Shown one piece after another: positions 1 through 44,207 of a DNA stretch of 44,207 nt. Both the position numbers and the translations under genes were made by a program. Under the pieces are notes generated by a model. It was not told where the DNA came from. It saw only the letters and a program-made list of their open reading frames with translations, and did not search any database. The stretch lies in NCBI GenBank assembly GCA_903832775.1, contig CAILCX010000116.1, positions 1 to 44,207 on the forward strand. The letters run 5' to 3'. The DNA comes from an uncultured Methylobacter sp. (GTDB taxonomy: Bacteria; Pseudomonadota; Gammaproteobacteria; Methylococcales; Methylomonadaceae). Numbering within the stretch: the first letter of the stretch is position 1; the number at the start of each line of letters is the position of its first letter.

Positions 1-184
1 CCAGCCACCGTTGGGTGTAGCCGATATCGGCACGATTGTTTGTGCGTGTTTTAATGTCGGTGAAACAACCATTAAAACTGCCATCAGGGATAAAGGTTTA
101 AAAACACATCAGGAAGTTGGGAGCTGCCTTAAAGCCGGAACCAATTGCGGGTCTTGTGTGCCAGAGATCAAGGCTTTGTTGTGA
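1..184 (+). CDS. nasA: Assimilatory nitrate reductase large subunit, C-terminal end (partial)
   Basis: Only the last 60 codons are present; the frame is open from base 2 and stops with TGA at 182-184. The peptide has the cysteine pattern of a BFD-like [2Fe-2S] domain: VCACFNVGE near the start, then CLKAGTNCGSC about 30 residues later. In NasA-type molybdopterin nitrate reductases this domain sits at the extreme C-terminus and takes part in electron transfer to the catalytic subunit in the cytoplasm. The short tail after the last cysteine (VPEIKALL) fits a protein end. Other proteins carry the same domain (NirB, bacterioferritin-associated ferredoxin, glycerol dehydrogenase relatives), so the name rests on the C-terminal placement and the family pattern; the body of the gene lies upstream of the window. 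The 147 bases to mutL show no other feature I can support. Confidence 0.7.
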   Translation, partial: QPPLGVADIGTIVCACFNVGETTIKTAIRDKGLKTHQEVGSCLKAGTNCGSCVPEIKALL

Positions 185-331
185 GTAAGGAGATTAATTT
201 CTGGCGCGAATGATGTAAGTTGGTATATCAACTTTCACTGGCCCGGTAAATTAATTGCTTACATCTTTGGTACAAGTGTTAATAATTAATGCCTTCGTAT
301 AGAATAGTTTGTTTTTGTTCAGGCTGGCTTG

Positions 332-2176
332 ATGCGCATTCATTCACTCCCCACTCAATTGGTTAACCAGATTGCGGCAGGTGAGGTGGTCGAAAGACCT
401 TCATCAGTAGTAAAAGAATTGGTCGAAAACTGTTTTGATGCTGGCGCAAGCCATATTTTTATCGAGATAGAACAAGGCGGTGCGAGACTGATTAAAATCA
501 GGGATAACGGTTGCGGGATTTATAAAGAAGATTTACCGTTAGCATTATCACGACATGCAACCAGTAAAATTTCCAGTTTAAAAGATCTTGAACAAGTAGT
601 CAGCATGGGTTTTCGCGGTGAAGCGCTGCCAAGCATCAGCTCGGTTTCAAGACTTACCCTGATTTCACGGATTAGCGATGCCGATTGTGCCTGGAAAGTG
701 ATTGCTGATGGCACCGAAGACAATTTTGATCCGCAACCTGATCCACATCCGCAAGGTACCACGATTGATGTGCGCGACCTGTTTTACAACACGCCTGCCA
801 GACGTAAGTTTTTAAAGACCGAAAAAACCGAATTTGCCCATATTGAAACATTGATACAACGTATGGCATTAAGCCGTTTCGATATTGGCTTTACCTTGTT
901 GCATAATCAAAAAGAAATACTTAACTTAAAACCTGCAGAAACAGATGCCGAGCAGGAACAACGCATTGCCGGTATTTGTGGCTCGGCTTTTATCGAAAAT
1001 TCGGTAAAAATTGATTTTGCAGCTTCGGGACTGAGTGTTACCGGTTGGGTGGGATTACCGACTTTTTCACGAAGTCAGCAGGATATGCAGTTTTTTTATG
1101 TTAATGGAAGATTGGTTCGGGATAAATTAGTCTCACATGCTATCAAGCAAGCCTATCAGGACGTTTTGTTTCATGGTCGGCATTCGGTTTTTGTGTTGTA
1201 TTTGTCGCTTGATCCGGCCTTGGTTGATGTCAACGCACATCCTGCAAAACTGGAAGTTAGATTCAGGGAAGGGCGGTTAGTACATGATTTTCTTTTTTCA
1301 GCCTTGCATCGTTCGCTTGCCGACATAAGGCCGGGAAAAAACATAATCGAACTGCCGGTACAGGCTCATCAGGTTACGAGTGCAGGAGTGAAGGAGGTAG
1401 AGGAAAGCAGAGAACTATTTTCTGGCGATCGTGTAAGCCAACAATCGAAGCCCACTTCCGAGCTTAAACCAATTTATAATCCACGCCCTCCACAGCAAGG
1501 TTCCTTGCCGTTGCAGGTAGAAGAAGTTGTCAATGCCTATGCATCTTTGTATCCAAAGCCTGAGTCAGTTGCGCAACCGATACCTTCAGACCCGAAGCCG
1601 TTGGGAAATGCAATTGCGCATTTGCATAATATTTTTATTCTGGCTGAAACGGTCAGCGGAATTATTTTGGTCGATACCCACGCAGCTCATGAACGGATCA
1701 CCTATGAGCGCTTAAAACAACAATACCAAAATGGCTCGATACCCAGTCAACCCTTATTACTGCCGATTAAAATAAAAGTCAGTACGGCAGAGGCCGATTT
1801 AGCTGAGCAAGAACATGAATTTTTTATGTCGCTGGGTTTTGAACTTAACCGTTCCGGCCCGGAAACCCTCGTGCTGCGTTCAATTCCGGTTTTGTTAGGT
1901 AATACCGATCTTGAAACTTTGATTCGCGATGTGTTGTCCGATATGACCGAGTATGGGATGAGTCGGCGGATTCAGGATAAGTCTAATGAAATTTTGTCTA
2001 CTGTAGCGTGTCATGGTGCTGTAAGGGCGCGTCGTCGCTTAACCGTTGATGAAATGAATGCTCTATTGCGGGATATGGAGCAAACAGAAAGAATAGGGCA
2101 GTGCAATCATGGCAGACCTACCTGGATTGCCTTGTCGACTCAAGAGCTTGATAAATTCTTTTTACGTGGGCAGTAA
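332..2176 (+). CDS. mutL: DNA mismatch repair protein MutL
   Basis: 614 aa, the normal length. The N-terminal GHKL ATPase motifs are intact: [26 protein letters not shown] and GFRGEAL. The middle third is a low-conservation linker (about residues 340-420). The C-terminal dimerisation domain carries [12 protein letters not shown] near residue 448, which fits the metal-binding D-x-H-A-x2-E-x4-E motif of nicking MutL proteins, plus ACHGAVRA and CNHGRP near the end. MutL couples mismatch recognition by MutS to strand removal. The endonuclease motif suggests a MutH-independent system of the Pseudomonas type rather than the E. coli type; this is family knowledge applied to the visible motif. I chose ATG 332; a TTG one codon earlier is less likely. 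miaA follows 34 bases downstream, the usual gammaproteobacterial order. Confidence 0.97.
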
Positions 2177-2210
2177 ATTTATTGATATTAATAATCTAAA
2201 TGTTCAACTC

Positions 2211-3170
2211 ATGCAAAATCTACTAAACCCTCCTGCCATTTTCCTGATGGGACCTACTGCATCGGGAAAAACGGCTTTATCGGTGCAGTTGGCCCAGGCG
2301 CTTAACGGAGAGATCATCAGTGTCGATTCAGCCTTGGTATTTAAAGGCATGGATATCGGTACCGCTAAGCCTAGTCAGGCAGAAAGAGGCGGTATTCCCC
2401 ATTATTTGATAGACATACTCGATCCGGTGGAAGTCTTCTCTACGGGGCAGTTTAGAAAACAGGCGCTGGTCTTAATGGATGATATAACGGCCAGAGGTAA
2501 AGTCCCGATATTGGTCGGCGGTACCATGTTGTATTTTAATGTTCTAAATAGCGGACTTGCTGTATTGCCCGAAGCCGATTCGGCTGTTCGTGCCATACTT
2601 GATAGGGACTTGGAGAACTTGGGAAAAGAGGCTTTACATCAGAGACTTGCCAAGATAGATCCTGTTGCGGCGGCGAGAATTCATCCGAATGATCCGCAAC
2701 GCGTCCAGCGTGCCCTGGAAGTGTATGAAATTAGCGGTAAACCGTTAACCTCTTTTTTTACCGCCGCCCAAGAGCAGGACATTCCCTATCAAAAAATTAA
2801 ACTGATTATCGCCCCGCAAGATCGAATGCTGTTGCACGACATCATTGCAAAACGCTTTATAAGCATGCTTGAGCAAGATTTTATAAAAGAAGTAGAAGCG
2901 CTTTATCAACGTGGCGATTTGACAGAAAAAATGCCTTCAATCAGAGCTGTTGGCTATCGGCAGGTCTGGTCTTATCTGCAAGGTGAATATGATTTTGATA
3001 CTATGACTGAAAAAGCCATTATTGCCACACGGCAACTGGCCAAGCGTCAGTTCACTTGGTTGCGCAGGGAAAATGACGCGATAAATTTTATTACCGGGCA
3101 ACCCGATCTTTTAGAAAGCGTGTTGGCGGAAATTAAATCCGCTATAAAAACTGCGTCAAACACTCGATAA
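2211..3170 (+). CDS. miaA: tRNA dimethylallyltransferase MiaA
   Basis: 319 aa, close to E. coli MiaA. It transfers a dimethylallyl group from DMAPP to N6 of A37 in tRNAs reading UNN codons. The P-loop [10 protein letters not shown] lies about 12 residues in, followed by [17 protein letters not shown] (substrate-binding loop), [16 protein letters not shown] and the C-terminal [13 protein letters not shown] motif. The open frame extends upstream into mutL (to 2109), but the ATG at 2211 places the P-loop at the expected distance from the N-terminus and avoids a long overlap. No strong ribosome binding site is visible, so translation may depend on mutL. The usual downstream partner hfq is absent; an oppositely oriented cupin gene follows. 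Confidence 0.97.
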
Positions 3171-3243
3171 AATCAGAAAAAATGGTAGAGAATTTTTTCC
3201 GTAGGTTCAATTAAGGAGTGGTTTTATAGTCGACAACCTAAAC

Positions 3244-3573
3244 TTAATACATATGCACAGCAAGCCAGATCGTATCAAGGTCGGGATGTGTCCATTCAAC
3301 ACGATGCCGGGTATGGGCCGGAATCAATAGATAATCGCCGACGTTTAAATGAAAGGTTTGATTATGTTTTTCGTAAGCAATAATTGCCTGTCCCTGAATT
3401 AGCAAGATCCATTCATCCTGGGTTTGGTCGTACCATTCTCCTGTCGGTGATATATGACCTTTGGAGACAATTCGTTCAATAGCGACTTTATCTCGTTTGA
3501 AGAGACTTTCAATGAGTTCTTCCGGTAAAGTTTCAGGGATGTTTCTGAAAATATTACTGTTAATTTTATTCAT
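3244..3573 (-). CDS. Cupin-domain protein
   Basis: 109 aa, single-domain cupin. Residues 45-105 show the cupin beta-barrel pattern: DEWILLIQGQAIIAY (motif 1 region), then LNVGDYLLIPAHTRHRVEWT (motif 2 with PxHxxHxV-like spacing). The first motif lacks the usual HxH pair, with only one His near it, so metal binding cannot be assumed. The protein has no signal peptide and is probably cytoplasmic. It sits alone on the reverse strand between miaA and the flavoprotein gene. The substrate is unknown; small cupins of this sort are often annotated as generic cupin or phosphoribosylaminoimidazole-carboxylase-like proteins without biochemical support. Confidence 0.85.
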   Translation of the reverse strand: MNKINSNIFRNIPETLPEELIESLFKRDKVAIERIVSKGHISPTGEWYDQTQDEWILLIQGQAIIAYEKHNQTFHLNVGDYLLIPAHTRHRVEWTHPDLDTIWLAVHMY

Positions 3574-3711
3574 CTGTTTTATACGAATTTTTCAGTGGTG
3601 ATTTTTATGAATTCAAGGGGTGAATGGTATTGTATAATGGGTCTTTTTGGTAGGCAGGCATGCTCTTACTATCTATATTGACGGTTTATTAGGGTCAGGA
3701 TCGGGAGGGCT

Positions 3712-4965
3712 ATGATACTGAAATCATTGGCGGTAACACATGGCAATTCAACAGTTGCTATAATCGGCGGTGGCCCGGCTGGACTGATGGCTGCAGAAGT
3801 ATTGAGTCAGGCAGGTTTTAAGGTTGATCTTTATGATGCTATGCCTTCTGTAGGACGAAAATTTTTGTTGGCAGGAAAAGGCGGAATGAACATTACCCAT
3901 TCTGAATCTTTTGATGGTTTTTTGTCTCGCTACGGTAGCCGTCAATCTTATATAAAAGCGATGCTGGAAGTTTTTGGTCCTGAGTCTATAAGGGATTGGC
4001 TAAAAGTTTTGGGTTTTGAGACTTTTATCGGCTCTTCAGGCAAGGTATTCCCCGTTGATATGAAGGCGGCACCCTTGCTGCGTAAATGGCTGCATAGATT
4101 GCGTGAAAATGGCGTTAGTTTTAATATGCGTCACCAATGGCTGGGCTGGGATGACGGTTTGTTGCGTTTTTTAACGCCGGATGGTGAAAAAAAAATTCGT
4201 GCAGAAACTGTTGTTTTGGCTTTGGGTGGTGCTAGTTGGGCAAGGCTTGGTTCTAATGGTGCTTGGGTACCCATGTTAGCTGAGCGTGGAATTTCGGTTA
4301 CGCCCTTAAAGCCATCTAATTGTGGCTTTGATGTTGGATGGAGTGATGTTTTCCGAAGCCGTTTTGCTGGCCAGCCATTAAAATCAGTAGTGGCTTCATT
4401 TATCGATTCTTCAGACACCCGCTTTTCTGAGTCGGGAGAATTGATTGTGACCGCTCAAGGTGTCGAGGGGAGTTTGATTTATAAGATGTCGGCCCTATTA
4501 AGGGAACAGATTATAGGAACCGGGGCGGCCATGATTTATCTGGATCTTGCTCCTGATAGGGATAAACAGTTTTTGATAGACAGGCTTTCCATGGCGCGAG
4601 GAAAAAATTCCATGGGAAATCATTTACGTAAGCGTATTGGTGTTGACGGTGTAAAAGCTGGTTTGCTCAGGGAAGTATTGTTTAAGGAAGAGTTTTCTGA
4701 TCCTGTTCGTATTTGCGATACGATAAAAGCTATGCCGATTAAGTTGCTTGCACCAAGACCCATTGATGAAGCCATCAGTAGTGCCGGTGGTGTTAATTTT
4801 GAAGCGCTTGATGCGCAATTAATGTTACGGTCGATGCCCGGCGTTTTTTGTGCAGGTGAAATGCTGGATTGGGAAGCGCCAACCGGTGGCTATTTATTAA
4901 CAGGTTGCTTTGCCAGTGGTTATGTTGCTGGATTGGGCGTTTTGAACTGGTTAAAAAATAATTAG
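3712..4965 (+). CDS. NAD(P)/FAD-dependent flavoprotein, BaiN/HI0933-like
   Basis: 417 aa. An N-terminal Rossmann FAD-binding motif, VAIIGGGPAGLMAAEVLSQA, starts near residue 15. It is followed by the family hallmark GRKFLLAGKGGMNITHSE and, near the C-terminus, a second FAD-contacting block around GVFCAGEMLDWEAPTGGY with LLTGCFASGYVAG. This matches the HI0933-like flavoprotein group, the branch usually annotated as TIGR03862. The reaction is unknown; relatives are putative oxidoreductases and one clostridial homologue (BaiN) acts on bile acids. A good ribosome binding site (GGGAGG) lies just upstream of ATG 3712. It is cytoplasmic, monocistronic by spacing, and unrelated in sequence to its neighbours. 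Confidence 0.92.
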   Translation: MILKSLAVTHGNSTVAIIGGGPAGLMAAEVLSQAGFKVDLYDAMPSVGRKFLLAGKGGMNITHSESFDGFLSRYGSRQSYIKAMLEVFGPESIRDWLKVLGFETFIGSSGKVFPVDMKAAPLLRKWLHRLRENGVSFNMRHQWLGWDDGLLRFLTPDGEKKIRAETVVLALGGASWARLGSNGAWVPMLAERGISVTPLKPSNCGFDVGWSDVFRSRFAGQPLKSVVASFIDSSDTRFSESGELIVTAQGVEGSLIYKMSALLREQIIGTGAAMIYLDLAPDRDKQFLIDRLSMARGKNSMGNHLRKRIGVDGVKAGLLREVLFKEEFSDPVRICDTIKAMPIKLLAPRPIDEAISSAGGVNFEALDAQLMLRSMPGVFCAGEMLDWEAPTGGYLLTGCFASGYVAGLGVLNWLKNN

Positions 4966-5141
4966 ATATAAAAGAAACTCTATATTGGTCAGTTAAAGGT
5001 TTACCTTGCTATATTGTTAGAATCTGCCGAATTGTTACAAATATACTAAAATTTCAATAAATAACACCGGGTCAGAGTCTATATCAATGCAAAAGGCACG
5101 AATATTACAAATATTTATCAAGGAAATGTATAAGGGCTGTT

Positions 5142-5984
5142 ATGAAAACTCCAAAAAGTATTGAACCCTTGGTGCGGGATGGTTTGGTTGACGAGGTGCT
5201 TCGTCCGCTAAAGAGTGGAAAAGAGGCCTCTGTTTATGTTGTTTTGTCTGAAGGTGAGATTCGTTGCGCGAAAGTTTATAAAGATGTTAATAAACGCGGT
5301 TTTCATAAGCAGGCTCAATATCAGGAAGGACGTAAGGTAAGAAATACTCGTCAAGCTCGGGCCATGGAGAAAAATTCTCGGTTCGGCCGTCAGCAGCAAG
5401 AAGAGGTTTGGCAAAATGCCGAAGTTGACGCTTTATATCGTCTTGCAGCAGCAGGCGTCAGGGTTCCCAAGCCTTATAATTTTGTCGAAGGCGTTTTGTT
5501 GATGGAGTTGGTTACCGATGAACACGGTAGCGCCGCGCCAAGACTTAACGACCTTGTCCTCAGCCACGAACAGGCGCTGGACTATCATGGTTTACTTATA
5601 AAGGAAGTCGTCAGAATGCTTTGCGCCGGATTGGTACATGGCGATCTTTCCGAATACAATATATTAGTTGATGCTGACGGCCCTGTTATTATTGATTTAC
5701 CCCAAGCCGTTGATGCAGCGGCTAATAATAATGCTGCCCGGATGCTGGAGCGCGATGTGGCTAATTTGGCCGATTACTTTGGCCGCTTTGCTCCTGAGTT
5801 ACTGCTAACTCAATATGGTAAAGAAATTTGGAAGCTCTATGAAAGTGGTGAGTTGAACATTGATGTTGTTTTGACCGGCCGTTTTCAGGGTAGCAGTAAA
5901 AAGGCTGATGTTAGTAGTGTCATGCGCGAAATTAATGATGCCAGAGATGAAGCCATACGTCGTCGTTACGAGGGTGAAGATTAA
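5142..5984 (+). CDS. RIO-family serine protein kinase
   Basis: 280 aa. RIO kinase motifs are clear: a flexible nucleotide loop around [11 protein letters not shown], the lysine-bearing strand CAKVYKD, the catalytic loop [15 protein letters not shown] with the Asp-Asn pair, and the metal-binding IIDLPQAVD in place of eukaryotic-kinase DFG. Bacterial RIO proteins of the PA4780 type have this architecture; their targets are largely unknown. The region after about residue 55 is rich in Arg, Lys and Gln, as in RIO1 proteins. The stop codon overlaps the start of the next gene (TAATG), so both proteins are probably made from one message and translationally coupled. Confidence 0.93.
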
Positions 5985-6214
5985 TGGTTAGCGAAATTAT
6001 GACTGAAAAACAACCTGAAAATCCTTTGCATGGTATTACTCTGGAAGCGTTGCTGACAGAGTTGGTTGCTACTTATGGCTGGAATGAACTGGGTAGATTA
6101 ATCGACATAAGATGTTTTAATCATGAGCCCAGCATCAAATCGAGTTTGAAGTTTTTAAGAAAAACGCCATGGGCCAGAAAGCAGGTTGAGGGGCTGTTTT
6201 TAATAGATAAATAG
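5984..6214 (+). CDS. DUF2132 (VF530-like) small protein
   Basis: 76 aa (71 if the internal ATG at 5999 is used). The block from [20 protein letters not shown] through [20 protein letters not shown] to VEGLFL is the whole DUF2132 domain, whose structural prototype is Vibrio VF530, proposed to bind DNA. The start overlaps the stop of the RIO kinase gene by one base, implying coupled translation. DUF2132 genes are common small, free-standing genes in Gammaproteobacteria; whether it works with the kinase is inference from spacing only. Confidence 0.88.
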
Positions 6215-6353
6215 CTTTCTGGGGTCGTCTTGCAATTCATTTTTTAATTAACATGTGTACCCCATTATTATTTGGGAATAACTGTTTGGTTAATGATTGA
6301 AACGGAATTTTTTGGAGCGGTTAATTCAGAAGCGCGGAAGATTATTACTTAAT

Positions 6354-6391
6354 ACGCCAGTCAACTCAAAATAATTTAAGTTGCCTGGCGT
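6354..6391. terminator. Hairpin between convergent genes
   Basis: ACGCCAG...CTGGCGT with inner CAACT/AGTTG gives a near-perfect 12-bp stem around a short AT-rich loop. It lies between the ends of the DUF2132 gene (+) and the parvulin gene (-). Both flanks are AT-rich but have no clean U-run, so it may be a weak bidirectional terminator or an mRNA 3'-end stabiliser. The remaining bases from 6215 to 6421 show nothing else. Confidence 0.55.
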
Positions 6392-6421
6392 TATAATAAA
6401 TAATTAATTGTTAATTAAAAA

Positions 6422-7489
6422 TTATTTTTTAGGTTCAGCAGCGGGTGCCGCAGTTGCGGGTTCAGCTACTTTGGCAGGTTCAGCAACAACAGCCGGTTTT
6501 TCTTCGACCGCTTGAGTTGTTGTAGCGCCTTCTGCTGCTTTAGCTGGTTCAGCTGCTGGTGTGGCTGCTTCTGCAGGTGCTGCAGGTTGCTCTTGGGCAA
6601 CAGGCGCTGCATCAGTTTTAGGTTTTTCGTCAGTTAACGGAACCAGAATCTCTACCTTGGCTTGTTTACGCAAGGTTTCAATCATATCCTGAACTTTTTT
6701 ACGTTGCAGGAAAGGTGTCAGTTGTTCTTTAACAGCTTCCAAAGGTGGAGGTGTTAACGGACGGGAATCTTCTTTTAAAATCACATGATAACCAAACTGT
6801 GTTTTAACAGGAACTTTGGTGTATTTGCCTTTTTCCAATGTAGCGACTGCTTCAGAGAAAGGAGCAACCATTTGGCCTGCAGAAAACCAACCTAAATCAC
6901 CGCCGTTTTGCGATTCTTTAGCATCCAGAGAATTTTTGTTGGCTAATTTGCCAAATTCTGCGCCTTTATCCAATTCAGCGATCAATTTTTTGGCTTCATC
7001 TTCAGTTTTAACCAGGATATGGCTCGCTTTATATTCAGTACCCTTTTCAGCGTTAATTTTGCTGTCATATTCAGCTTTGATTTCGGCTTCAGTTACAGGG
7101 TTGGCTTTGATGAAGTTTTGCAAATCCGCTTGTGTCAATAAAGCTTTTTTAGCAGTTTCTAACTGTGCAAGTAATTCAGGTGAGTTTTCAAGTTTCTTTT
7201 GTGTTGCATCCTGAACCAGTAATTCACGTTGAATCAGTTCTTCAATCAGTTTTTCTTTTGGAAAATTTTGACCGTGGCTACGCTCGGCAACTTCTTTTTC
7301 CAATGCGGCCAGGGAAGATTTGGGAATATATTGGCCGTTTACAACAGCAATTGCATCGGCTTTATCAACTATTGGAGCAACGTTGGCAGCAGGAGTAGTA
7401 GATGTGCTGCCAGTAGTTGTAGTTGGTTTATCACAACCGGCAAGCAATGCAGTACCGACAATAAGTAAGGGGATAAATTTCTGTTTCAT
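6422..7489 (-). CDS. Parvulin-type peptidyl-prolyl isomerase lipoprotein
   Basis: 355 aa. Lipoprotein signal MKQKFIPLLIVGTALLAGC, with the lipobox cysteine at residue 19, predicts membrane anchoring facing the periplasm. Residues 45-130 form a SurA/PrsA-like helical chaperone region (EKLIEELIQRELLVQDA). Residues about 150-245 hold the parvulin domain: YKASHILVKTEDEAKKLI, GGDLGWFSAGQMVAPFSEAV, VKTQFGYHVIL. The last 80 residues are a low-complexity tail of Ala, Pro, Glu and Thr that probably spans the periplasm as a spacer. It likely assists folding of exported proteins. It is the last gene of the yciB-yciI-bolA cluster, starting directly after bolA stops; this order is common in Gammaproteobacteria. 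Confidence 0.93.
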   Translation of the reverse strand: MKQKFIPLLIVGTALLAGCDKPTTTTGSTSTTPAANVAPIVDKADAIAVVNGQYIPKSSLAALEKEVAERSHGQNFPKEKLIEELIQRELLVQDATQKKLENSPELLAQLETAKKALLTQADLQNFIKANPVTEAEIKAEYDSKINAEKGTEYKASHILVKTEDEAKKLIAELDKGAEFGKLANKNSLDAKESQNGGDLGWFSAGQMVAPFSEAVATLEKGKYTKVPVKTQFGYHVILKEDSRPLTPPPLEAVKEQLTPFLQRKKVQDMIETLRKQAKVEILVPLTDEKPKTDAAPVAQEQPAAPAEAATPAAEPAKAAEGATTTQAVEEKPAVVAEPAKVAEPATAAPAAEPKK

Positions 7490-7768
7490 TTATAAACTTC
7501 CTTTAGTTTCTTCAGAGGGTGAGAGAGCATTAATGCCTAAGGCATGAATTTGTTGTTTCATCATATCGCCCAGCGCGTTATAAACAAGCTGATGCCGCTG
7601 AACTAAAGATTTCCCTTCAAAACTTTCAGCGACGATGGTGACATGATAATGACCGCCGCCACTACGAGCGCCGGCATGGCCGGCATGAGCGGCACTGTTA
7701 TCAATGATTTCTAGTAGCTCAGGTTTGAAAGCATCGTTTAACAGTTGTTTAATTAACTCGGATGTCAT
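7490..7768 (-). CDS. bolA: BolA-family protein
   Basis: 92 aa. The BolA/KH-like fold is seen in [20 protein letters not shown], then [34 protein letters not shown], and the family's terminal IHALGINAL. The His in RHQLVY and the histidines near HAGHAG could serve as Fe-S ligands in complex with a monothiol glutaredoxin, as known for the family. BolA proteins act in iron-sulfur trafficking and in morphology under stress. The gene overlaps yciI by four bases (ATGA-type) and abuts the parvulin gene. The subfamily (BolA versus IbaG) was not resolved. Confidence 0.92.
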
Positions 7769-8067
7769 TGTGGAAAGACCTTTTTAAATGGTTTAACGAT
7801 AACCTGGGCATATACCCCGGCTTCAATGTAAGGATCAACGTCTGCCCAATGTTGAGCGTCAGTTAAGCTTTCAAACTCGGCAACTACTAAACTGCCGCTA
7901 AATCCGGCGACTCCCGGATTTTCACTGTCAATTGAAGGATGCGGACCGGCCAAGACCAGTCGTCCAGCATCCTGTAATTTCTGTAATCTTTTGATATGCT
8001 CGGGACGAGCTATCAGGCGTTTTTCCAGGCTATTAGCAATATCTTCACTGATAATGGCGTACAGCAT
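7765..8067 (-). CDS. yciI: YciI-family protein
   Basis: 100 aa, full length for the family. It begins [20 protein letters not shown], a close match to YciI proteins, then [22 protein letters not shown] with the conserved His and Asp-type residues, and ends in a ferredoxin-like strand ([10 protein letters not shown]). The family has a dimeric alpha/beta-barrel (muconolactone isomerase-like) fold; some members have been proposed as hydrolases or lyases, but the physiological substrate is unknown. It sits four bases after yciB and overlaps bolA. Confidence 0.93.
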
Positions 8068-8070
8068 GAG

Positions 8071-8607
8071 TTATTCCTCTGTATCAGGTACGTACTTATA
8101 TAAAAAAATCATTTGCACAAAAATAAAAACAACCATTAAAGCCGGTACGCCAAAAGTTTTAAAGGTTACCCAATCTTCAGTGTTGTAATTGTACATCACA
8201 TACAGGTTTATAAAGCCCACACTGATGAAAAAACAAGCCCATAAGGTATTTAAACGTTTCCAGATCAAAATCGGTAAGGTCAGACTACCGGACAACATTT
8301 TTTCAATAAAGGTTTTTTTGCCAATGAACTGACTGCCCAAAAACGCAATCCCAAATAGCCACTCTATAATTGATAATTTCCATTTGATAAATTGTTCATC
8401 CTGCAAATATAAGGTCGCACCGCCCATGACGACAACCAGTCCCAGCGTGATCCATTGCATGGTTTCAACCTTGCGGTATTTAAACCAGGCGAAAGCTACC
8501 TGAATAATAGTTGCCGCAATGACAACAGCAGTCGCCACGTAAATATCGTAAACTTTAAACGCAATAAAAAATAAAAGTATAGGGAAAAATTCGAAAAGCT
8601 GTTTCAT
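8071..8607 (-). CDS. yciB: Inner-membrane septation protein YciB (IspZ family)
   Basis: 178 aa, typical length. Five or so hydrophobic segments (from FFPILLFFIAFKVYDIYVAT onward) and the family signatures QWITLGLVVVMGGATLYLQD, FIKWKLSIIEWLFG and WKRLNTLWACFF identify it. YciB affects envelope integrity, cell division and septation in enteric bacteria; its biochemical role is unclear. It is the second gene of a five-gene reverse-strand cluster, 21 bases after a small orphan gene and three bases before yciI. Confidence 0.95.
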   Translation of the reverse strand: MKQLFEFFPILLFFIAFKVYDIYVATAVVIAATIIQVAFAWFKYRKVETMQWITLGLVVVMGGATLYLQDEQFIKWKLSIIEWLFGIAFLGSQFIGKKTFIEKMLSGSLTLPILIWKRLNTLWACFFISVGFINLYVMYNYNTEDWVTFKTFGVPALMVVFIFVQMIFLYKYVPDTEE

Positions 8608-8628
8608 ATTAACTTAGGGTAAGGGTGA

Positions 8629-8949
8629 TCAGGCGTAAAAATCTATACCTGTAATCAATTGAGTACGTTGATCTTGCAATGGAGCATTAAATTCTCGTGA
8701 GTAAGCAGAAAGGGCTCTTAAGGTTCGCGAGTCAGTGGGTTTAATGAGGCTGTTATTTGTAAAATCAACCTCTATACCGGTATTTTTTAGTGTTTGTTTG
8801 ATTTCATCTGGTGAAGACGGCTGATTTGCGGATTTGCCAGCTGCCTGCTTTGCGTTATTTAGCTCATTATTTTGCTTACTATTATTCCTGTCAGTTTTCT
8901 GATTAAGGTTTGTCGGCGAAAAAATTAATGATGAACTATGGATTCTCAT
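8629..8949 (-). CDS. Conserved-looking small hypothetical protein
   Basis: 106 aa. I do not recognise a named family. The N-terminal 55 residues are Asn-, Lys- and Gln-rich and probably disordered. The C-terminal half is better ordered (DEIKQTLKNTGIEVDF, then LRALSAYSREFNAPLQDQR) and ends in LITGIDFYA. There is no signal peptide or membrane segment. It is the first gene of the yciB cluster, so it may share its promoter in the region 8950-9066, opposite the DUF1244 gene. Confidence 0.7.
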   Translation of the reverse strand: MRIHSSSLIFSPTNLNQKTDRNNSKQNNELNNAKQAAGKSANQPSSPDEIKQTLKNTGIEVDFTNNSLIKPTDSRTLRALSAYSREFNAPLQDQRTQLITGIDFYA

Positions 8950-9066
8950 ATCTACAGCGAGTGATTACGCAAATTTTGCAACAGTTCATTGTAAAATTTT
9001 TAGTCTGTAATGTACATGCTTGAATAGCTATTTCTGCTAGAATAAACATTATTTTGGAGTAAATCT

Positions 9067-9366
9067 GTGGATAAAAATTCTCAAACACAATTAGAAGCAG
9101 CGGCGTTCAGAAGCTTGATCAGTCATTTGCAGAAAAACACCGACGTTCAAAATATCGATTTAATGATATTAGCAGACTTTTGCAGAAACTGTCTTGCTAA
9201 ATGGTATCTCACCGAAGCACTAGAGCAGGGCATAACGATGGATTACGATCAAGCCAGAGAAGTGGTTTATGGTATGCCTTATAGCGAGTGGAAGGATAAA
9301 TTTCAATCCGAAGCAACGGCTGAACAACTTGCTGCCTTTGAAAGCAAACAACAAGCTAAATTATGA
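9067..9366 (+). CDS. DUF1244 family protein
   Basis: 99 aa, GTG start with a GGAG box 8 bases upstream. The DUF1244 core FRSLISHLQKNTDVQNIDLM and the hallmark DFCRNCLAKWYLTEA with two cysteines are present, followed by YDQAREVVYGMPYSEWKDKF. The domain is all-helical and of unknown function; the paired cysteines suggest metal or redox chemistry, which is inference. The stop overlaps the start of the methyltransferase gene (ATGA), so the two are probably translated together. Confidence 0.92.
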   Translation: MDKNSQTQLEAAAFRSLISHLQKNTDVQNIDLMILADFCRNCLAKWYLTEALEQGITMDYDQAREVVYGMPYSEWKDKFQSEATAEQLAAFESKQQAKL

Positions 9367-10106
9367 TGACTGAGAAAATACCTTTTGATGCGATTTTTTC
9401 TGGCGTTATTGGCCAAGATTATGAGTTACTCAATTTAATCTGCCCGTTAGCAACCCAAATGAGCCAACTTGTTGGTCTTGCGGCTGCAGATTATGCTGTG
9501 CAAGCAACTGAAAATGTTAATGTTGTAGAGTTAGGTGGTGGTACTGGAATTACAACCCTGGCGTTATTATCAGCATCTGATAAATTTAATATCTTAAGTA
9601 TTGATAACGAACCCGTCATGCAGAAGCAAGCCAAACAACATCTGGATGAATGGGTTAAGCAAGAAAGGTTGGCATTTTGTGGTGATGATGCGTTGACGGC
9701 ACTAAAAAACATAGCGACTAGCAGCGTCGAAATAGTGGCTACTGCTTATACCTTACATAATTTTTTAAATATTTATCGTAAAGAAGTCATACAGGAAATT
9801 TATAGAATATTAAAACCTGGAGGGCAATTTATTAATGGTGATCGCTATGCTTTGGACGATCTTGATAAACAGATTCGCCTCATACAAAACGAAGTCAGCG
9901 GCTATTTTAAGGTTTTGCCTCAGCTTGATAAATTGGATGTCATGGAGCATTGGATCGTTCATTTATTTAGCGATGAATCAGAAAATCATATTATGCGTGA
10001 AGCGGTAGCATTAGCTGAGCTAAGTGCAGCCGGATTCTCGCAAATCAATCTTACTAATCGACGTGAAGTCAATGCGCTGGTGACAGCCATAAAGCCTGAG
10101 CTATAA
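9363..10106 (+). CDS. Class I SAM-dependent methyltransferase
   Basis: 247 aa. SAM-binding motif I is VELGGGTGITTLALL near residue 56; motif II is ILSIDNEP; a post-motif block is YRILKPGGQFINGDRYALDD. The unusual N-terminus (FDAIFSGVIGQDYELLNLICP) replaces the helical cap of UbiE/COQ5-like proteins and probably forms the substrate pocket. The substrate is unknown. Start choice: two tandem ATGs at 9363 and 9366; the first overlaps the upstream stop. The next gene begins nine bases later, suggesting an operon DUF1244 - methyltransferase - lipoprotein hydrolase. Confidence 0.88.
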   Translation: MMTEKIPFDAIFSGVIGQDYELLNLICPLATQMSQLVGLAAADYAVQATENVNVVELGGGTGITTLALLSASDKFNILSIDNEPVMQKQAKQHLDEWVKQERLAFCGDDALTALKNIATSSVEIVATAYTLHNFLNIYRKEVIQEIYRILKPGGQFINGDRYALDDLDKQIRLIQNEVSGYFKVLPQLDKLDVMEHWIVHLFSDESENHIMREAVALAELSAAGFSQINLTNRREVNALVTAIKPEL

Positions 10107-10114
10107 AGTTACTT

Positions 10115-11356
10115 ATGAAAAACAGTCTCAAAATCAGCTTGTTGCTTGTCATTATCATATTGCTAAGCGGCTGCGCCAGTTTTGGCAAAGGCATAGCAGA
10201 AGCTTTTCTTGAAAAACAGCAGGCTGTCGATACGCGCCTATGTGAAATTCGGGGCAAGCCATTTAAAGGACTCTCGCCTTTTCTGGGCAATAAGCCGGGT
10301 AAAATGAAGGTCCTGATGGTTCATGGGGTAGGGGATCATTTACCGGGTTATACCACTCAATTCCTGGAAAAACTCGCCAAGGAACTGGACCTCACTGCAA
10401 TGGCCGCGCAGGTCAAAAATATTACACTAACAAGTCGAATTGATACGACTAAAAATTTGGGTAATTTAAGAATTACCCGATTATTAAGCAAAGACAGGGT
10501 TAAAGAATTACTGTTTTATGAATTAACCTGGTCTGTAATTACTGCCAAGCAAAAAGAGGTGTTGGCTTATGATAATTCGGGTGAATATTCGTTTCGCAGA
10601 GCTGAAGTCAATAATTTGATGAAGAAGTTTTCCAACGATACCAGTCCTGATCCCATTATTTATTTGGGAGAAAGTCGGGAAGATATACTGGTTTCTTTTG
10701 GTCAATCTTTCTGCTGGATGACTAAAAGCAAGTGGAATGAATTACCCGATGATGTTTCTCAAGCCTGTTCATTTAATGATGATACGGCGGCAGAGAATGC
10801 AAAGATTGACCAGTATTCGTTTATTTCACACAGCCTGGGTAGTCGCATCACTATTGATGGCATGCAACGTATTGCTTCCTTGCTGTATACGCGAGATCCA
10901 GATTTTACTCAGGCCCTAAAGGATAAGGTAATTCCGGTTTATATGCTGTCCAACCAATTGCCTATGTTGCAGTTAGGTCGTCAATTGCCTGAGGTGAGTA
11001 ATCAAAAAGCTGCTTTTTGTCAGTCGAATGGCGAAAAATATAATCAACGGATGTTAGCTAAAATGCCCATTATTGCCTTTAGTGATCCTAATGATTTATT
11101 AAGTTATGCAATACCCCATGGTTTTGTAGAAAAGTACCTCGATTCAAGGTTATGTACTGACGTTACAAATATCAACATTAACATCGCGAATGTTTTTGAT
11201 GCGTTCGGAATGGGAAAATTCGCTAACCCTCTTGAGGCGCATGTGGGTTACGATACCGATGATAGGGTCGTGGCGTTAATTGCCAAAGGTATTGGCAATG
11301 TAAACACAGCTAAGGTTGTTTCGGAACGTTGTCAATGGACTGAGACAATAGATTAA
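10115..11356 (+). CDS. Lipoprotein with alpha/beta-hydrolase-like core
   Basis: 413 aa. The signal peptide ends in a lipobox, ILLSGCASF, with the cysteine near residue 20. Two segments suggest an alpha/beta hydrolase fold: VLMVHGVGDH (oxyanion-loop type HGxG) near residue 67, and QYSFISHSLGSRI near residue 240, a nucleophile elbow with SxSxG-type sequence. A candidate acid/His pair lies toward the C-terminus (AHVGYDTDDRVVALI). Thus it may be an envelope-attached esterase, lipase or thioesterase. The middle 130 residues are not recognisable. It is separated by eight bases from the methyltransferase gene. Function is inferred from motifs only. Confidence 0.75.
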   Translation: MKNSLKISLLLVIIILLSGCASFGKGIAEAFLEKQQAVDTRLCEIRGKPFKGLSPFLGNKPGKMKVLMVHGVGDHLPGYTTQFLEKLAKELDLTAMAAQVKNITLTSRIDTTKNLGNLRITRLLSKDRVKELLFYELTWSVITAKQKEVLAYDNSGEYSFRRAEVNNLMKKFSNDTSPDPIIYLGESREDILVSFGQSFCWMTKSKWNELPDDVSQACSFNDDTAAENAKIDQYSFISHSLGSRITIDGMQRIASLLYTRDPDFTQALKDKVIPVYMLSNQLPMLQLGRQLPEVSNQKAAFCQSNGEKYNQRMLAKMPIIAFSDPNDLLSYAIPHGFVEKYLDSRLCTDVTNININIANVFDAFGMGKFANPLEAHVGYDTDDRVVALIAKGIGNVNTAKVVSERCQWTETID

Positions 11357-11374
11357 TGTTTCCAAGAATAGAAA

Positions 11375-11397
11375 TGGGTTGGTACTTTTTCAACCCA
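11375..11397. terminator. Perfect 7-bp hairpin between convergent genes
   Basis: TGGGTTG and CAACCCA flank a nine-base T-rich loop, between the lipoprotein hydrolase (+) and the GH17-like gene (-), which ends 9 bases away. On the minus strand the hairpin is followed by a T-rich stretch, so it could terminate the multicopper oxidase operon. Confidence 0.55.
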
Positions 11398-11405
11398 ACA
11401 TCCAC

Positions 11406-12386
11406 CTAAAAACGCATGCAAGAATAGGGTGCCTCACCTTTGCAAATACCCCAAAAACTGCCAAAATTTCCTTCGTTACTAGGTTTCCAGCTTTCCGAAA
11501 AAGCTTCAAAAACTACGCCGCCCCAGCCTTTTTTAGTGAGTTTCTTAAAAGTGGATTTAACGACCAGCTCTTGATTTTTTTGGCCAGCAACACTGCAATG
11601 CTGCTGGGTGCGTTTGTTAATTTCAGTGCCACCTTCAGGGCCATTGGGCCAACCAAATTCAGTTAGCGTTAGTGGCTTATCGGGATAAGTCCTATGAACA
11701 TCTTCAAGTCTAGCGATATGAAAATCTGCGGCTTTTTCTGCCGGCGTACACGGAAAAACACCGGAATGTTTGTTTTCCCACCAGGGAAAAATATTGATCC
11801 CGATCCAATCGACTTGCGCACCAAAATTGGTTTGATGACAAGGTGAAACCCGGTTGCACCATTCCCACCAGGTATCAATGGTAGTGATGGGTTGAGTTAC
11901 GCCTGCTTTGTGTAACTCATCGATGCAACGAGTGATTTCGCCATCAAACTCATAATTGTGGCGGGTTCTGACTTCGGAACCGCAACTCAATTTGATAATG
12001 GTTTTTGGAAAGGCTTTTGCTACTTCGATACCTCTGGCGATAGATTTTGAATTAACGGCAATATCATTATCGAGCCAGATAATCGCTATGACTTTAAGAT
12101 GCCGGGCTTCCGCTGCGGCAAAAGTATGTTCCAAGCCATTCATCACGCCGTAAGTCATGATGCAGCGAAAAGGCGTTTCCTTGACTAAAGTGTCGAGTAG
12201 CTGATTAATTAATTCTTTGGATGGTTGCGCGCCGTAATCCGGATTAAGTTTGCCCACATAAGGACTAAATGCAGCGCATTGTAGGGAATCTTTAGGAACA
12301 GCTTTTGTCGGTTGTGAACGCGCTGAGGCGTTTTGGCAGATGAATATCGCGGTGGAAAGTGTAAGAAATAAAAGCAATTGTTTCAT
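11406..12386 (-). CDS. Secreted GH17-like beta-glucanase
   Basis: 326 aa from the ATG at 12386, which has AAGGA five bases upstream; the open frame extends 12 codons further but then lacks a signal peptide at the front. The signal peptide is MKQLLLFLTLSTAIFICQNASA. The barrel pattern resembles GH17 exo-beta-1,3-glucanases: CAAFSPYVGKLNPDYG at the start, a candidate acid/base Glu in LSCGSEVRTRH (about residue 135), and the nucleophile region LTLTEFGWPNGPEGG (about residue 242). Six or more cysteines suggest disulfides. Probably periplasmic or extracellular, acting on beta-glucans. It is the last gene of a unit led by a multicopper oxidase and a cupredoxin, 39 bases after the latter. Confidence 0.8.
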   Translation of the reverse strand: MKQLLLFLTLSTAIFICQNASARSQPTKAVPKDSLQCAAFSPYVGKLNPDYGAQPSKELINQLLDTLVKETPFRCIMTYGVMNGLEHTFAAAEARHLKVIAIIWLDNDIAVNSKSIARGIEVAKAFPKTIIKLSCGSEVRTRHNYEFDGEITRCIDELHKAGVTQPITTIDTWWEWCNRVSPCHQTNFGAQVDWIGINIFPWWENKHSGVFPCTPAEKAADFHIARLEDVHRTYPDKPLTLTEFGWPNGPEGGTEINKRTQQHCSVAGQKNQELVVKSTFKKLTKKGWGGVVFEAFSESWKPSNEGNFGSFWGICKGEAPYSCMRF

Positions 12387-12425
12387 GGTGTCCTTGAAGT
12401 ATTTAGGGATAATGTTATCCAATTC

Positions 12426-13082
12426 CTACCATTTTTTTCTGATAACGAAAAATGGAATCACGCAACCTGCCAAAATACATAAAATCAACACAGCCCAAGT
12501 TGTCTGTTGCCAGTCGACCGGATAAATATCTGCTTTAACCGGCTTGCTGATGCCGGGAATACTGGGTAAATCTACATCTCCACCATCGACTTTTAATTGC
12601 GCCTTCATGCCTTTTTCCATGTGTTGCGCTATTTCACAGTGCACCAGATAAGTTTTCTTCTGGCTGGGCACAATCAACGAAGCTTTTAATTCGCCCTGGC
12701 CGTAAAGTTCCAGATGAAACATGCCCTGTGGATAGAGATAGCCCGGCAAACCATGAATCATCAATTGATGGCGTATCTGGTCATCATTGATAAAGGTGAT
12801 ATTGATTCGGGAGCAGGGCGCAACGTCCCATTCCTGATTGTCAAAAGCAAACATTTTTCCAGGGAATTTTAACGCATGCTTCTGACCGGCATGAATGGTG
12901 ATGTTAACGTCGCCGGAAATTTTCGGGCAATCTTTGGGCAGATTGTCGGTATTGGCATTCATTATCATGCCTTTTTCATCCATTTGCATGCTACCGTTAT
13001 GCATCATGGTCATGGAGTCATCTGCTCTGGATATTTGGCAGTGTAAGCCCAGCAGGCAAAAGAGTATCAAAAATATTTTCAT
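12426..13082 (-). CDS. Membrane-anchored cupredoxin
   Basis: 218 aa. A signal peptide (residues 1-20) is followed by a Met/His-rich stretch (MTMMHNGSMQM) that may bind copper. Residues 60-165 form a cupredoxin domain with the type 1 copper ligands His in RHQLMIHG and Cys-x4-His-x4-Met in VHCEIAQHMEKGM. A C-terminal membrane helix (WAVLILCILAGCVIPFFVI) and a basic tail anchor it with the copper domain in the periplasm. It overlaps the end of the multicopper oxidase gene by four bases, so it is a natural electron donor or acceptor for that enzyme; this pairing is inference from coupling. Confidence 0.88.
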   Translation of the reverse strand: MKIFLILFCLLGLHCQISRADDSMTMMHNGSMQMDEKGMIMNANTDNLPKDCPKISGDVNITIHAGQKHALKFPGKMFAFDNQEWDVAPCSRINITFINDDQIRHQLMIHGLPGYLYPQGMFHLELYGQGELKASLIVPSQKKTYLVHCEIAQHMEKGMKAQLKVDGGDVDLPSIPGISKPVKADIYPVDWQQTTWAVLILCILAGCVIPFFVIRKKW

Positions 13083-14743
13083 GACTTTTGTTTCCGCTTA
13101 TAAATCAATATCATCAAAATAACCAGACCAATACCTAAACCGGTTGCCAAGCCAAACAGGATGAGTCGCAGATAATCAGGCTTTAACAAACCGGGTTCGC
13201 CCAATAGCGGCGCGAATTCGCCTTGCCCCCATACTGCCTGTTTTTTTGCGTAATAATCTTTATTAAAAACCTGATCAAGCAAAGCCTCATGCATTTTTGG
13301 CATGCCTTGCTCATCAAGATAAGGCTTATAGGCCAGTATCGCAATATTACCGCCCGGTTCCATGCCATCAGTGGTTGTGCCGGTCGGGACATGGTCATGA
13401 AACATCCATAAACCCGGGCCATAACTGTGTAAACCGTCGTTTCGGGTTTGCAAACGTAAATCAAGTCGTTGCGCCGGAGCAATATCGAAGACATCGCGGG
13501 TTATTTGCGTGGCTTCGGGTTGGTCGACGCCATCATAAGCAGTGATGGTAGCCTTATGACCGTGAATATGTAGAGCAACTAAAGAGCGCTGGGCATTAGC
13601 CACATGCAGTTTTATATCTTCGTTTTCATTGGCGACAATCAGGCTGTCTCTGAGCGTGTAAGGAAAAGAATGGCCGTTGAGCATGAAGTAGTTTTCAAAG
13701 GACTCAGTCATGTTGTATTCACGGCTCATCCTGTGCGCGATAAGTCTTGGATCGTTAGCCTCCTGAATAATTTTGGCCAGTTTTTTATCAACAGATTGAT
13801 AATATAAATCATATTCCTGGCTGAAATATTTTTGGACGGCAACCGCAGGATGACGCACCTGGCCAGCGCCGATATTAAAGGTTTGCACCCAATTGTCGGG
13901 TTTGTTTTCTTCGACAATGAACAGGCCGTTTAAGCCCATCATATAATGTTGGGCGGTCTGTACGTGGCAATGGTAATACATTGAGCCGGTATGTCTGGGC
14001 TGGATTTCGTAGGTGTGGATTTTGCCGGGAAACACCGGATGTTCTTCCATGCCGTCATTATCGTCACCGGCGGGTGTTAGCCAGGAATGGTCAACGCCAT
14101 GAAGATGTATGGTGTGCGGCAAATAATGGGTGTTTTCCAGCGTGATATAGACTTTGTCGCCCTGCTCAACCCGAATAACCGGGGACGGTGCGCGCAACAA
14201 CGGATTGGCGACCAGGGAATTGAAGTTTTTAAGCGCCATGCCGCTGGATTTGGGAGCATAGACCCAAAGTCCTGGCTGAATACCGGGAGCAATGTCAAAA
14301 GTGTTAATCAGAAAGTCGCCGTCCGGACTGGCGCCGTTAAGTTCCACCACTTCCAGTTTGATGCGAATAATGTCAGGGTCGCCATCGCCATCCAGATCAT
14401 CACTCATCGTTAACGCGTCCTGTGCAAAATGAGTTTGCATCAGCGTTTGCATCGAGACATTATTGGTGCCTTTGACCGACACAGCAATATCATAGGGGTT
14501 ATCAGGTTCGCAGGAGGGCGAGGCTTCAATCTTTACGCCATCAATGACTTGTGCCTCACGCCATTCGGGATGTTCATTCGAGCAGGGTTTTTCGACGGCA
14601 ACGGTTTCCCCGGTACGATTAAAAACAGTTGCAGGGGGCGTTAGTCCCGATTTCTGTAAGGTCGATGGAGCTAAATAAACGGCGCTAGCCGCTAAGCCGG
14701 AGATAACTACTATCAATAAAACGAACAGCGATCTTTTGCTCAT
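13079..14743 (-). CDS. Membrane-anchored multicopper oxidase
   Basis: 554 aa. An N-terminal hydrophobic segment (residues 5-25) and a C-terminal helix (about 525-547) would place the catalytic part in the periplasm. A DLDGDGDPD stretch near residue 115 looks like a calcium-binding loop. Copper motifs in order: HLHGVDH, then YYHCHVQTAQHYMMG, then ALHIHGHK, then MFHDHVPTGTTTDGM. The second motif has the Cys, His and Met of a type 1 copper site; the fourth has Asp where a type 1 Cys would be. The type 1 copper therefore appears to sit in the first half, as in two-domain type C oxidases and copper nitrite reductases, while the His pairs for a trinuclear cluster persist. First gene of a three-gene unit. 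Substrate unknown. Confidence 0.88.
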   Translation of the reverse strand: MSKRSLFVLLIVVISGLAASAVYLAPSTLQKSGLTPPATVFNRTGETVAVEKPCSNEHPEWREAQVIDGVKIEASPSCEPDNPYDIAVSVKGTNNVSMQTLMQTHFAQDALTMSDDLDGDGDPDIIRIKLEVVELNGASPDGDFLINTFDIAPGIQPGLWVYAPKSSGMALKNFNSLVANPLLRAPSPVIRVEQGDKVYITLENTHYLPHTIHLHGVDHSWLTPAGDDNDGMEEHPVFPGKIHTYEIQPRHTGSMYYHCHVQTAQHYMMGLNGLFIVEENKPDNWVQTFNIGAGQVRHPAVAVQKYFSQEYDLYYQSVDKKLAKIIQEANDPRLIAHRMSREYNMTESFENYFMLNGHSFPYTLRDSLIVANENEDIKLHVANAQRSLVALHIHGHKATITAYDGVDQPEATQITRDVFDIAPAQRLDLRLQTRNDGLHSYGPGLWMFHDHVPTGTTTDGMEPGGNIAILAYKPYLDEQGMPKMHEALLDQVFNKDYYAKKQAVWGQGEFAPLLGEPGLLKPDYLRLILFGLATGLGIGLVILMILIYKRKQKS

Positions 14744-15008
14744 ATAACTAAAATGAAATCTATAAAGTGGTTGTATTGTAAATCTCCACCCTGTTAAAAC
14801 CTAGGTGCATTTTTATTATGGCGTTGCTTAGAGGTGACGATATTTGTTTTCAGTTGGCTAGACTGACATTTTAAATAACACTATCAGGCAGTATACTTGT
14901 TATAATTTATTTAATTTCTCTAATGATCATCAGGTCGCTTACTCCAGATCTAAAGAGCATTAAGTTTTTTAGTCTTTATGGGTACAAATCTTTACCGGGT
15001 ATTAATGC

Positions 15009-15548
15009 ATGTCTAATTCAAACTCCTATAATCCTGATCTCGATTGGACCCAGGTAAGGGAAACATCAAAAATGCTTATTTTATCGGCTATTCAGGTAGA
15101 AGATATGTTGAATGAGGCTGATCTATCGGTCAATACTTTAACTGAGTCGTTTACTGCCATTGTTGAGAATATGCATGCCATTAATGATCATTTACTGACG
15201 TTGGATAACAGTAAAATAAGAGATGACGCCTTAGCCTGTTGTTCCGAAACAACCGATAAAATTCAGTCTTCGATTATTGCTTTCCAGTTTTATGATCGGA
15301 TGCAACAATGTTTACAACATGTTACCTCTAATTTAAAAGGCTTATCTGAGTTGGTGGAAAGTCCTGATCGTCTTTATAACCCCTCAGAATGGCGGCAGTT
15401 TCAAACGCTAATTCGTGCCCGCTACACCATGGAATCAGAAAAACTGATGTTTGATGCTATCGTTGAAGGTAAATCAGTGAATGAAGCGTTGACGATAAAA
15501 AATACGCATCAGGAAGAAGATCAGTCCGACAATATTGAGCTTTTTTAA
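15009..15548 (+). CDS. Helical protein with CheZ-like motif
   Basis: 179 aa; not in a family I can name with certainty. Predicted helical throughout, with no signal peptide or membrane segment. Residues 85-108 read as an amphipathic helix with IAFQFYDRMQQCLQHV. The D-x3-Q arrangement in YDRMQQ resembles the catalytic D-x3-Q of CheZ-type phosphatases that dephosphorylate CheY, so a role in two-component or chemotaxis signalling is possible but unproven. It is six bases upstream of a TPR lipoprotein gene, so the two are probably co-transcribed. The gap 14744-15008 has no gene; a TATAAT lies at 14901-14906 but without a convincing -35. Confidence 0.65.
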   Translation: MSNSNSYNPDLDWTQVRETSKMLILSAIQVEDMLNEADLSVNTLTESFTAIVENMHAINDHLLTLDNSKIRDDALACCSETTDKIQSSIIAFQFYDRMQQCLQHVTSNLKGLSELVESPDRLYNPSEWRQFQTLIRARYTMESEKLMFDAIVEGKSVNEALTIKNTHQEEDQSDNIELF

Positions 15549-15554
15549 TAAATC

Positions 15555-16328
15555 ATGTCATTTACCCGATTAGTCATAATTTGTACCTTGTCCTTTTTGT
15601 TTGCCGGTTGCTCCGAGTTTTACGGATCACAACCGCCCGCGCCAATCTATGGCGGTCAGGCAAAGAGTCAAAAACCTGCTGCAAGCCCGCAAAAAAAATC
15701 AAAATCACATAAGACTCCCTCTAATGAAGTTGTTAAAATTCAGCCTCTTAAAGATATTTCAGTGATAAAGCCCGAGGCAATTCCTTCTTCCTTGCCACCG
15801 GCAGAACAGGTTCCGTTGGGAAGCATACCACCAGTCGAGCCTACCAAGGCTGCGGGGGGTTCTGAAATGTCGGAATCGGCTGCCCCAGCCGATATTGCTC
15901 CTGTTATAGAACCAAAACGGGAGCAACCCTTGCTGCTTTCTGCCCCGCCACCACCAGTGTCCTCGCCTGAATTAACCGCGTTTGAGCCCATGGAGGCTAC
16001 AGCGTCAATGACGCCTGCAGTTGGTGCGCTGGTTTTGGCCGCGAATCAAAACAGTCAGAGAGGTGATCTGGAATTGGCGGCGGCATCGCTAGAGCGAGCC
16101 ATCAGAATTGAGCCAAGAAATGCAAATTTGTATTATAAATTGGCTTTATTGAGATTAAAGCAGGAAAAACCCCGTTTGTCGGAAGATCTCGCCAAAAAAT
16201 CTGCCTTATTGGCGGCTTCGGATAATAAACTGAAAAAACACTGCTGGTTGTTGATCGCTCATGTCAGAGAAATTCAGCAAAATTTTACCGGGGCAAAAGA
16301 AGCCCGGGCGAAGGCAGAGAATTTTTAA
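15555..16328 (+). CDS. Lipoprotein with TPR repeats
   Basis: 257 aa. The signal peptide ends in LFAGC with the lipid-bearing Cys near residue 19. Residues 25-150 are Pro-, Ser-, Ala- and Lys-rich and probably extended through the periplasm. Residues about 155-255 form tetratricopeptide-like helices (QRGDLELAAASLERAIRIEP, then NLYYKLALLRLKQEKP). Such proteins usually scaffold protein contacts in the envelope. It follows the CheZ-like-motif gene with a six-base gap. No specific partner can be read from the sequence. Confidence 0.82.
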   Translation: MSFTRLVIICTLSFLFAGCSEFYGSQPPAPIYGGQAKSQKPAASPQKKSKSHKTPSNEVVKIQPLKDISVIKPEAIPSSLPPAEQVPLGSIPPVEPTKAAGGSEMSESAAPADIAPVIEPKREQPLLLSAPPPPVSSPELTAFEPMEATASMTPAVGALVLAANQNSQRGDLELAAASLERAIRIEPRNANLYYKLALLRLKQEKPRLSEDLAKKSALLAASDNKLKKHCWLLIAHVREIQQNFTGAKEARAKAENF

Positions 16329-16426
16329 GCGCTACGTACTCAAAAAATATTGTTTCCTCCACGAAAAGCACGATATTTTAATGAGTCGCAGCGGTTTTAG
16401 GCTCATACATTTATGTCAATCATAAG

Positions 16427-16455
16427 CTCGCTAAAGAAGATGATGCTTTAGCGAG
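16427..16455 (+). promoter_or_regulatory. selO: Perfect 10-bp hairpin just upstream of selO
   Basis: CTCGCTAAAG and CTTTAGCGAG flank a nine-base loop and end 16 bases before the selO start codon. There is no following U-run, so it is not a typical terminator. It may close off the ribosome binding region or mark the 3' end of the upstream message. Confidence 0.55.
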
Positions 16456-16471
16456 TGAAAGAGCAAAGCCG

Positions 16472-18079
16472 ATGAATTACCAAGCTAAAACCCCACACCT
16501 TGATGACTTGATCTTCGATAATCGTTTCACGCGCGAGTTACCTGCAGACCCAGAAATCACTAACAATCGTCGTCAGGTACATGGCGCTTCTTATTCGCGC
16601 GTTCTGCCGACGCCCGTTAAACAACCTCAAACCGTAGCCTATTCCCATGAAGTAGCAGAGCTTCTGGGCTTGACGCGGGAAATTTGTGAATCAGCTGATT
16701 TTACACAGGTGTTTGCCGGTAATCGTCAATTAGCGGGTATGGATTGTTATGCGACCTGTTACGGCGGCCACCAGTTTGGCAATTGGGCGGGACAACTCGG
16801 TGACGGTCGGGCTATTAATTTAGGGGAAGTCTTAAACAGTAATGATGAGCATCTGACCTTGCAACTGAAAGGTTCAGGTGCAACACCTTATTCACGGAAT
16901 GCAGACGGACTGGCAGTTTTACGCTCCTCGGTGCGTGAGTTTCTGTGCAGCGAAGCAATGCATCATTTGGGTGTGCCGACCACGAGAGCGTTAAGCCTTA
17001 TTCTGACTGGCGAGGAAGTCATTCGGGATATGTTTTACAACGGCAATCCCAAAGCCGAACCGGGTGCAGTGGTTTGTAGGGTTGCGCCGTCCTTTACCCG
17101 TTTTGGCAGTTTTCAGATTCTTGCTGCCCGAAAGGATATTAACTTATTGAAGAAACTGGTGGATTTCACAATTTTTACCGATTTCCCGCATTTGGGTGAA
17201 CCTTCCGTTGAGGTTTATCTCGCATGGTTTGAAGAAGTTTGTCAACGAACCGCAGAAATGATTGTGCACTGGCAGCGGGTCGGTTTTGTTCATGGCGTTA
17301 TGAATACCGATAATATGTCGATTCTTGGCCTTACCATTGATTATGGTCCATACGGCTGGCTGGAGAATTATGACCCCAACTGGACACCTAATACGACTGA
17401 TTCAGCTGAACGTCGTTATCGTTTTGGCAGTCAGCCGCAAATTGCTTTCTGGAATCTCGGGCAATTGGCCAATGCAATTTATCCACTTATAGAACAGGTT
17501 GAGCCGCTGCAACAAGCCATTAATGTTTATCAGCAGACCTTTGAGCAAGGCTGGCAATTAATGGTGGCCGCCAAGCTGGGGCTTAATGTTTATGATCCAG
17601 AGATCGATAATGAATTTAATACCGAGCTATTGGATTTATTGCAATTAGTTGAAACGGATATGACGATTTTTTATCGTAAGCTTGCGCTGTTGGTTATGGA
17701 TAGTGAGCTCAGTAATGAAGTGTTGATGTTGCCTTTGCTGGATGCTTATTATGTTCCGGACCAATTAACCGAAGCTTACATTGTGCGACTTGGCAATTGG
17801 CTCAGGCACTATATTAAACGTGTTCAAAGTACAGGCGTCAGCACAGCTGAACGGCAAAAAACAATGAATGCAGCTAACCCCAAATATGTATTACGCAATT
17901 ACCTGGCGCAACTGGCCATTGATAAAGCCGAGCAGGGTGATTTTTCAATGGTGAATGAGTTGCTGGAAATATTGCGTCATCCTTATGATGAACAGCCTGG
18001 TAAAGAAGATTTCGCCTTAAAACGCCCTGACTGGGCAAGACAAAGGGCCGGTTGTTCAATGTTGTCTTGCAGTTCTTGA
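16472..18079 (+). CDS. selO: Protein adenylyltransferase SelO (YdiU family)
   Basis: 535 aa. SelO is a pseudokinase that binds ATP in a flipped orientation and transfers AMP to Ser, Thr or Tyr of target proteins, in enteric bacteria in response to oxidative stress. Family blocks are all present: ATCYGGHQFGNWAGQLGDGR (glycine-rich, near residue 92), LQLKGSGATPYSRNADGLAV, SVREFLCSEAMHHLGVPTTR, and FVHGVMNTDNMSILGLTIDYGPYGW, which includes the metal-binding Asn and Asp. The C-terminus ends CSMLSCSS; a conserved C-terminal cysteine forms a disulfide in homologues. It is preceded by a perfect hairpin and followed by convergent genes. Confidence 0.96.
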   Translation: MNYQAKTPHLDDLIFDNRFTRELPADPEITNNRRQVHGASYSRVLPTPVKQPQTVAYSHEVAELLGLTREICESADFTQVFAGNRQLAGMDCYATCYGGHQFGNWAGQLGDGRAINLGEVLNSNDEHLTLQLKGSGATPYSRNADGLAVLRSSVREFLCSEAMHHLGVPTTRALSLILTGEEVIRDMFYNGNPKAEPGAVVCRVAPSFTRFGSFQILAARKDINLLKKLVDFTIFTDFPHLGEPSVEVYLAWFEEVCQRTAEMIVHWQRVGFVHGVMNTDNMSILGLTIDYGPYGWLENYDPNWTPNTTDSAERRYRFGSQPQIAFWNLGQLANAIYPLIEQVEPLQQAINVYQQTFEQGWQLMVAAKLGLNVYDPEIDNEFNTELLDLLQLVETDMTIFYRKLALLVMDSELSNEVLMLPLLDAYYVPDQLTEAYIVRLGNWLRHYIKRVQSTGVSTAERQKTMNAANPKYVLRNYLAQLAIDKAEQGDFSMVNELLEILRHPYDEQPGKEDFALKRPDWARQRAGCSMLSCSS

Positions 18080-18390
18080 GACTAAAAATCGCAATTGGTC
18101 TACTAAAGAAATGGAACAAATCAATATAATGTATTGATTTAGCAAATCAACCTTTAGTTCTAAAAATATTTCTATCCAAAGCCAGCTTTGGACTCCACGC
18201 CGGAGTTCGAAGCTGGCTTTGAACAAGTTGCGATGAGTGACTCTGACCTGATGATAATTGAGTTACTCAATTATCATTTAAAATACTGTTTTAATTGAAG
18301 AAAAAATTATGTGATGGGCTGTAACCAGATATTTCATTTAATACTTTTGTGTTTTTAGTGGATAAAACTACTGCGTAACATCAATTAATA
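18080..18390. repeat. Gene-free stretch with long hairpin
   Basis: 311 bases between selO (+) and the FliK-like gene (-). The main feature is an inverted repeat at 18178-18220: AAAGCCAGCTT pairs with AAGCTGGCTTT, and an inner GACTCC pairs with GGAGTT (one G-U) around a four-base loop. This 17-bp stem has no U-run, so it resembles a palindromic repeat element more than a simple terminator. A smaller inverted repeat, TAATTGAGTTACTCAATTA, lies at 18256-18274. No other feature is visible. Confidence 0.6.
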
Positions 18391-20127
18391 CTAAGCCTTA
18401 TCATCAAATAACTGTTTTCTGATCAATTGATGCGTTGATTGTATTTTCTGATTATCATCCTGAGCATCCAGATGTCCGGTTTTTAGTCCCGATTCTTCAA
18501 GTTGGTTTTTCAGATAATCGAGATTGTGTTTAATGAGTTCAGCCGTTTTAAAACTGTTGCTTTTAAAAAAAGTATTGATAACCTCATTTCTGTAAGAAAC
18601 CAGGCAATGAATGGTGCCGAGTTCTGGTGGTGTAATAGTGATATTAACCGACCAATCCTTATTACCGGCGTATTGGGTATTTTCTTTTTCCTGCTGGATT
18701 TCAACTCTGACCGATTCGGCCCGCTGTCTGTCCAGAAAGGGAATGTCGATGACCCAGACTTGCTTGGTACTCTCTTCTTTAGGTAACGACACTAACTGAT
18801 CGAGTACAATTTTAGCAACGGTATTTTCGGTTTTAGTTTGTAGGTTTTTGAGCAGATCCAGCTCGACTGGATTCGGTGGCAGCTCACTTTGAGCAGAAAG
18901 CTCTTGCTTTAACGCGTCAATAAATTTTAGTAGATTAGCTTTAAAATCCTCCTGATCTAACGGGGCTGTATTGCTAGTCGCCGTTTGTTTTTCAAGGTTT
19001 AACTTAAGCGCCGCTAATTCTGTAGTGGAAAGTGGTTTAGGCTGACTGGCCGGGATGTTTAGCAGAGGATCTTTTTGTGTCAGATTTTGCAATACATTAA
19101 TGGCTATGCGTTGAATGGAAAGTGGTAAGCTTTCATTTTTAATGAGTTGAGGTAAAACTTTGATTAACTCAGCTTGTGCCGGTAATTTGGCTTCAAGAAA
19201 CAGCCCGGAATTGGTCAGCGCTTGCTTAAGTCCCTGACTGCTGACCAATTGTTCTTTAGGGGGTAGATTCTGGATGATTTGTGCCGCAATATCCTTTAAA
19301 GCCTGGGGAACCGTTTCATTTTTCATGAGCTGCGGCAGATCTTTTATTAATTGATTCAAAAAGACAGGCGCGGCTTCATGTCGCGGTAGAAACTGTTTTA
19401 CAAATTCGGCTATTTTTGCCTCTGATGCGCCAAGATTAGTCTGGGGCGGTATAACCTTGAAGGCTGTCATAGGCCCCGTTTTGATTGCTTCAAGATTCAG
19501 GTTTTGTCCTATTTTTAAATCTGAAGGTGCGTTGAGCAGTTGAGAGCGCTCAATTGTTATTAGTCCCGTTTGTTTAGGACTGGTTTCTGTCGATGGTATT
19601 ATGGTCGCAGTTGTAGTTGGTGCGGTTACAAACTGTAGCAGGATTTTACTGCCGCTTATGTTGACTATTTTTGTGACCAGGGCTTGATTGAGCGGCAAAC
19701 TTGTCTTGGTGGCAAGATCCTTAATTACTGCGATAGCATTACTATCAGCGGCGCTTAAAGGTTGTGCCAGTTCTTTGTTAACAGGGAGGGGCGAATTCTC
19801 AGATGTGTTTGAAATTAATTTTAAGCGCAAGTCAGGTGCCTGACTATTTATTGTAGGCAACGGTGTGACAATTTTAAATTCTATCGTCGGCGCTATTTGA
19901 ATTACCTGGAGTTTTACAGCTTGTCCGGGATTTAGCGTAAGTGGTTGAGTGCTTTGTACGGAGATGTTTTTATTGCCCAAACTTAACGTAATGGCATTTG
20001 TACTGGCTGTTATATCGGTTCTGATAGTTTTAACATCCAGTTGCTGACCGACTCGAAGGTTTAGCAGGTTTTCAACGCTCCTGTTGGTTACGGGCATTTG
20101 GGCATTGAGTAGCGAGTTAATGTCCAC
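18391..20127 (-). CDS. FliK-like hook-length control protein
   Basis: 578 aa, GTG start directly after the stop of the HDOD gene. The N-terminal 450 residues are Thr-, Pro-, Gln- and Leu-rich with repeated LPQLIKNE-like segments (FLNQLIKDLPQLMKNETVP, then ELIKVLPQLIKNESLPL), as in elongated ruler-type proteins. The C-terminal 120 residues carry a FliK C-terminal (Flg_hook) pattern: ITPPELGTIHCLVSYRNEV, then FFKSNSFKTAELIKHNLDYL and KNQLEESGLKTG. FliK controls hook length and the switch in flagellar export specificity. No flagellar genes are nearby, so this may be a second FliK or a FliK-like protein with another role. Confidence 0.75.
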   Translation of the reverse strand: MDINSLLNAQMPVTNRSVENLLNLRVGQQLDVKTIRTDITASTNAITLSLGNKNISVQSTQPLTLNPGQAVKLQVIQIAPTIEFKIVTPLPTINSQAPDLRLKLISNTSENSPLPVNKELAQPLSAADSNAIAVIKDLATKTSLPLNQALVTKIVNISGSKILLQFVTAPTTTATIIPSTETSPKQTGLITIERSQLLNAPSDLKIGQNLNLEAIKTGPMTAFKVIPPQTNLGASEAKIAEFVKQFLPRHEAAPVFLNQLIKDLPQLMKNETVPQALKDIAAQIIQNLPPKEQLVSSQGLKQALTNSGLFLEAKLPAQAELIKVLPQLIKNESLPLSIQRIAINVLQNLTQKDPLLNIPASQPKPLSTTELAALKLNLEKQTATSNTAPLDQEDFKANLLKFIDALKQELSAQSELPPNPVELDLLKNLQTKTENTVAKIVLDQLVSLPKEESTKQVWVIDIPFLDRQRAESVRVEIQQEKENTQYAGNKDWSVNITITPPELGTIHCLVSYRNEVINTFFKSNSFKTAELIKHNLDYLKNQLEESGLKTGHLDAQDDNQKIQSTHQLIRKQLFDDKA

Positions 20128-21009
20128 TTAAGCCAGCATTTTCCGAATATGTTCAATTTCATCTTTCGCCGCATCGAGAATATTAATGCTGTCATCTATA
20201 TTCAAATGACCAGCCAGTTTTTTGTAAGCCGGCAGTGAGTCTATCTTGGGGATTTTTTTGATGTCAACTTTACCAATATAACTGTGTAACTGAGAAATCA
20301 TTACAATATCTGAATAACTGGAAGGACTGGGATCGTTACGAAACCAGTTTTCGGCATTAATTACTACATCTTCAAAGTCTTTGGGAAAATCCCAGCGCCG
20401 CACAATTTGCACTCCGATGTCAGAGCGCAACATTTTTACTGTTTCAACCAGATCTCTGGGATTGGCGATTACATCTGGGTGATTGTCGGCATAGGTTAAA
20501 ATCGGCACGATACCAATATCATGGATCAAACCGGCCAGCATGGCTCGATCAGGATCAAATCCCGGCACTTTATGTGCAAAAACCGCGCTTATGGAAGCAA
20601 TGTAACTGCTGTGCGCCCATAACTCGGTCATTTTTTGACGAATAAAAGCGGATTTAGCGTTAAAGACAGATTTCATCGCAAACGATGTGATAATGTCTTG
20701 AGCCGACTTAAGACCTAATCGGGTCAAGGCTTCCGGACAGCTTTCAATCTTTTTTCGGCCAATATAGAACGGGCTATTGGCGATTTGAATCAAGCGTGCG
20801 GTAATTGACGGATCAATCTGGACGACGCGAGCGATAGAGGAAATGCTGGAGTTATCGTCATTAATGGCGCGACGAATTTTAAAAGATACATCCGGGATAG
20901 TGGGTAAGACCAGATCATCGTTTTGCATATGCCGGTAACAATCTATTAAAAGTTTGTTTTTAGCGAGATTTGCAGCGCTTTGGCTCAGGTTGTTAATGGT
21001 TTGGCTCAT
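20128..21009 (-). CDS. HDOD-domain signalling protein
   Basis: 293 aa. The HDOD domain covers about residues 30-230: LPTIPDVSFKIRRAINDDNS, the helix pair RVVQIDPSITARLIQIANSP, EALTRLGLKSAQDIITSFA, and AMLAGLIHDIGIVPIL, which keeps the His-Asp pair of the HD superfamily. HDOD domains generally lack full phosphodiesterase sites and act as output or scaffold modules in motility and surface-attachment signalling. The FliK-like gene starts at the next base, suggesting joint expression. It is a distinct paralogue from the two HDOD proteins at 32.7 and 42.6 kb. Confidence 0.9.
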   Translation of the reverse strand: MSQTINNLSQSAANLAKNKLLIDCYRHMQNDDLVLPTIPDVSFKIRRAINDDNSSISSIARVVQIDPSITARLIQIANSPFYIGRKKIESCPEALTRLGLKSAQDIITSFAMKSVFNAKSAFIRQKMTELWAHSSYIASISAVFAHKVPGFDPDRAMLAGLIHDIGIVPILTYADNHPDVIANPRDLVETVKMLRSDIGVQIVRRWDFPKDFEDVVINAENWFRNDPSPSSYSDIVMISQLHSYIGKVDIKKIPKIDSLPAYKKLAGHLNIDDSINILDAAKDEIEHIRKMLA

Positions 21010-21105
21010 AGTTCGTTTATTTAATATTCAAACAAGCTGTCAAAGTTTAGTTTAAAATCTGTGAACTCGTCGAACTGTATTGCAGTCATCATACTTTACC
21101 CAGCA

Positions 21106-22038
21106 ATGAAAACAACGTCTTCTGAAGTTTTAACTACATTAACAACCCTTCGCGATTATATTCGCTGGGCCGCCAGTCGTTTTACCGAGGCCGAAGTGAG
21201 TTTTGGTCATGGTACAACCACCGCGCTGGATGAAGCGGCGGCGCTGGTTTTACATACACTACATCAGCCTTATAATCTGTCAGATACTTATTTGGAAAGC
21301 AAGTTAACGCTAAAAGAGAGGCAGGAGGTTATTGATATGATCGACAGGCGTATCAATGAACGTATACCAGCAGCGTATTTAACCCATGAAGCTATTTTTG
21401 CCGGTTTGTCTTTTTACGTTGATGAGCGGGTGTTGGTGCCCAGATCGCCAATTGCCGAATTAATCGAACAACGCTTCGCTCCGTGGGTTGAAGAAGAGCA
21501 AGTCGAACGTATCCTTGATTTATGTACCGGTAGCGCCTGTATTGCAATCGCTTGTGCTTATGCTTTTGCTGATGCCTATGTGGACGCCGTGGATTTGTCG
21601 ACTGAGGCCCTGGAAGTTGCCAAGCTGAATGTCGACAAACATCAATTAGCTGATGCGGTAACCTTGCATCAGTCTGATTTGTTCGAGAACTTACCTGTAG
21701 TTCAATACGACATCATCGTTAGCAATCCGCCTTATGTATGCCTTGAAGAATGGAAGCAATTACCCGCAGAATATCACGCTGAACCGGCTATGGGCTTTAA
21801 AGGCGGTGAATCCGGTTTGGATCTTGTATTGCGAATTTTGGTTGATGCCGACCGCTATCTGACCGAGCAAGGTATTTTAATTATTGAAGTCGGGAGCAGT
21901 GCAGAAACTTTGCAAAGCCGCTTTACCGATGTCCCTTTTTACTGGCTTAATTTCGAGCGGGGTGGCGATGGCGTGTTCCTGCTGACTGCGGAACAGGTCA
22001 GGCACTATAATGCATTATTTTTAACGGCTTTAGATTAA
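21106..22038 (+). CDS. prmB: Ribosomal protein L3 N5-glutamine methyltransferase PrmB
   Basis: 310 aa from ATG 21106, the same length as E. coli PrmB; the frame opens at a GTG (21061), but those 15 residues have no counterpart in the family. It methylates a glutamine of ribosomal protein L3 using SAM. The SAM motif is [16 protein letters not shown] and the catalytic NPPY is in [14 protein letters not shown]. The N-terminal helical domain ([20 protein letters not shown]) is typical. aroC starts two bases after the stop; prmB-aroC is a widespread gammaproteobacterial pair. Confidence 0.95.
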
Positions 22039-22040
22039 CT

Positions 22041-23129
22041 ATGTCTGGAAATTCAATAGGAAAATTATTTACCGTCACCTCTTTTGGTGAAAGTCATGGC
22101 CCTGCCATAGGTTGTATCGTTGATGGCTGTCCTCCGGGCATGGCCCTGTCAGAGGCTGATTTGCAGGAAGATTTGGATCGCCGCAAGCCCGGCACATCCA
22201 GGCATACTACGCAACGGCGCGAAGCCGATGAGGTCAGAATTTTATCCGGTGTTTTTGAAGGCAAAACCACTGGAACGTCGATTGGTTTGTTAATCGAAAA
22301 TACTGATCAACGTTCAAAAGATTATTCCAAAATTGCCGACACATTCAGACCCGGCCATGCAGACTATACCTATCAGCAAAAATACGGCTTTAGGGATTAT
22401 CGCGGTGGCGGGCGTTCTTCAGCGCGTGAAACAGCGATGCGTGTTGCGGCAGGCGGCATCGCCAAAAAATATCTCAAGGAACAGGCGGGCATAGAAATAC
22501 GCGGATATTTATCCCAGTTGGGGCCAATTAAAATTGAAAAAGTCGATTGGTCGATTATCGATAGCAATCCTTTTTTCTGTCCTGATGTGGATAAAATCGA
22601 TGAAATGGAAGTCTATATGGACGCCTTACGCAAGGAAGGTGAATCCATCGGTGCGCGAATTGAAGTTGTCGCTACCCTGGTTCCGCCAGGCTTGGGCGAA
22701 CCGGTTTTTGATCGGCTGGATGCTGACTTGGCCCATGCGTTGATGAGCATTAATGCCGTGAAAGGCGTAGAAATCGGTGACGGTTTTGCTTGTGTTGATA
22801 GTAAAGGAACGCAGTTTCGCGATGAAATGACTCCCGAAGGTTTTTTAAGTAACCATGCGGGCGGTATTTTGGGCGGCATTTCCAGCGGCCAAACCATCAC
22901 GGCCAGTATTGCTTTAAAACCGACTTCCAGTTTACGGATTCCAGGTAGAAGCATTAATCAGCAAGGTGAAGCGATTAATGTAGTTACCGAAGGTCGCCAC
23001 GATCCCTGTGTCGGCATACGCGCAACACCGATTGCCGAAGCGATGATGGCGATAGTGTTAATGGATCATTTTTTACGGCACCGGGCGCAAAATGCAGGTG
23101 TTAGTTCAGGTTTACCTGTTTTGAGGTGA
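22041..23129 (+). CDS. aroC: Chorismate synthase
   Basis: 362 aa. It converts 5-enolpyruvylshikimate-3-phosphate to chorismate, the last common step of aromatic amino acid synthesis, with reduced FMN as cofactor. Signatures: [18 protein letters not shown] at the start, [27 protein letters not shown] with the FMN-contacting residues, and [18 protein letters not shown] near the end. The sequence is complete and conventional. It is co-oriented with prmB and followed by a hairpin-rich repeat. Confidence 0.98.
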
Positions 23130-23513
23130 GACTTTAGTTAGATTTAGTGTCGCTATCGCGACGGATTTTTTTAATTGGGTTCTCGCACCCGAGTGCGAGA
23201 TATTTTTCTTTGCGTGGCCAAAGAAAAGTGCCCAAAAGAAAGGCCTCCCGGTTACCGCTTCATCCTGCGCGCTTCACTTTTAACAGGAGGTTGCCAAAGG
23301 GACTCGTGTCCCGTTGGCAACCTCCTGTTAAAAGCTTCGGTGTTCGGCGCGGTAAACGGGATTAAGGCTTTACTTCATAATATCAGTTAATCATTTCACT
23401 TGTTCCGATGCGCGCTCGTACCATAAATAATGCAAATACGTTACCCAGCACCTCCTGCAAGGAACTCTCACGCAGTAGCGCATGGCAACTAGTGAGCTAT
23501 ACACTTAATTCAA
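23130..23513. repeat. Intergenic element with three tandem hairpins
   Basis: Three consecutive inverted repeats fill this gap. First, 23181-23200: TCTCGCAC/GTGCGAGA, loop of 4. Second, 23205-23226: TTTCTTTG/CAAAGAAA, loop of 6. Third, 23278-23333: a stem of over 20 bp around GGGAC-tcgt-GTCCC whose arms contain AACAGGAGGTTGCC and its complement. The motif TTTCTTTGnGTGGCCAAAGAAA followed by CCCAAAAGAAAGG resembles a recurrent proteobacterial intergenic repeat that often yields spurious short ORFs; that likeness is from memory. Two ORFs of about 70 codons here are explained by the repeat. 23380-23513 shows nothing else. Confidence 0.75.
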
Positions 23514-24677
23514 ATGACTATTCCTTACTGGCGATTATCAGGTTTTTATTTTTTTTATTTTGCAACGGTAGGCGGTTTTATCCCTTACTGGAGTCTTTAT
23601 TTAAAAGACAGTGGATTCAATCCGGTTGAGATCGGAGAGCTTTCCGCACTGACCGCTGGTACACGGATTGTTGCTCCAATATTGTGGGGCTGGATTGCTG
23701 ATCGTACCGGAAAAAGTCTCCGCATTATCCGTATTGCGGCTTTTTTTACGACTTTATTGTTTGCCGGCTTTTTATACGCGCACAGTTATGTCTGGTTTGC
23801 CTGGATAACGATAGGTTTCAGTTTTTTCTGGAATGCTGCTTTACCGCAATTTGAAGCGATTACTTTGGCCCATTTAAAAACCGAAACTCATCGTTACAGT
23901 CAGATAAGATTGTGGGGATCTATCGGTTTTATTGTGGCGGTTCTCGGCATAGGCTGGGCTTTAGATCATCAGCCCCCGGCGATACTTCCGGCAGTGATCA
24001 GTGGTTTGATGCTGTTAATCTGGTTAGTCAGCTTAACGGTGCCGATAACTCAAGCGTCCAAACAGGAATCGCTAGCTGTCGGCATCTGGCATATTATCAA
24101 AAAGCCCGCTGTTTTAGCCTTTCTGGCGGTTAACATGCTGTTGCAGCTTGCTCATGCGCCTTATTATGTTTTTTATTCGATCTATTTAAAACACTACGGC
24201 TATTCGGCCAGTCTGACCGGATTTCTTTGGGCGTTAGGCGTGTTTGCCGAGATTATCTTGTTTATTTTTATGCGTCGAATGTTAGCGCGTTTTTCGCTGC
24301 GAGCCATTTTACTGTTCAGTATTTTGCTGAGCGTAATTCGCTGGTTGCTTATTGCCTGGTGTGTCGATTATTTCTGGGTGATGATTGTTGCCCAAGTGCT
24401 ACATGCCGCAACGTTTGGAGGGGTTCATGTTGCTGCTATTCACCTGGTACATTATTATTTTGGCCAGCAACATCAGGGCAAAGGTCAGGCACTTTATAGC
24501 AGCCTGAGTTATGGTTTGGGTGGCATAGTGGGAAGTTATTACAGTGGTTATTATTGGGAATCACTAGGTTCAGCAATGATTTACTCGTTGGCTGCAGTTT
24601 GTTGTGGACTGGCTTGGCTGATTGCTTATCTCTGGATAGGTCGGGAAAATTCTCAACAAAGAGCCGTCATGGGTTAA
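23514..24677 (+). CDS. MFS transporter, HcaT/LacY-like
   Basis: 387 aa with about 12 hydrophobic segments. The first (RLSGFYFFYFATVGGFIPYWSLYL) and the loop motif WGWIADRTGKSLRIIR (MFS motif A type, G-x3-D-R-x-G) identify the MFS_1-like group that includes HcaT and nucleoside/H+ symporters. The second half begins near KKPAVLAFLAVNMLLQLAHAPYY. The substrate is not predictable. It lies between the hairpin-rich repeat and the exbB gene and is probably monocistronic. No clear ribosome binding site stands before ATG 23514. Confidence 0.85.
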   Translation: MTIPYWRLSGFYFFYFATVGGFIPYWSLYLKDSGFNPVEIGELSALTAGTRIVAPILWGWIADRTGKSLRIIRIAAFFTTLLFAGFLYAHSYVWFAWITIGFSFFWNAALPQFEAITLAHLKTETHRYSQIRLWGSIGFIVAVLGIGWALDHQPPAILPAVISGLMLLIWLVSLTVPITQASKQESLAVGIWHIIKKPAVLAFLAVNMLLQLAHAPYYVFYSIYLKHYGYSASLTGFLWALGVFAEIILFIFMRRMLARFSLRAILLFSILLSVIRWLLIAWCVDYFWVMIVAQVLHAATFGGVHVAAIHLVHYYFGQQHQGKGQALYSSLSYGLGGIVGSYYSGYYWESLGSAMIYSLAAVCCGLAWLIAYLWIGRENSQQRAVMG

Positions 24678-24800
24678 AATAGGGCAAATAATTTTTAGTA
24701 CCGACTTCGCTCATAGCGTCTGCTGTTGGAAATTGTTCATTGTTAAAAAATTCATCTCTACCATGATGAATGCCTTGATTTACTTTAATTGGAAAATAAT

Positions 24801-25415
24801 GTGTTTGAAATTATAAAAAGCGGTGGTTGGATGATGGTTCCAATCGTTATGTGTTCAATCACAGCCATGGCCATTATTGCGGAACGTTTCTGGTCTTTAC
24901 GCAGAAAGAAAATCTTGCCCCCCGAACTGGTTGCCCAGGTATGGAAATTGGCTCATGAAAAAAAATTGGATGAGGTTGCTCTCAGGCACCTGAGATACAG
25001 TTCGCCTTTAGGTTGTATTTTGGCGGCGGGCCTTGCCAATAGCCATCATGGCAGAAAATTCATGAAAGAATGTATTGAAGAGACCGGACGCAAAGTTGTT
25101 CATGATCTCGAGCGTTTTCTCAATACCTTGGGTACGATTGCTGCCATTGGCCCTTTGCTGGGTTTATTGGGAACCGTTTTCGGGATGATTGATATTTTTT
25201 CTTCGCTCATGTTACATGGCGCCGGAAATCCAGCAGCCTTGGCGGGCGGTATTTCGGTAGCGTTGATTACTACCGCCTCAGGCTTGGCTGTCGCTATTCC
25301 CAGTTTGATTTTTCATCGTTACTTTGAAAGACTGGTCGATGAATACGTTGTTATCATGGAAGAGGAAGCCTTAAAACTGATCGATATTTTGCATGAAGAC
25401 CGGAAAAATTCCTGA
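24801..25415 (+). CDS. exbB: MotA/TolQ/ExbB proton channel family protein
   Basis: 204 aa from GTG 24801, preceded by GGA at a good distance; a TTG start at 24789 (208 aa) lacks a ribosome binding site. Three membrane segments: near residues 10-30 (GGWMMVPIVMCSITAMAII), near 115-140 (LGTIAAIGPLLGLLGTVFGM, the channel-lining helix) and near 160-185 (GISVALITTASGLAVAIPSL). With ExbD-type partners these form a proton-driven energy transducer for outer-membrane transport. The exbB-exbD-lpxK order is common in Gammaproteobacteria and suggests a link to envelope biogenesis rather than only siderophore uptake. Confidence 0.92.
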   Translation: MFEIIKSGGWMMVPIVMCSITAMAIIAERFWSLRRKKILPPELVAQVWKLAHEKKLDEVALRHLRYSSPLGCILAAGLANSHHGRKFMKECIEETGRKVVHDLERFLNTLGTIAAIGPLLGLLGTVFGMIDIFSSLMLHGAGNPAALAGGISVALITTASGLAVAIPSLIFHRYFERLVDEYVVIMEEEALKLIDILHEDRKNS

Positions 25416-25846
25416 TGAAATTTCAACGCAAAAAAAGAGAAAATGTCGATATTACCTTGATCTCTATGATCGATGTGCTTTTTGTGTTGTTGTTGTTTTT
25501 TATGGTGTCTACAACCTTTAATCAGCATACCGAAGTCAATATCAAGCTTCCCGAAGCCGATGGTACAGAACGCACCGATCATCCCAAAACGGTTTCGCTG
25601 ATTGTTGACGCAGAAGGGATTTATTCATTGGCGAATGACGACGGTTCAACGAATCGCTTGGCTGACCAAAGTAGGGAAGGCTTAAAACAAGAGTTAACTA
25701 AACTGCCCGAACAGTCCAAACAACTCCCTTTTATTATTAATGCCGATGACAAAACTCCGACTAAAGCGGTAATAACCGCGCTGGATATTGCCAGTCAGGT
25801 CGGTTTTACGCACGCAACTTTTCAAACAGTACATCCTACAAATTAA
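25415..25846 (+). CDS. exbD: Biopolymer transport protein ExbD/TolR
   Basis: 143 aa. One N-terminal membrane segment after a basic start: NVDITLISMIDVLFVLLLFFMV, with the essential Asp of the family in the helix (SMIDVLF). A periplasmic domain follows, with EVNIKLPEADG and the conserved block LPFIINADDKTPTKAVITALD. It starts one base inside the exbB stop (TGATG) and ends two bases before lpxK, so the three are very likely one operon. It works with ExbB as the force-transmitting subunit. Confidence 0.95.
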   Translation: MKFQRKKRENVDITLISMIDVLFVLLLFFMVSTTFNQHTEVNIKLPEADGTERTDHPKTVSLIVDAEGIYSLANDDGSTNRLADQSREGLKQELTKLPEQSKQLPFIINADDKTPTKAVITALDIASQVGFTHATFQTVHPTN

Positions 25847-25848
25847 GC

Positions 25849-26859
25849 ATGAAAAAAAATCTGACACGATGGATGGTAGATGTTTGGTATAAAGATCCGT
25901 TTATTGGCGTTTTTTTAATGCCCTTGGGATTTTTATTTAGCGATGTTGTTAAATTTCGGAAGTTTTTGTACCGGGTTGGTGTGTTAAAAACACACACGTT
26001 GCCGGTTCCGGTGATCGTAATTGGCAACATTACAGTCGGCGGTACCGGTAAAACGCCGTTGATTATCTGGTTGGCTCAGTTTCTTAAAGAACAGGGATAT
26101 AAGCCCGGAATTATCAGTAGAGGTTACGGGGGGCTGGCCGAAATCTGGCCGCAATGGATAGATGCAAACAGCACTGCGGAACAGGTTGGAGATGAAGCGA
26201 TCCTAATAGCTCGGCAAACGGGTTGTCCCATGGCTGTTGGTCCTCTCCGGGTAGATGCAGCCAAGTTATTGCTTAAACAGGCGGAGTGCGATGTCATTTT
26301 ATCCGATGATGGTTTGCAACATTACGCTCTGATTAGAGATATTGAAATTGCCGTGATTGATGGCGAAAGACGTTTTGGTAACAGTTTTTGTTTGCCGGCC
26401 GGCCCATTGCGCGAACCCATAGAACGCTTACGGAGTGTTGATTTTATTGTCGTCAATGGAGAGAAATCAGAAGACAACGAATATTCAATGCGCATCACTG
26501 GCACTATCGCCATCAATCTGCTGACCGGTGAACAAAAGCCTTTACAGGAGTTTAACAGCTTTCAGTGTCATGCTTTTGCCGGTATTGGCAATCCGGAGCG
26601 ATTTTTCAAGCTTCTGGCATCTGCAGGTTTGCTTTGTCAAACTCATAGTTTTCCTGATCATTATAGATTTGAGCGTAAAGACATTTCGTTTTCAAAGGCC
26701 ATTGTTAAACAGCCAGCCCCGGTTTTTATGACCGAAAAAGATGCCGTAAAATGTAGGGCGATTGCCGATAGTGAACATTGGTATGTTCCGGTAACAGCGA
26801 TTCCTGAAGCGGGGTTTGCGGCTCTGTTGCTTGAGAAACTAAATCACTTGGGCAGTTAG
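25849..26859 (+). CDS. lpxK: Tetraacyldisaccharide 4'-kinase LpxK
   Basis: 336 aa. LpxK phosphorylates the 4' position of the lipid A disaccharide at the inner membrane. An N-terminal hydrophobic region (DPFIGVFLMPLGFLFSDVV) precedes the P-loop NITVGGTGKTPLIIWLAQFL, then GIISRGYGG, VGDEAILIARQTGCPMAVG, and the base-binding VILSDDGLQHYALIRDIEIA. The C-terminal GIGNPERFFKLL and FMTEKDAVKC are also conserved. Last gene of the exbB-exbD-lpxK operon. Confidence 0.97.
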   Translation: MKKNLTRWMVDVWYKDPFIGVFLMPLGFLFSDVVKFRKFLYRVGVLKTHTLPVPVIVIGNITVGGTGKTPLIIWLAQFLKEQGYKPGIISRGYGGLAEIWPQWIDANSTAEQVGDEAILIARQTGCPMAVGPLRVDAAKLLLKQAECDVILSDDGLQHYALIRDIEIAVIDGERRFGNSFCLPAGPLREPIERLRSVDFIVVNGEKSEDNEYSMRITGTIAINLLTGEQKPLQEFNSFQCHAFAGIGNPERFFKLLASAGLLCQTHSFPDHYRFERKDISFSKAIVKQPAPVFMTEKDAVKCRAIADSEHWYVPVTAIPEAGFAALLLEKLNHLGS

Positions 26860-27107
26860 GATGGGCATCGCCCAACATTTAACCCAAAGGTGCGATGACT
26901 ACATAGTTAATATAGGTATTTATACCAATTAATTCGTGCTATGTTACATGTTAGACTTTGTTCGCCTGACTCGCGGTTAGGTTCGGTGAGCATCGCCCAC
27001 CATTTGGGTTTGAGGATAAGAAACCTGTTCGATGTCTCGATTAAATACACGGTATCTATGTAACCCTTGCTACAAGGGGTGAAGTGTAAGACCAAGGAAT
27101 TATTACA
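26860..27107. repeat. REP-like palindromes and leader hairpin before the protease gene
   Basis: Two related GC-rich units lie in inverted arrangement: GGGCATCGCCC at 26863-26873 with AACCCAAAGG after it, and GGTGAGCATCGCCCACC at 26985-27001 followed by TTTGGGTT. The arms of the two units can pair with each other across the 110 bases between them. Similar units recur at 30.5 kb and 31.9 kb, so they look like a dispersed REP-like family. A third hairpin, CCCTTG-cta-CAAGGG (27064-27078), is about 30 bases before the next start codon and may lie in that gene's leader. Confidence 0.6.
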
Positions 27108-29039
27108 ATGAATGATTTATTGAATGCCCTGTCTAGAACCCTCCTCGCTTTGTTAGGCAAGAGTTACGGTTATCTTAAAAGCTGTTTAAGTTATTTATTT
27201 CAATATAAACCCGAATCTTATTCGAACAAGTTTCCAGCTAAAGTAAACATCAATTCCAGACACCGAAACCTTATTTTAATTGGAGTGTTCTTGCTCGTAG
27301 CGACGGTCTTTAGTAAAAGTTTTCAGGAACTTCAGAATAATGAAATTCCTTATAGTCAGTTTATTAGTCTGGTTAAAGAAGCCAAAATTGACAAAGCGGT
27401 GGTGACCGAGCGCTATATCACCGGTTTTATAAAGTCGGATGACCCCAAAATGTCGCCACAAGAATTTATGACGATTCCTTTGTGGCAAAATGATCTGGCC
27501 CAAATGTTGGAACAGAACAAGGTGTTTTTTGTTGTTCGAAGCAGCGATAACTGGCTAAGTAACCTGTTTTTTAACTGGGTCATTCCGATTCTGGTTATGG
27601 TGCTGATATGGTCCTGGATTATGCGCCGCAGCGCAGCTGGTGCACAATCATTTTTAAATCTGGGCGATAAAGTTCACATTCATCAAGATACCCAAGCCAA
27701 AATTACCTTTGAGGATGTAGCGGGTGCAGATAGTGCCAAACAGGAGCTTAAAGAATCCATCGATTTTTTAAAAACGCCAGAAAAGTTTCAACGTTTGGGT
27801 GGACGCATGCCTAAAGGCGTTTTACTGGTAGGGCCGCCAGGAACTGGTAAAACCTTGTTGGCAAGAGCTGTTTCAGGGGAAGCGCAGGTGCCGTTTTTTA
27901 ACATCAGCGGATCTGCTTTCATCGAACTGTTTGTTGGCGTCGGCGCTGCCAGAGTCCGGGAATTATTTGTTCAGGCCCGTAATCAAGCGCCCTGCATTAT
28001 TTTTATTGATGAATTAGACGCGATTGGTCGTTCACGAAGTGGACCGGTGATGATGGGTAGTCATGATGAGCGTGAGCAAACCTTGAATCAGTTGTTAACC
28101 GAAATGGACGGTTTTGATACGTCTGTCGGCGTAGTGGTCATGGCAGCTACTAATCGCCCCGAAGTGCTTGATAAGGCATTATTGCGTTCAGGACGATTTG
28201 ATCGACAGATTGTTGTTGATAAGCCGGATTTGCAAGACCGTATCGAGATTCTTAAATTGCATGTCAAAGCCCTCAAACTGGCTGATAATCTTGATCTGTC
28301 AATTATTGCCAGACGCACCCCGGGTTTGGTTGGTGCAGACCTTGCCAATATAGCTAATGAAGCGGCCATCATGGCAACGCGGGTAGATCACAATCAAGTC
28401 GAAATAGAAGATTTCGAGTCGGCTATAGATCGTATTTTGGCGGGGCCGGAAAAGAAAAACCGAGTCCTGAATCCTGCAGAAAAACGGAGAGTTGCATTTC
28501 ACGAGGCCGGGCATGCTCTGGTTGCCGAACATGTGCCGACTGGACAGCCCGTACATAAAATTTCCATTATTCCCCGTGGCGTATCGACATTGGGTTTCAC
28601 CTTGCAATTGCCGGTAGAGGAAAAATTCTTGTCTACCGAAAAAGAGCTGAAAGATCAACTGTCCATTTTATTGGCAGGGCGTATTGCGGAAGAGGTTGCG
28701 CTCGGAAGTATATCATCGGGTGGGCAGAACGATCTGGAAAAAGCTACTGAAATCGCCCGAAAAATGGTTTGTGACTTGGGTATGAGTAAAAAAATGGGAC
28801 CAAGAACTTATGGTATACGTCAGCAGCTCCAATTTTTGGAAGTCGGGGTTTCAGAGTATCGTAATTATGCTGATGAAACCGCGCGTATTATTGATACCGA
28901 AATAATGGCATTGATTGAAGAGGCCGAAACCCGTGCCCTTGAAATTATTACCGCAAACAAAGCGGCATTGGAAAGGCTGGCGGATTTATTGCAGGAAAAA
29001 GAAGTTATAAGCAGGGATGAAATGCTGGCATTGTTATGA
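27108..29039 (+). CDS. FtsH-type ATP-dependent zinc metalloprotease
   Basis: 643 aa. Membrane segments near residues 55-70 ([16 protein letters not shown]) and 150-168 ([16 protein letters not shown]) flank a periplasmic domain. The AAA module follows: [18 protein letters not shown] (Walker A), [16 protein letters not shown] (Walker B) and [20 protein letters not shown] (second region of homology). The protease site is [12 protein letters not shown], with a likely third zinc ligand in [16 protein letters not shown]. It degrades membrane and short-lived cytosolic proteins. The N-terminus has about 55 extra cytoplasmic residues, and the gene stands alone, away from the usual rrmJ-folP context, so it may be a second FtsH rather than the housekeeping copy. 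Confidence 0.93.
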
Positions 29040-29050
29040 CGTTGAAGTGT

Positions 29051-29086
29051 TGCGCAGTCCACCTGGATTATAGAGGGACTGCTCAA
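29051..29086. terminator. Terminator between convergent genes
   Basis: GCAGTCC (29054-29060) pairs with GGACTGC (29076-29082), extended by TTG/CAA across one mismatch. The plus strand then continues with TACTTTATTTT. It lies 12 bases after the FtsH-type stop and before the end of the WcaI-type gene. Confidence 0.7.
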
Positions 29087-29114
29087 TACTTTATTTTGTA
29101 GGGCAACAGCCAAA

Positions 29115-30368
29115 TTAAAGATGATCGGCGGTTTTTTGCTCTTCCAGTTTGCTGATGAGTCTGCCGAGGATTTGGTCTTTTTTAAGATTGTCCAAGGCAA
29201 ACTGATGGGCAATTTTGTTAAAAAAACCAGGCGTTTTCAAGGGCAAAGTTAGGAGCTTTTTCTTTAGGGTTGTAGTAAGGACATCAGCATTTTCGGGTTC
29301 AATACAAATAGCAATACCAGGATATTCTTTACATAACAAACCCAATTCCGTATTTTCCTCGGCTGTAATAACGCATTCACCGCCAACCGCAAGAATAGTG
29401 GTCAGCTTGGAAGGTAATACGGAGTCCGCAGCGCCTTTTTTTTGCACTACCAAATGAAGGTCAGCTAAAACCATCAGTGACGGTAGATGTTCATAAGGTT
29501 GTAGCGGATAGAATCTCAAGTTTTCGAGCTTCAACTCTTCTGCCTGTTGCATGAGTTCTTCTTGTGCAGCACCGCTACCTATCATTAAAAACAGCAAATC
29601 GGGTTCATGTCTAAGTTGCGCTGCAGCTTGTAAAACAATCTCAAGGCCTTGCTTTTTGCCCATATTGCCGGAATAAAGCACAATACGGGTAGTATTGGAG
29701 ATGCCCCAAAGTTTTCGGAAAAAGGTAGGATCAGCGTCTGGCGAAAGGAAATCAGTATCTACCCAGTTAGGAAAATAAAAGACTTTCTCGGCTTGATTGG
29801 TTTTGTCTTTGACCTTTTGTTGCATGCTATAGGAAATACTTGAAATCAGATCAAAACGGCGCATAAGCCAGCGTTCAATCCTACCGGCAAAGTTAGCAAT
29901 TAGTCCTGATTTACCGAAGCCCAAGCCCAGCATGGCATCAAGTTCAAAATCCTGAATATGTAATAAACTTTTAGTGTTGCGAAGTTTGCAGAAGAGTAAA
30001 GTTGCAGGAACACAAAAAAAAGTCGGTTCAATGCAAATCACAACATCGGGCTTCCAAGACCATTGCTTGAATAAAACTGGCAAACTTGATACTCCAAAAC
30101 TAAACAAATGAATCAGGCGAGTTATGGTTTTGGGTTGTTTAGGTACAAATAACGGGCAACGATATACGGATACATTCTGGCGTTTTTCGGCGCCATATTG
30201 CCAACTGTAATATGGCTTATCAACCTGCCATTGCGGGTAATAGGGTGGGGCACAAATCACACGAACTTCATTGCCGTTTTCAGCCAACCATTCGCACATT
30301 TCTCCGGAATATTTACCGATACCCGTCAACTCAGGCGCGTAATTGAGACTATAGAGCAGGATTTTCAT
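29115..30368 (-). CDS. wcaI: WcaI-type glycosyltransferase family 4
   Basis: 417 aa. It starts MKILLYSLNYAPELTGIGKY, the signature of WcaI-type glycosyltransferases, then EMCEWLAENGNEVRVICAPP YYPQW, LLHIQDFELDAMLGLG, and the C-terminal nucleotide-sugar domain with VLYSGNMGKKQGLEIVLQAA, RFYPLQPYEHLPSLMVLADL and a Glu in the ENTELG region. WcaI acts in colanic acid assembly in E. coli; homologues occur in many exopolysaccharide clusters. The name is based on family likeness; the sugar is not deducible. No other polysaccharide genes are next to it, so it appears orphaned here. Confidence 0.88.
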   Translation of the reverse strand: MKILLYSLNYAPELTGIGKYSGEMCEWLAENGNEVRVICAPPYYPQWQVDKPYYSWQYGAEKRQNVSVYRCPLFVPKQPKTITRLIHLFSFGVSSLPVLFKQWSWKPDVVICIEPTFFCVPATLLFCKLRNTKSLLHIQDFELDAMLGLGFGKSGLIANFAGRIERWLMRRFDLISSISYSMQQKVKDKTNQAEKVFYFPNWVDTDFLSPDADPTFFRKLWGISNTTRIVLYSGNMGKKQGLEIVLQAAAQLRHEPDLLFLMIGSGAAQEELMQQAEELKLENLRFYPLQPYEHLPSLMVLADLHLVVQKKGAADSVLPSKLTTILAVGGECVITAEENTELGLLCKEYPGIAICIEPENADVLTTTLKKKLLTLPLKTPGFFNKIAHQFALDNLKKDQILGRLISKLEEQKTADHL

Positions 30369-30726
30369 ACGGTAGATGTAATGCTATTTAATTTGAAAAA
30401 CATTTGCTCGAGCCAGGTGTTCAATTTGTTTTGTCTCTGGATATTGTTTGTGAGACATTTATAGTATATTTAATTATTATACAGTTAATGGCGTGGTAGT
30501 TTTGTTTTTTGGTAGAGTTCCAAAGTTGGGCGATTACCCTACTCTCAAAATCATTCAGTGGGCGTTGCCCAACCTTCACAGGTAGGGTGGGCATCGCCAA
30601 CCTTTGGGGGCGTATAAGTTCAAACTCATAAATCAACAAGGTGAACTGATGGCGGAACCCATATTTATCTTTATTCCTGTTTTTGTGAACTATAATCTGA
30701 ACAGTTTTTTCAATTAAAATACGCTC
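30369..30726. repeat. Intergenic REP-like cluster
   Basis: Three related GC-rich units occur at 30524-30541 (GTTGGGCGATTACCCTAC), 30559-30575 (GTGGGCGTTGCCCAACC) and 30581-30602 (GTAGGGTGGGCATCGCC within it). The middle one is a self-palindrome; the outer ones can pair with it. They match the units at 26.86 and 26.99 kb. The rest is AT-rich and shows no gene. A short AT-rich region immediately before 30727 could contain the promoter of the DUF2956 gene. Confidence 0.6.
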
Positions 30727-31065
30727 ATGACTAAAAACAATTATCTAAAACCTTCTCAACAAACTCAAGATGAAGCGTTAAAAATTGCCAAGGGAATTCA
30801 ACGTCCTGCTCAAACCAAGGAGCAAACCCGGCTTGTCGCGCAAGGTATTCAGAAGGGCATTGATCTTTATAAAAAACAGCAAAAAGAAAAAGCCAGGGAA
30901 TTGAACAGAAGACTCAGGAAAATTTCGACACAAAAGGATCAACCTGTGCTGTCGGATGATCCTGAATTACAAATAAGCATAGTTTATCGACAGCATTGGC
31001 TACCTTGGCTGTTATTGTTGATGTCTTGGGGTGGGGTGGGTATTTACTTGTTTATAAATGAATAA
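30727..31065 (+). CDS. DUF2956 family protein
   Basis: 112 aa. The family pattern is clear: SQQTQDEALKIAKGIQRPAQ TKEQTRLVAQGIQKGIDLYK, then a long charged helix (KKQQKEKARELNRRLRKIS, likely coiled coil) and a C-terminal membrane helix, WLPWLLLLMSWGGVGIYLF. It is therefore a tail-anchored inner-membrane protein with a cytoplasmic basic helix. DUF2956 proteins occur across Gammaproteobacteria; function unknown. It is monocistronic, between REP-like units and the pyrophosphatase remnant. Confidence 0.88.
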   Translation: MTKNNYLKPSQQTQDEALKIAKGIQRPAQTKEQTRLVAQGIQKGIDLYKKQQKEKARELNRRLRKISTQKDQPVLSDDPELQISIVYRQHWLPWLLLLMSWGGVGIYLFINE

Positions 31066-31109
31066 TTGTGGCATGTGCTTAACGGAACAACAGCTTGCTA
31101 TGGCCTTAT

Positions 31110-31566
31110 CTAGTTTAGTTGGGCGCACTCAGTTGCACTTGTCAAAGCAGTCGCAACGCCCTGCCAGCCTTCGCAGCTGTTTTGTCCTTTGTGGTATTTT
31201 ATCCCATTAAGAATAATTTTGGCTTTACCGTAAAGGATAAAAAACAGGTGATTCATCTTTTTTTTCCTCGGGGGAATGGCTGATAAATTGCAGATCAATT
31301 TATGGTCATATAAGTCGGAATCGATCATGGTAATCGCACCAAAAGCATGAGCATTAACCTTTGATGGCAAAGGAAGGCGAGGACCAAGAACTACCATCCA
31401 GAAAATCAACGTCCAAATCGATGTAAGCCGGGATCGAGCCATAATTAAAAGAGCAGGGCAGTGGAGAAATAAAATCCAGCTTTCCGCTAGAACCCCGTTT
31501 TAAAAAGCTTCCACGAGGCACTTCAATAATGACTTCAAGCAGGTGAGCTGTAGTATTTTTATCCAT
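31110..31566 (-). pseudogene. Inorganic pyrophosphatase, frameshifted
   Basis: Two overlapping reverse frames each carry half of a family I pyrophosphatase. The first (from ATG 31566) gives LLEVIIEVPRGSFLKRG, DFISPLPCSFNYGSIP and the metal-binding stretch DLDVDFLD. The second frame continues VVLGPRLPLPSKVNAHAFG, then LYGKAKIILNG and CEGWQG at the expected place near the C-terminus. The switch falls within or next to GATGGTAG (31387-31396 on the reverse strand); removing one G gives the expected D-V-V-L-G-P-R-L. So the gene carries a one-base insertion, or the sequence has an error. The Asp triad DxDxxD is retained. Soluble pyrophosphatases are usually essential, so another copy would be expected elsewhere. 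Confidence 0.78.
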
Positions 31567-31699
31567 TTTAAGTCTATCGTCTGCAAAATAAGGAAGCTAT
31601 TGCTTAATATAAAGTACTTTTTTGTTGGAGTTGAAGTTTTTTAGAAAATGCAATGATTTTTAAATGATAAAAAGGCTATTCCAATTTAAATATATCCAC

Positions 31700-31768
31700 A
31701 TACCAGTGAAAAAACTGTCATACCAGCCAAGTAAATTCAAATACCAGACAAAATAATTCACATACCAG
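31700..31768 (+). repeat. Four ATACCAG iterons at 20-21 bp spacing
   Basis: ATACCAG occurs at 31700, 31720, 31741 and 31762, so successive copies are 20, 21 and 21 bp apart, about two helical turns. The last three extend to ATACCAGnCAAnnnAATT. Part of the same unit (TACCAGACAAAAT) reappears at 31871. This is typical of cooperative protein binding on one DNA face: activator sites, replication iterons or transposase-end sites. See the adjoining palindromes. Confidence 0.7.
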
Positions 31769-31821
31769 GCAAAGAAATTGCTATACATCGCCCTGTGTAT
31801 TTTAACAAGGCTAATTTAGCA

Positions 31822-31876
31822 TATAATCCAATCGAGATTGGATGATAGATTTTAGGTGCTGGTAAGTGCTTACCAG
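31822..31876. promoter_or_regulatory. TATAAT with overlapping palindromes
   Basis: A TATAAT at 31822-31827 overlaps the palindrome ATCCAATC-ga-GATTGGAT (31826-31843). A second perfect palindrome, CTGGTAAG-tg-CTTACCAG (31859-31876), contains TACCAG in both orientations, the same half-site as the upstream iterons. No good -35 is visible, fitting an activator-dependent promoter toward the YkgJ-type gene about 230 bases downstream. The rest of 31567-32105 contains a weakly REP-like pair (TTGGGCACCGCA and GGGCGGAGCC at about 31946-32022) and no gene. Confidence 0.5.
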
Positions 31877-32105
31877 ACAAAATGCGCGTGGGTTTATTCA
31901 AAAAAAATTCATGGTTCAAATCGTAGCGTGTAAAAGCCCAAATAGGTTGGGCACCGCACACTTTTTGAGCAGACTGATAGGCGGTAATCCTTCTACAAGT
32001 CTTCAAAAGATGGGCGGAGCCTACCTAAGGAAATGTTTCACACGATGTAACCCGGCTATAATCTCCAATAATGGCGTCATTATATTAATAAGGTCAGCGT
32101 CCAAG

Positions 32106-32606
32106 ATGAACACACTTACACAAATCCATGACGATATTGAAACACGCGTACAGTCTATACGCGACAACCATTCTGATTGGCTATGCGGCCTGGGTTGTGA
32201 TGGTTGTTGCCATCGACTTTCCGAAATACCCTTGCTCACCAAGCCGGAATGGGCTTTGTTAAAAGAGGGATTGGCTGCGCTAGCTCCGGAACAGATTCAG
32301 GAGATTGGTCAAAACATCTTAGCGCTAACCGGATTGACAGCTCGCCCCCTAGTCTGCCCGATGCTGGATCAAACGGTGGGCGCGTGTCGGGTCTATGCTC
32401 ATCGTCCGGTAGCTTGCCGTACTTATGGATTTTACGTCCAGCGTGACCAAGGACTCTATTGCAAGGACATCGAGTCACGCGTGGCGAATGGGGAGTGGGC
32501 CAAAGTGGTGTGGGGTAATCAGGAGGCTATTGACCAGCGTCTTGGTGGTTTAGGCGATACCCGAGAATTGACCGAATGGTTCGCGATGGAGGACGGAAAA
32601 TCGTGA
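32106..32606 (+). CDS. YkgJ-family cysteine-cluster protein
   Basis: 166 aa from ATG 32106; the frame is open upstream to 31866, but those 80 residues run through the repeat region and lack family likeness. Cysteines are grouped: CGLGCDGCC near residue 27, then CPMLDQTVGACRVYAHRPVA and CRTYGFY, and a last Cys in LYCKDIESR. This C-x3-C-x2-CC plus C-x8-C pattern is the YkgJ zinc/iron-chelating cluster. The biochemical role of the family is unknown. It could be under control of the iteron/palindrome region upstream. Confidence 0.85.
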   Translation: MNTLTQIHDDIETRVQSIRDNHSDWLCGLGCDGCCHRLSEIPLLTKPEWALLKEGLAALAPEQIQEIGQNILALTGLTARPLVCPMLDQTVGACRVYAHRPVACRTYGFYVQRDQGLYCKDIESRVANGEWAKVVWGNQEAIDQRLGGLGDTRELTEWFAMEDGKS

Positions 32607-32682
32607 TAAATTGTACTGATATTATTTATCGATAAAAAGTTATGCACACTGTAGCTCTAATCTCAGGATGGACTACTTATTG

Positions 32683-33609
32683 TTAGCCGACGATACTATT
32701 TACTTGATCGACTAGTTTAATAAATTTGTCGCCAATTTTGTCAAGTGACTGTTCAATAGCCGTAACCGGTAAATGTAATGCAGTTAAAATGTCCTCCGAA
32801 TAGGCTTGGGGCTTTCCACTACCAATACCTAGAACAGCCAGCAGGCAATCATTCAGATAGGTCAGTAAATTTAACCGATAATTGTCGCCCCGATAATTTG
32901 GATTGTGATGATGATAGACCACATCAACAATCGGCTTGGGCATGTACCAGGCCGTCATCAACCAGGCGCCCAAGGTCTCATGGGTAACGCCTAAGGCAAA
33001 GCGTTCCAGGGCAACGTTAGATAACGTTGGATTGGCGGCTATTAAATAATTTAAACAGGAAAATTCCCGTGGAAATTGATCACCCAATAAGGGATAACCA
33101 ATATTGTGCAGTAAGGCGACCAGGAATAACTCGTTATCTTCAAATCGGTGTTCGAGCGGAATGTGACTATTCAGCAACGGCATCAGTAGTGAACTGGCCA
33201 TAGCATGAACCCAAAACACACGAGTACCAATCGGTCCGTCTTTAGGGGTTTTTAACAGATTCATAGTCGATAAACTTAAGGCCAGATTAAACACCAGATC
33301 AAATCCTAACACGCGGGAGATGGCCTCGCGGGTACAGACTATTTTTCCAGGATAGCCGTATAACGAGGAACTGGCCCAGCGCAGGATTTGCGCAGTTAAC
33401 AGCGGATCCAGTTCGATTACCGCAGCAAGTTTTTCAGCGTCTGCGGTAGGATCAGCGGCCAACTGGATAATGCGCATCGCCACACCCGGTAAGGCCGGCA
33501 AGGCCTGCAAGGCACTGATATCTTTAAGCAGGTCATAAGGTGACTTGACGCTATTCATTGGAGAATGCAATGTTTTAAAAGACCAGTTTAGTAAAGTTGA
33601 AGGGGGCAT
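32683..33609 (-). CDS. HDOD-domain protein, copy 1
   Basis: 308 aa. The HDOD domain spans about residues 30-235: LPALPGVAMRIIQLAADPTA, AAVIELDPLLTAQILRWASS, EAISRVLGFDLVFNLAL, and ALLHNIGYPLL, in which the HD pair is replaced by HN. That argues against phosphodiesterase activity and for a scaffold or signalling role. It has no signal peptide. A paralogue at 42.6 kb has the same length and about 245 of 308 identical residues by hand alignment. The gene follows the giant multicopper oxidase gene on the same strand, separated by a terminator and other hairpins, so it may be expressed by read-through or from its own promoter. Confidence 0.9.
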   Translation of the reverse strand: MPPSTLLNWSFKTLHSPMNSVKSPYDLLKDISALQALPALPGVAMRIIQLAADPTADAEKLAAVIELDPLLTAQILRWASSSLYGYPGKIVCTREAISRVLGFDLVFNLALSLSTMNLLKTPKDGPIGTRVFWVHAMASSLLMPLLNSHIPLEHRFEDNELFLVALLHNIGYPLLGDQFPREFSCLNYLIAANPTLSNVALERFALGVTHETLGAWLMTAWYMPKPIVDVVYHHHNPNYRGDNYRLNLLTYLNDCLLAVLGIGSGKPQAYSEDILTALHLPVTAIEQSLDKIGDKFIKLVDQVNSIVG

Positions 33610-33763
33610 TTATTTAATAAGGTTGTTATTATTTATTAAGTTACAACATTTTTGGTGGGACGTGCCGTGCGCGCCTTAATTTTCTGTCCGAGCCTAAATT
33701 GCACTTCAATTTTAAATCAGGTAAAGCTGGACTGAGATAACTATTGGCTTGCTTTGTTTAACT

Positions 33764-33789
33764 CAGGCTATGTAAGCCTGGCCGGCTTA
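33764..33789 (-). promoter_or_regulatory. Two mutually exclusive hairpins in the leader of HDOD copy 1
   Basis: CAGGCT (33764-33769) can pair with AGCCTG (33775-33780), and TAAGCC (33773-33778) with GGCTTA (33784-33789). The two stems share AGCC, so only one can form at a time. They lie between the terminator and the HDOD start at 33609. This is a switch-like arrangement by shape only. Confidence 0.4.
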
Positions 33790-33843
33790 AGAAGACGTTG
33801 TCATTTTCTTTTTTGGAAGGCACTGAAGATTTAGATGCGTTCT

Positions 33844-33871
33844 AAAAAAGGGTCGAGGATTTCACCCGACC
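33844..33871 (-). terminator. Intrinsic terminator between giant oxidase and HDOD copy 1
   Basis: Read on the minus strand: GGTCGGG, seven-base loop, CTCGACC (one G-U pair), then C and a run of six T. It is a clear intrinsic terminator, 140 bases after the giant protein's stop. The same structure, with a perfect stem, lies at 43580-43605 before the second HDOD gene. Confidence 0.85.
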
Positions 33872-33882
33872 TTATTTTGTGT

Positions 33883-34000
33883 GGTTCAACTATCTACTGT
33901 TGAACCGGTTTATAAGAAGGATGTTGGCTAAACGGTGTTTTGTGTAGCCAACGGTTCAGGCCCTTAGTTGCTTGAGTTGCGATGTGGCTGCAACCCAAGC
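33883..34000 (-). promoter_or_regulatory. Chain of hairpins in the giant oxidase 3' region
   Basis: Four stems are visible. GCTTGaGTTGC (33970-33980) pairs with GCAACcCAAGC (33990-34000). GTTGGCTA (33923-33930) pairs with TAGCCAAC (33945-33952), enclosed by TGAACCG (33901-33907) with CGGTTCA (33952-33958). GGTTCAA (33883-33889) pairs with TTGAACC (33900-33906), which competes with the outer stem of the previous structure. The competition, directly before the terminator, has the shape of an attenuator. The 7-bp/10-nt-loop hairpin at 33883 has a counterpart at 43618-43641. Confidence 0.55.
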
Positions 34001-34008
34001 GGTTCAGA

Positions 34009-34236
34009 TTACCGCACTGTCACATTGACTGGAGCACTAGTTGCACTTCCACTTGCATTGGTCGCACTCAAAGTCATTGAGTAAGTTCCAGCCGTTGCAA
34101 AGGTGATTTGTTGACCCGATGTGGTTACTGTGGCGGATCCTGTATTACCTGTAGGAGCAGTCCAGTTAACTACATAAGACACACCAGTCTCCGGTGTAAA
34201 GGTCAAACCACCGGTGAATTGAGCACCCGTCACACC
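34009..34236 (-). pseudogene. Detached C-terminal Ig-like domain of the giant oxidase
   Basis: About 75 codons open from just after the giant protein's stop to TAA at 34009, in the -1/+2 frame relative to it. The peptide has a PKD/Ig-like beta-sandwich rhythm: LTFTPETGVSYVVNWTAP, GSATVTTSGQQITFATAGTY SMTLSATNASGS, and ends APVNVTVR. Removing one C in the CTGCCCTAA stretch (34238-34246) would fuse it in frame as ...LTLPNGVTGAQ. The parallel protein at the window edge also ends in a similar beta-sandwich (ATVTIKVN). I take this as the true C-terminus cut off by a one-base insertion. A separate gene starting at GTG 34233 without a ribosome binding site is the alternative. Confidence 0.65.
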
Positions 34237-34237
34237 G

Positions 34238-37200
34238 TTAGGGCAGTGTCAATTGAGTCCAAGAACTACCGTAACCACTGTTACCCGCTGCGTTAGCCAC
34301 CTGCAATTGGAAGCTGTAGCTTGTATACGCAGCCATACCAGTGATAACGGCACTAGTTGATTTCGCTGTCAATGCATTACCCATTTTAACTACACCAGTG
34401 CCTGTCGAAGGCATTTTCGCCCAATTAGTACCACCGTCGATTGAGTATTGCAACGTATAGCCTGTAGCATTTGCCACTGTAGCCCAGTTCACCGTCATGC
34501 CTGATGCAGTCACTAAAGATACACTAGAGATTGACGGCGCAGCTGGCAGCGTTAACTGTGTCAAGGTTATTGCTGGCGAGCAATTCGTACCATCACTATT
34601 GCTGCAAGCAGCGACGGTGACAGTATTTCTCGAATCAGCATTCAGACCCGATACAGTAATTGAAGTCGCAACTTGCGAAACGGCCGTAGCACCATTGACT
34701 GATAAGTTATAACTAGCAGCTCCACTTGTTGGCGGATTCCAGTTCGCTGTAAAGCCAGTTGTTGTAACTCCTGTGCTTGTTGTGAATGCTGGTGCCAATG
34801 GCTGTGTCAGTTGAGTCAAAAAACTACCGTAACCACTGTTACCCGCTGCGTTAGCCACCTGCAATTGGAAGCTATAGCTTGTATACGCAGCCATACCAGT
34901 GATAACGGCACTAGTTGATGCCCCTGTCAATGCAGTACCCATCTTCACTAGTCTACCTGTAGAAGGCATTGTCGCCCAATTAGTACCACCGTTGATTGAG
35001 TATTGCAACGTATAGCCTGCAGCATTTGCCACTGGAGCCCAGTTCACCGTCATGCCTGTTGCAGTCACTGAAGATACGCTAGAGATTGACGGCGCAGCTG
35101 GCAAAGTTAACTGTGTCTTGCTTGTTACAGCTGAGCAAGTCGTTCCTTTGTTGCTGCAAGCAGCGACGGTGACAGTATTGCTCAAACCAGCATTCAGACC
35201 CGATACAGTAATTGAAGTCGCAACTTGCGAAATGGCCGCAGCACCATTGACAGATACGATATAGCTAGTAGTTCCTGTTGGCGCATTCCAGTTTGCTGTA
35301 AAACCATTTGTTGAGACTAATGTGCTTGCTGCGAAAACTGGTGCCGTTGGCGTTACCTGTAAAGTAGTTACAGGATCACTAGCAACACCGCTTACTGTAT
35401 TCGCAATATTAGTCGTGGTATTGGGAGCACTCAAAGCCTGTACACGGAAGTAGTACGTCTTATTGCCGGCCAATCCAGTCACTGCCTGGGTTGTGCCTAT
35501 TACGCCGGTTGCTATGGTGGTCACTGTACCGGTGAATCCAACATTGGCTGCCCGTTGCACGGTGTAGCTTACTGCACCTGGAACCGAAACCCAGTTCAAG
35601 GTAAGAGTCGTCGCTGCAATGCTAGACGCTGTCGGTGCTGCTGGAGTAGCTAACGTTGTTACCGAAGGCGAGATTAGCCAGGCAGACGTTACCGAACTAT
35701 TAGCTACGGTAGCCCTAACCCTGAACACATAGGAGGGAATACTCGGATCTAAGCCCGTCACGCCATAGCTCGAGCTCGTTCCCAATACTACACCCAATGG
35801 AACCCAAGTTCCTTTAGTGGCAGTGCAAGCTGTTGCTGATGCTGCACACTGCTGTACCTCATAGCCGGTTATCGCCGTTCCTGCACTTGCAATCCAGTTA
35901 AAAGTCAAAACAGTTGCATCTGTCGAACTTTTCGTAAAGGGCCCATTGGGAGTGGGAGCGGGAAGTAGTGTAGTAGGAATAACAGCCGTTGGAGGTAACG
36001 GTGCAACACCAGTACCCGTGAGACTCGCACTGAGACTCGTGGTTGGAAAACTAGGTATAGCGTTTACTGTAAGCACTGCATTCTCAGCACCAAGCACAGT
36101 CGGGGTTAAACTTACACCGATCGTACAAGTATTGTTGGTGGTGGGAGGTAGCGTAACCCCAGAGCAAGTATCGCTGACAATTCTGTAATCAGCCGAGTTT
36201 ACGCCTGTTAACGTTACTCCAGTAGCGTTGCTACTCAATGTGATTGGACCAGCGCCAGTGTTAGTGTAAGTAAACATGGTCGTAGGAGTCGAGGCCGCAC
36301 CAACCTGCTGGTTGCCGAAATCCAAGGTACCTACTAACGAGGCAGTAGGTAACACACCAGTTCCTGTCATCGCCACGTTGTTTACTATGGAGGCTCCTGT
36401 TCCACGAACCGTGGTAATTGCCAGTTTCGCAGTTTTTACTCCGGCAGTATCTGGGGTCAGCTTTACAGCGATTGTACAACTCTGATTAAGCGCCAAGGCA
36501 GTTATGCAGCCGTTGTTTGTGATAGTGTAGCCCCCATTTTTAAGGGGATTACACACCGTAGTAGTCTTAGTTCTTGTAGTTGTGTCAACACATATTGCCA
36601 CGCTACTTACTGTCCACTGACTATTTTGCAAATTAGTAACTGTCACAACCTGTGGAGCACTAACCATAGGTACCTGAACACTTCCAAAATCGAGTGCAGT
36701 CGGTGATATCGGCAGTATTCGTGAACCAGTTCCGGTGGCGCCCGAGGAGATGGCCGACTCAGTCGTCACGTTGTCATAACCAGCCAAATTGGCTGTTGGC
36801 GTTGTAATACCCCCCCCAGCAGTAGTTGGAAGCAAAGTAGCCGGTAGACTGGGCAAATAATCCCCTGCGCCGACTGTGTTGTTTGAAATGACTTTGTAAA
36901 AGACAGAATTTTGTCCCGCTTCAACAGAGCTATCAACCCAGTTTCGTGGACATCCTGCCTGACTAGTACACTCCGGTTGGGCAACATTGAAGGTTGCAAG
37001 TCCAGTAGTAAAGTTGCTATCCATAGCCCGTTGGATGGTGACCCAATTAGAAATAACAGAGTTGTCGTTCCAAGAGACAGTAACAGTAGGCGCTTTATTA
37101 CTACCTGAGGTCACCGCTTTTACATTGTCAGGCGCTTCCGGCGTTTGTGCCACGGCGATAGACCGCATCATGTCGTTTTCTTCATGACCCAAAATATGGC

Positions 37201-40200
37201 AGTGCCAGACATATTCCCAACCATAGTTGATGTTGACGTTGGTAACGGTGGACGCATTGCCGGTTTGCGGATCCAGGTTGAAGAAGTTCTGAGCGGCACC
37301 AGTAGGCTGAGCCACTGCATCTTGCGCCAAAGCGGGATCCAATAAGCGATGGCTATTGGGCACCTTGAACGGCAGATTGCTGATAACCCTGGGACGCAAG
37401 GCTACAACAACATCTTCCAGCGGGTTCATCCGCACGGTATCTTTCCAACCAAGTTCGTTAGCTTCAGTTTGACGAATAGTACCATCCCAGCCTACGCGGT
37501 TGACGATTTGCACATGGAACAAGTGAAAATGTATAGCATGAGAGTCAACACCGTTATGAGTAATTCTCCACAACTGTGTACCGTCCGTCAGGGTTCCGGA
37601 AATCGGTGTAGCATTAGGAGTTAATTTAACCAACTCTGTCGGTGGATCGGTATAACCCAAGGGGAGAGCAGTATTGGTAGTTGCCGACGTTTTGGGAATT
37701 TCCACACCCAGCAGGGCATTCATACGACCATAATCCATTGTCCAATCTTCGATGATGGTTTTTGGTTGCATGTCCATGGGCACGGATTGACCCAAACCAG
37801 AGACAAGACCTGTTAGAGAATCAACTGTGTACGGAGTAAAGTTCAGCGCGTAATCCTGAATCAACGCCAGGTTATGATTTATAGCTGAGCTAAGAGATGA
37901 ACCGGTAGCCAGTGTACTGTCAGCAACTTCGATACCATAAGTCGCATTATATGCGGCCTGCGGAACGATAATATGCTCCTGACTGGTTTTGAAAGCAGTT
38001 TGCACTGCTGACGTCAGGTTGGCTATATCAATGTTTCCGGTATCATCCTGACTCGTAGCAGCAGCGGCAGCACCGCCAGTATTACTAACCTGAATCTGCA
38101 TGATGGTGCGGGTGTTAGGCCCGTAACCTGGCAAAGTTGAGAACGCGCCACCGGTGTCGGTGTTGTCATAATCACCGGTGAAATAATCTACACGCAAATC
38201 AAACGCTGGCATCGGCGCCGGCGAATCGTTATACATTAGTAACGTTGCACCAGCGAAATTGGCAAAGTCAACCAGAACATCAGCGCGTTCGGCAGGACCG
38301 AGCAACAACGCATGTTCCTTGACATTGGTAACAACGATGTTTTTCAGATTGTATTCAAAGTTGGTCGGCTGGTTTTGGATAATCACCGGTGTCGATAGAA
38401 AGCCGCCATCAGTGCCAATCTGAACCATCGCGGGACCACGAGTAGCAGGGTCAAATACGCCCGATGGTCGACCATCGAAAGTCACACCAGCGTTTTGCCT
38501 TGTATACCACCAGGACGGAAATTTTGAGACCGTATCCTGACTGTCATTGAATGGCACCATCCTAGCTTCAGTACATTTAGACCGATCCGTTTCAGAAGCA
38601 GATGTAGTTCCTCCATCGCACAACTTGGTGGCACCAGTAGGCTTACCAGCGTTCTGGAGAGCAGTGATTGGATTGCCCTGGGCGTTACTCGCAGCCACTA
38701 CTAGCGATAAATTGAGCACACGGTCGTTACCGACACTCAGTAGACGCAAGCGATACTGTTTCGGATCCACCTTAAGTACAGGGTAAGCAGTACCGTTAAC
38801 CAGTGGGGTATCGTTGAAAGATTCCGGCGTTCCGCTGGGTTGATTCAGCGGGTTAGTTAAGATATTAGCTGCTGTTGTATCAGAATTCCCACCATCAGTG
38901 ACTAAATTATTTGCACCATTAGGCACCCCCGGTATGGTTTGTCCTTCGCAATAGTTCAACGCTGAGGATACGCAAGCCGAATCGTAATATGGGTTAGCAA
39001 CCGCCCCGTGCTGAATGCCGGTAAATGGCGGCCAAAACCATGGGCCATAGTCCCAACGTCCGAAACTGTTGGCGCCGGAAATATCCCCCGGATTCTGATT
39101 GGGCATGAAGACATGAGGTACCCAAAGGTCACCATTACCGTTGGTACAATACGCTGGTAAAGCAGTTGATGCACCTGCCGCACATTCCACAGGTGTTCCT
39201 GTACCCCAACGCCAAGTGGGATCCTGGGAGTTGAGCTGGGTAGCGAAGGGACCAAAGCTGTTCAACACCGGCCTTCCAGGGGTGTTGTCAGGTACGAAGG
39301 TCTTTTCCTGGATAACCAAAGGGATGGTGTCTTGAATAGACGGCAAGACTTTGAGTCTAGCTATGTTGTTTCCGGAAACATTCGTGCCATTGACCAGATC
39401 CTGCTCAGTTGAATCTTGCAACAAATAGCCGGCAGCCATGCCATCATAAACGTTTAGACGAGTGATACCTTCAGCGTGATCGTGATAAAACATCAAACGG
39501 GCGCTTTGCTCGTTGGTGTAGTAGTAAGTCAGGGCACCAGGACCGGGATTAGTGGTCAGGGCGTTGTCAGTAATTTGTTTGGCAGTTGGATTGGTGATAG
39601 CGACTCCATTTACATCGGTAAATAATGCTTGAGTCGATGGATAGAACCACATATCTGGTACATCGGTAGCACTCTCGCCCCTAAGTACTCCATTTTCATT
39701 TGCGGGCTTTATCCACTGCCGCGGCGTTCCATCGCTGATCCAGGGAGTATTGCCACCATGTAAATGCATCGCGGTCCGGTTGTCGGTATCGTACTGACCG
39801 GCGGCGCCCATGTAGGTGTGGTCAACCGGTAACGGTAGATTACCTGCTTCGTGTAACGGCAAGTTATTGATCAGCTTAATGCGCACCGGACGATCTTTAT
39901 GGGCGACGATAATCGGACCCAGATACTGGTTCTTACTTTGTGCGGGTACTGTGTTATCACTTGTATTACATGCCCCTGCTGGAGTCGTTGCTGGAAGAGC
40001 GGGTGGAGGTGTGCAGCCACTTGCAGTGCCAGAATTTATCTGCATGTAACCGCGCAGATGTGTTGCAGGAAGATCAGAGTGTAACTGTTGGGTATATACC
40101 GATTCGCTAATGACATAATAATCGGAACCAGGGAAGGTCGTTGTATCTGGAACCGCCAACGGCAGTGCTTGCCCAAGGTTGTTTACGCCGTTTGTATAAT

Positions 40201-40996
40201 CGGCCCCTGAAACATACGAGGAAACATTAGGTATACCAGGCAACATGTCGACGAATTTCTTCAGACCGGTTCTGGCTATAGGCGTATTGTAACCAGTGCC
40301 TTGATTGTTGATAGTAAAGCCCGTAATGGCACCAACGGTTGTGTTGAAGTTAGCGGTTGCTCCGGTGAATACTTGTCCAGTATTTGATCCAAGACGTATA
40401 GTTGGTTTATGAAGATAACCTCCACTACCCTGGCTGGTAACTGTGATTCCAGTAATCGCATGAGTTTTTGGGTCCACAGTTGCAATTGCGGTAGCGGCTT
40501 CCACTACTGAGTCGGAACTGTTACTGGTAATCGTAAAAATAGGGGGCTTTGCAGGATTATAACCGCTTCCCCCATTGGTAACTGTAATTCCGGTAATGCC
40601 ATTGATGATAGCTGTCGCAGAAGCGCCGGTACCATTACCGTTAACCGTGACTGAAAGGGCATCTGAACTTGTATAGCCAGCACCAGGATTAAGGACTTGT
40701 ATATCTGCTATGCCATCAATATAAGCCCCAGGATTAGGGGAGCTGTAATCATAGGTTGTCGCCGCAGCTGTAGCTTGCGTACCCGAACTGTCAATTGGCG
40801 CAGTAATGGTCACTGTAGCCAAAACCGGCTGTGGACTGTTAGCGTAGTTAGGCACCACACCAAAATAGTCTGGCACCATGCCTGGTCCCGGTGGTGGATT
40901 CTGAATGCCTACGGCGGCAAAGGTACTCGCTGCAAATGCCGCGCTGCCACACACCAGCAATATTTGCCTGATTGATTTAGTTAATGTCATATTCAT
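34238..40996 (-). CDS. Giant secreted multicopper oxidase with ASH-like and fibronectin III repeats (MofA-like)
   Basis: 2252 aa. Signal peptide at residues 1-27 (LLVCGSAAFAASTFA). Residues 60-240 are four or so Gly-rich repeats with a GSGY motif (ITGITVTNGGSGY). A multicopper oxidase module covers about 370-1290, with all four copper motifs: HLHGGNTPWISDG (about 410), FYHDHAEGITR (about 502), HAIHFHLFHVQ (about 1150) and HCHILGHEENDMM (about 1262) with the type 1 Cys, His and Met. Then a fibronectin III domain, two ASH-like domains (LDFGSVQVP; LDFGNQQVG) and six fibronectin III domains. The oxidase part resembles MofA, a putative manganese oxidase of Leptothrix; that is family memory, and the substrate is unproven. 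The start has GGAGG six bases upstream and overlaps the small upstream gene by four bases. Confidence 0.88.
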   Translation of the reverse strand: MNMTLTKSIRQILLVCGSAAFAASTFAAVGIQNPPPGPGMVPDYFGVVPNYANSPQPVLATVTITAPIDSSGTQATAAATTYDYSSPNPGAYIDGIADIQVLNPGAGYTSSDALSVTVNGNGTGASATAIINGITGITVTNGGSGYNPAKPPIFTITSNSSDSVVEAATAIATVDPKTHAITGITVTSQGSGGYLHKPTIRLGSNTGQVFTGATANFNTTVGAITGFTINNQGTGYNTPIARTGLKKFVDMLPGIPNVSSYVSGADYTNGVNNLGQALPLAVPDTTTFPGSDYYVISESVYTQQLHSDLPATHLRGYMQINSGTASGCTPPPALPATTPAGACNTSDNTVPAQSKNQYLGPIIVAHKDRPVRIKLINNLPLHEAGNLPLPVDHTYMGAAGQYDTDNRTAMHLHGGNTPWISDGTPRQWIKPANENGVLRGESATDVPDMWFYPSTQALFTDVNGVAITNPTAKQITDNALTTNPGPGALTYYYTNEQSARLMFYHDHAEGITRLNVYDGMAAGYLLQDSTEQDLVNGTNVSGNNIARLKVLPSIQDTIPLVIQEKTFVPDNTPGRPVLNSFGPFATQLNSQDPTWRWGTGTPVECAAGASTALPAYCTNGNGDLWVPHVFMPNQNPGDISGANSFGRWDYGPWFWPPFTGIQHGAVANPYYDSACVSSALNYCEGQTIPGVPNGANNLVTDGGNSDTTAANILTNPLNQPSGTPESFNDTPLVNGTAYPVLKVDPKQYRLRLLSVGNDRVLNLSLVVAASNAQGNPITALQNAGKPTGATKLCDGGTTSASETDRSKCTEARMVPFNDSQDTVSKFPSWWYTRQNAGVTFDGRPSGVFDPATRGPAMVQIGTDGGFLSTPVIIQNQPTNFEYNLKNIVVTNVKEHALLLGPAERADVLVDFANFAGATLLMYNDSPAPMPAFDLRVDYFTGDYDNTDTGGAFSTLPGYGPNTRTIMQIQVSNTGGAAAAATSQDDTGNIDIANLTSAVQTAFKTSQEHIIVPQAAYNATYGIEVADSTLATGSSLSSAINHNLALIQDYALNFTPYTVDSLTGLVSGLGQSVPMDMQPKTIIEDWTMDYGRMNALLGVEIPKTSATTNTALPLGYTDPPTELVKLTPNATPISGTLTDGTQLWRITHNGVDSHAIHFHLFHVQIVNRVGWDGTIRQTEANELGWKDTVRMNPLEDVVVALRPRVISNLPFKVPNSHRLLDPALAQDAVAQPTGAAQNFFNLDPQTGNASTVTNVNINYGWEYVWHCHILGHEENDMMRSIAVAQTPEAPDNVKAVTSGSNKAPTVTVSWNDNSVISNWVTIQRAMDSNFTTGLATFNVAQPECTSQAGCPRNWVDSSVEAGQNSVFYKVISNNTVGAGDYLPSLPATLLPTTAGGGITTPTANLAGYDNVTTESAISSGATGTGSRILPISPTALDFGSVQVPMVSAPQVVTVTNLQNSQWTVSSVAICVDTTTRTKTTTVCNPLKNGGYTITNNGCITALALNQSCTIAVKLTPDTAGVKTAKLAITTVRGTGASIVNNVAMTGTGVLPTASLVGTLDFGNQQVGAASTPTTMFTYTNTGAGPITLSSNATGVTLTGVNSADYRIVSDTCSGVTLPPTTNNTCTIGVSLTPTVLGAENAVLTVNAIPSFPTTSLSASLTGTGVAPLPPTAVIPTTLLPAPTPNGPFTKSSTDATVLTFNWIASAGTAITGYEVQQCAASATACTATKGTWVPLGVVLGTSSSYGVTGLDPSIPSYVFRVRATVANSSVTSAWLISPSVTTLATPAAPTASSIAATTLTLNWVSVPGAVSYTVQRAANVGFTGTVTTIATGVIGTTQAVTGLAGNKTYYFRVQALSAPNTTTNIANTVSGVASDPVTTLQVTPTAPVFAASTLVSTNGFTANWNAPTGTTSYIVSVNGAAAISQVATSITVSGLNAGLSNTVTVAACSNKGTTCSAVTSKTQLTLPAAPSISSVSSVTATGMTVNWAPVANAAGYTLQYSINGGTNWATMPSTGRLVKMGTALTGASTSAVITGMAAYTSYSFQLQVANAAGNSGYGSFLTQLTQPLAPAFTTSTGVTTTGFTANWNPPTSGAASYNLSVNGATAVSQVATSITVSGLNADSRNTVTVAACSNSDGTNCSPAITLTQLTLPAAPSISSVSLVTASGMTVNWATVANATGYTLQYSIDGGTNWAKMPSTGTGVVKMGNALTAKSTSAVITGMAAYTSYSFQLQVANAAGNSGYGSSWTQLTLP
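34251..35366 (-). repeat. 558-bp tandem duplication within the giant gene
   Basis: The last four fibronectin III domains are two copies of a short-plus-long domain pair. The nucleotide sequence around 34253-34360 reappears at 34811-34918, offset 558 bases (186 codons), with only scattered differences over the long domain. The short domains share VATSITVSGLNA and the long ones share VITGMAAYTSYSFQLQVANA. The high nucleotide likeness suggests a recent duplication or gene conversion. Confidence 0.85.
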
Positions 40997-41283
40997 TGCA
41001 TGCCTCCAGTTTTAGTGTGGCCTTTTTGACGTTGATGTTCTTGATGAACCTTATCAAAGTCATTAGGTCGTTCCTGACGCTGTTGGGTGTAGGACATTTT
41101 CAGACGCATTGCAGCTGACTTCCTGTCTGAATGAGGTGTTTTGTGCCGGGTATTTTGAGACTTGATCTGCTCGGCCTCAGTCGCGCGGGGAAGATTTGAA
41201 CCATTCCTAGCATATGCAACCCCTCCACACAACGAGGCAACAAGAGTTGTTAAGCACAACACTTTCGTTAGTTTGTTTTTCAT
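40993..41283 (-). CDS. Small secreted basic protein coupled to the giant oxidase
   Basis: 96 aa. Signal peptide MKNKLTKVLCLTTLVASLCG with a cleavage site after VAYA; the mature part is about 71 residues, rich in Lys, Arg, Gln and His. Four His lie in the last 20 residues (VHQEHQRQKGHTK preceded by other charges) and Met pairs occur as AAMRLKM and GGM at the end. An AAGG ribosome binding site precedes ATG 41283. Its stop overlaps the giant oxidase start (ATGA), so the two are translationally coupled. I do not know the family. A role as copper carrier or assembly factor is a guess from the His/Met content and coupling. Confidence 0.75.
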   Translation of the reverse strand: MKNKLTKVLCLTTLVASLCGGVAYARNGSNLPRATEAEQIKSQNTRHKTPHSDRKSAAMRLKMSYTQQRQERPNDFDKVHQEHQRQKGHTKTGGMQ

Positions 41284-42561
41284 TTTAAAAACCTTTTTTG
41301 AATTTTAATCTATTGTTTTACCTGAACTTTTGCTGAGGTATCTAGGGGGAATTATTTATTTCTTGTTAAATATCTCTCGGTGATTTCTATGAAATAGATT
41401 TGTTTAAAAAAATTATGTTAACTATCAATATTGTTGGCTCTCTTTTGTTTTCCATTTCAAGAGCCAACTATGAATCCATTCCACCTTCGCCACGTTCATC
41501 GTGTTTTATCCAACTAAAATCGCAAAATAAATACAACAAACATGCAACCTTACAAGTGATTTAGCAATTTGTAGTCCAACTATTGATTTTCTGTGTAAAT
41601 AAAAATTTAAGTTATTGTTTTTTATTGTAATTAAAATTTTTTTCAGGTGATAATTTCGCTCTTTATCCGCTGTATTATGTTAGAGGTCCGTTTTTTAGAG
41701 GTTGCTTGCTGTTATTTATCGATTACCCGGTTGCTAAAAAACAGAGTCCATGTATTTTTGGCGGAGATTTTATGTTTTAAATGGAGGATTAATGACGATT
41801 GAGAATATAAAAATCAATGAGTTAATGGTATTTTGTTGTTAACGGCGGCGTTAATTAATGAATGCTACTTTTCGGCTGGGGTCTAACAGCTAAACTGGTT
41901 TTATTGGATTGATTTTTATGGCTTACTGGGGTCGCTTTAACTGACGTAGCTGACGTTAATGACAATAATTATGATAATGATAAAAATGTCAAGACAACAT
42001 TAACCGTATATTATTCAAAAAAATTCACTCTAGGCACTTAAATTGCAAGCGGATTCGCTTCTACATTTCGGGGAGGAGCTTTAATCGATCTGGCAATAAA
42101 AATGAGCGTTCTGAGGCAGTTTAAGTAAAAAAATGGTAATTAAGCCTGACAAAATTGTCATGATCATAAATTATGTGATGGATGGCGCGTTTTTTTTAGC
42201 AACTAACTGGTAGGGGTAGATCTGTTACGATGAAAAACGTCAATCCCCCGAATCTAAATTTTGCTGAATGGGTAAAGATATTTAGTGGGGTAAAGCTGAG
42301 GATTACATTTGTAGCCCACATCACTCAGCACTGATGAGTTGCTATGCGCTAAGTTATCCGGGATTTTTGTTTACTTTCGCTGGCAAGGTGGTGGCGGATT
42401 ATTGTTTATTGTGTATAACTGGACGGGACTAATCATCCCGCAGCTTTATGGGAGATAGTATAAAGACTAAATGCTATGCATCGTTTGCGATTGAGGTCAT
42501 TTGCTTTGTTCATCTTAACCTATAGTCATTTAGCTTTACTCTTGGAATGGATTGTTTAAAT
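41284..42561. other. 1.28-kb AT-rich gene-free region upstream of the giant oxidase operon
   Basis: No protein of convincing length is found on either strand. Items seen: a 16-codon ORF with a strong GGAGG at 41792-41842 (+); a 34-codon ORF at 42230-42334 (+) that begins MKNVNPPNLNFAEW and may be a remnant of a longer gene; an inverted repeat TGACAA-aa-TTGTCA at 42147-42160; and a Fur-box-like string at 41961-41986. The region must hold the promoter of the operon starting at 41283 and the 3' end of HDOD copy 2. I could not identify a -35/-10 pair with confidence. Confidence 0.6.
41961..41986. promoter_or_regulatory. Fur-box-like hexamer array (candidate)
   Basis: GACAAT-AATTAT-GATAAT-GATAAA is close to the repeated GATAAT hexamers of Fur operators. 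It lies in an AT-rich region about 680 bases upstream of the operon start, too far for simple repression of that start unless the transcript begins nearby. AT-rich chance likeness is possible. Confidence 0.25.
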
Positions 42562-43488
42562 TTACCCGATGATACCATCGACCTGATCTGTAATAGTGAT
42601 GAACTTGTCGCCAAGTTTCTCAAGCGACTGATTAATCGCTGTGACGGGTAAATGTAATTCAGCTAAAATTTCCTCGGTATAGATTTGTGGCTTTCCATTA
42701 CCAATACCCAGGCCACCCAGCAGGCAATCATTCACATAGGTCAGTAAATTTAATCTATAATTGTCGCCCCGATAACCTGGATTGTGATGATGATAGACCA
42801 CATCAATAATCGGCTTGGGCATAGACCAGGACGTCATCAACCAGGCGCCCAAGGTGTCATGGCTAACGCCTAAGGTAAAGCTTTCCAGTGCAACTTCAGA
42901 CAACGTTGGATTGGCGGCCATTAAATGATTTAAACAGGTAAATTCCCTCGGAAATTGATCGCCCAATAAAGGATAACCAATATTGTGCAGCAAAGCGGCC
43001 AAGCATAACTCGGTATCTTGAAACCGGTTTTCAAGCGGAATGTGACTATTCAGCAACGGCATAAGCAATGAACTGGTCATGGCATGAACCCAAAAAAATC
43101 GGGTGCCAATGGGCCCGTCTTTAGGTGCTTTTAACAGCCCGATGGTCGATAAACCCAGGGCCAGATTAAACACCAGATCAAAACCTAAAACGCGAGAAAT
43201 TGCCTCGCGTACACTGACTATTTTTCCGGGATAGCCGTACAACGAGGAGCTGGCCCAGCGCAGGATTTGCGCGGTTAACAGCGGATCCAGCTCGATCACC
43301 GCAGCCAGTTTTTCAGCGTCGGCGGTTAAATCAGCGGCTAACTGTATAATGCGCATCGCCACACCCGGTAAGACGGGCAAGGTCTGTAATTCACTGATCC
43401 GTTCAAGTAAGTCATAAGGTGATTTGAGCGTATTCAGTGGTGAATTAATAGTATCAAGCGTCCAGCTAATTAAAGAGGGATTCATCAT
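42562..43488 (-). CDS. HDOD-domain protein, copy 2
   Basis: 308 aa, paralogue of the protein at 32.7 kb, with about 63 differences in my hand alignment, most of them in the first 40 residues and the last 100. HDOD features match: LPVLPGVAMRIIQLAADLTA, AAVIELDPLLTAQILRWASS, EAISRVLGFDLVFNLALGLS and ALLHNIGYPLL, again HN in place of HD. It has no signal or membrane segment. Like copy 1, it lies downstream of a large secreted repeat protein on the same strand, behind a terminator and a 7-bp hairpin. The conserved synteny suggests duplication of the whole module. Confidence 0.9.
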   Translation of the reverse strand: MMNPSLISWTLDTINSPLNTLKSPYDLLERISELQTLPVLPGVAMRIIQLAADLTADAEKLAAVIELDPLLTAQILRWASSSLYGYPGKIVSVREAISRVLGFDLVFNLALGLSTIGLLKAPKDGPIGTRFFWVHAMTSSLLMPLLNSHIPLENRFQDTELCLAALLHNIGYPLLGDQFPREFTCLNHLMAANPTLSEVALESFTLGVSHDTLGAWLMTSWSMPKPIIDVVYHHHNPGYRGDNYRLNLLTYVNDCLLGGLGIGNGKPQIYTEEILAELHLPVTAINQSLEKLGDKFITITDQVDGIIG

Positions 43489-43579
43489 TGTTCGTTAAAT
43501 ATTGTCATTGAAGTAACTTCGCTCTTTAGTCTTTAGGATTCCTTTTTTAGAGTGCACAATTGGCATATATACACTCTAG

Positions 43580-43605
43580 AAAAGGGTCGGGAATTTCACC
43601 CGACC
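43580..43605 (-). terminator. Intrinsic terminator before HDOD copy 2
   Basis: Minus strand: GGTCGGG, seven-base loop, CCCGACC, then CTTTTC. The 7-bp stem is perfect. It is the counterpart of the terminator at 33844-33871. Confidence 0.85.
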
Positions 43606-43617
43606 ACGTTTTCAATT

Positions 43618-43641
43618 AGATCAAAGGAGTGCCGTTGATCT
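43618..43641 (-). promoter_or_regulatory. 7-bp hairpin preceding the second terminator
   Basis: AGATCAA (43618-43624) pairs with TTGATCT (43635-43641) around a ten-base loop, 12 bases from the terminator. In the other module GGTTCAA/TTGAACC has the same stem and loop lengths at nearly the same distance (11 bases). The paired changes in the stem (GG-CC to AG-CT, T-A to A-T) keep pairing. Confidence 0.6.
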
Positions 43642-43688
43642 AACATTTTCAGCTAGTAGCTCTTAGCCTGATGTTAAGCTTACGTAAA

Positions 43689-43731
43689 CCGAGATTTCAT
43701 GGCTTTGATATCTCGGAGTCCGTTACACTCC
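43689..43731 (-). promoter_or_regulatory. Two hairpins just after the second large gene
   Basis: CCGAGAT (43689-43695) pairs with ATCTCGG (43710-43716), and GGAGT (43715-43719) with ACTCC (43727-43731); they overlap by two bases. They lie within 70 bases of the stop of the edge gene and may protect its 3' end. Confidence 0.45.
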
Positions 43732-43754
43732 ATAAGAGTTATTTACTACTCGGT

Positions 43755-44207
43755 TTAGTTCACCTTAATGGTGACAGTTGCCGGACTTGAAGTAACTCCG
43801 CCATAAGTTACTGTATAGGTAAACGTATAAGTGCCGCGCTTCGATTCCTGTCTAGCATTGTTACCTGTTGCAGTAGGCGTGGTAACAGTGGTAACAGGTG
43901 AAGTTAACACCATACTAACAGCACCTGCAGTCGTTACGGATACAGCCGCCGTAGCCGGAGTAGTTCCTCCACCTGTGTGCGTAACCGCACTAACATTAGT
44001 CACTGTCCGGCCTGCTGCGCCCGAAGGCAGAGAATTGGTCAGCACGTTGACACCAATGTTAGTCGCACTCAGGGTTTGCGTTGTAGCAGCTACCGCTGTA
44101 GCACTTACAGCAGAGGTCACTGAGTAGGCTGCCGCCAACGGTTGCGCCACTGCAGTTGAAGTTAACCAGGCTGACGTTACCGGATTAAACGCTTCTACCC
44201 TAAACAG
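43755..44207 (-). CDS. C-terminal end of a second large FN3/Ig-like secreted protein (partial)
   Basis: The frame is open from the window edge (44207) to the stop at 43755, giving at least 150 residues; the GTG at 44150 is internal. The first residues, LFRVEAFNPVTSAWLTSTA, match the end of a fibronectin III domain of the giant oxidase (FRVRATVANSSVTSAWLIS). Next is an Ala/Thr/Val-rich beta-sandwich region (VSVTTAGAVSMVLTSP) and a final Ig-like strand set, RGTYTFTYTVTYGGVTSSPA. The rest of the protein, and whether it carries an oxidase module, is outside the window. HDOD copy 2 is downstream, repeating the arrangement at 32.7-41.3 kb. Confidence 0.75.
   Translation of the reverse strand: MFRVEAFNPVTSAWLTSTAVAQPLAAAYSVTSAVSATAVAATTQTLSATNIGVNVLTNSLPSGAAGRTVTNVSAVTHTGGGTTPATAAVSVTTAGAVSMVLTSPVTTVTTPTATGNNARQESKRGTYTFTYTVTYGGVTSSPATVTIKVN

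Follow-up and report, generated by a model that had tools for sequence, protein, structure and literature searches.

HDOD-domain genes next to giant MofA/OmpB-type multicopper oxidase genes in a Methylobacter genome: candidates for a σ54- and c-di-GMP-linked circuit

Why should a gene for a signalling-type HDOD protein lie, twice within a short distance, behind a gene for a giant secreted protein? This question is raised by the window, i.e. the whole stretch of 44,207 nucleotides that was analysed here from an uncultured Methylobacter sp. Together with its continuation on another contig, the window contains two MofA/OmpB-type multicopper oxidase (MCO) genes. Each is preceded by a gene for a small protein and followed by a 3' element and then an HDOD gene. 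In the following, C7, C18, C78, C116, C126 and C142 denote contigs of the window's genome (C116 being the window's own), G-numbers other genomes and L-numbers loci. The relevant features are:

32683..33609, minus strand: HDOD1, a stand-alone HDOD-domain protein of 308 aa (PF08668, E 7e-46; the HD pair reads HN)
33808..33850, minus strand: P5 hairpin, the 5' arm of which is the terminator U-run (covariation over 9 loci)
33851..33871, minus strand: P4, an intrinsic-terminator-type hairpin after mofA, followed by a U-run
33883..33906, minus strand: P3 hairpin, preceding P4
33923..33952, minus strand: P2 hairpin
33970..34000, minus strand: P1, a stop-proximal hairpin of the GGGTTGC..GCAACCC kind
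34009..34237, minus strand: open stretch in another frame, resembling a further Ig/PKD-like MCO domain (domain type by eye)
34238..40996, minus strand: giant secreted MofA/OmpB-type MCO of 2252 aa with C-terminal FN3/Ig domains (Pfam Cu-oxidase_2 and fn3 over cut-offs)
40993..41283, minus strand: small basic protein of 96 aa directly 5' of mofA, probably exported (by eye)
41563..41579, minus strand: weak σ54-like site TTGG-N8-TTGCT, scoring 0.81 (shuffle p 0.0075) and located 296 bases before the small-protein gene
42562..43488, minus strand: HDOD2, 308 aa (PF08668, E 4e-44)
43542..43584, minus strand: P5 hairpin behind the second MCO gene
43585..43605, minus strand: P4 hairpin of terminator type behind the second MCO gene
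43616..43643, minus strand: P3 hairpin behind the second MCO gene
43755..44207, minus strand: 3' end of the second giant MCO gene, which continues on contig C7 (L047:1-5250)

The MCO encoded at 34238..40996 carries all four copper motifs (HLHG, FYHDH, HAIHFH and HCHILGHEEND) and an fn3 match with an E-value of 2.7e-32, its export signal being judged by eye only. An apparent frameshift lies near 34238, the stretch 34009..34237 being one of three frames without a stop. A preliminary description of the window had recognized one of the large proteins as an oxidase. This is correct for the protein at 34238..40996 but not as to the number: the edge ORF and contig C7 of the same genome share an exact overlap of 141 bases, and C7 bears the remainder of the second MCO gene (MCO match; about 1853 aa in total by hand sum). 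Read past position 44207, the edge protein is a full MCO and thus not an unrelated gene.

The four copper-ligand motifs were found in all 24 MCOs compared, including the three HDOD-linked MCOs of the window's genome. Contig C18 shows the gene order small protein-MCO-HDOD-FKBP-cytochrome c protein-SCO1, which agrees with the clusters described, in the parts of the sources consulted, as mofABC of Leptothrix discophora and the ompB cluster of Geobacter sulfurreducens (PMC5566968, PMC8218464). Because of the shared motifs and this gene order, the two oxidases of the window can be assigned to the MofA/OmpB type, a known kind, and they are probably surface metal-redox type enzymes. In contrast to the described clusters, the window's gene list contains no mofB, mofC or SCO1 gene beside either MCO gene; C142 has mofB and mofC, and no SCO1 was found there. 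The window's mofA genes further differ in having an HDOD neighbour, a small-protein gene in front and a mofA-specific 3' hairpin element. Relatives of the small basic protein are also encoded in front of the MCO gene on C18 and C7, and in 6 of 20 MCO loci (L091, L092, L094, L096, L100 and L101). The view that no system of this form had been described consequently fails for the oxidase operon, mofABC being known; as regards the tie to an HDOD gene, no earlier report was found, and our literature search returned no paper joining 'HDOD' and 'multicopper oxidase'. The accessible part of a paper on a Methylobacter bioanode (PMC13322032) contains no MCO or HDOD term.

The two spacers do share an intrinsic terminator and a preceding hairpin: the covariance model R1 scores 74.3 bits at 33804-33873 and 69 bits in the second spacer, both being among its training rows, and a GGTCGGG-type stem with CTTTTTT or CTTTTCT occurs in three loci of the window's genome. 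The structure had been regarded as a leader of the HDOD gene, and this proved untenable. Searching 16 genomes with 150 candidates scored per genome gave 17 matches in 7 of them (9 of full length, plus 8 partial ones that coincide with them in position but lie on the other strand), each of them at a mofA 3' end, and in 6 of these 7 genomes no HDOD gene adjoins. An HDOD-specific leader is thereby ruled out, the element lying behind mofA also where HDOD is absent. A general terminator repeat was likewise rejected by the restriction of all matches to mofA 3' ends. We therefore regard the spacer structure as a mofA 3' element, a compact covarying RNA structure for which no Rfam release 15 match was obtained in the loci scanned.

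HDOD1 and HDOD2 are 79.5% identical and score 156.6 and 150.8 bits against PF08668 (cut-off 22.9), in line with the earlier estimate of about 80%. Their placement on the minus strand, each behind a large FN3/Ig protein, was also confirmed, the secretion of the latter being judged by eye. Pfam finds HDOD alone, plus a sub-cut-off HD match in HDOD2. The window's genome has nine close copies, all of which have lost the catalytic HD pair (HN in eight, RN in one), and only three of them adjoin an MCO, the third pair being located within the full mof operon of C18. In the trees these three HDODs form a single young clade (100/99), whereas their MCOs branch separately, with MCOs from other genera intervening. 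The HDOD gene has multiplied in this genus, and members of one sub-clade are found behind three mofA genes that differ in descent.

In the loci examined, the HDOD gene usually follows a gene for a PAS-σ54-Fis activator. Such an activator precedes HDOD in 17 of 20 Methylococcales loci, being directly upstream in 14 (one of them truncated at a contig end) of the 17 named loci and in 3 additional genomes, and the orphan copy on C78 is preceded by a decayed Fis end of the activator (46% over 39 aa, 7e-8). Methylotuvimicrobium buryatense 5G is one carrier of the activator-HDOD pair (L067). No MCO was found within the 17 named HDOD loci, which are 3.8-20.9 kb long, and a family-wide scan detected no recurrent MCO-HDOD synteny. 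Among five other genomes with both families, a reading of the MCO neighbourhoods showed adjacency in G224 only, so that a recurrent linkage of HDOD with giant proteins across species is not upheld and MCO adjacency is rare in Methylococcales. The neighbours of HDOD homologues therefore speak mostly against such a linkage, with one exception in its favour: in G224, of another genus, a divergent HDOD (locus L099, found via the MCO neighbourhoods) ends a mof operon with the order MCO-MofC-SCO-HDOD on one strand with a 33-base gap, an independent case. It should be noted that 15 of 22 other genomes having such an MCO gave no HDOD match at E≤1e-12, and mof hence does not need HDOD. In the order sample, MCO and HDOD co-occur in 6 of 301 genomes, near the 4.6 expected. 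Both results count against the regulatory reading proposed below. In a class-wide expansion, an MCO was seen in 4 of 369 genomes, the window's included, MCO counts per genome being lower bounds with two candidates scored per genome.

We also looked for σ54-type sites. With assumed motif weights and a threshold of 0.93 for strong sites that was set after looking, eight strong sites were present among 584 genes. Seven of them are at mofA, HDOD or activator genes (hypergeometric 8.5e-6), and control spacings off by 1-2 bases yielded 0, 0, 1 and 2 strong sites. Upstream of mofA, sites at p≤0.01 occur in 4 of 11 cases in HDOD genomes and in none of 18 in other genomes (Fisher 0.014). The contrast weakens to 5/11 and 2/18 (Fisher 0.07) when the limit is relaxed to p≤0.03 or 0.05. 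G224 has a full-score site 337 bases upstream of its MCO. The window's own sites are weak or absent. A GG-N10-GC site at the C7 mofA scores 0.68 (p 0.12) and that at the C142 mofA is not significant; no site was found before HDOD1, HDOD2 and the C18 HDOD (p 0.52, 0.47 and 0.13) or before the genome's own activator gene on C126 (p 0.40), and of four sites in a whole-window scan at 0.86 none points towards an MCO or HDOD gene. A strong site is also absent at most activator genes elsewhere. The missing sites at mof-linked HDODs lower our confidence in the preferred reading slightly.

A connection to c-di-GMP is suggested by the closest solved relatives of the HDOD proteins, the 457-residue chains 9qzk (match 2.8e-54) and 3mem, which match in their C-terminal parts and which we take to be of the YbaK-HDOD build. 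The window's HDODs differ in that a Pfam scan of the window proteins gave no YbaK match in either of them, and in the usual position of their gene family behind a σ54 activator gene; the HDOD part is common to them and SadB of Pseudomonas. SadB is a YbaK-HDOD protein for which, according to the part of the source consulted, a test of c-di-GMP binding was reported as positive (PMC6543031). Another comparison is MmoQ of Methylococcus capsulatus, described in the portion available as an HDOD protein of the sMMO cluster involved in the copper switch (PMC7994243), and likewise a methanotroph HDOD protein adjoining a copper-controlled oxidase cluster. However, the match to solved MmoQ chains is weak (1.5e-17) and the oxidase and partner genes are different, and membership of the window's HDODs in the MmoQ group was rejected on the sequence match.

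In addition, c-di-GMP-I riboswitches (RF01051, candidate ligand c-di-GMP or cGAMP) directly precede a MofA-type and a second MCO gene in G220, at about 100 bases before mofA, and an MCO gene in G152. These two genomes are without this HDOD, which counts against its involvement. Since only 3 of at least 76 matches, in 16 of 23 genomes, are at MCO genes of mof clusters, this link represents support, not proof. The window differs in having no RF01051 match at 30000-44207; five matches in its genome are on contigs other than those with mof genes.

The explanation that we prefer, tentatively and at a little below even confidence, is that a σ54- and c-di-GMP-linked HDOD circuit influences mofA. The HDOD would be a non-catalytic, c-di-GMP-linked signal-output protein of the SadB kind that works together with the σ54 activator, and some mofA genes may be under σ54 control in genomes having the activator-HDOD pair. 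HDOD copies adjoining mofA would be co-expressed with it at a lower level fixed by the terminator, and could feed back on the timing of oxidase synthesis in relation to attached or biofilm growth and copper or metal supply. Electron transfer between surface metal and the cell would be the task of the oxidase itself, assisted by a cytochrome c of the MofC type and by SCO1 for copper delivery; for the window's MCOs, both would have to come from the complete C18 mof operon. The position of the terminator between mofA and HDOD counts against this explanation. An organised surface or metal-oxidation system under HDOD control, as initially suggested, agrees with the finding of MofA/OmpB-type oxidases beside HDOD genes, while the control itself is what we infer. 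Why aerobic methanotrophs persist in oxygen-poor water is, in the literature as far as consulted, still debated. Oxidases of the MofA/OmpB type may carry out metal oxidation and extracellular electron transfer, and a circuit timing such an enzyme in a methanotroph would tie the oxidation of methane to biofilm life and to metal cycling. A bolder version, which we consider doubtful, is that the c-di-GMP-tied activator-HDOD pair switches MofA-type oxidases in many Methylococcales and riboswitches do so in others, and that the new 3' RNA element of one mofA branch, in which a second covarying hairpin captures the terminator U-run, sets downstream operon output.

Alternatively, HDOD may have multiplied without any role in mof, one copy having landed behind mofA and spread by recombination at similar ends or been homogenised by gene conversion, while acting elsewhere or not at all. 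We regard this as a serious possibility, albeit not a probable one. Six of the nine copies are away from an MCO, two of these orphans being present also in a related Methylobacter bin, and nucleotide identity between HDOD1 and HDOD2 drops from 0.93 inside the gene to 0.64 over the first 90 bases, as gene conversion would leave it. The shared element at mofA 3' ends could serve as homology, and the lack of σ54-type sites in front of mof-linked HDODs also fits. However, the reading frame is intact in all nine copies, σ54-type sites are concentrated at the mofA, HDOD and activator genes, and chance adjacency, calculated with assumed gene and operon numbers, is about 0.01 for one event in this genome and 0.005 expected in the five others, yet both happened.

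It appears improbable that the HDOD acts off transcription, for example in secreting or folding the giant oxidase. On C18 it stands between mofA and mofB, the folding helper, a position taken in G192 and G290 by a PEP-CTERM-like exported protein (matches weak and below cut-off), but HDOD proteins are cytoplasmic in type and the usual neighbour of the family is a σ54 activator. Least probable, and very much so, is the duplicated module proposed at the outset: gene order and spacer structures are the same in both copies, but the MCO and HDOD trees conflict, AU tests reject the C116 and C7 MCOs as sisters (5e-9; 8e-4 on a trimmed core) and all three MCOs as one clade (1e-59, 6e-9), and tandem duplication of the entire MCO-leader-HDOD unit is ruled out by these trees together with the fourfold sites, which are far closer between HDOD1 and HDOD2 (72/108 identical) than between their MCOs (136/366; Fisher 8e-8).

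The two HDOD genes of the window (HDOD1 and HDOD2, hereafter H1 and H2) had been described as about 80% identical, each behind a large secreted protein, and this observation is sound, the proteins being 79.5% identical.

32683-33609, minus strand, HDOD1, 308 aa
42562-43488, minus strand, HDOD2, 308 aa

The protein encoded 5' of HDOD1 has 2252 aa, with multicopper oxidase (MCO) and fn3 matches. The open reading frame 5' of HDOD2 is truncated by the contig end, and its last 141 bases are the first 141 of C7, another contig of this genome (3.86 Mb, 215 contigs, 99.6% complete), on which the remainder of an MCO gene is found. The edge protein is therefore also an oxidase. Extension past 44207, as had been proposed, yields an MCO of about 1853 aa, and not one but both giant proteins are oxidases. 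The uncultured Methylobacter bin KTt_bin-1808 belongs to the same genus, as judged from matching places in genome G014 and the CAIKYI contigs. An open frame at 34009-34237 prolongs the first MCO beyond its stop at 34238, where an apparent frameshift, real or an assembly error, removes a final Ig/PKD-like domain. The window also holds a third, more distant HDOD gene (20128-21009; PF08668, 1.3e-42) adjoining a FliK-type gene (18391-20127), and an additional MCO of ordinary size (13079-14743, 554 aa).

The giant oxidases belong to the known MofA/OmpB kind. Five related MCOs are encoded in this genome (on the window's contig C116 and on C7, C18, C142 and C23), all with the four copper motifs. Gene arrangements like that of the complete mof operon on C18 are described for ompB/mofA clusters of Geobacter, Leptothrix and iron oxidisers (PMC5566968; PMC8218464). 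Unlike those clusters, the window MCOs are accompanied by a small gene and an HDOD gene, without adjoining mofB or mofC. MCOs of this type occur in at least 23 of 301 genomes sampled across the order (E≤1e-30) and in none of 22 other genomes of the genus (1e-20). In two genomes, exported PEP-CTERM-like proteins (weak family matches) are encoded between mofA and mofB (L091:3269-4066, L092:5302-6306).

The HDOD family usually resides elsewhere. Of 22 HDOD matches in the window's genome, nine form a close family: three lie behind MCOs, one (C126) behind a PAS-sigma54-Fis activator gene, and five are orphans, among them the C78 copy, which has a degenerate remnant of the activator's Fis end just 5' of it. 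Scanning the genome_contigs collection by pattern gave 17 HDOD loci at ≥48% identity and two remote ones. The activator gene lies directly 5' in 14 of the 17, and likewise upstream of the canonical copies of G224, G078 and G129, which makes 17 of 20 distinct loci examined in a subset of the genomes with an HDOD match. PEP-CTERM-like proteins adjoin the activator-HDOD operon in three loci (L062, L064, L068); the one at L062:7056-8458 (weak matches) is related to those beside mofA. The three MCO-linked HDODs form a single clade nested inside the genus's own expansion.

The preliminary description anticipated recurrent synteny between HDOD and giant-protein genes. This was not borne out: none of the 17 HDOD loci contains an MCO gene, and inspection of 20 and then six more MCO neighbourhoods revealed one further operon, in G224 (MCO, MofC, SCO, a 33-base gap, HDOD). 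Its HDOD (306 aa, 35% identical, PF08668) was rejected as a member of the clade of window HDODs (AU 0.003), on a long branch. Both families occur together in 6 of 301 genomes, not far from the 4.6 expected from 23 and 60, a comparison that treats both draws as the same sample and in which the MCO count is a lower bound; 15 of 22 other MCO genomes gave no HDOD match at E≤1e-12. With assumed gene numbers, the rough chance of HDOD-MCO adjacency is 0.005 in the five other genomes with both families and 0.01 in the window's own. The link is real here and rare elsewhere. A literature search found no paper combining 'HDOD' and 'multicopper oxidase'.

The two families also differ in descent, which speaks against the proposed duplicated module. 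The MCO tree places C18 beside G192, from another genus, as its sister, with C116 branching next; C7 groups with G135. A single clade of the three own MCOs was rejected (AU 1e-59; 6e-9 on a trimmed core without G122, whose sequence stopped short of the last motif or failed the pattern), as was the grouping of H1 with the C18 HDOD that the MCO tree predicts (6.5e-4). Fourfold-site identity is 72/108 for H1-H2 versus 136/366 for their MCOs; the difference is smaller, and given without a test, for H2-C18 (44/88) versus the C7 and C18 MCOs (171/416). It follows either that HDOD genes came to lie behind mofA genes with separate ancestries, or that gene conversion homogenised them. H1-H2 identity drops to 0.64 within the first 90 bases, a drop that conversion may explain.

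The spacer structure, previously taken for a structured leader of the HDOD genes, belongs to mofA. A terminator-type hairpin with U-run lies 3' of mofA in C116, C7, C18 and six further genomes (G192, G152, G229, G122, G244, G228), the U-run also serving as 5' arm to a second hairpin; in G244 and G228 a third hairpin, by eye, replaces the terminator. Across the nine sequences the second hairpin shows both-sided changes at 10 of 16 pairs, with a covariation score of 0.434 versus 0.166 shuffled and ≤0.108 slid. A model scan of 16 whole genomes gave nine full hits, all behind mofA, and eight partial opposite-strand hits at the same places; as the full hits are the model's own training rows, this result concerns specificity, not detection. 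The element is absent behind other mofA genes (e.g. G206, G135, G290, G224) and had no Rfam match in the loci scanned. It may cap the mofA mRNA, with a minority of transcripts running on into HDOD or mofB. The stop-proximal GGGTTGC..GCAACCC hairpin behind mofA, noted at L049:5755-5810, is also present in the other MCO branch (G023, G149, G220), and behind the window genome's own C142 its arms are 36 bases apart.

HDOD control of a surface oxidase, as had been suggested, remains an inference, favoured by sigma54-type sites and riboswitches in other genomes. A sigma54 consensus was scored over the 500 bases preceding each of 584 genes from the retrieved loci. Eight had sites ≥0.93: three mofA (G224, G208, G078), two orphan HDODs, two activator-type genes and an exported-protein gene (L069, weak PEP-CTERM matches) adjoining an activator-HDOD operon. 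Seven of these lie at the 86 system genes (hypergeometric 8.5e-6), and controls in which the spacing was altered by one or two bases yielded 0, 0, 1 and 2 sites; at a cut of 0.86, 9 of 19 sites are at system genes (5.7e-4). The G224 MCO has a full-score site 337 bases upstream. At p≤0.01, mofA sites were found in 4 of 11 cases in HDOD genomes versus 0 of 18 elsewhere (Fisher 0.014), and at looser cuts in 5 of 11 versus 2 of 18 (Fisher 0.07). The four include C116 mofA, with a weak site, and neither C7 nor C142 mofA. No site of this kind precedes the mof-linked HDODs or the genome's own activator gene.

At the HD pair position, where HD enzymes carry HD, HDOD1 and its paralogs have HN (one RN). 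The best solved relatives of the HDOD are 9qzk and 3mem, and SadB, which has an HDOD part, is reported to bind c-di-GMP (PMC6543031). Upstream of mofA in G220 lies a c-di-GMP-I riboswitch whose end is about 100 bases away; a second MCO gene of that genome is likewise preceded by one, and so is an MCO gene beside mof in G152. The riboswitches in these two genomes of one genus, directly before a MofA-type MCO and before a second MCO of 875-883 aa, are as follows.

L108:7141-7219, c-di-GMP-I riboswitch
L108:2443-2522, c-di-GMP-I riboswitch
L094:2089-2168, c-di-GMP-I riboswitch

Neither genome has a match to this HDOD (E≤1e-12). Among RF01051 matches in 23 genomes, 3 of 76 are at mof clusters. Two genomes that lack this HDOD have sigma54-activator-type genes adjoining their MofA-type MCO loci (L115:2361-3719, L100:4634-6076).
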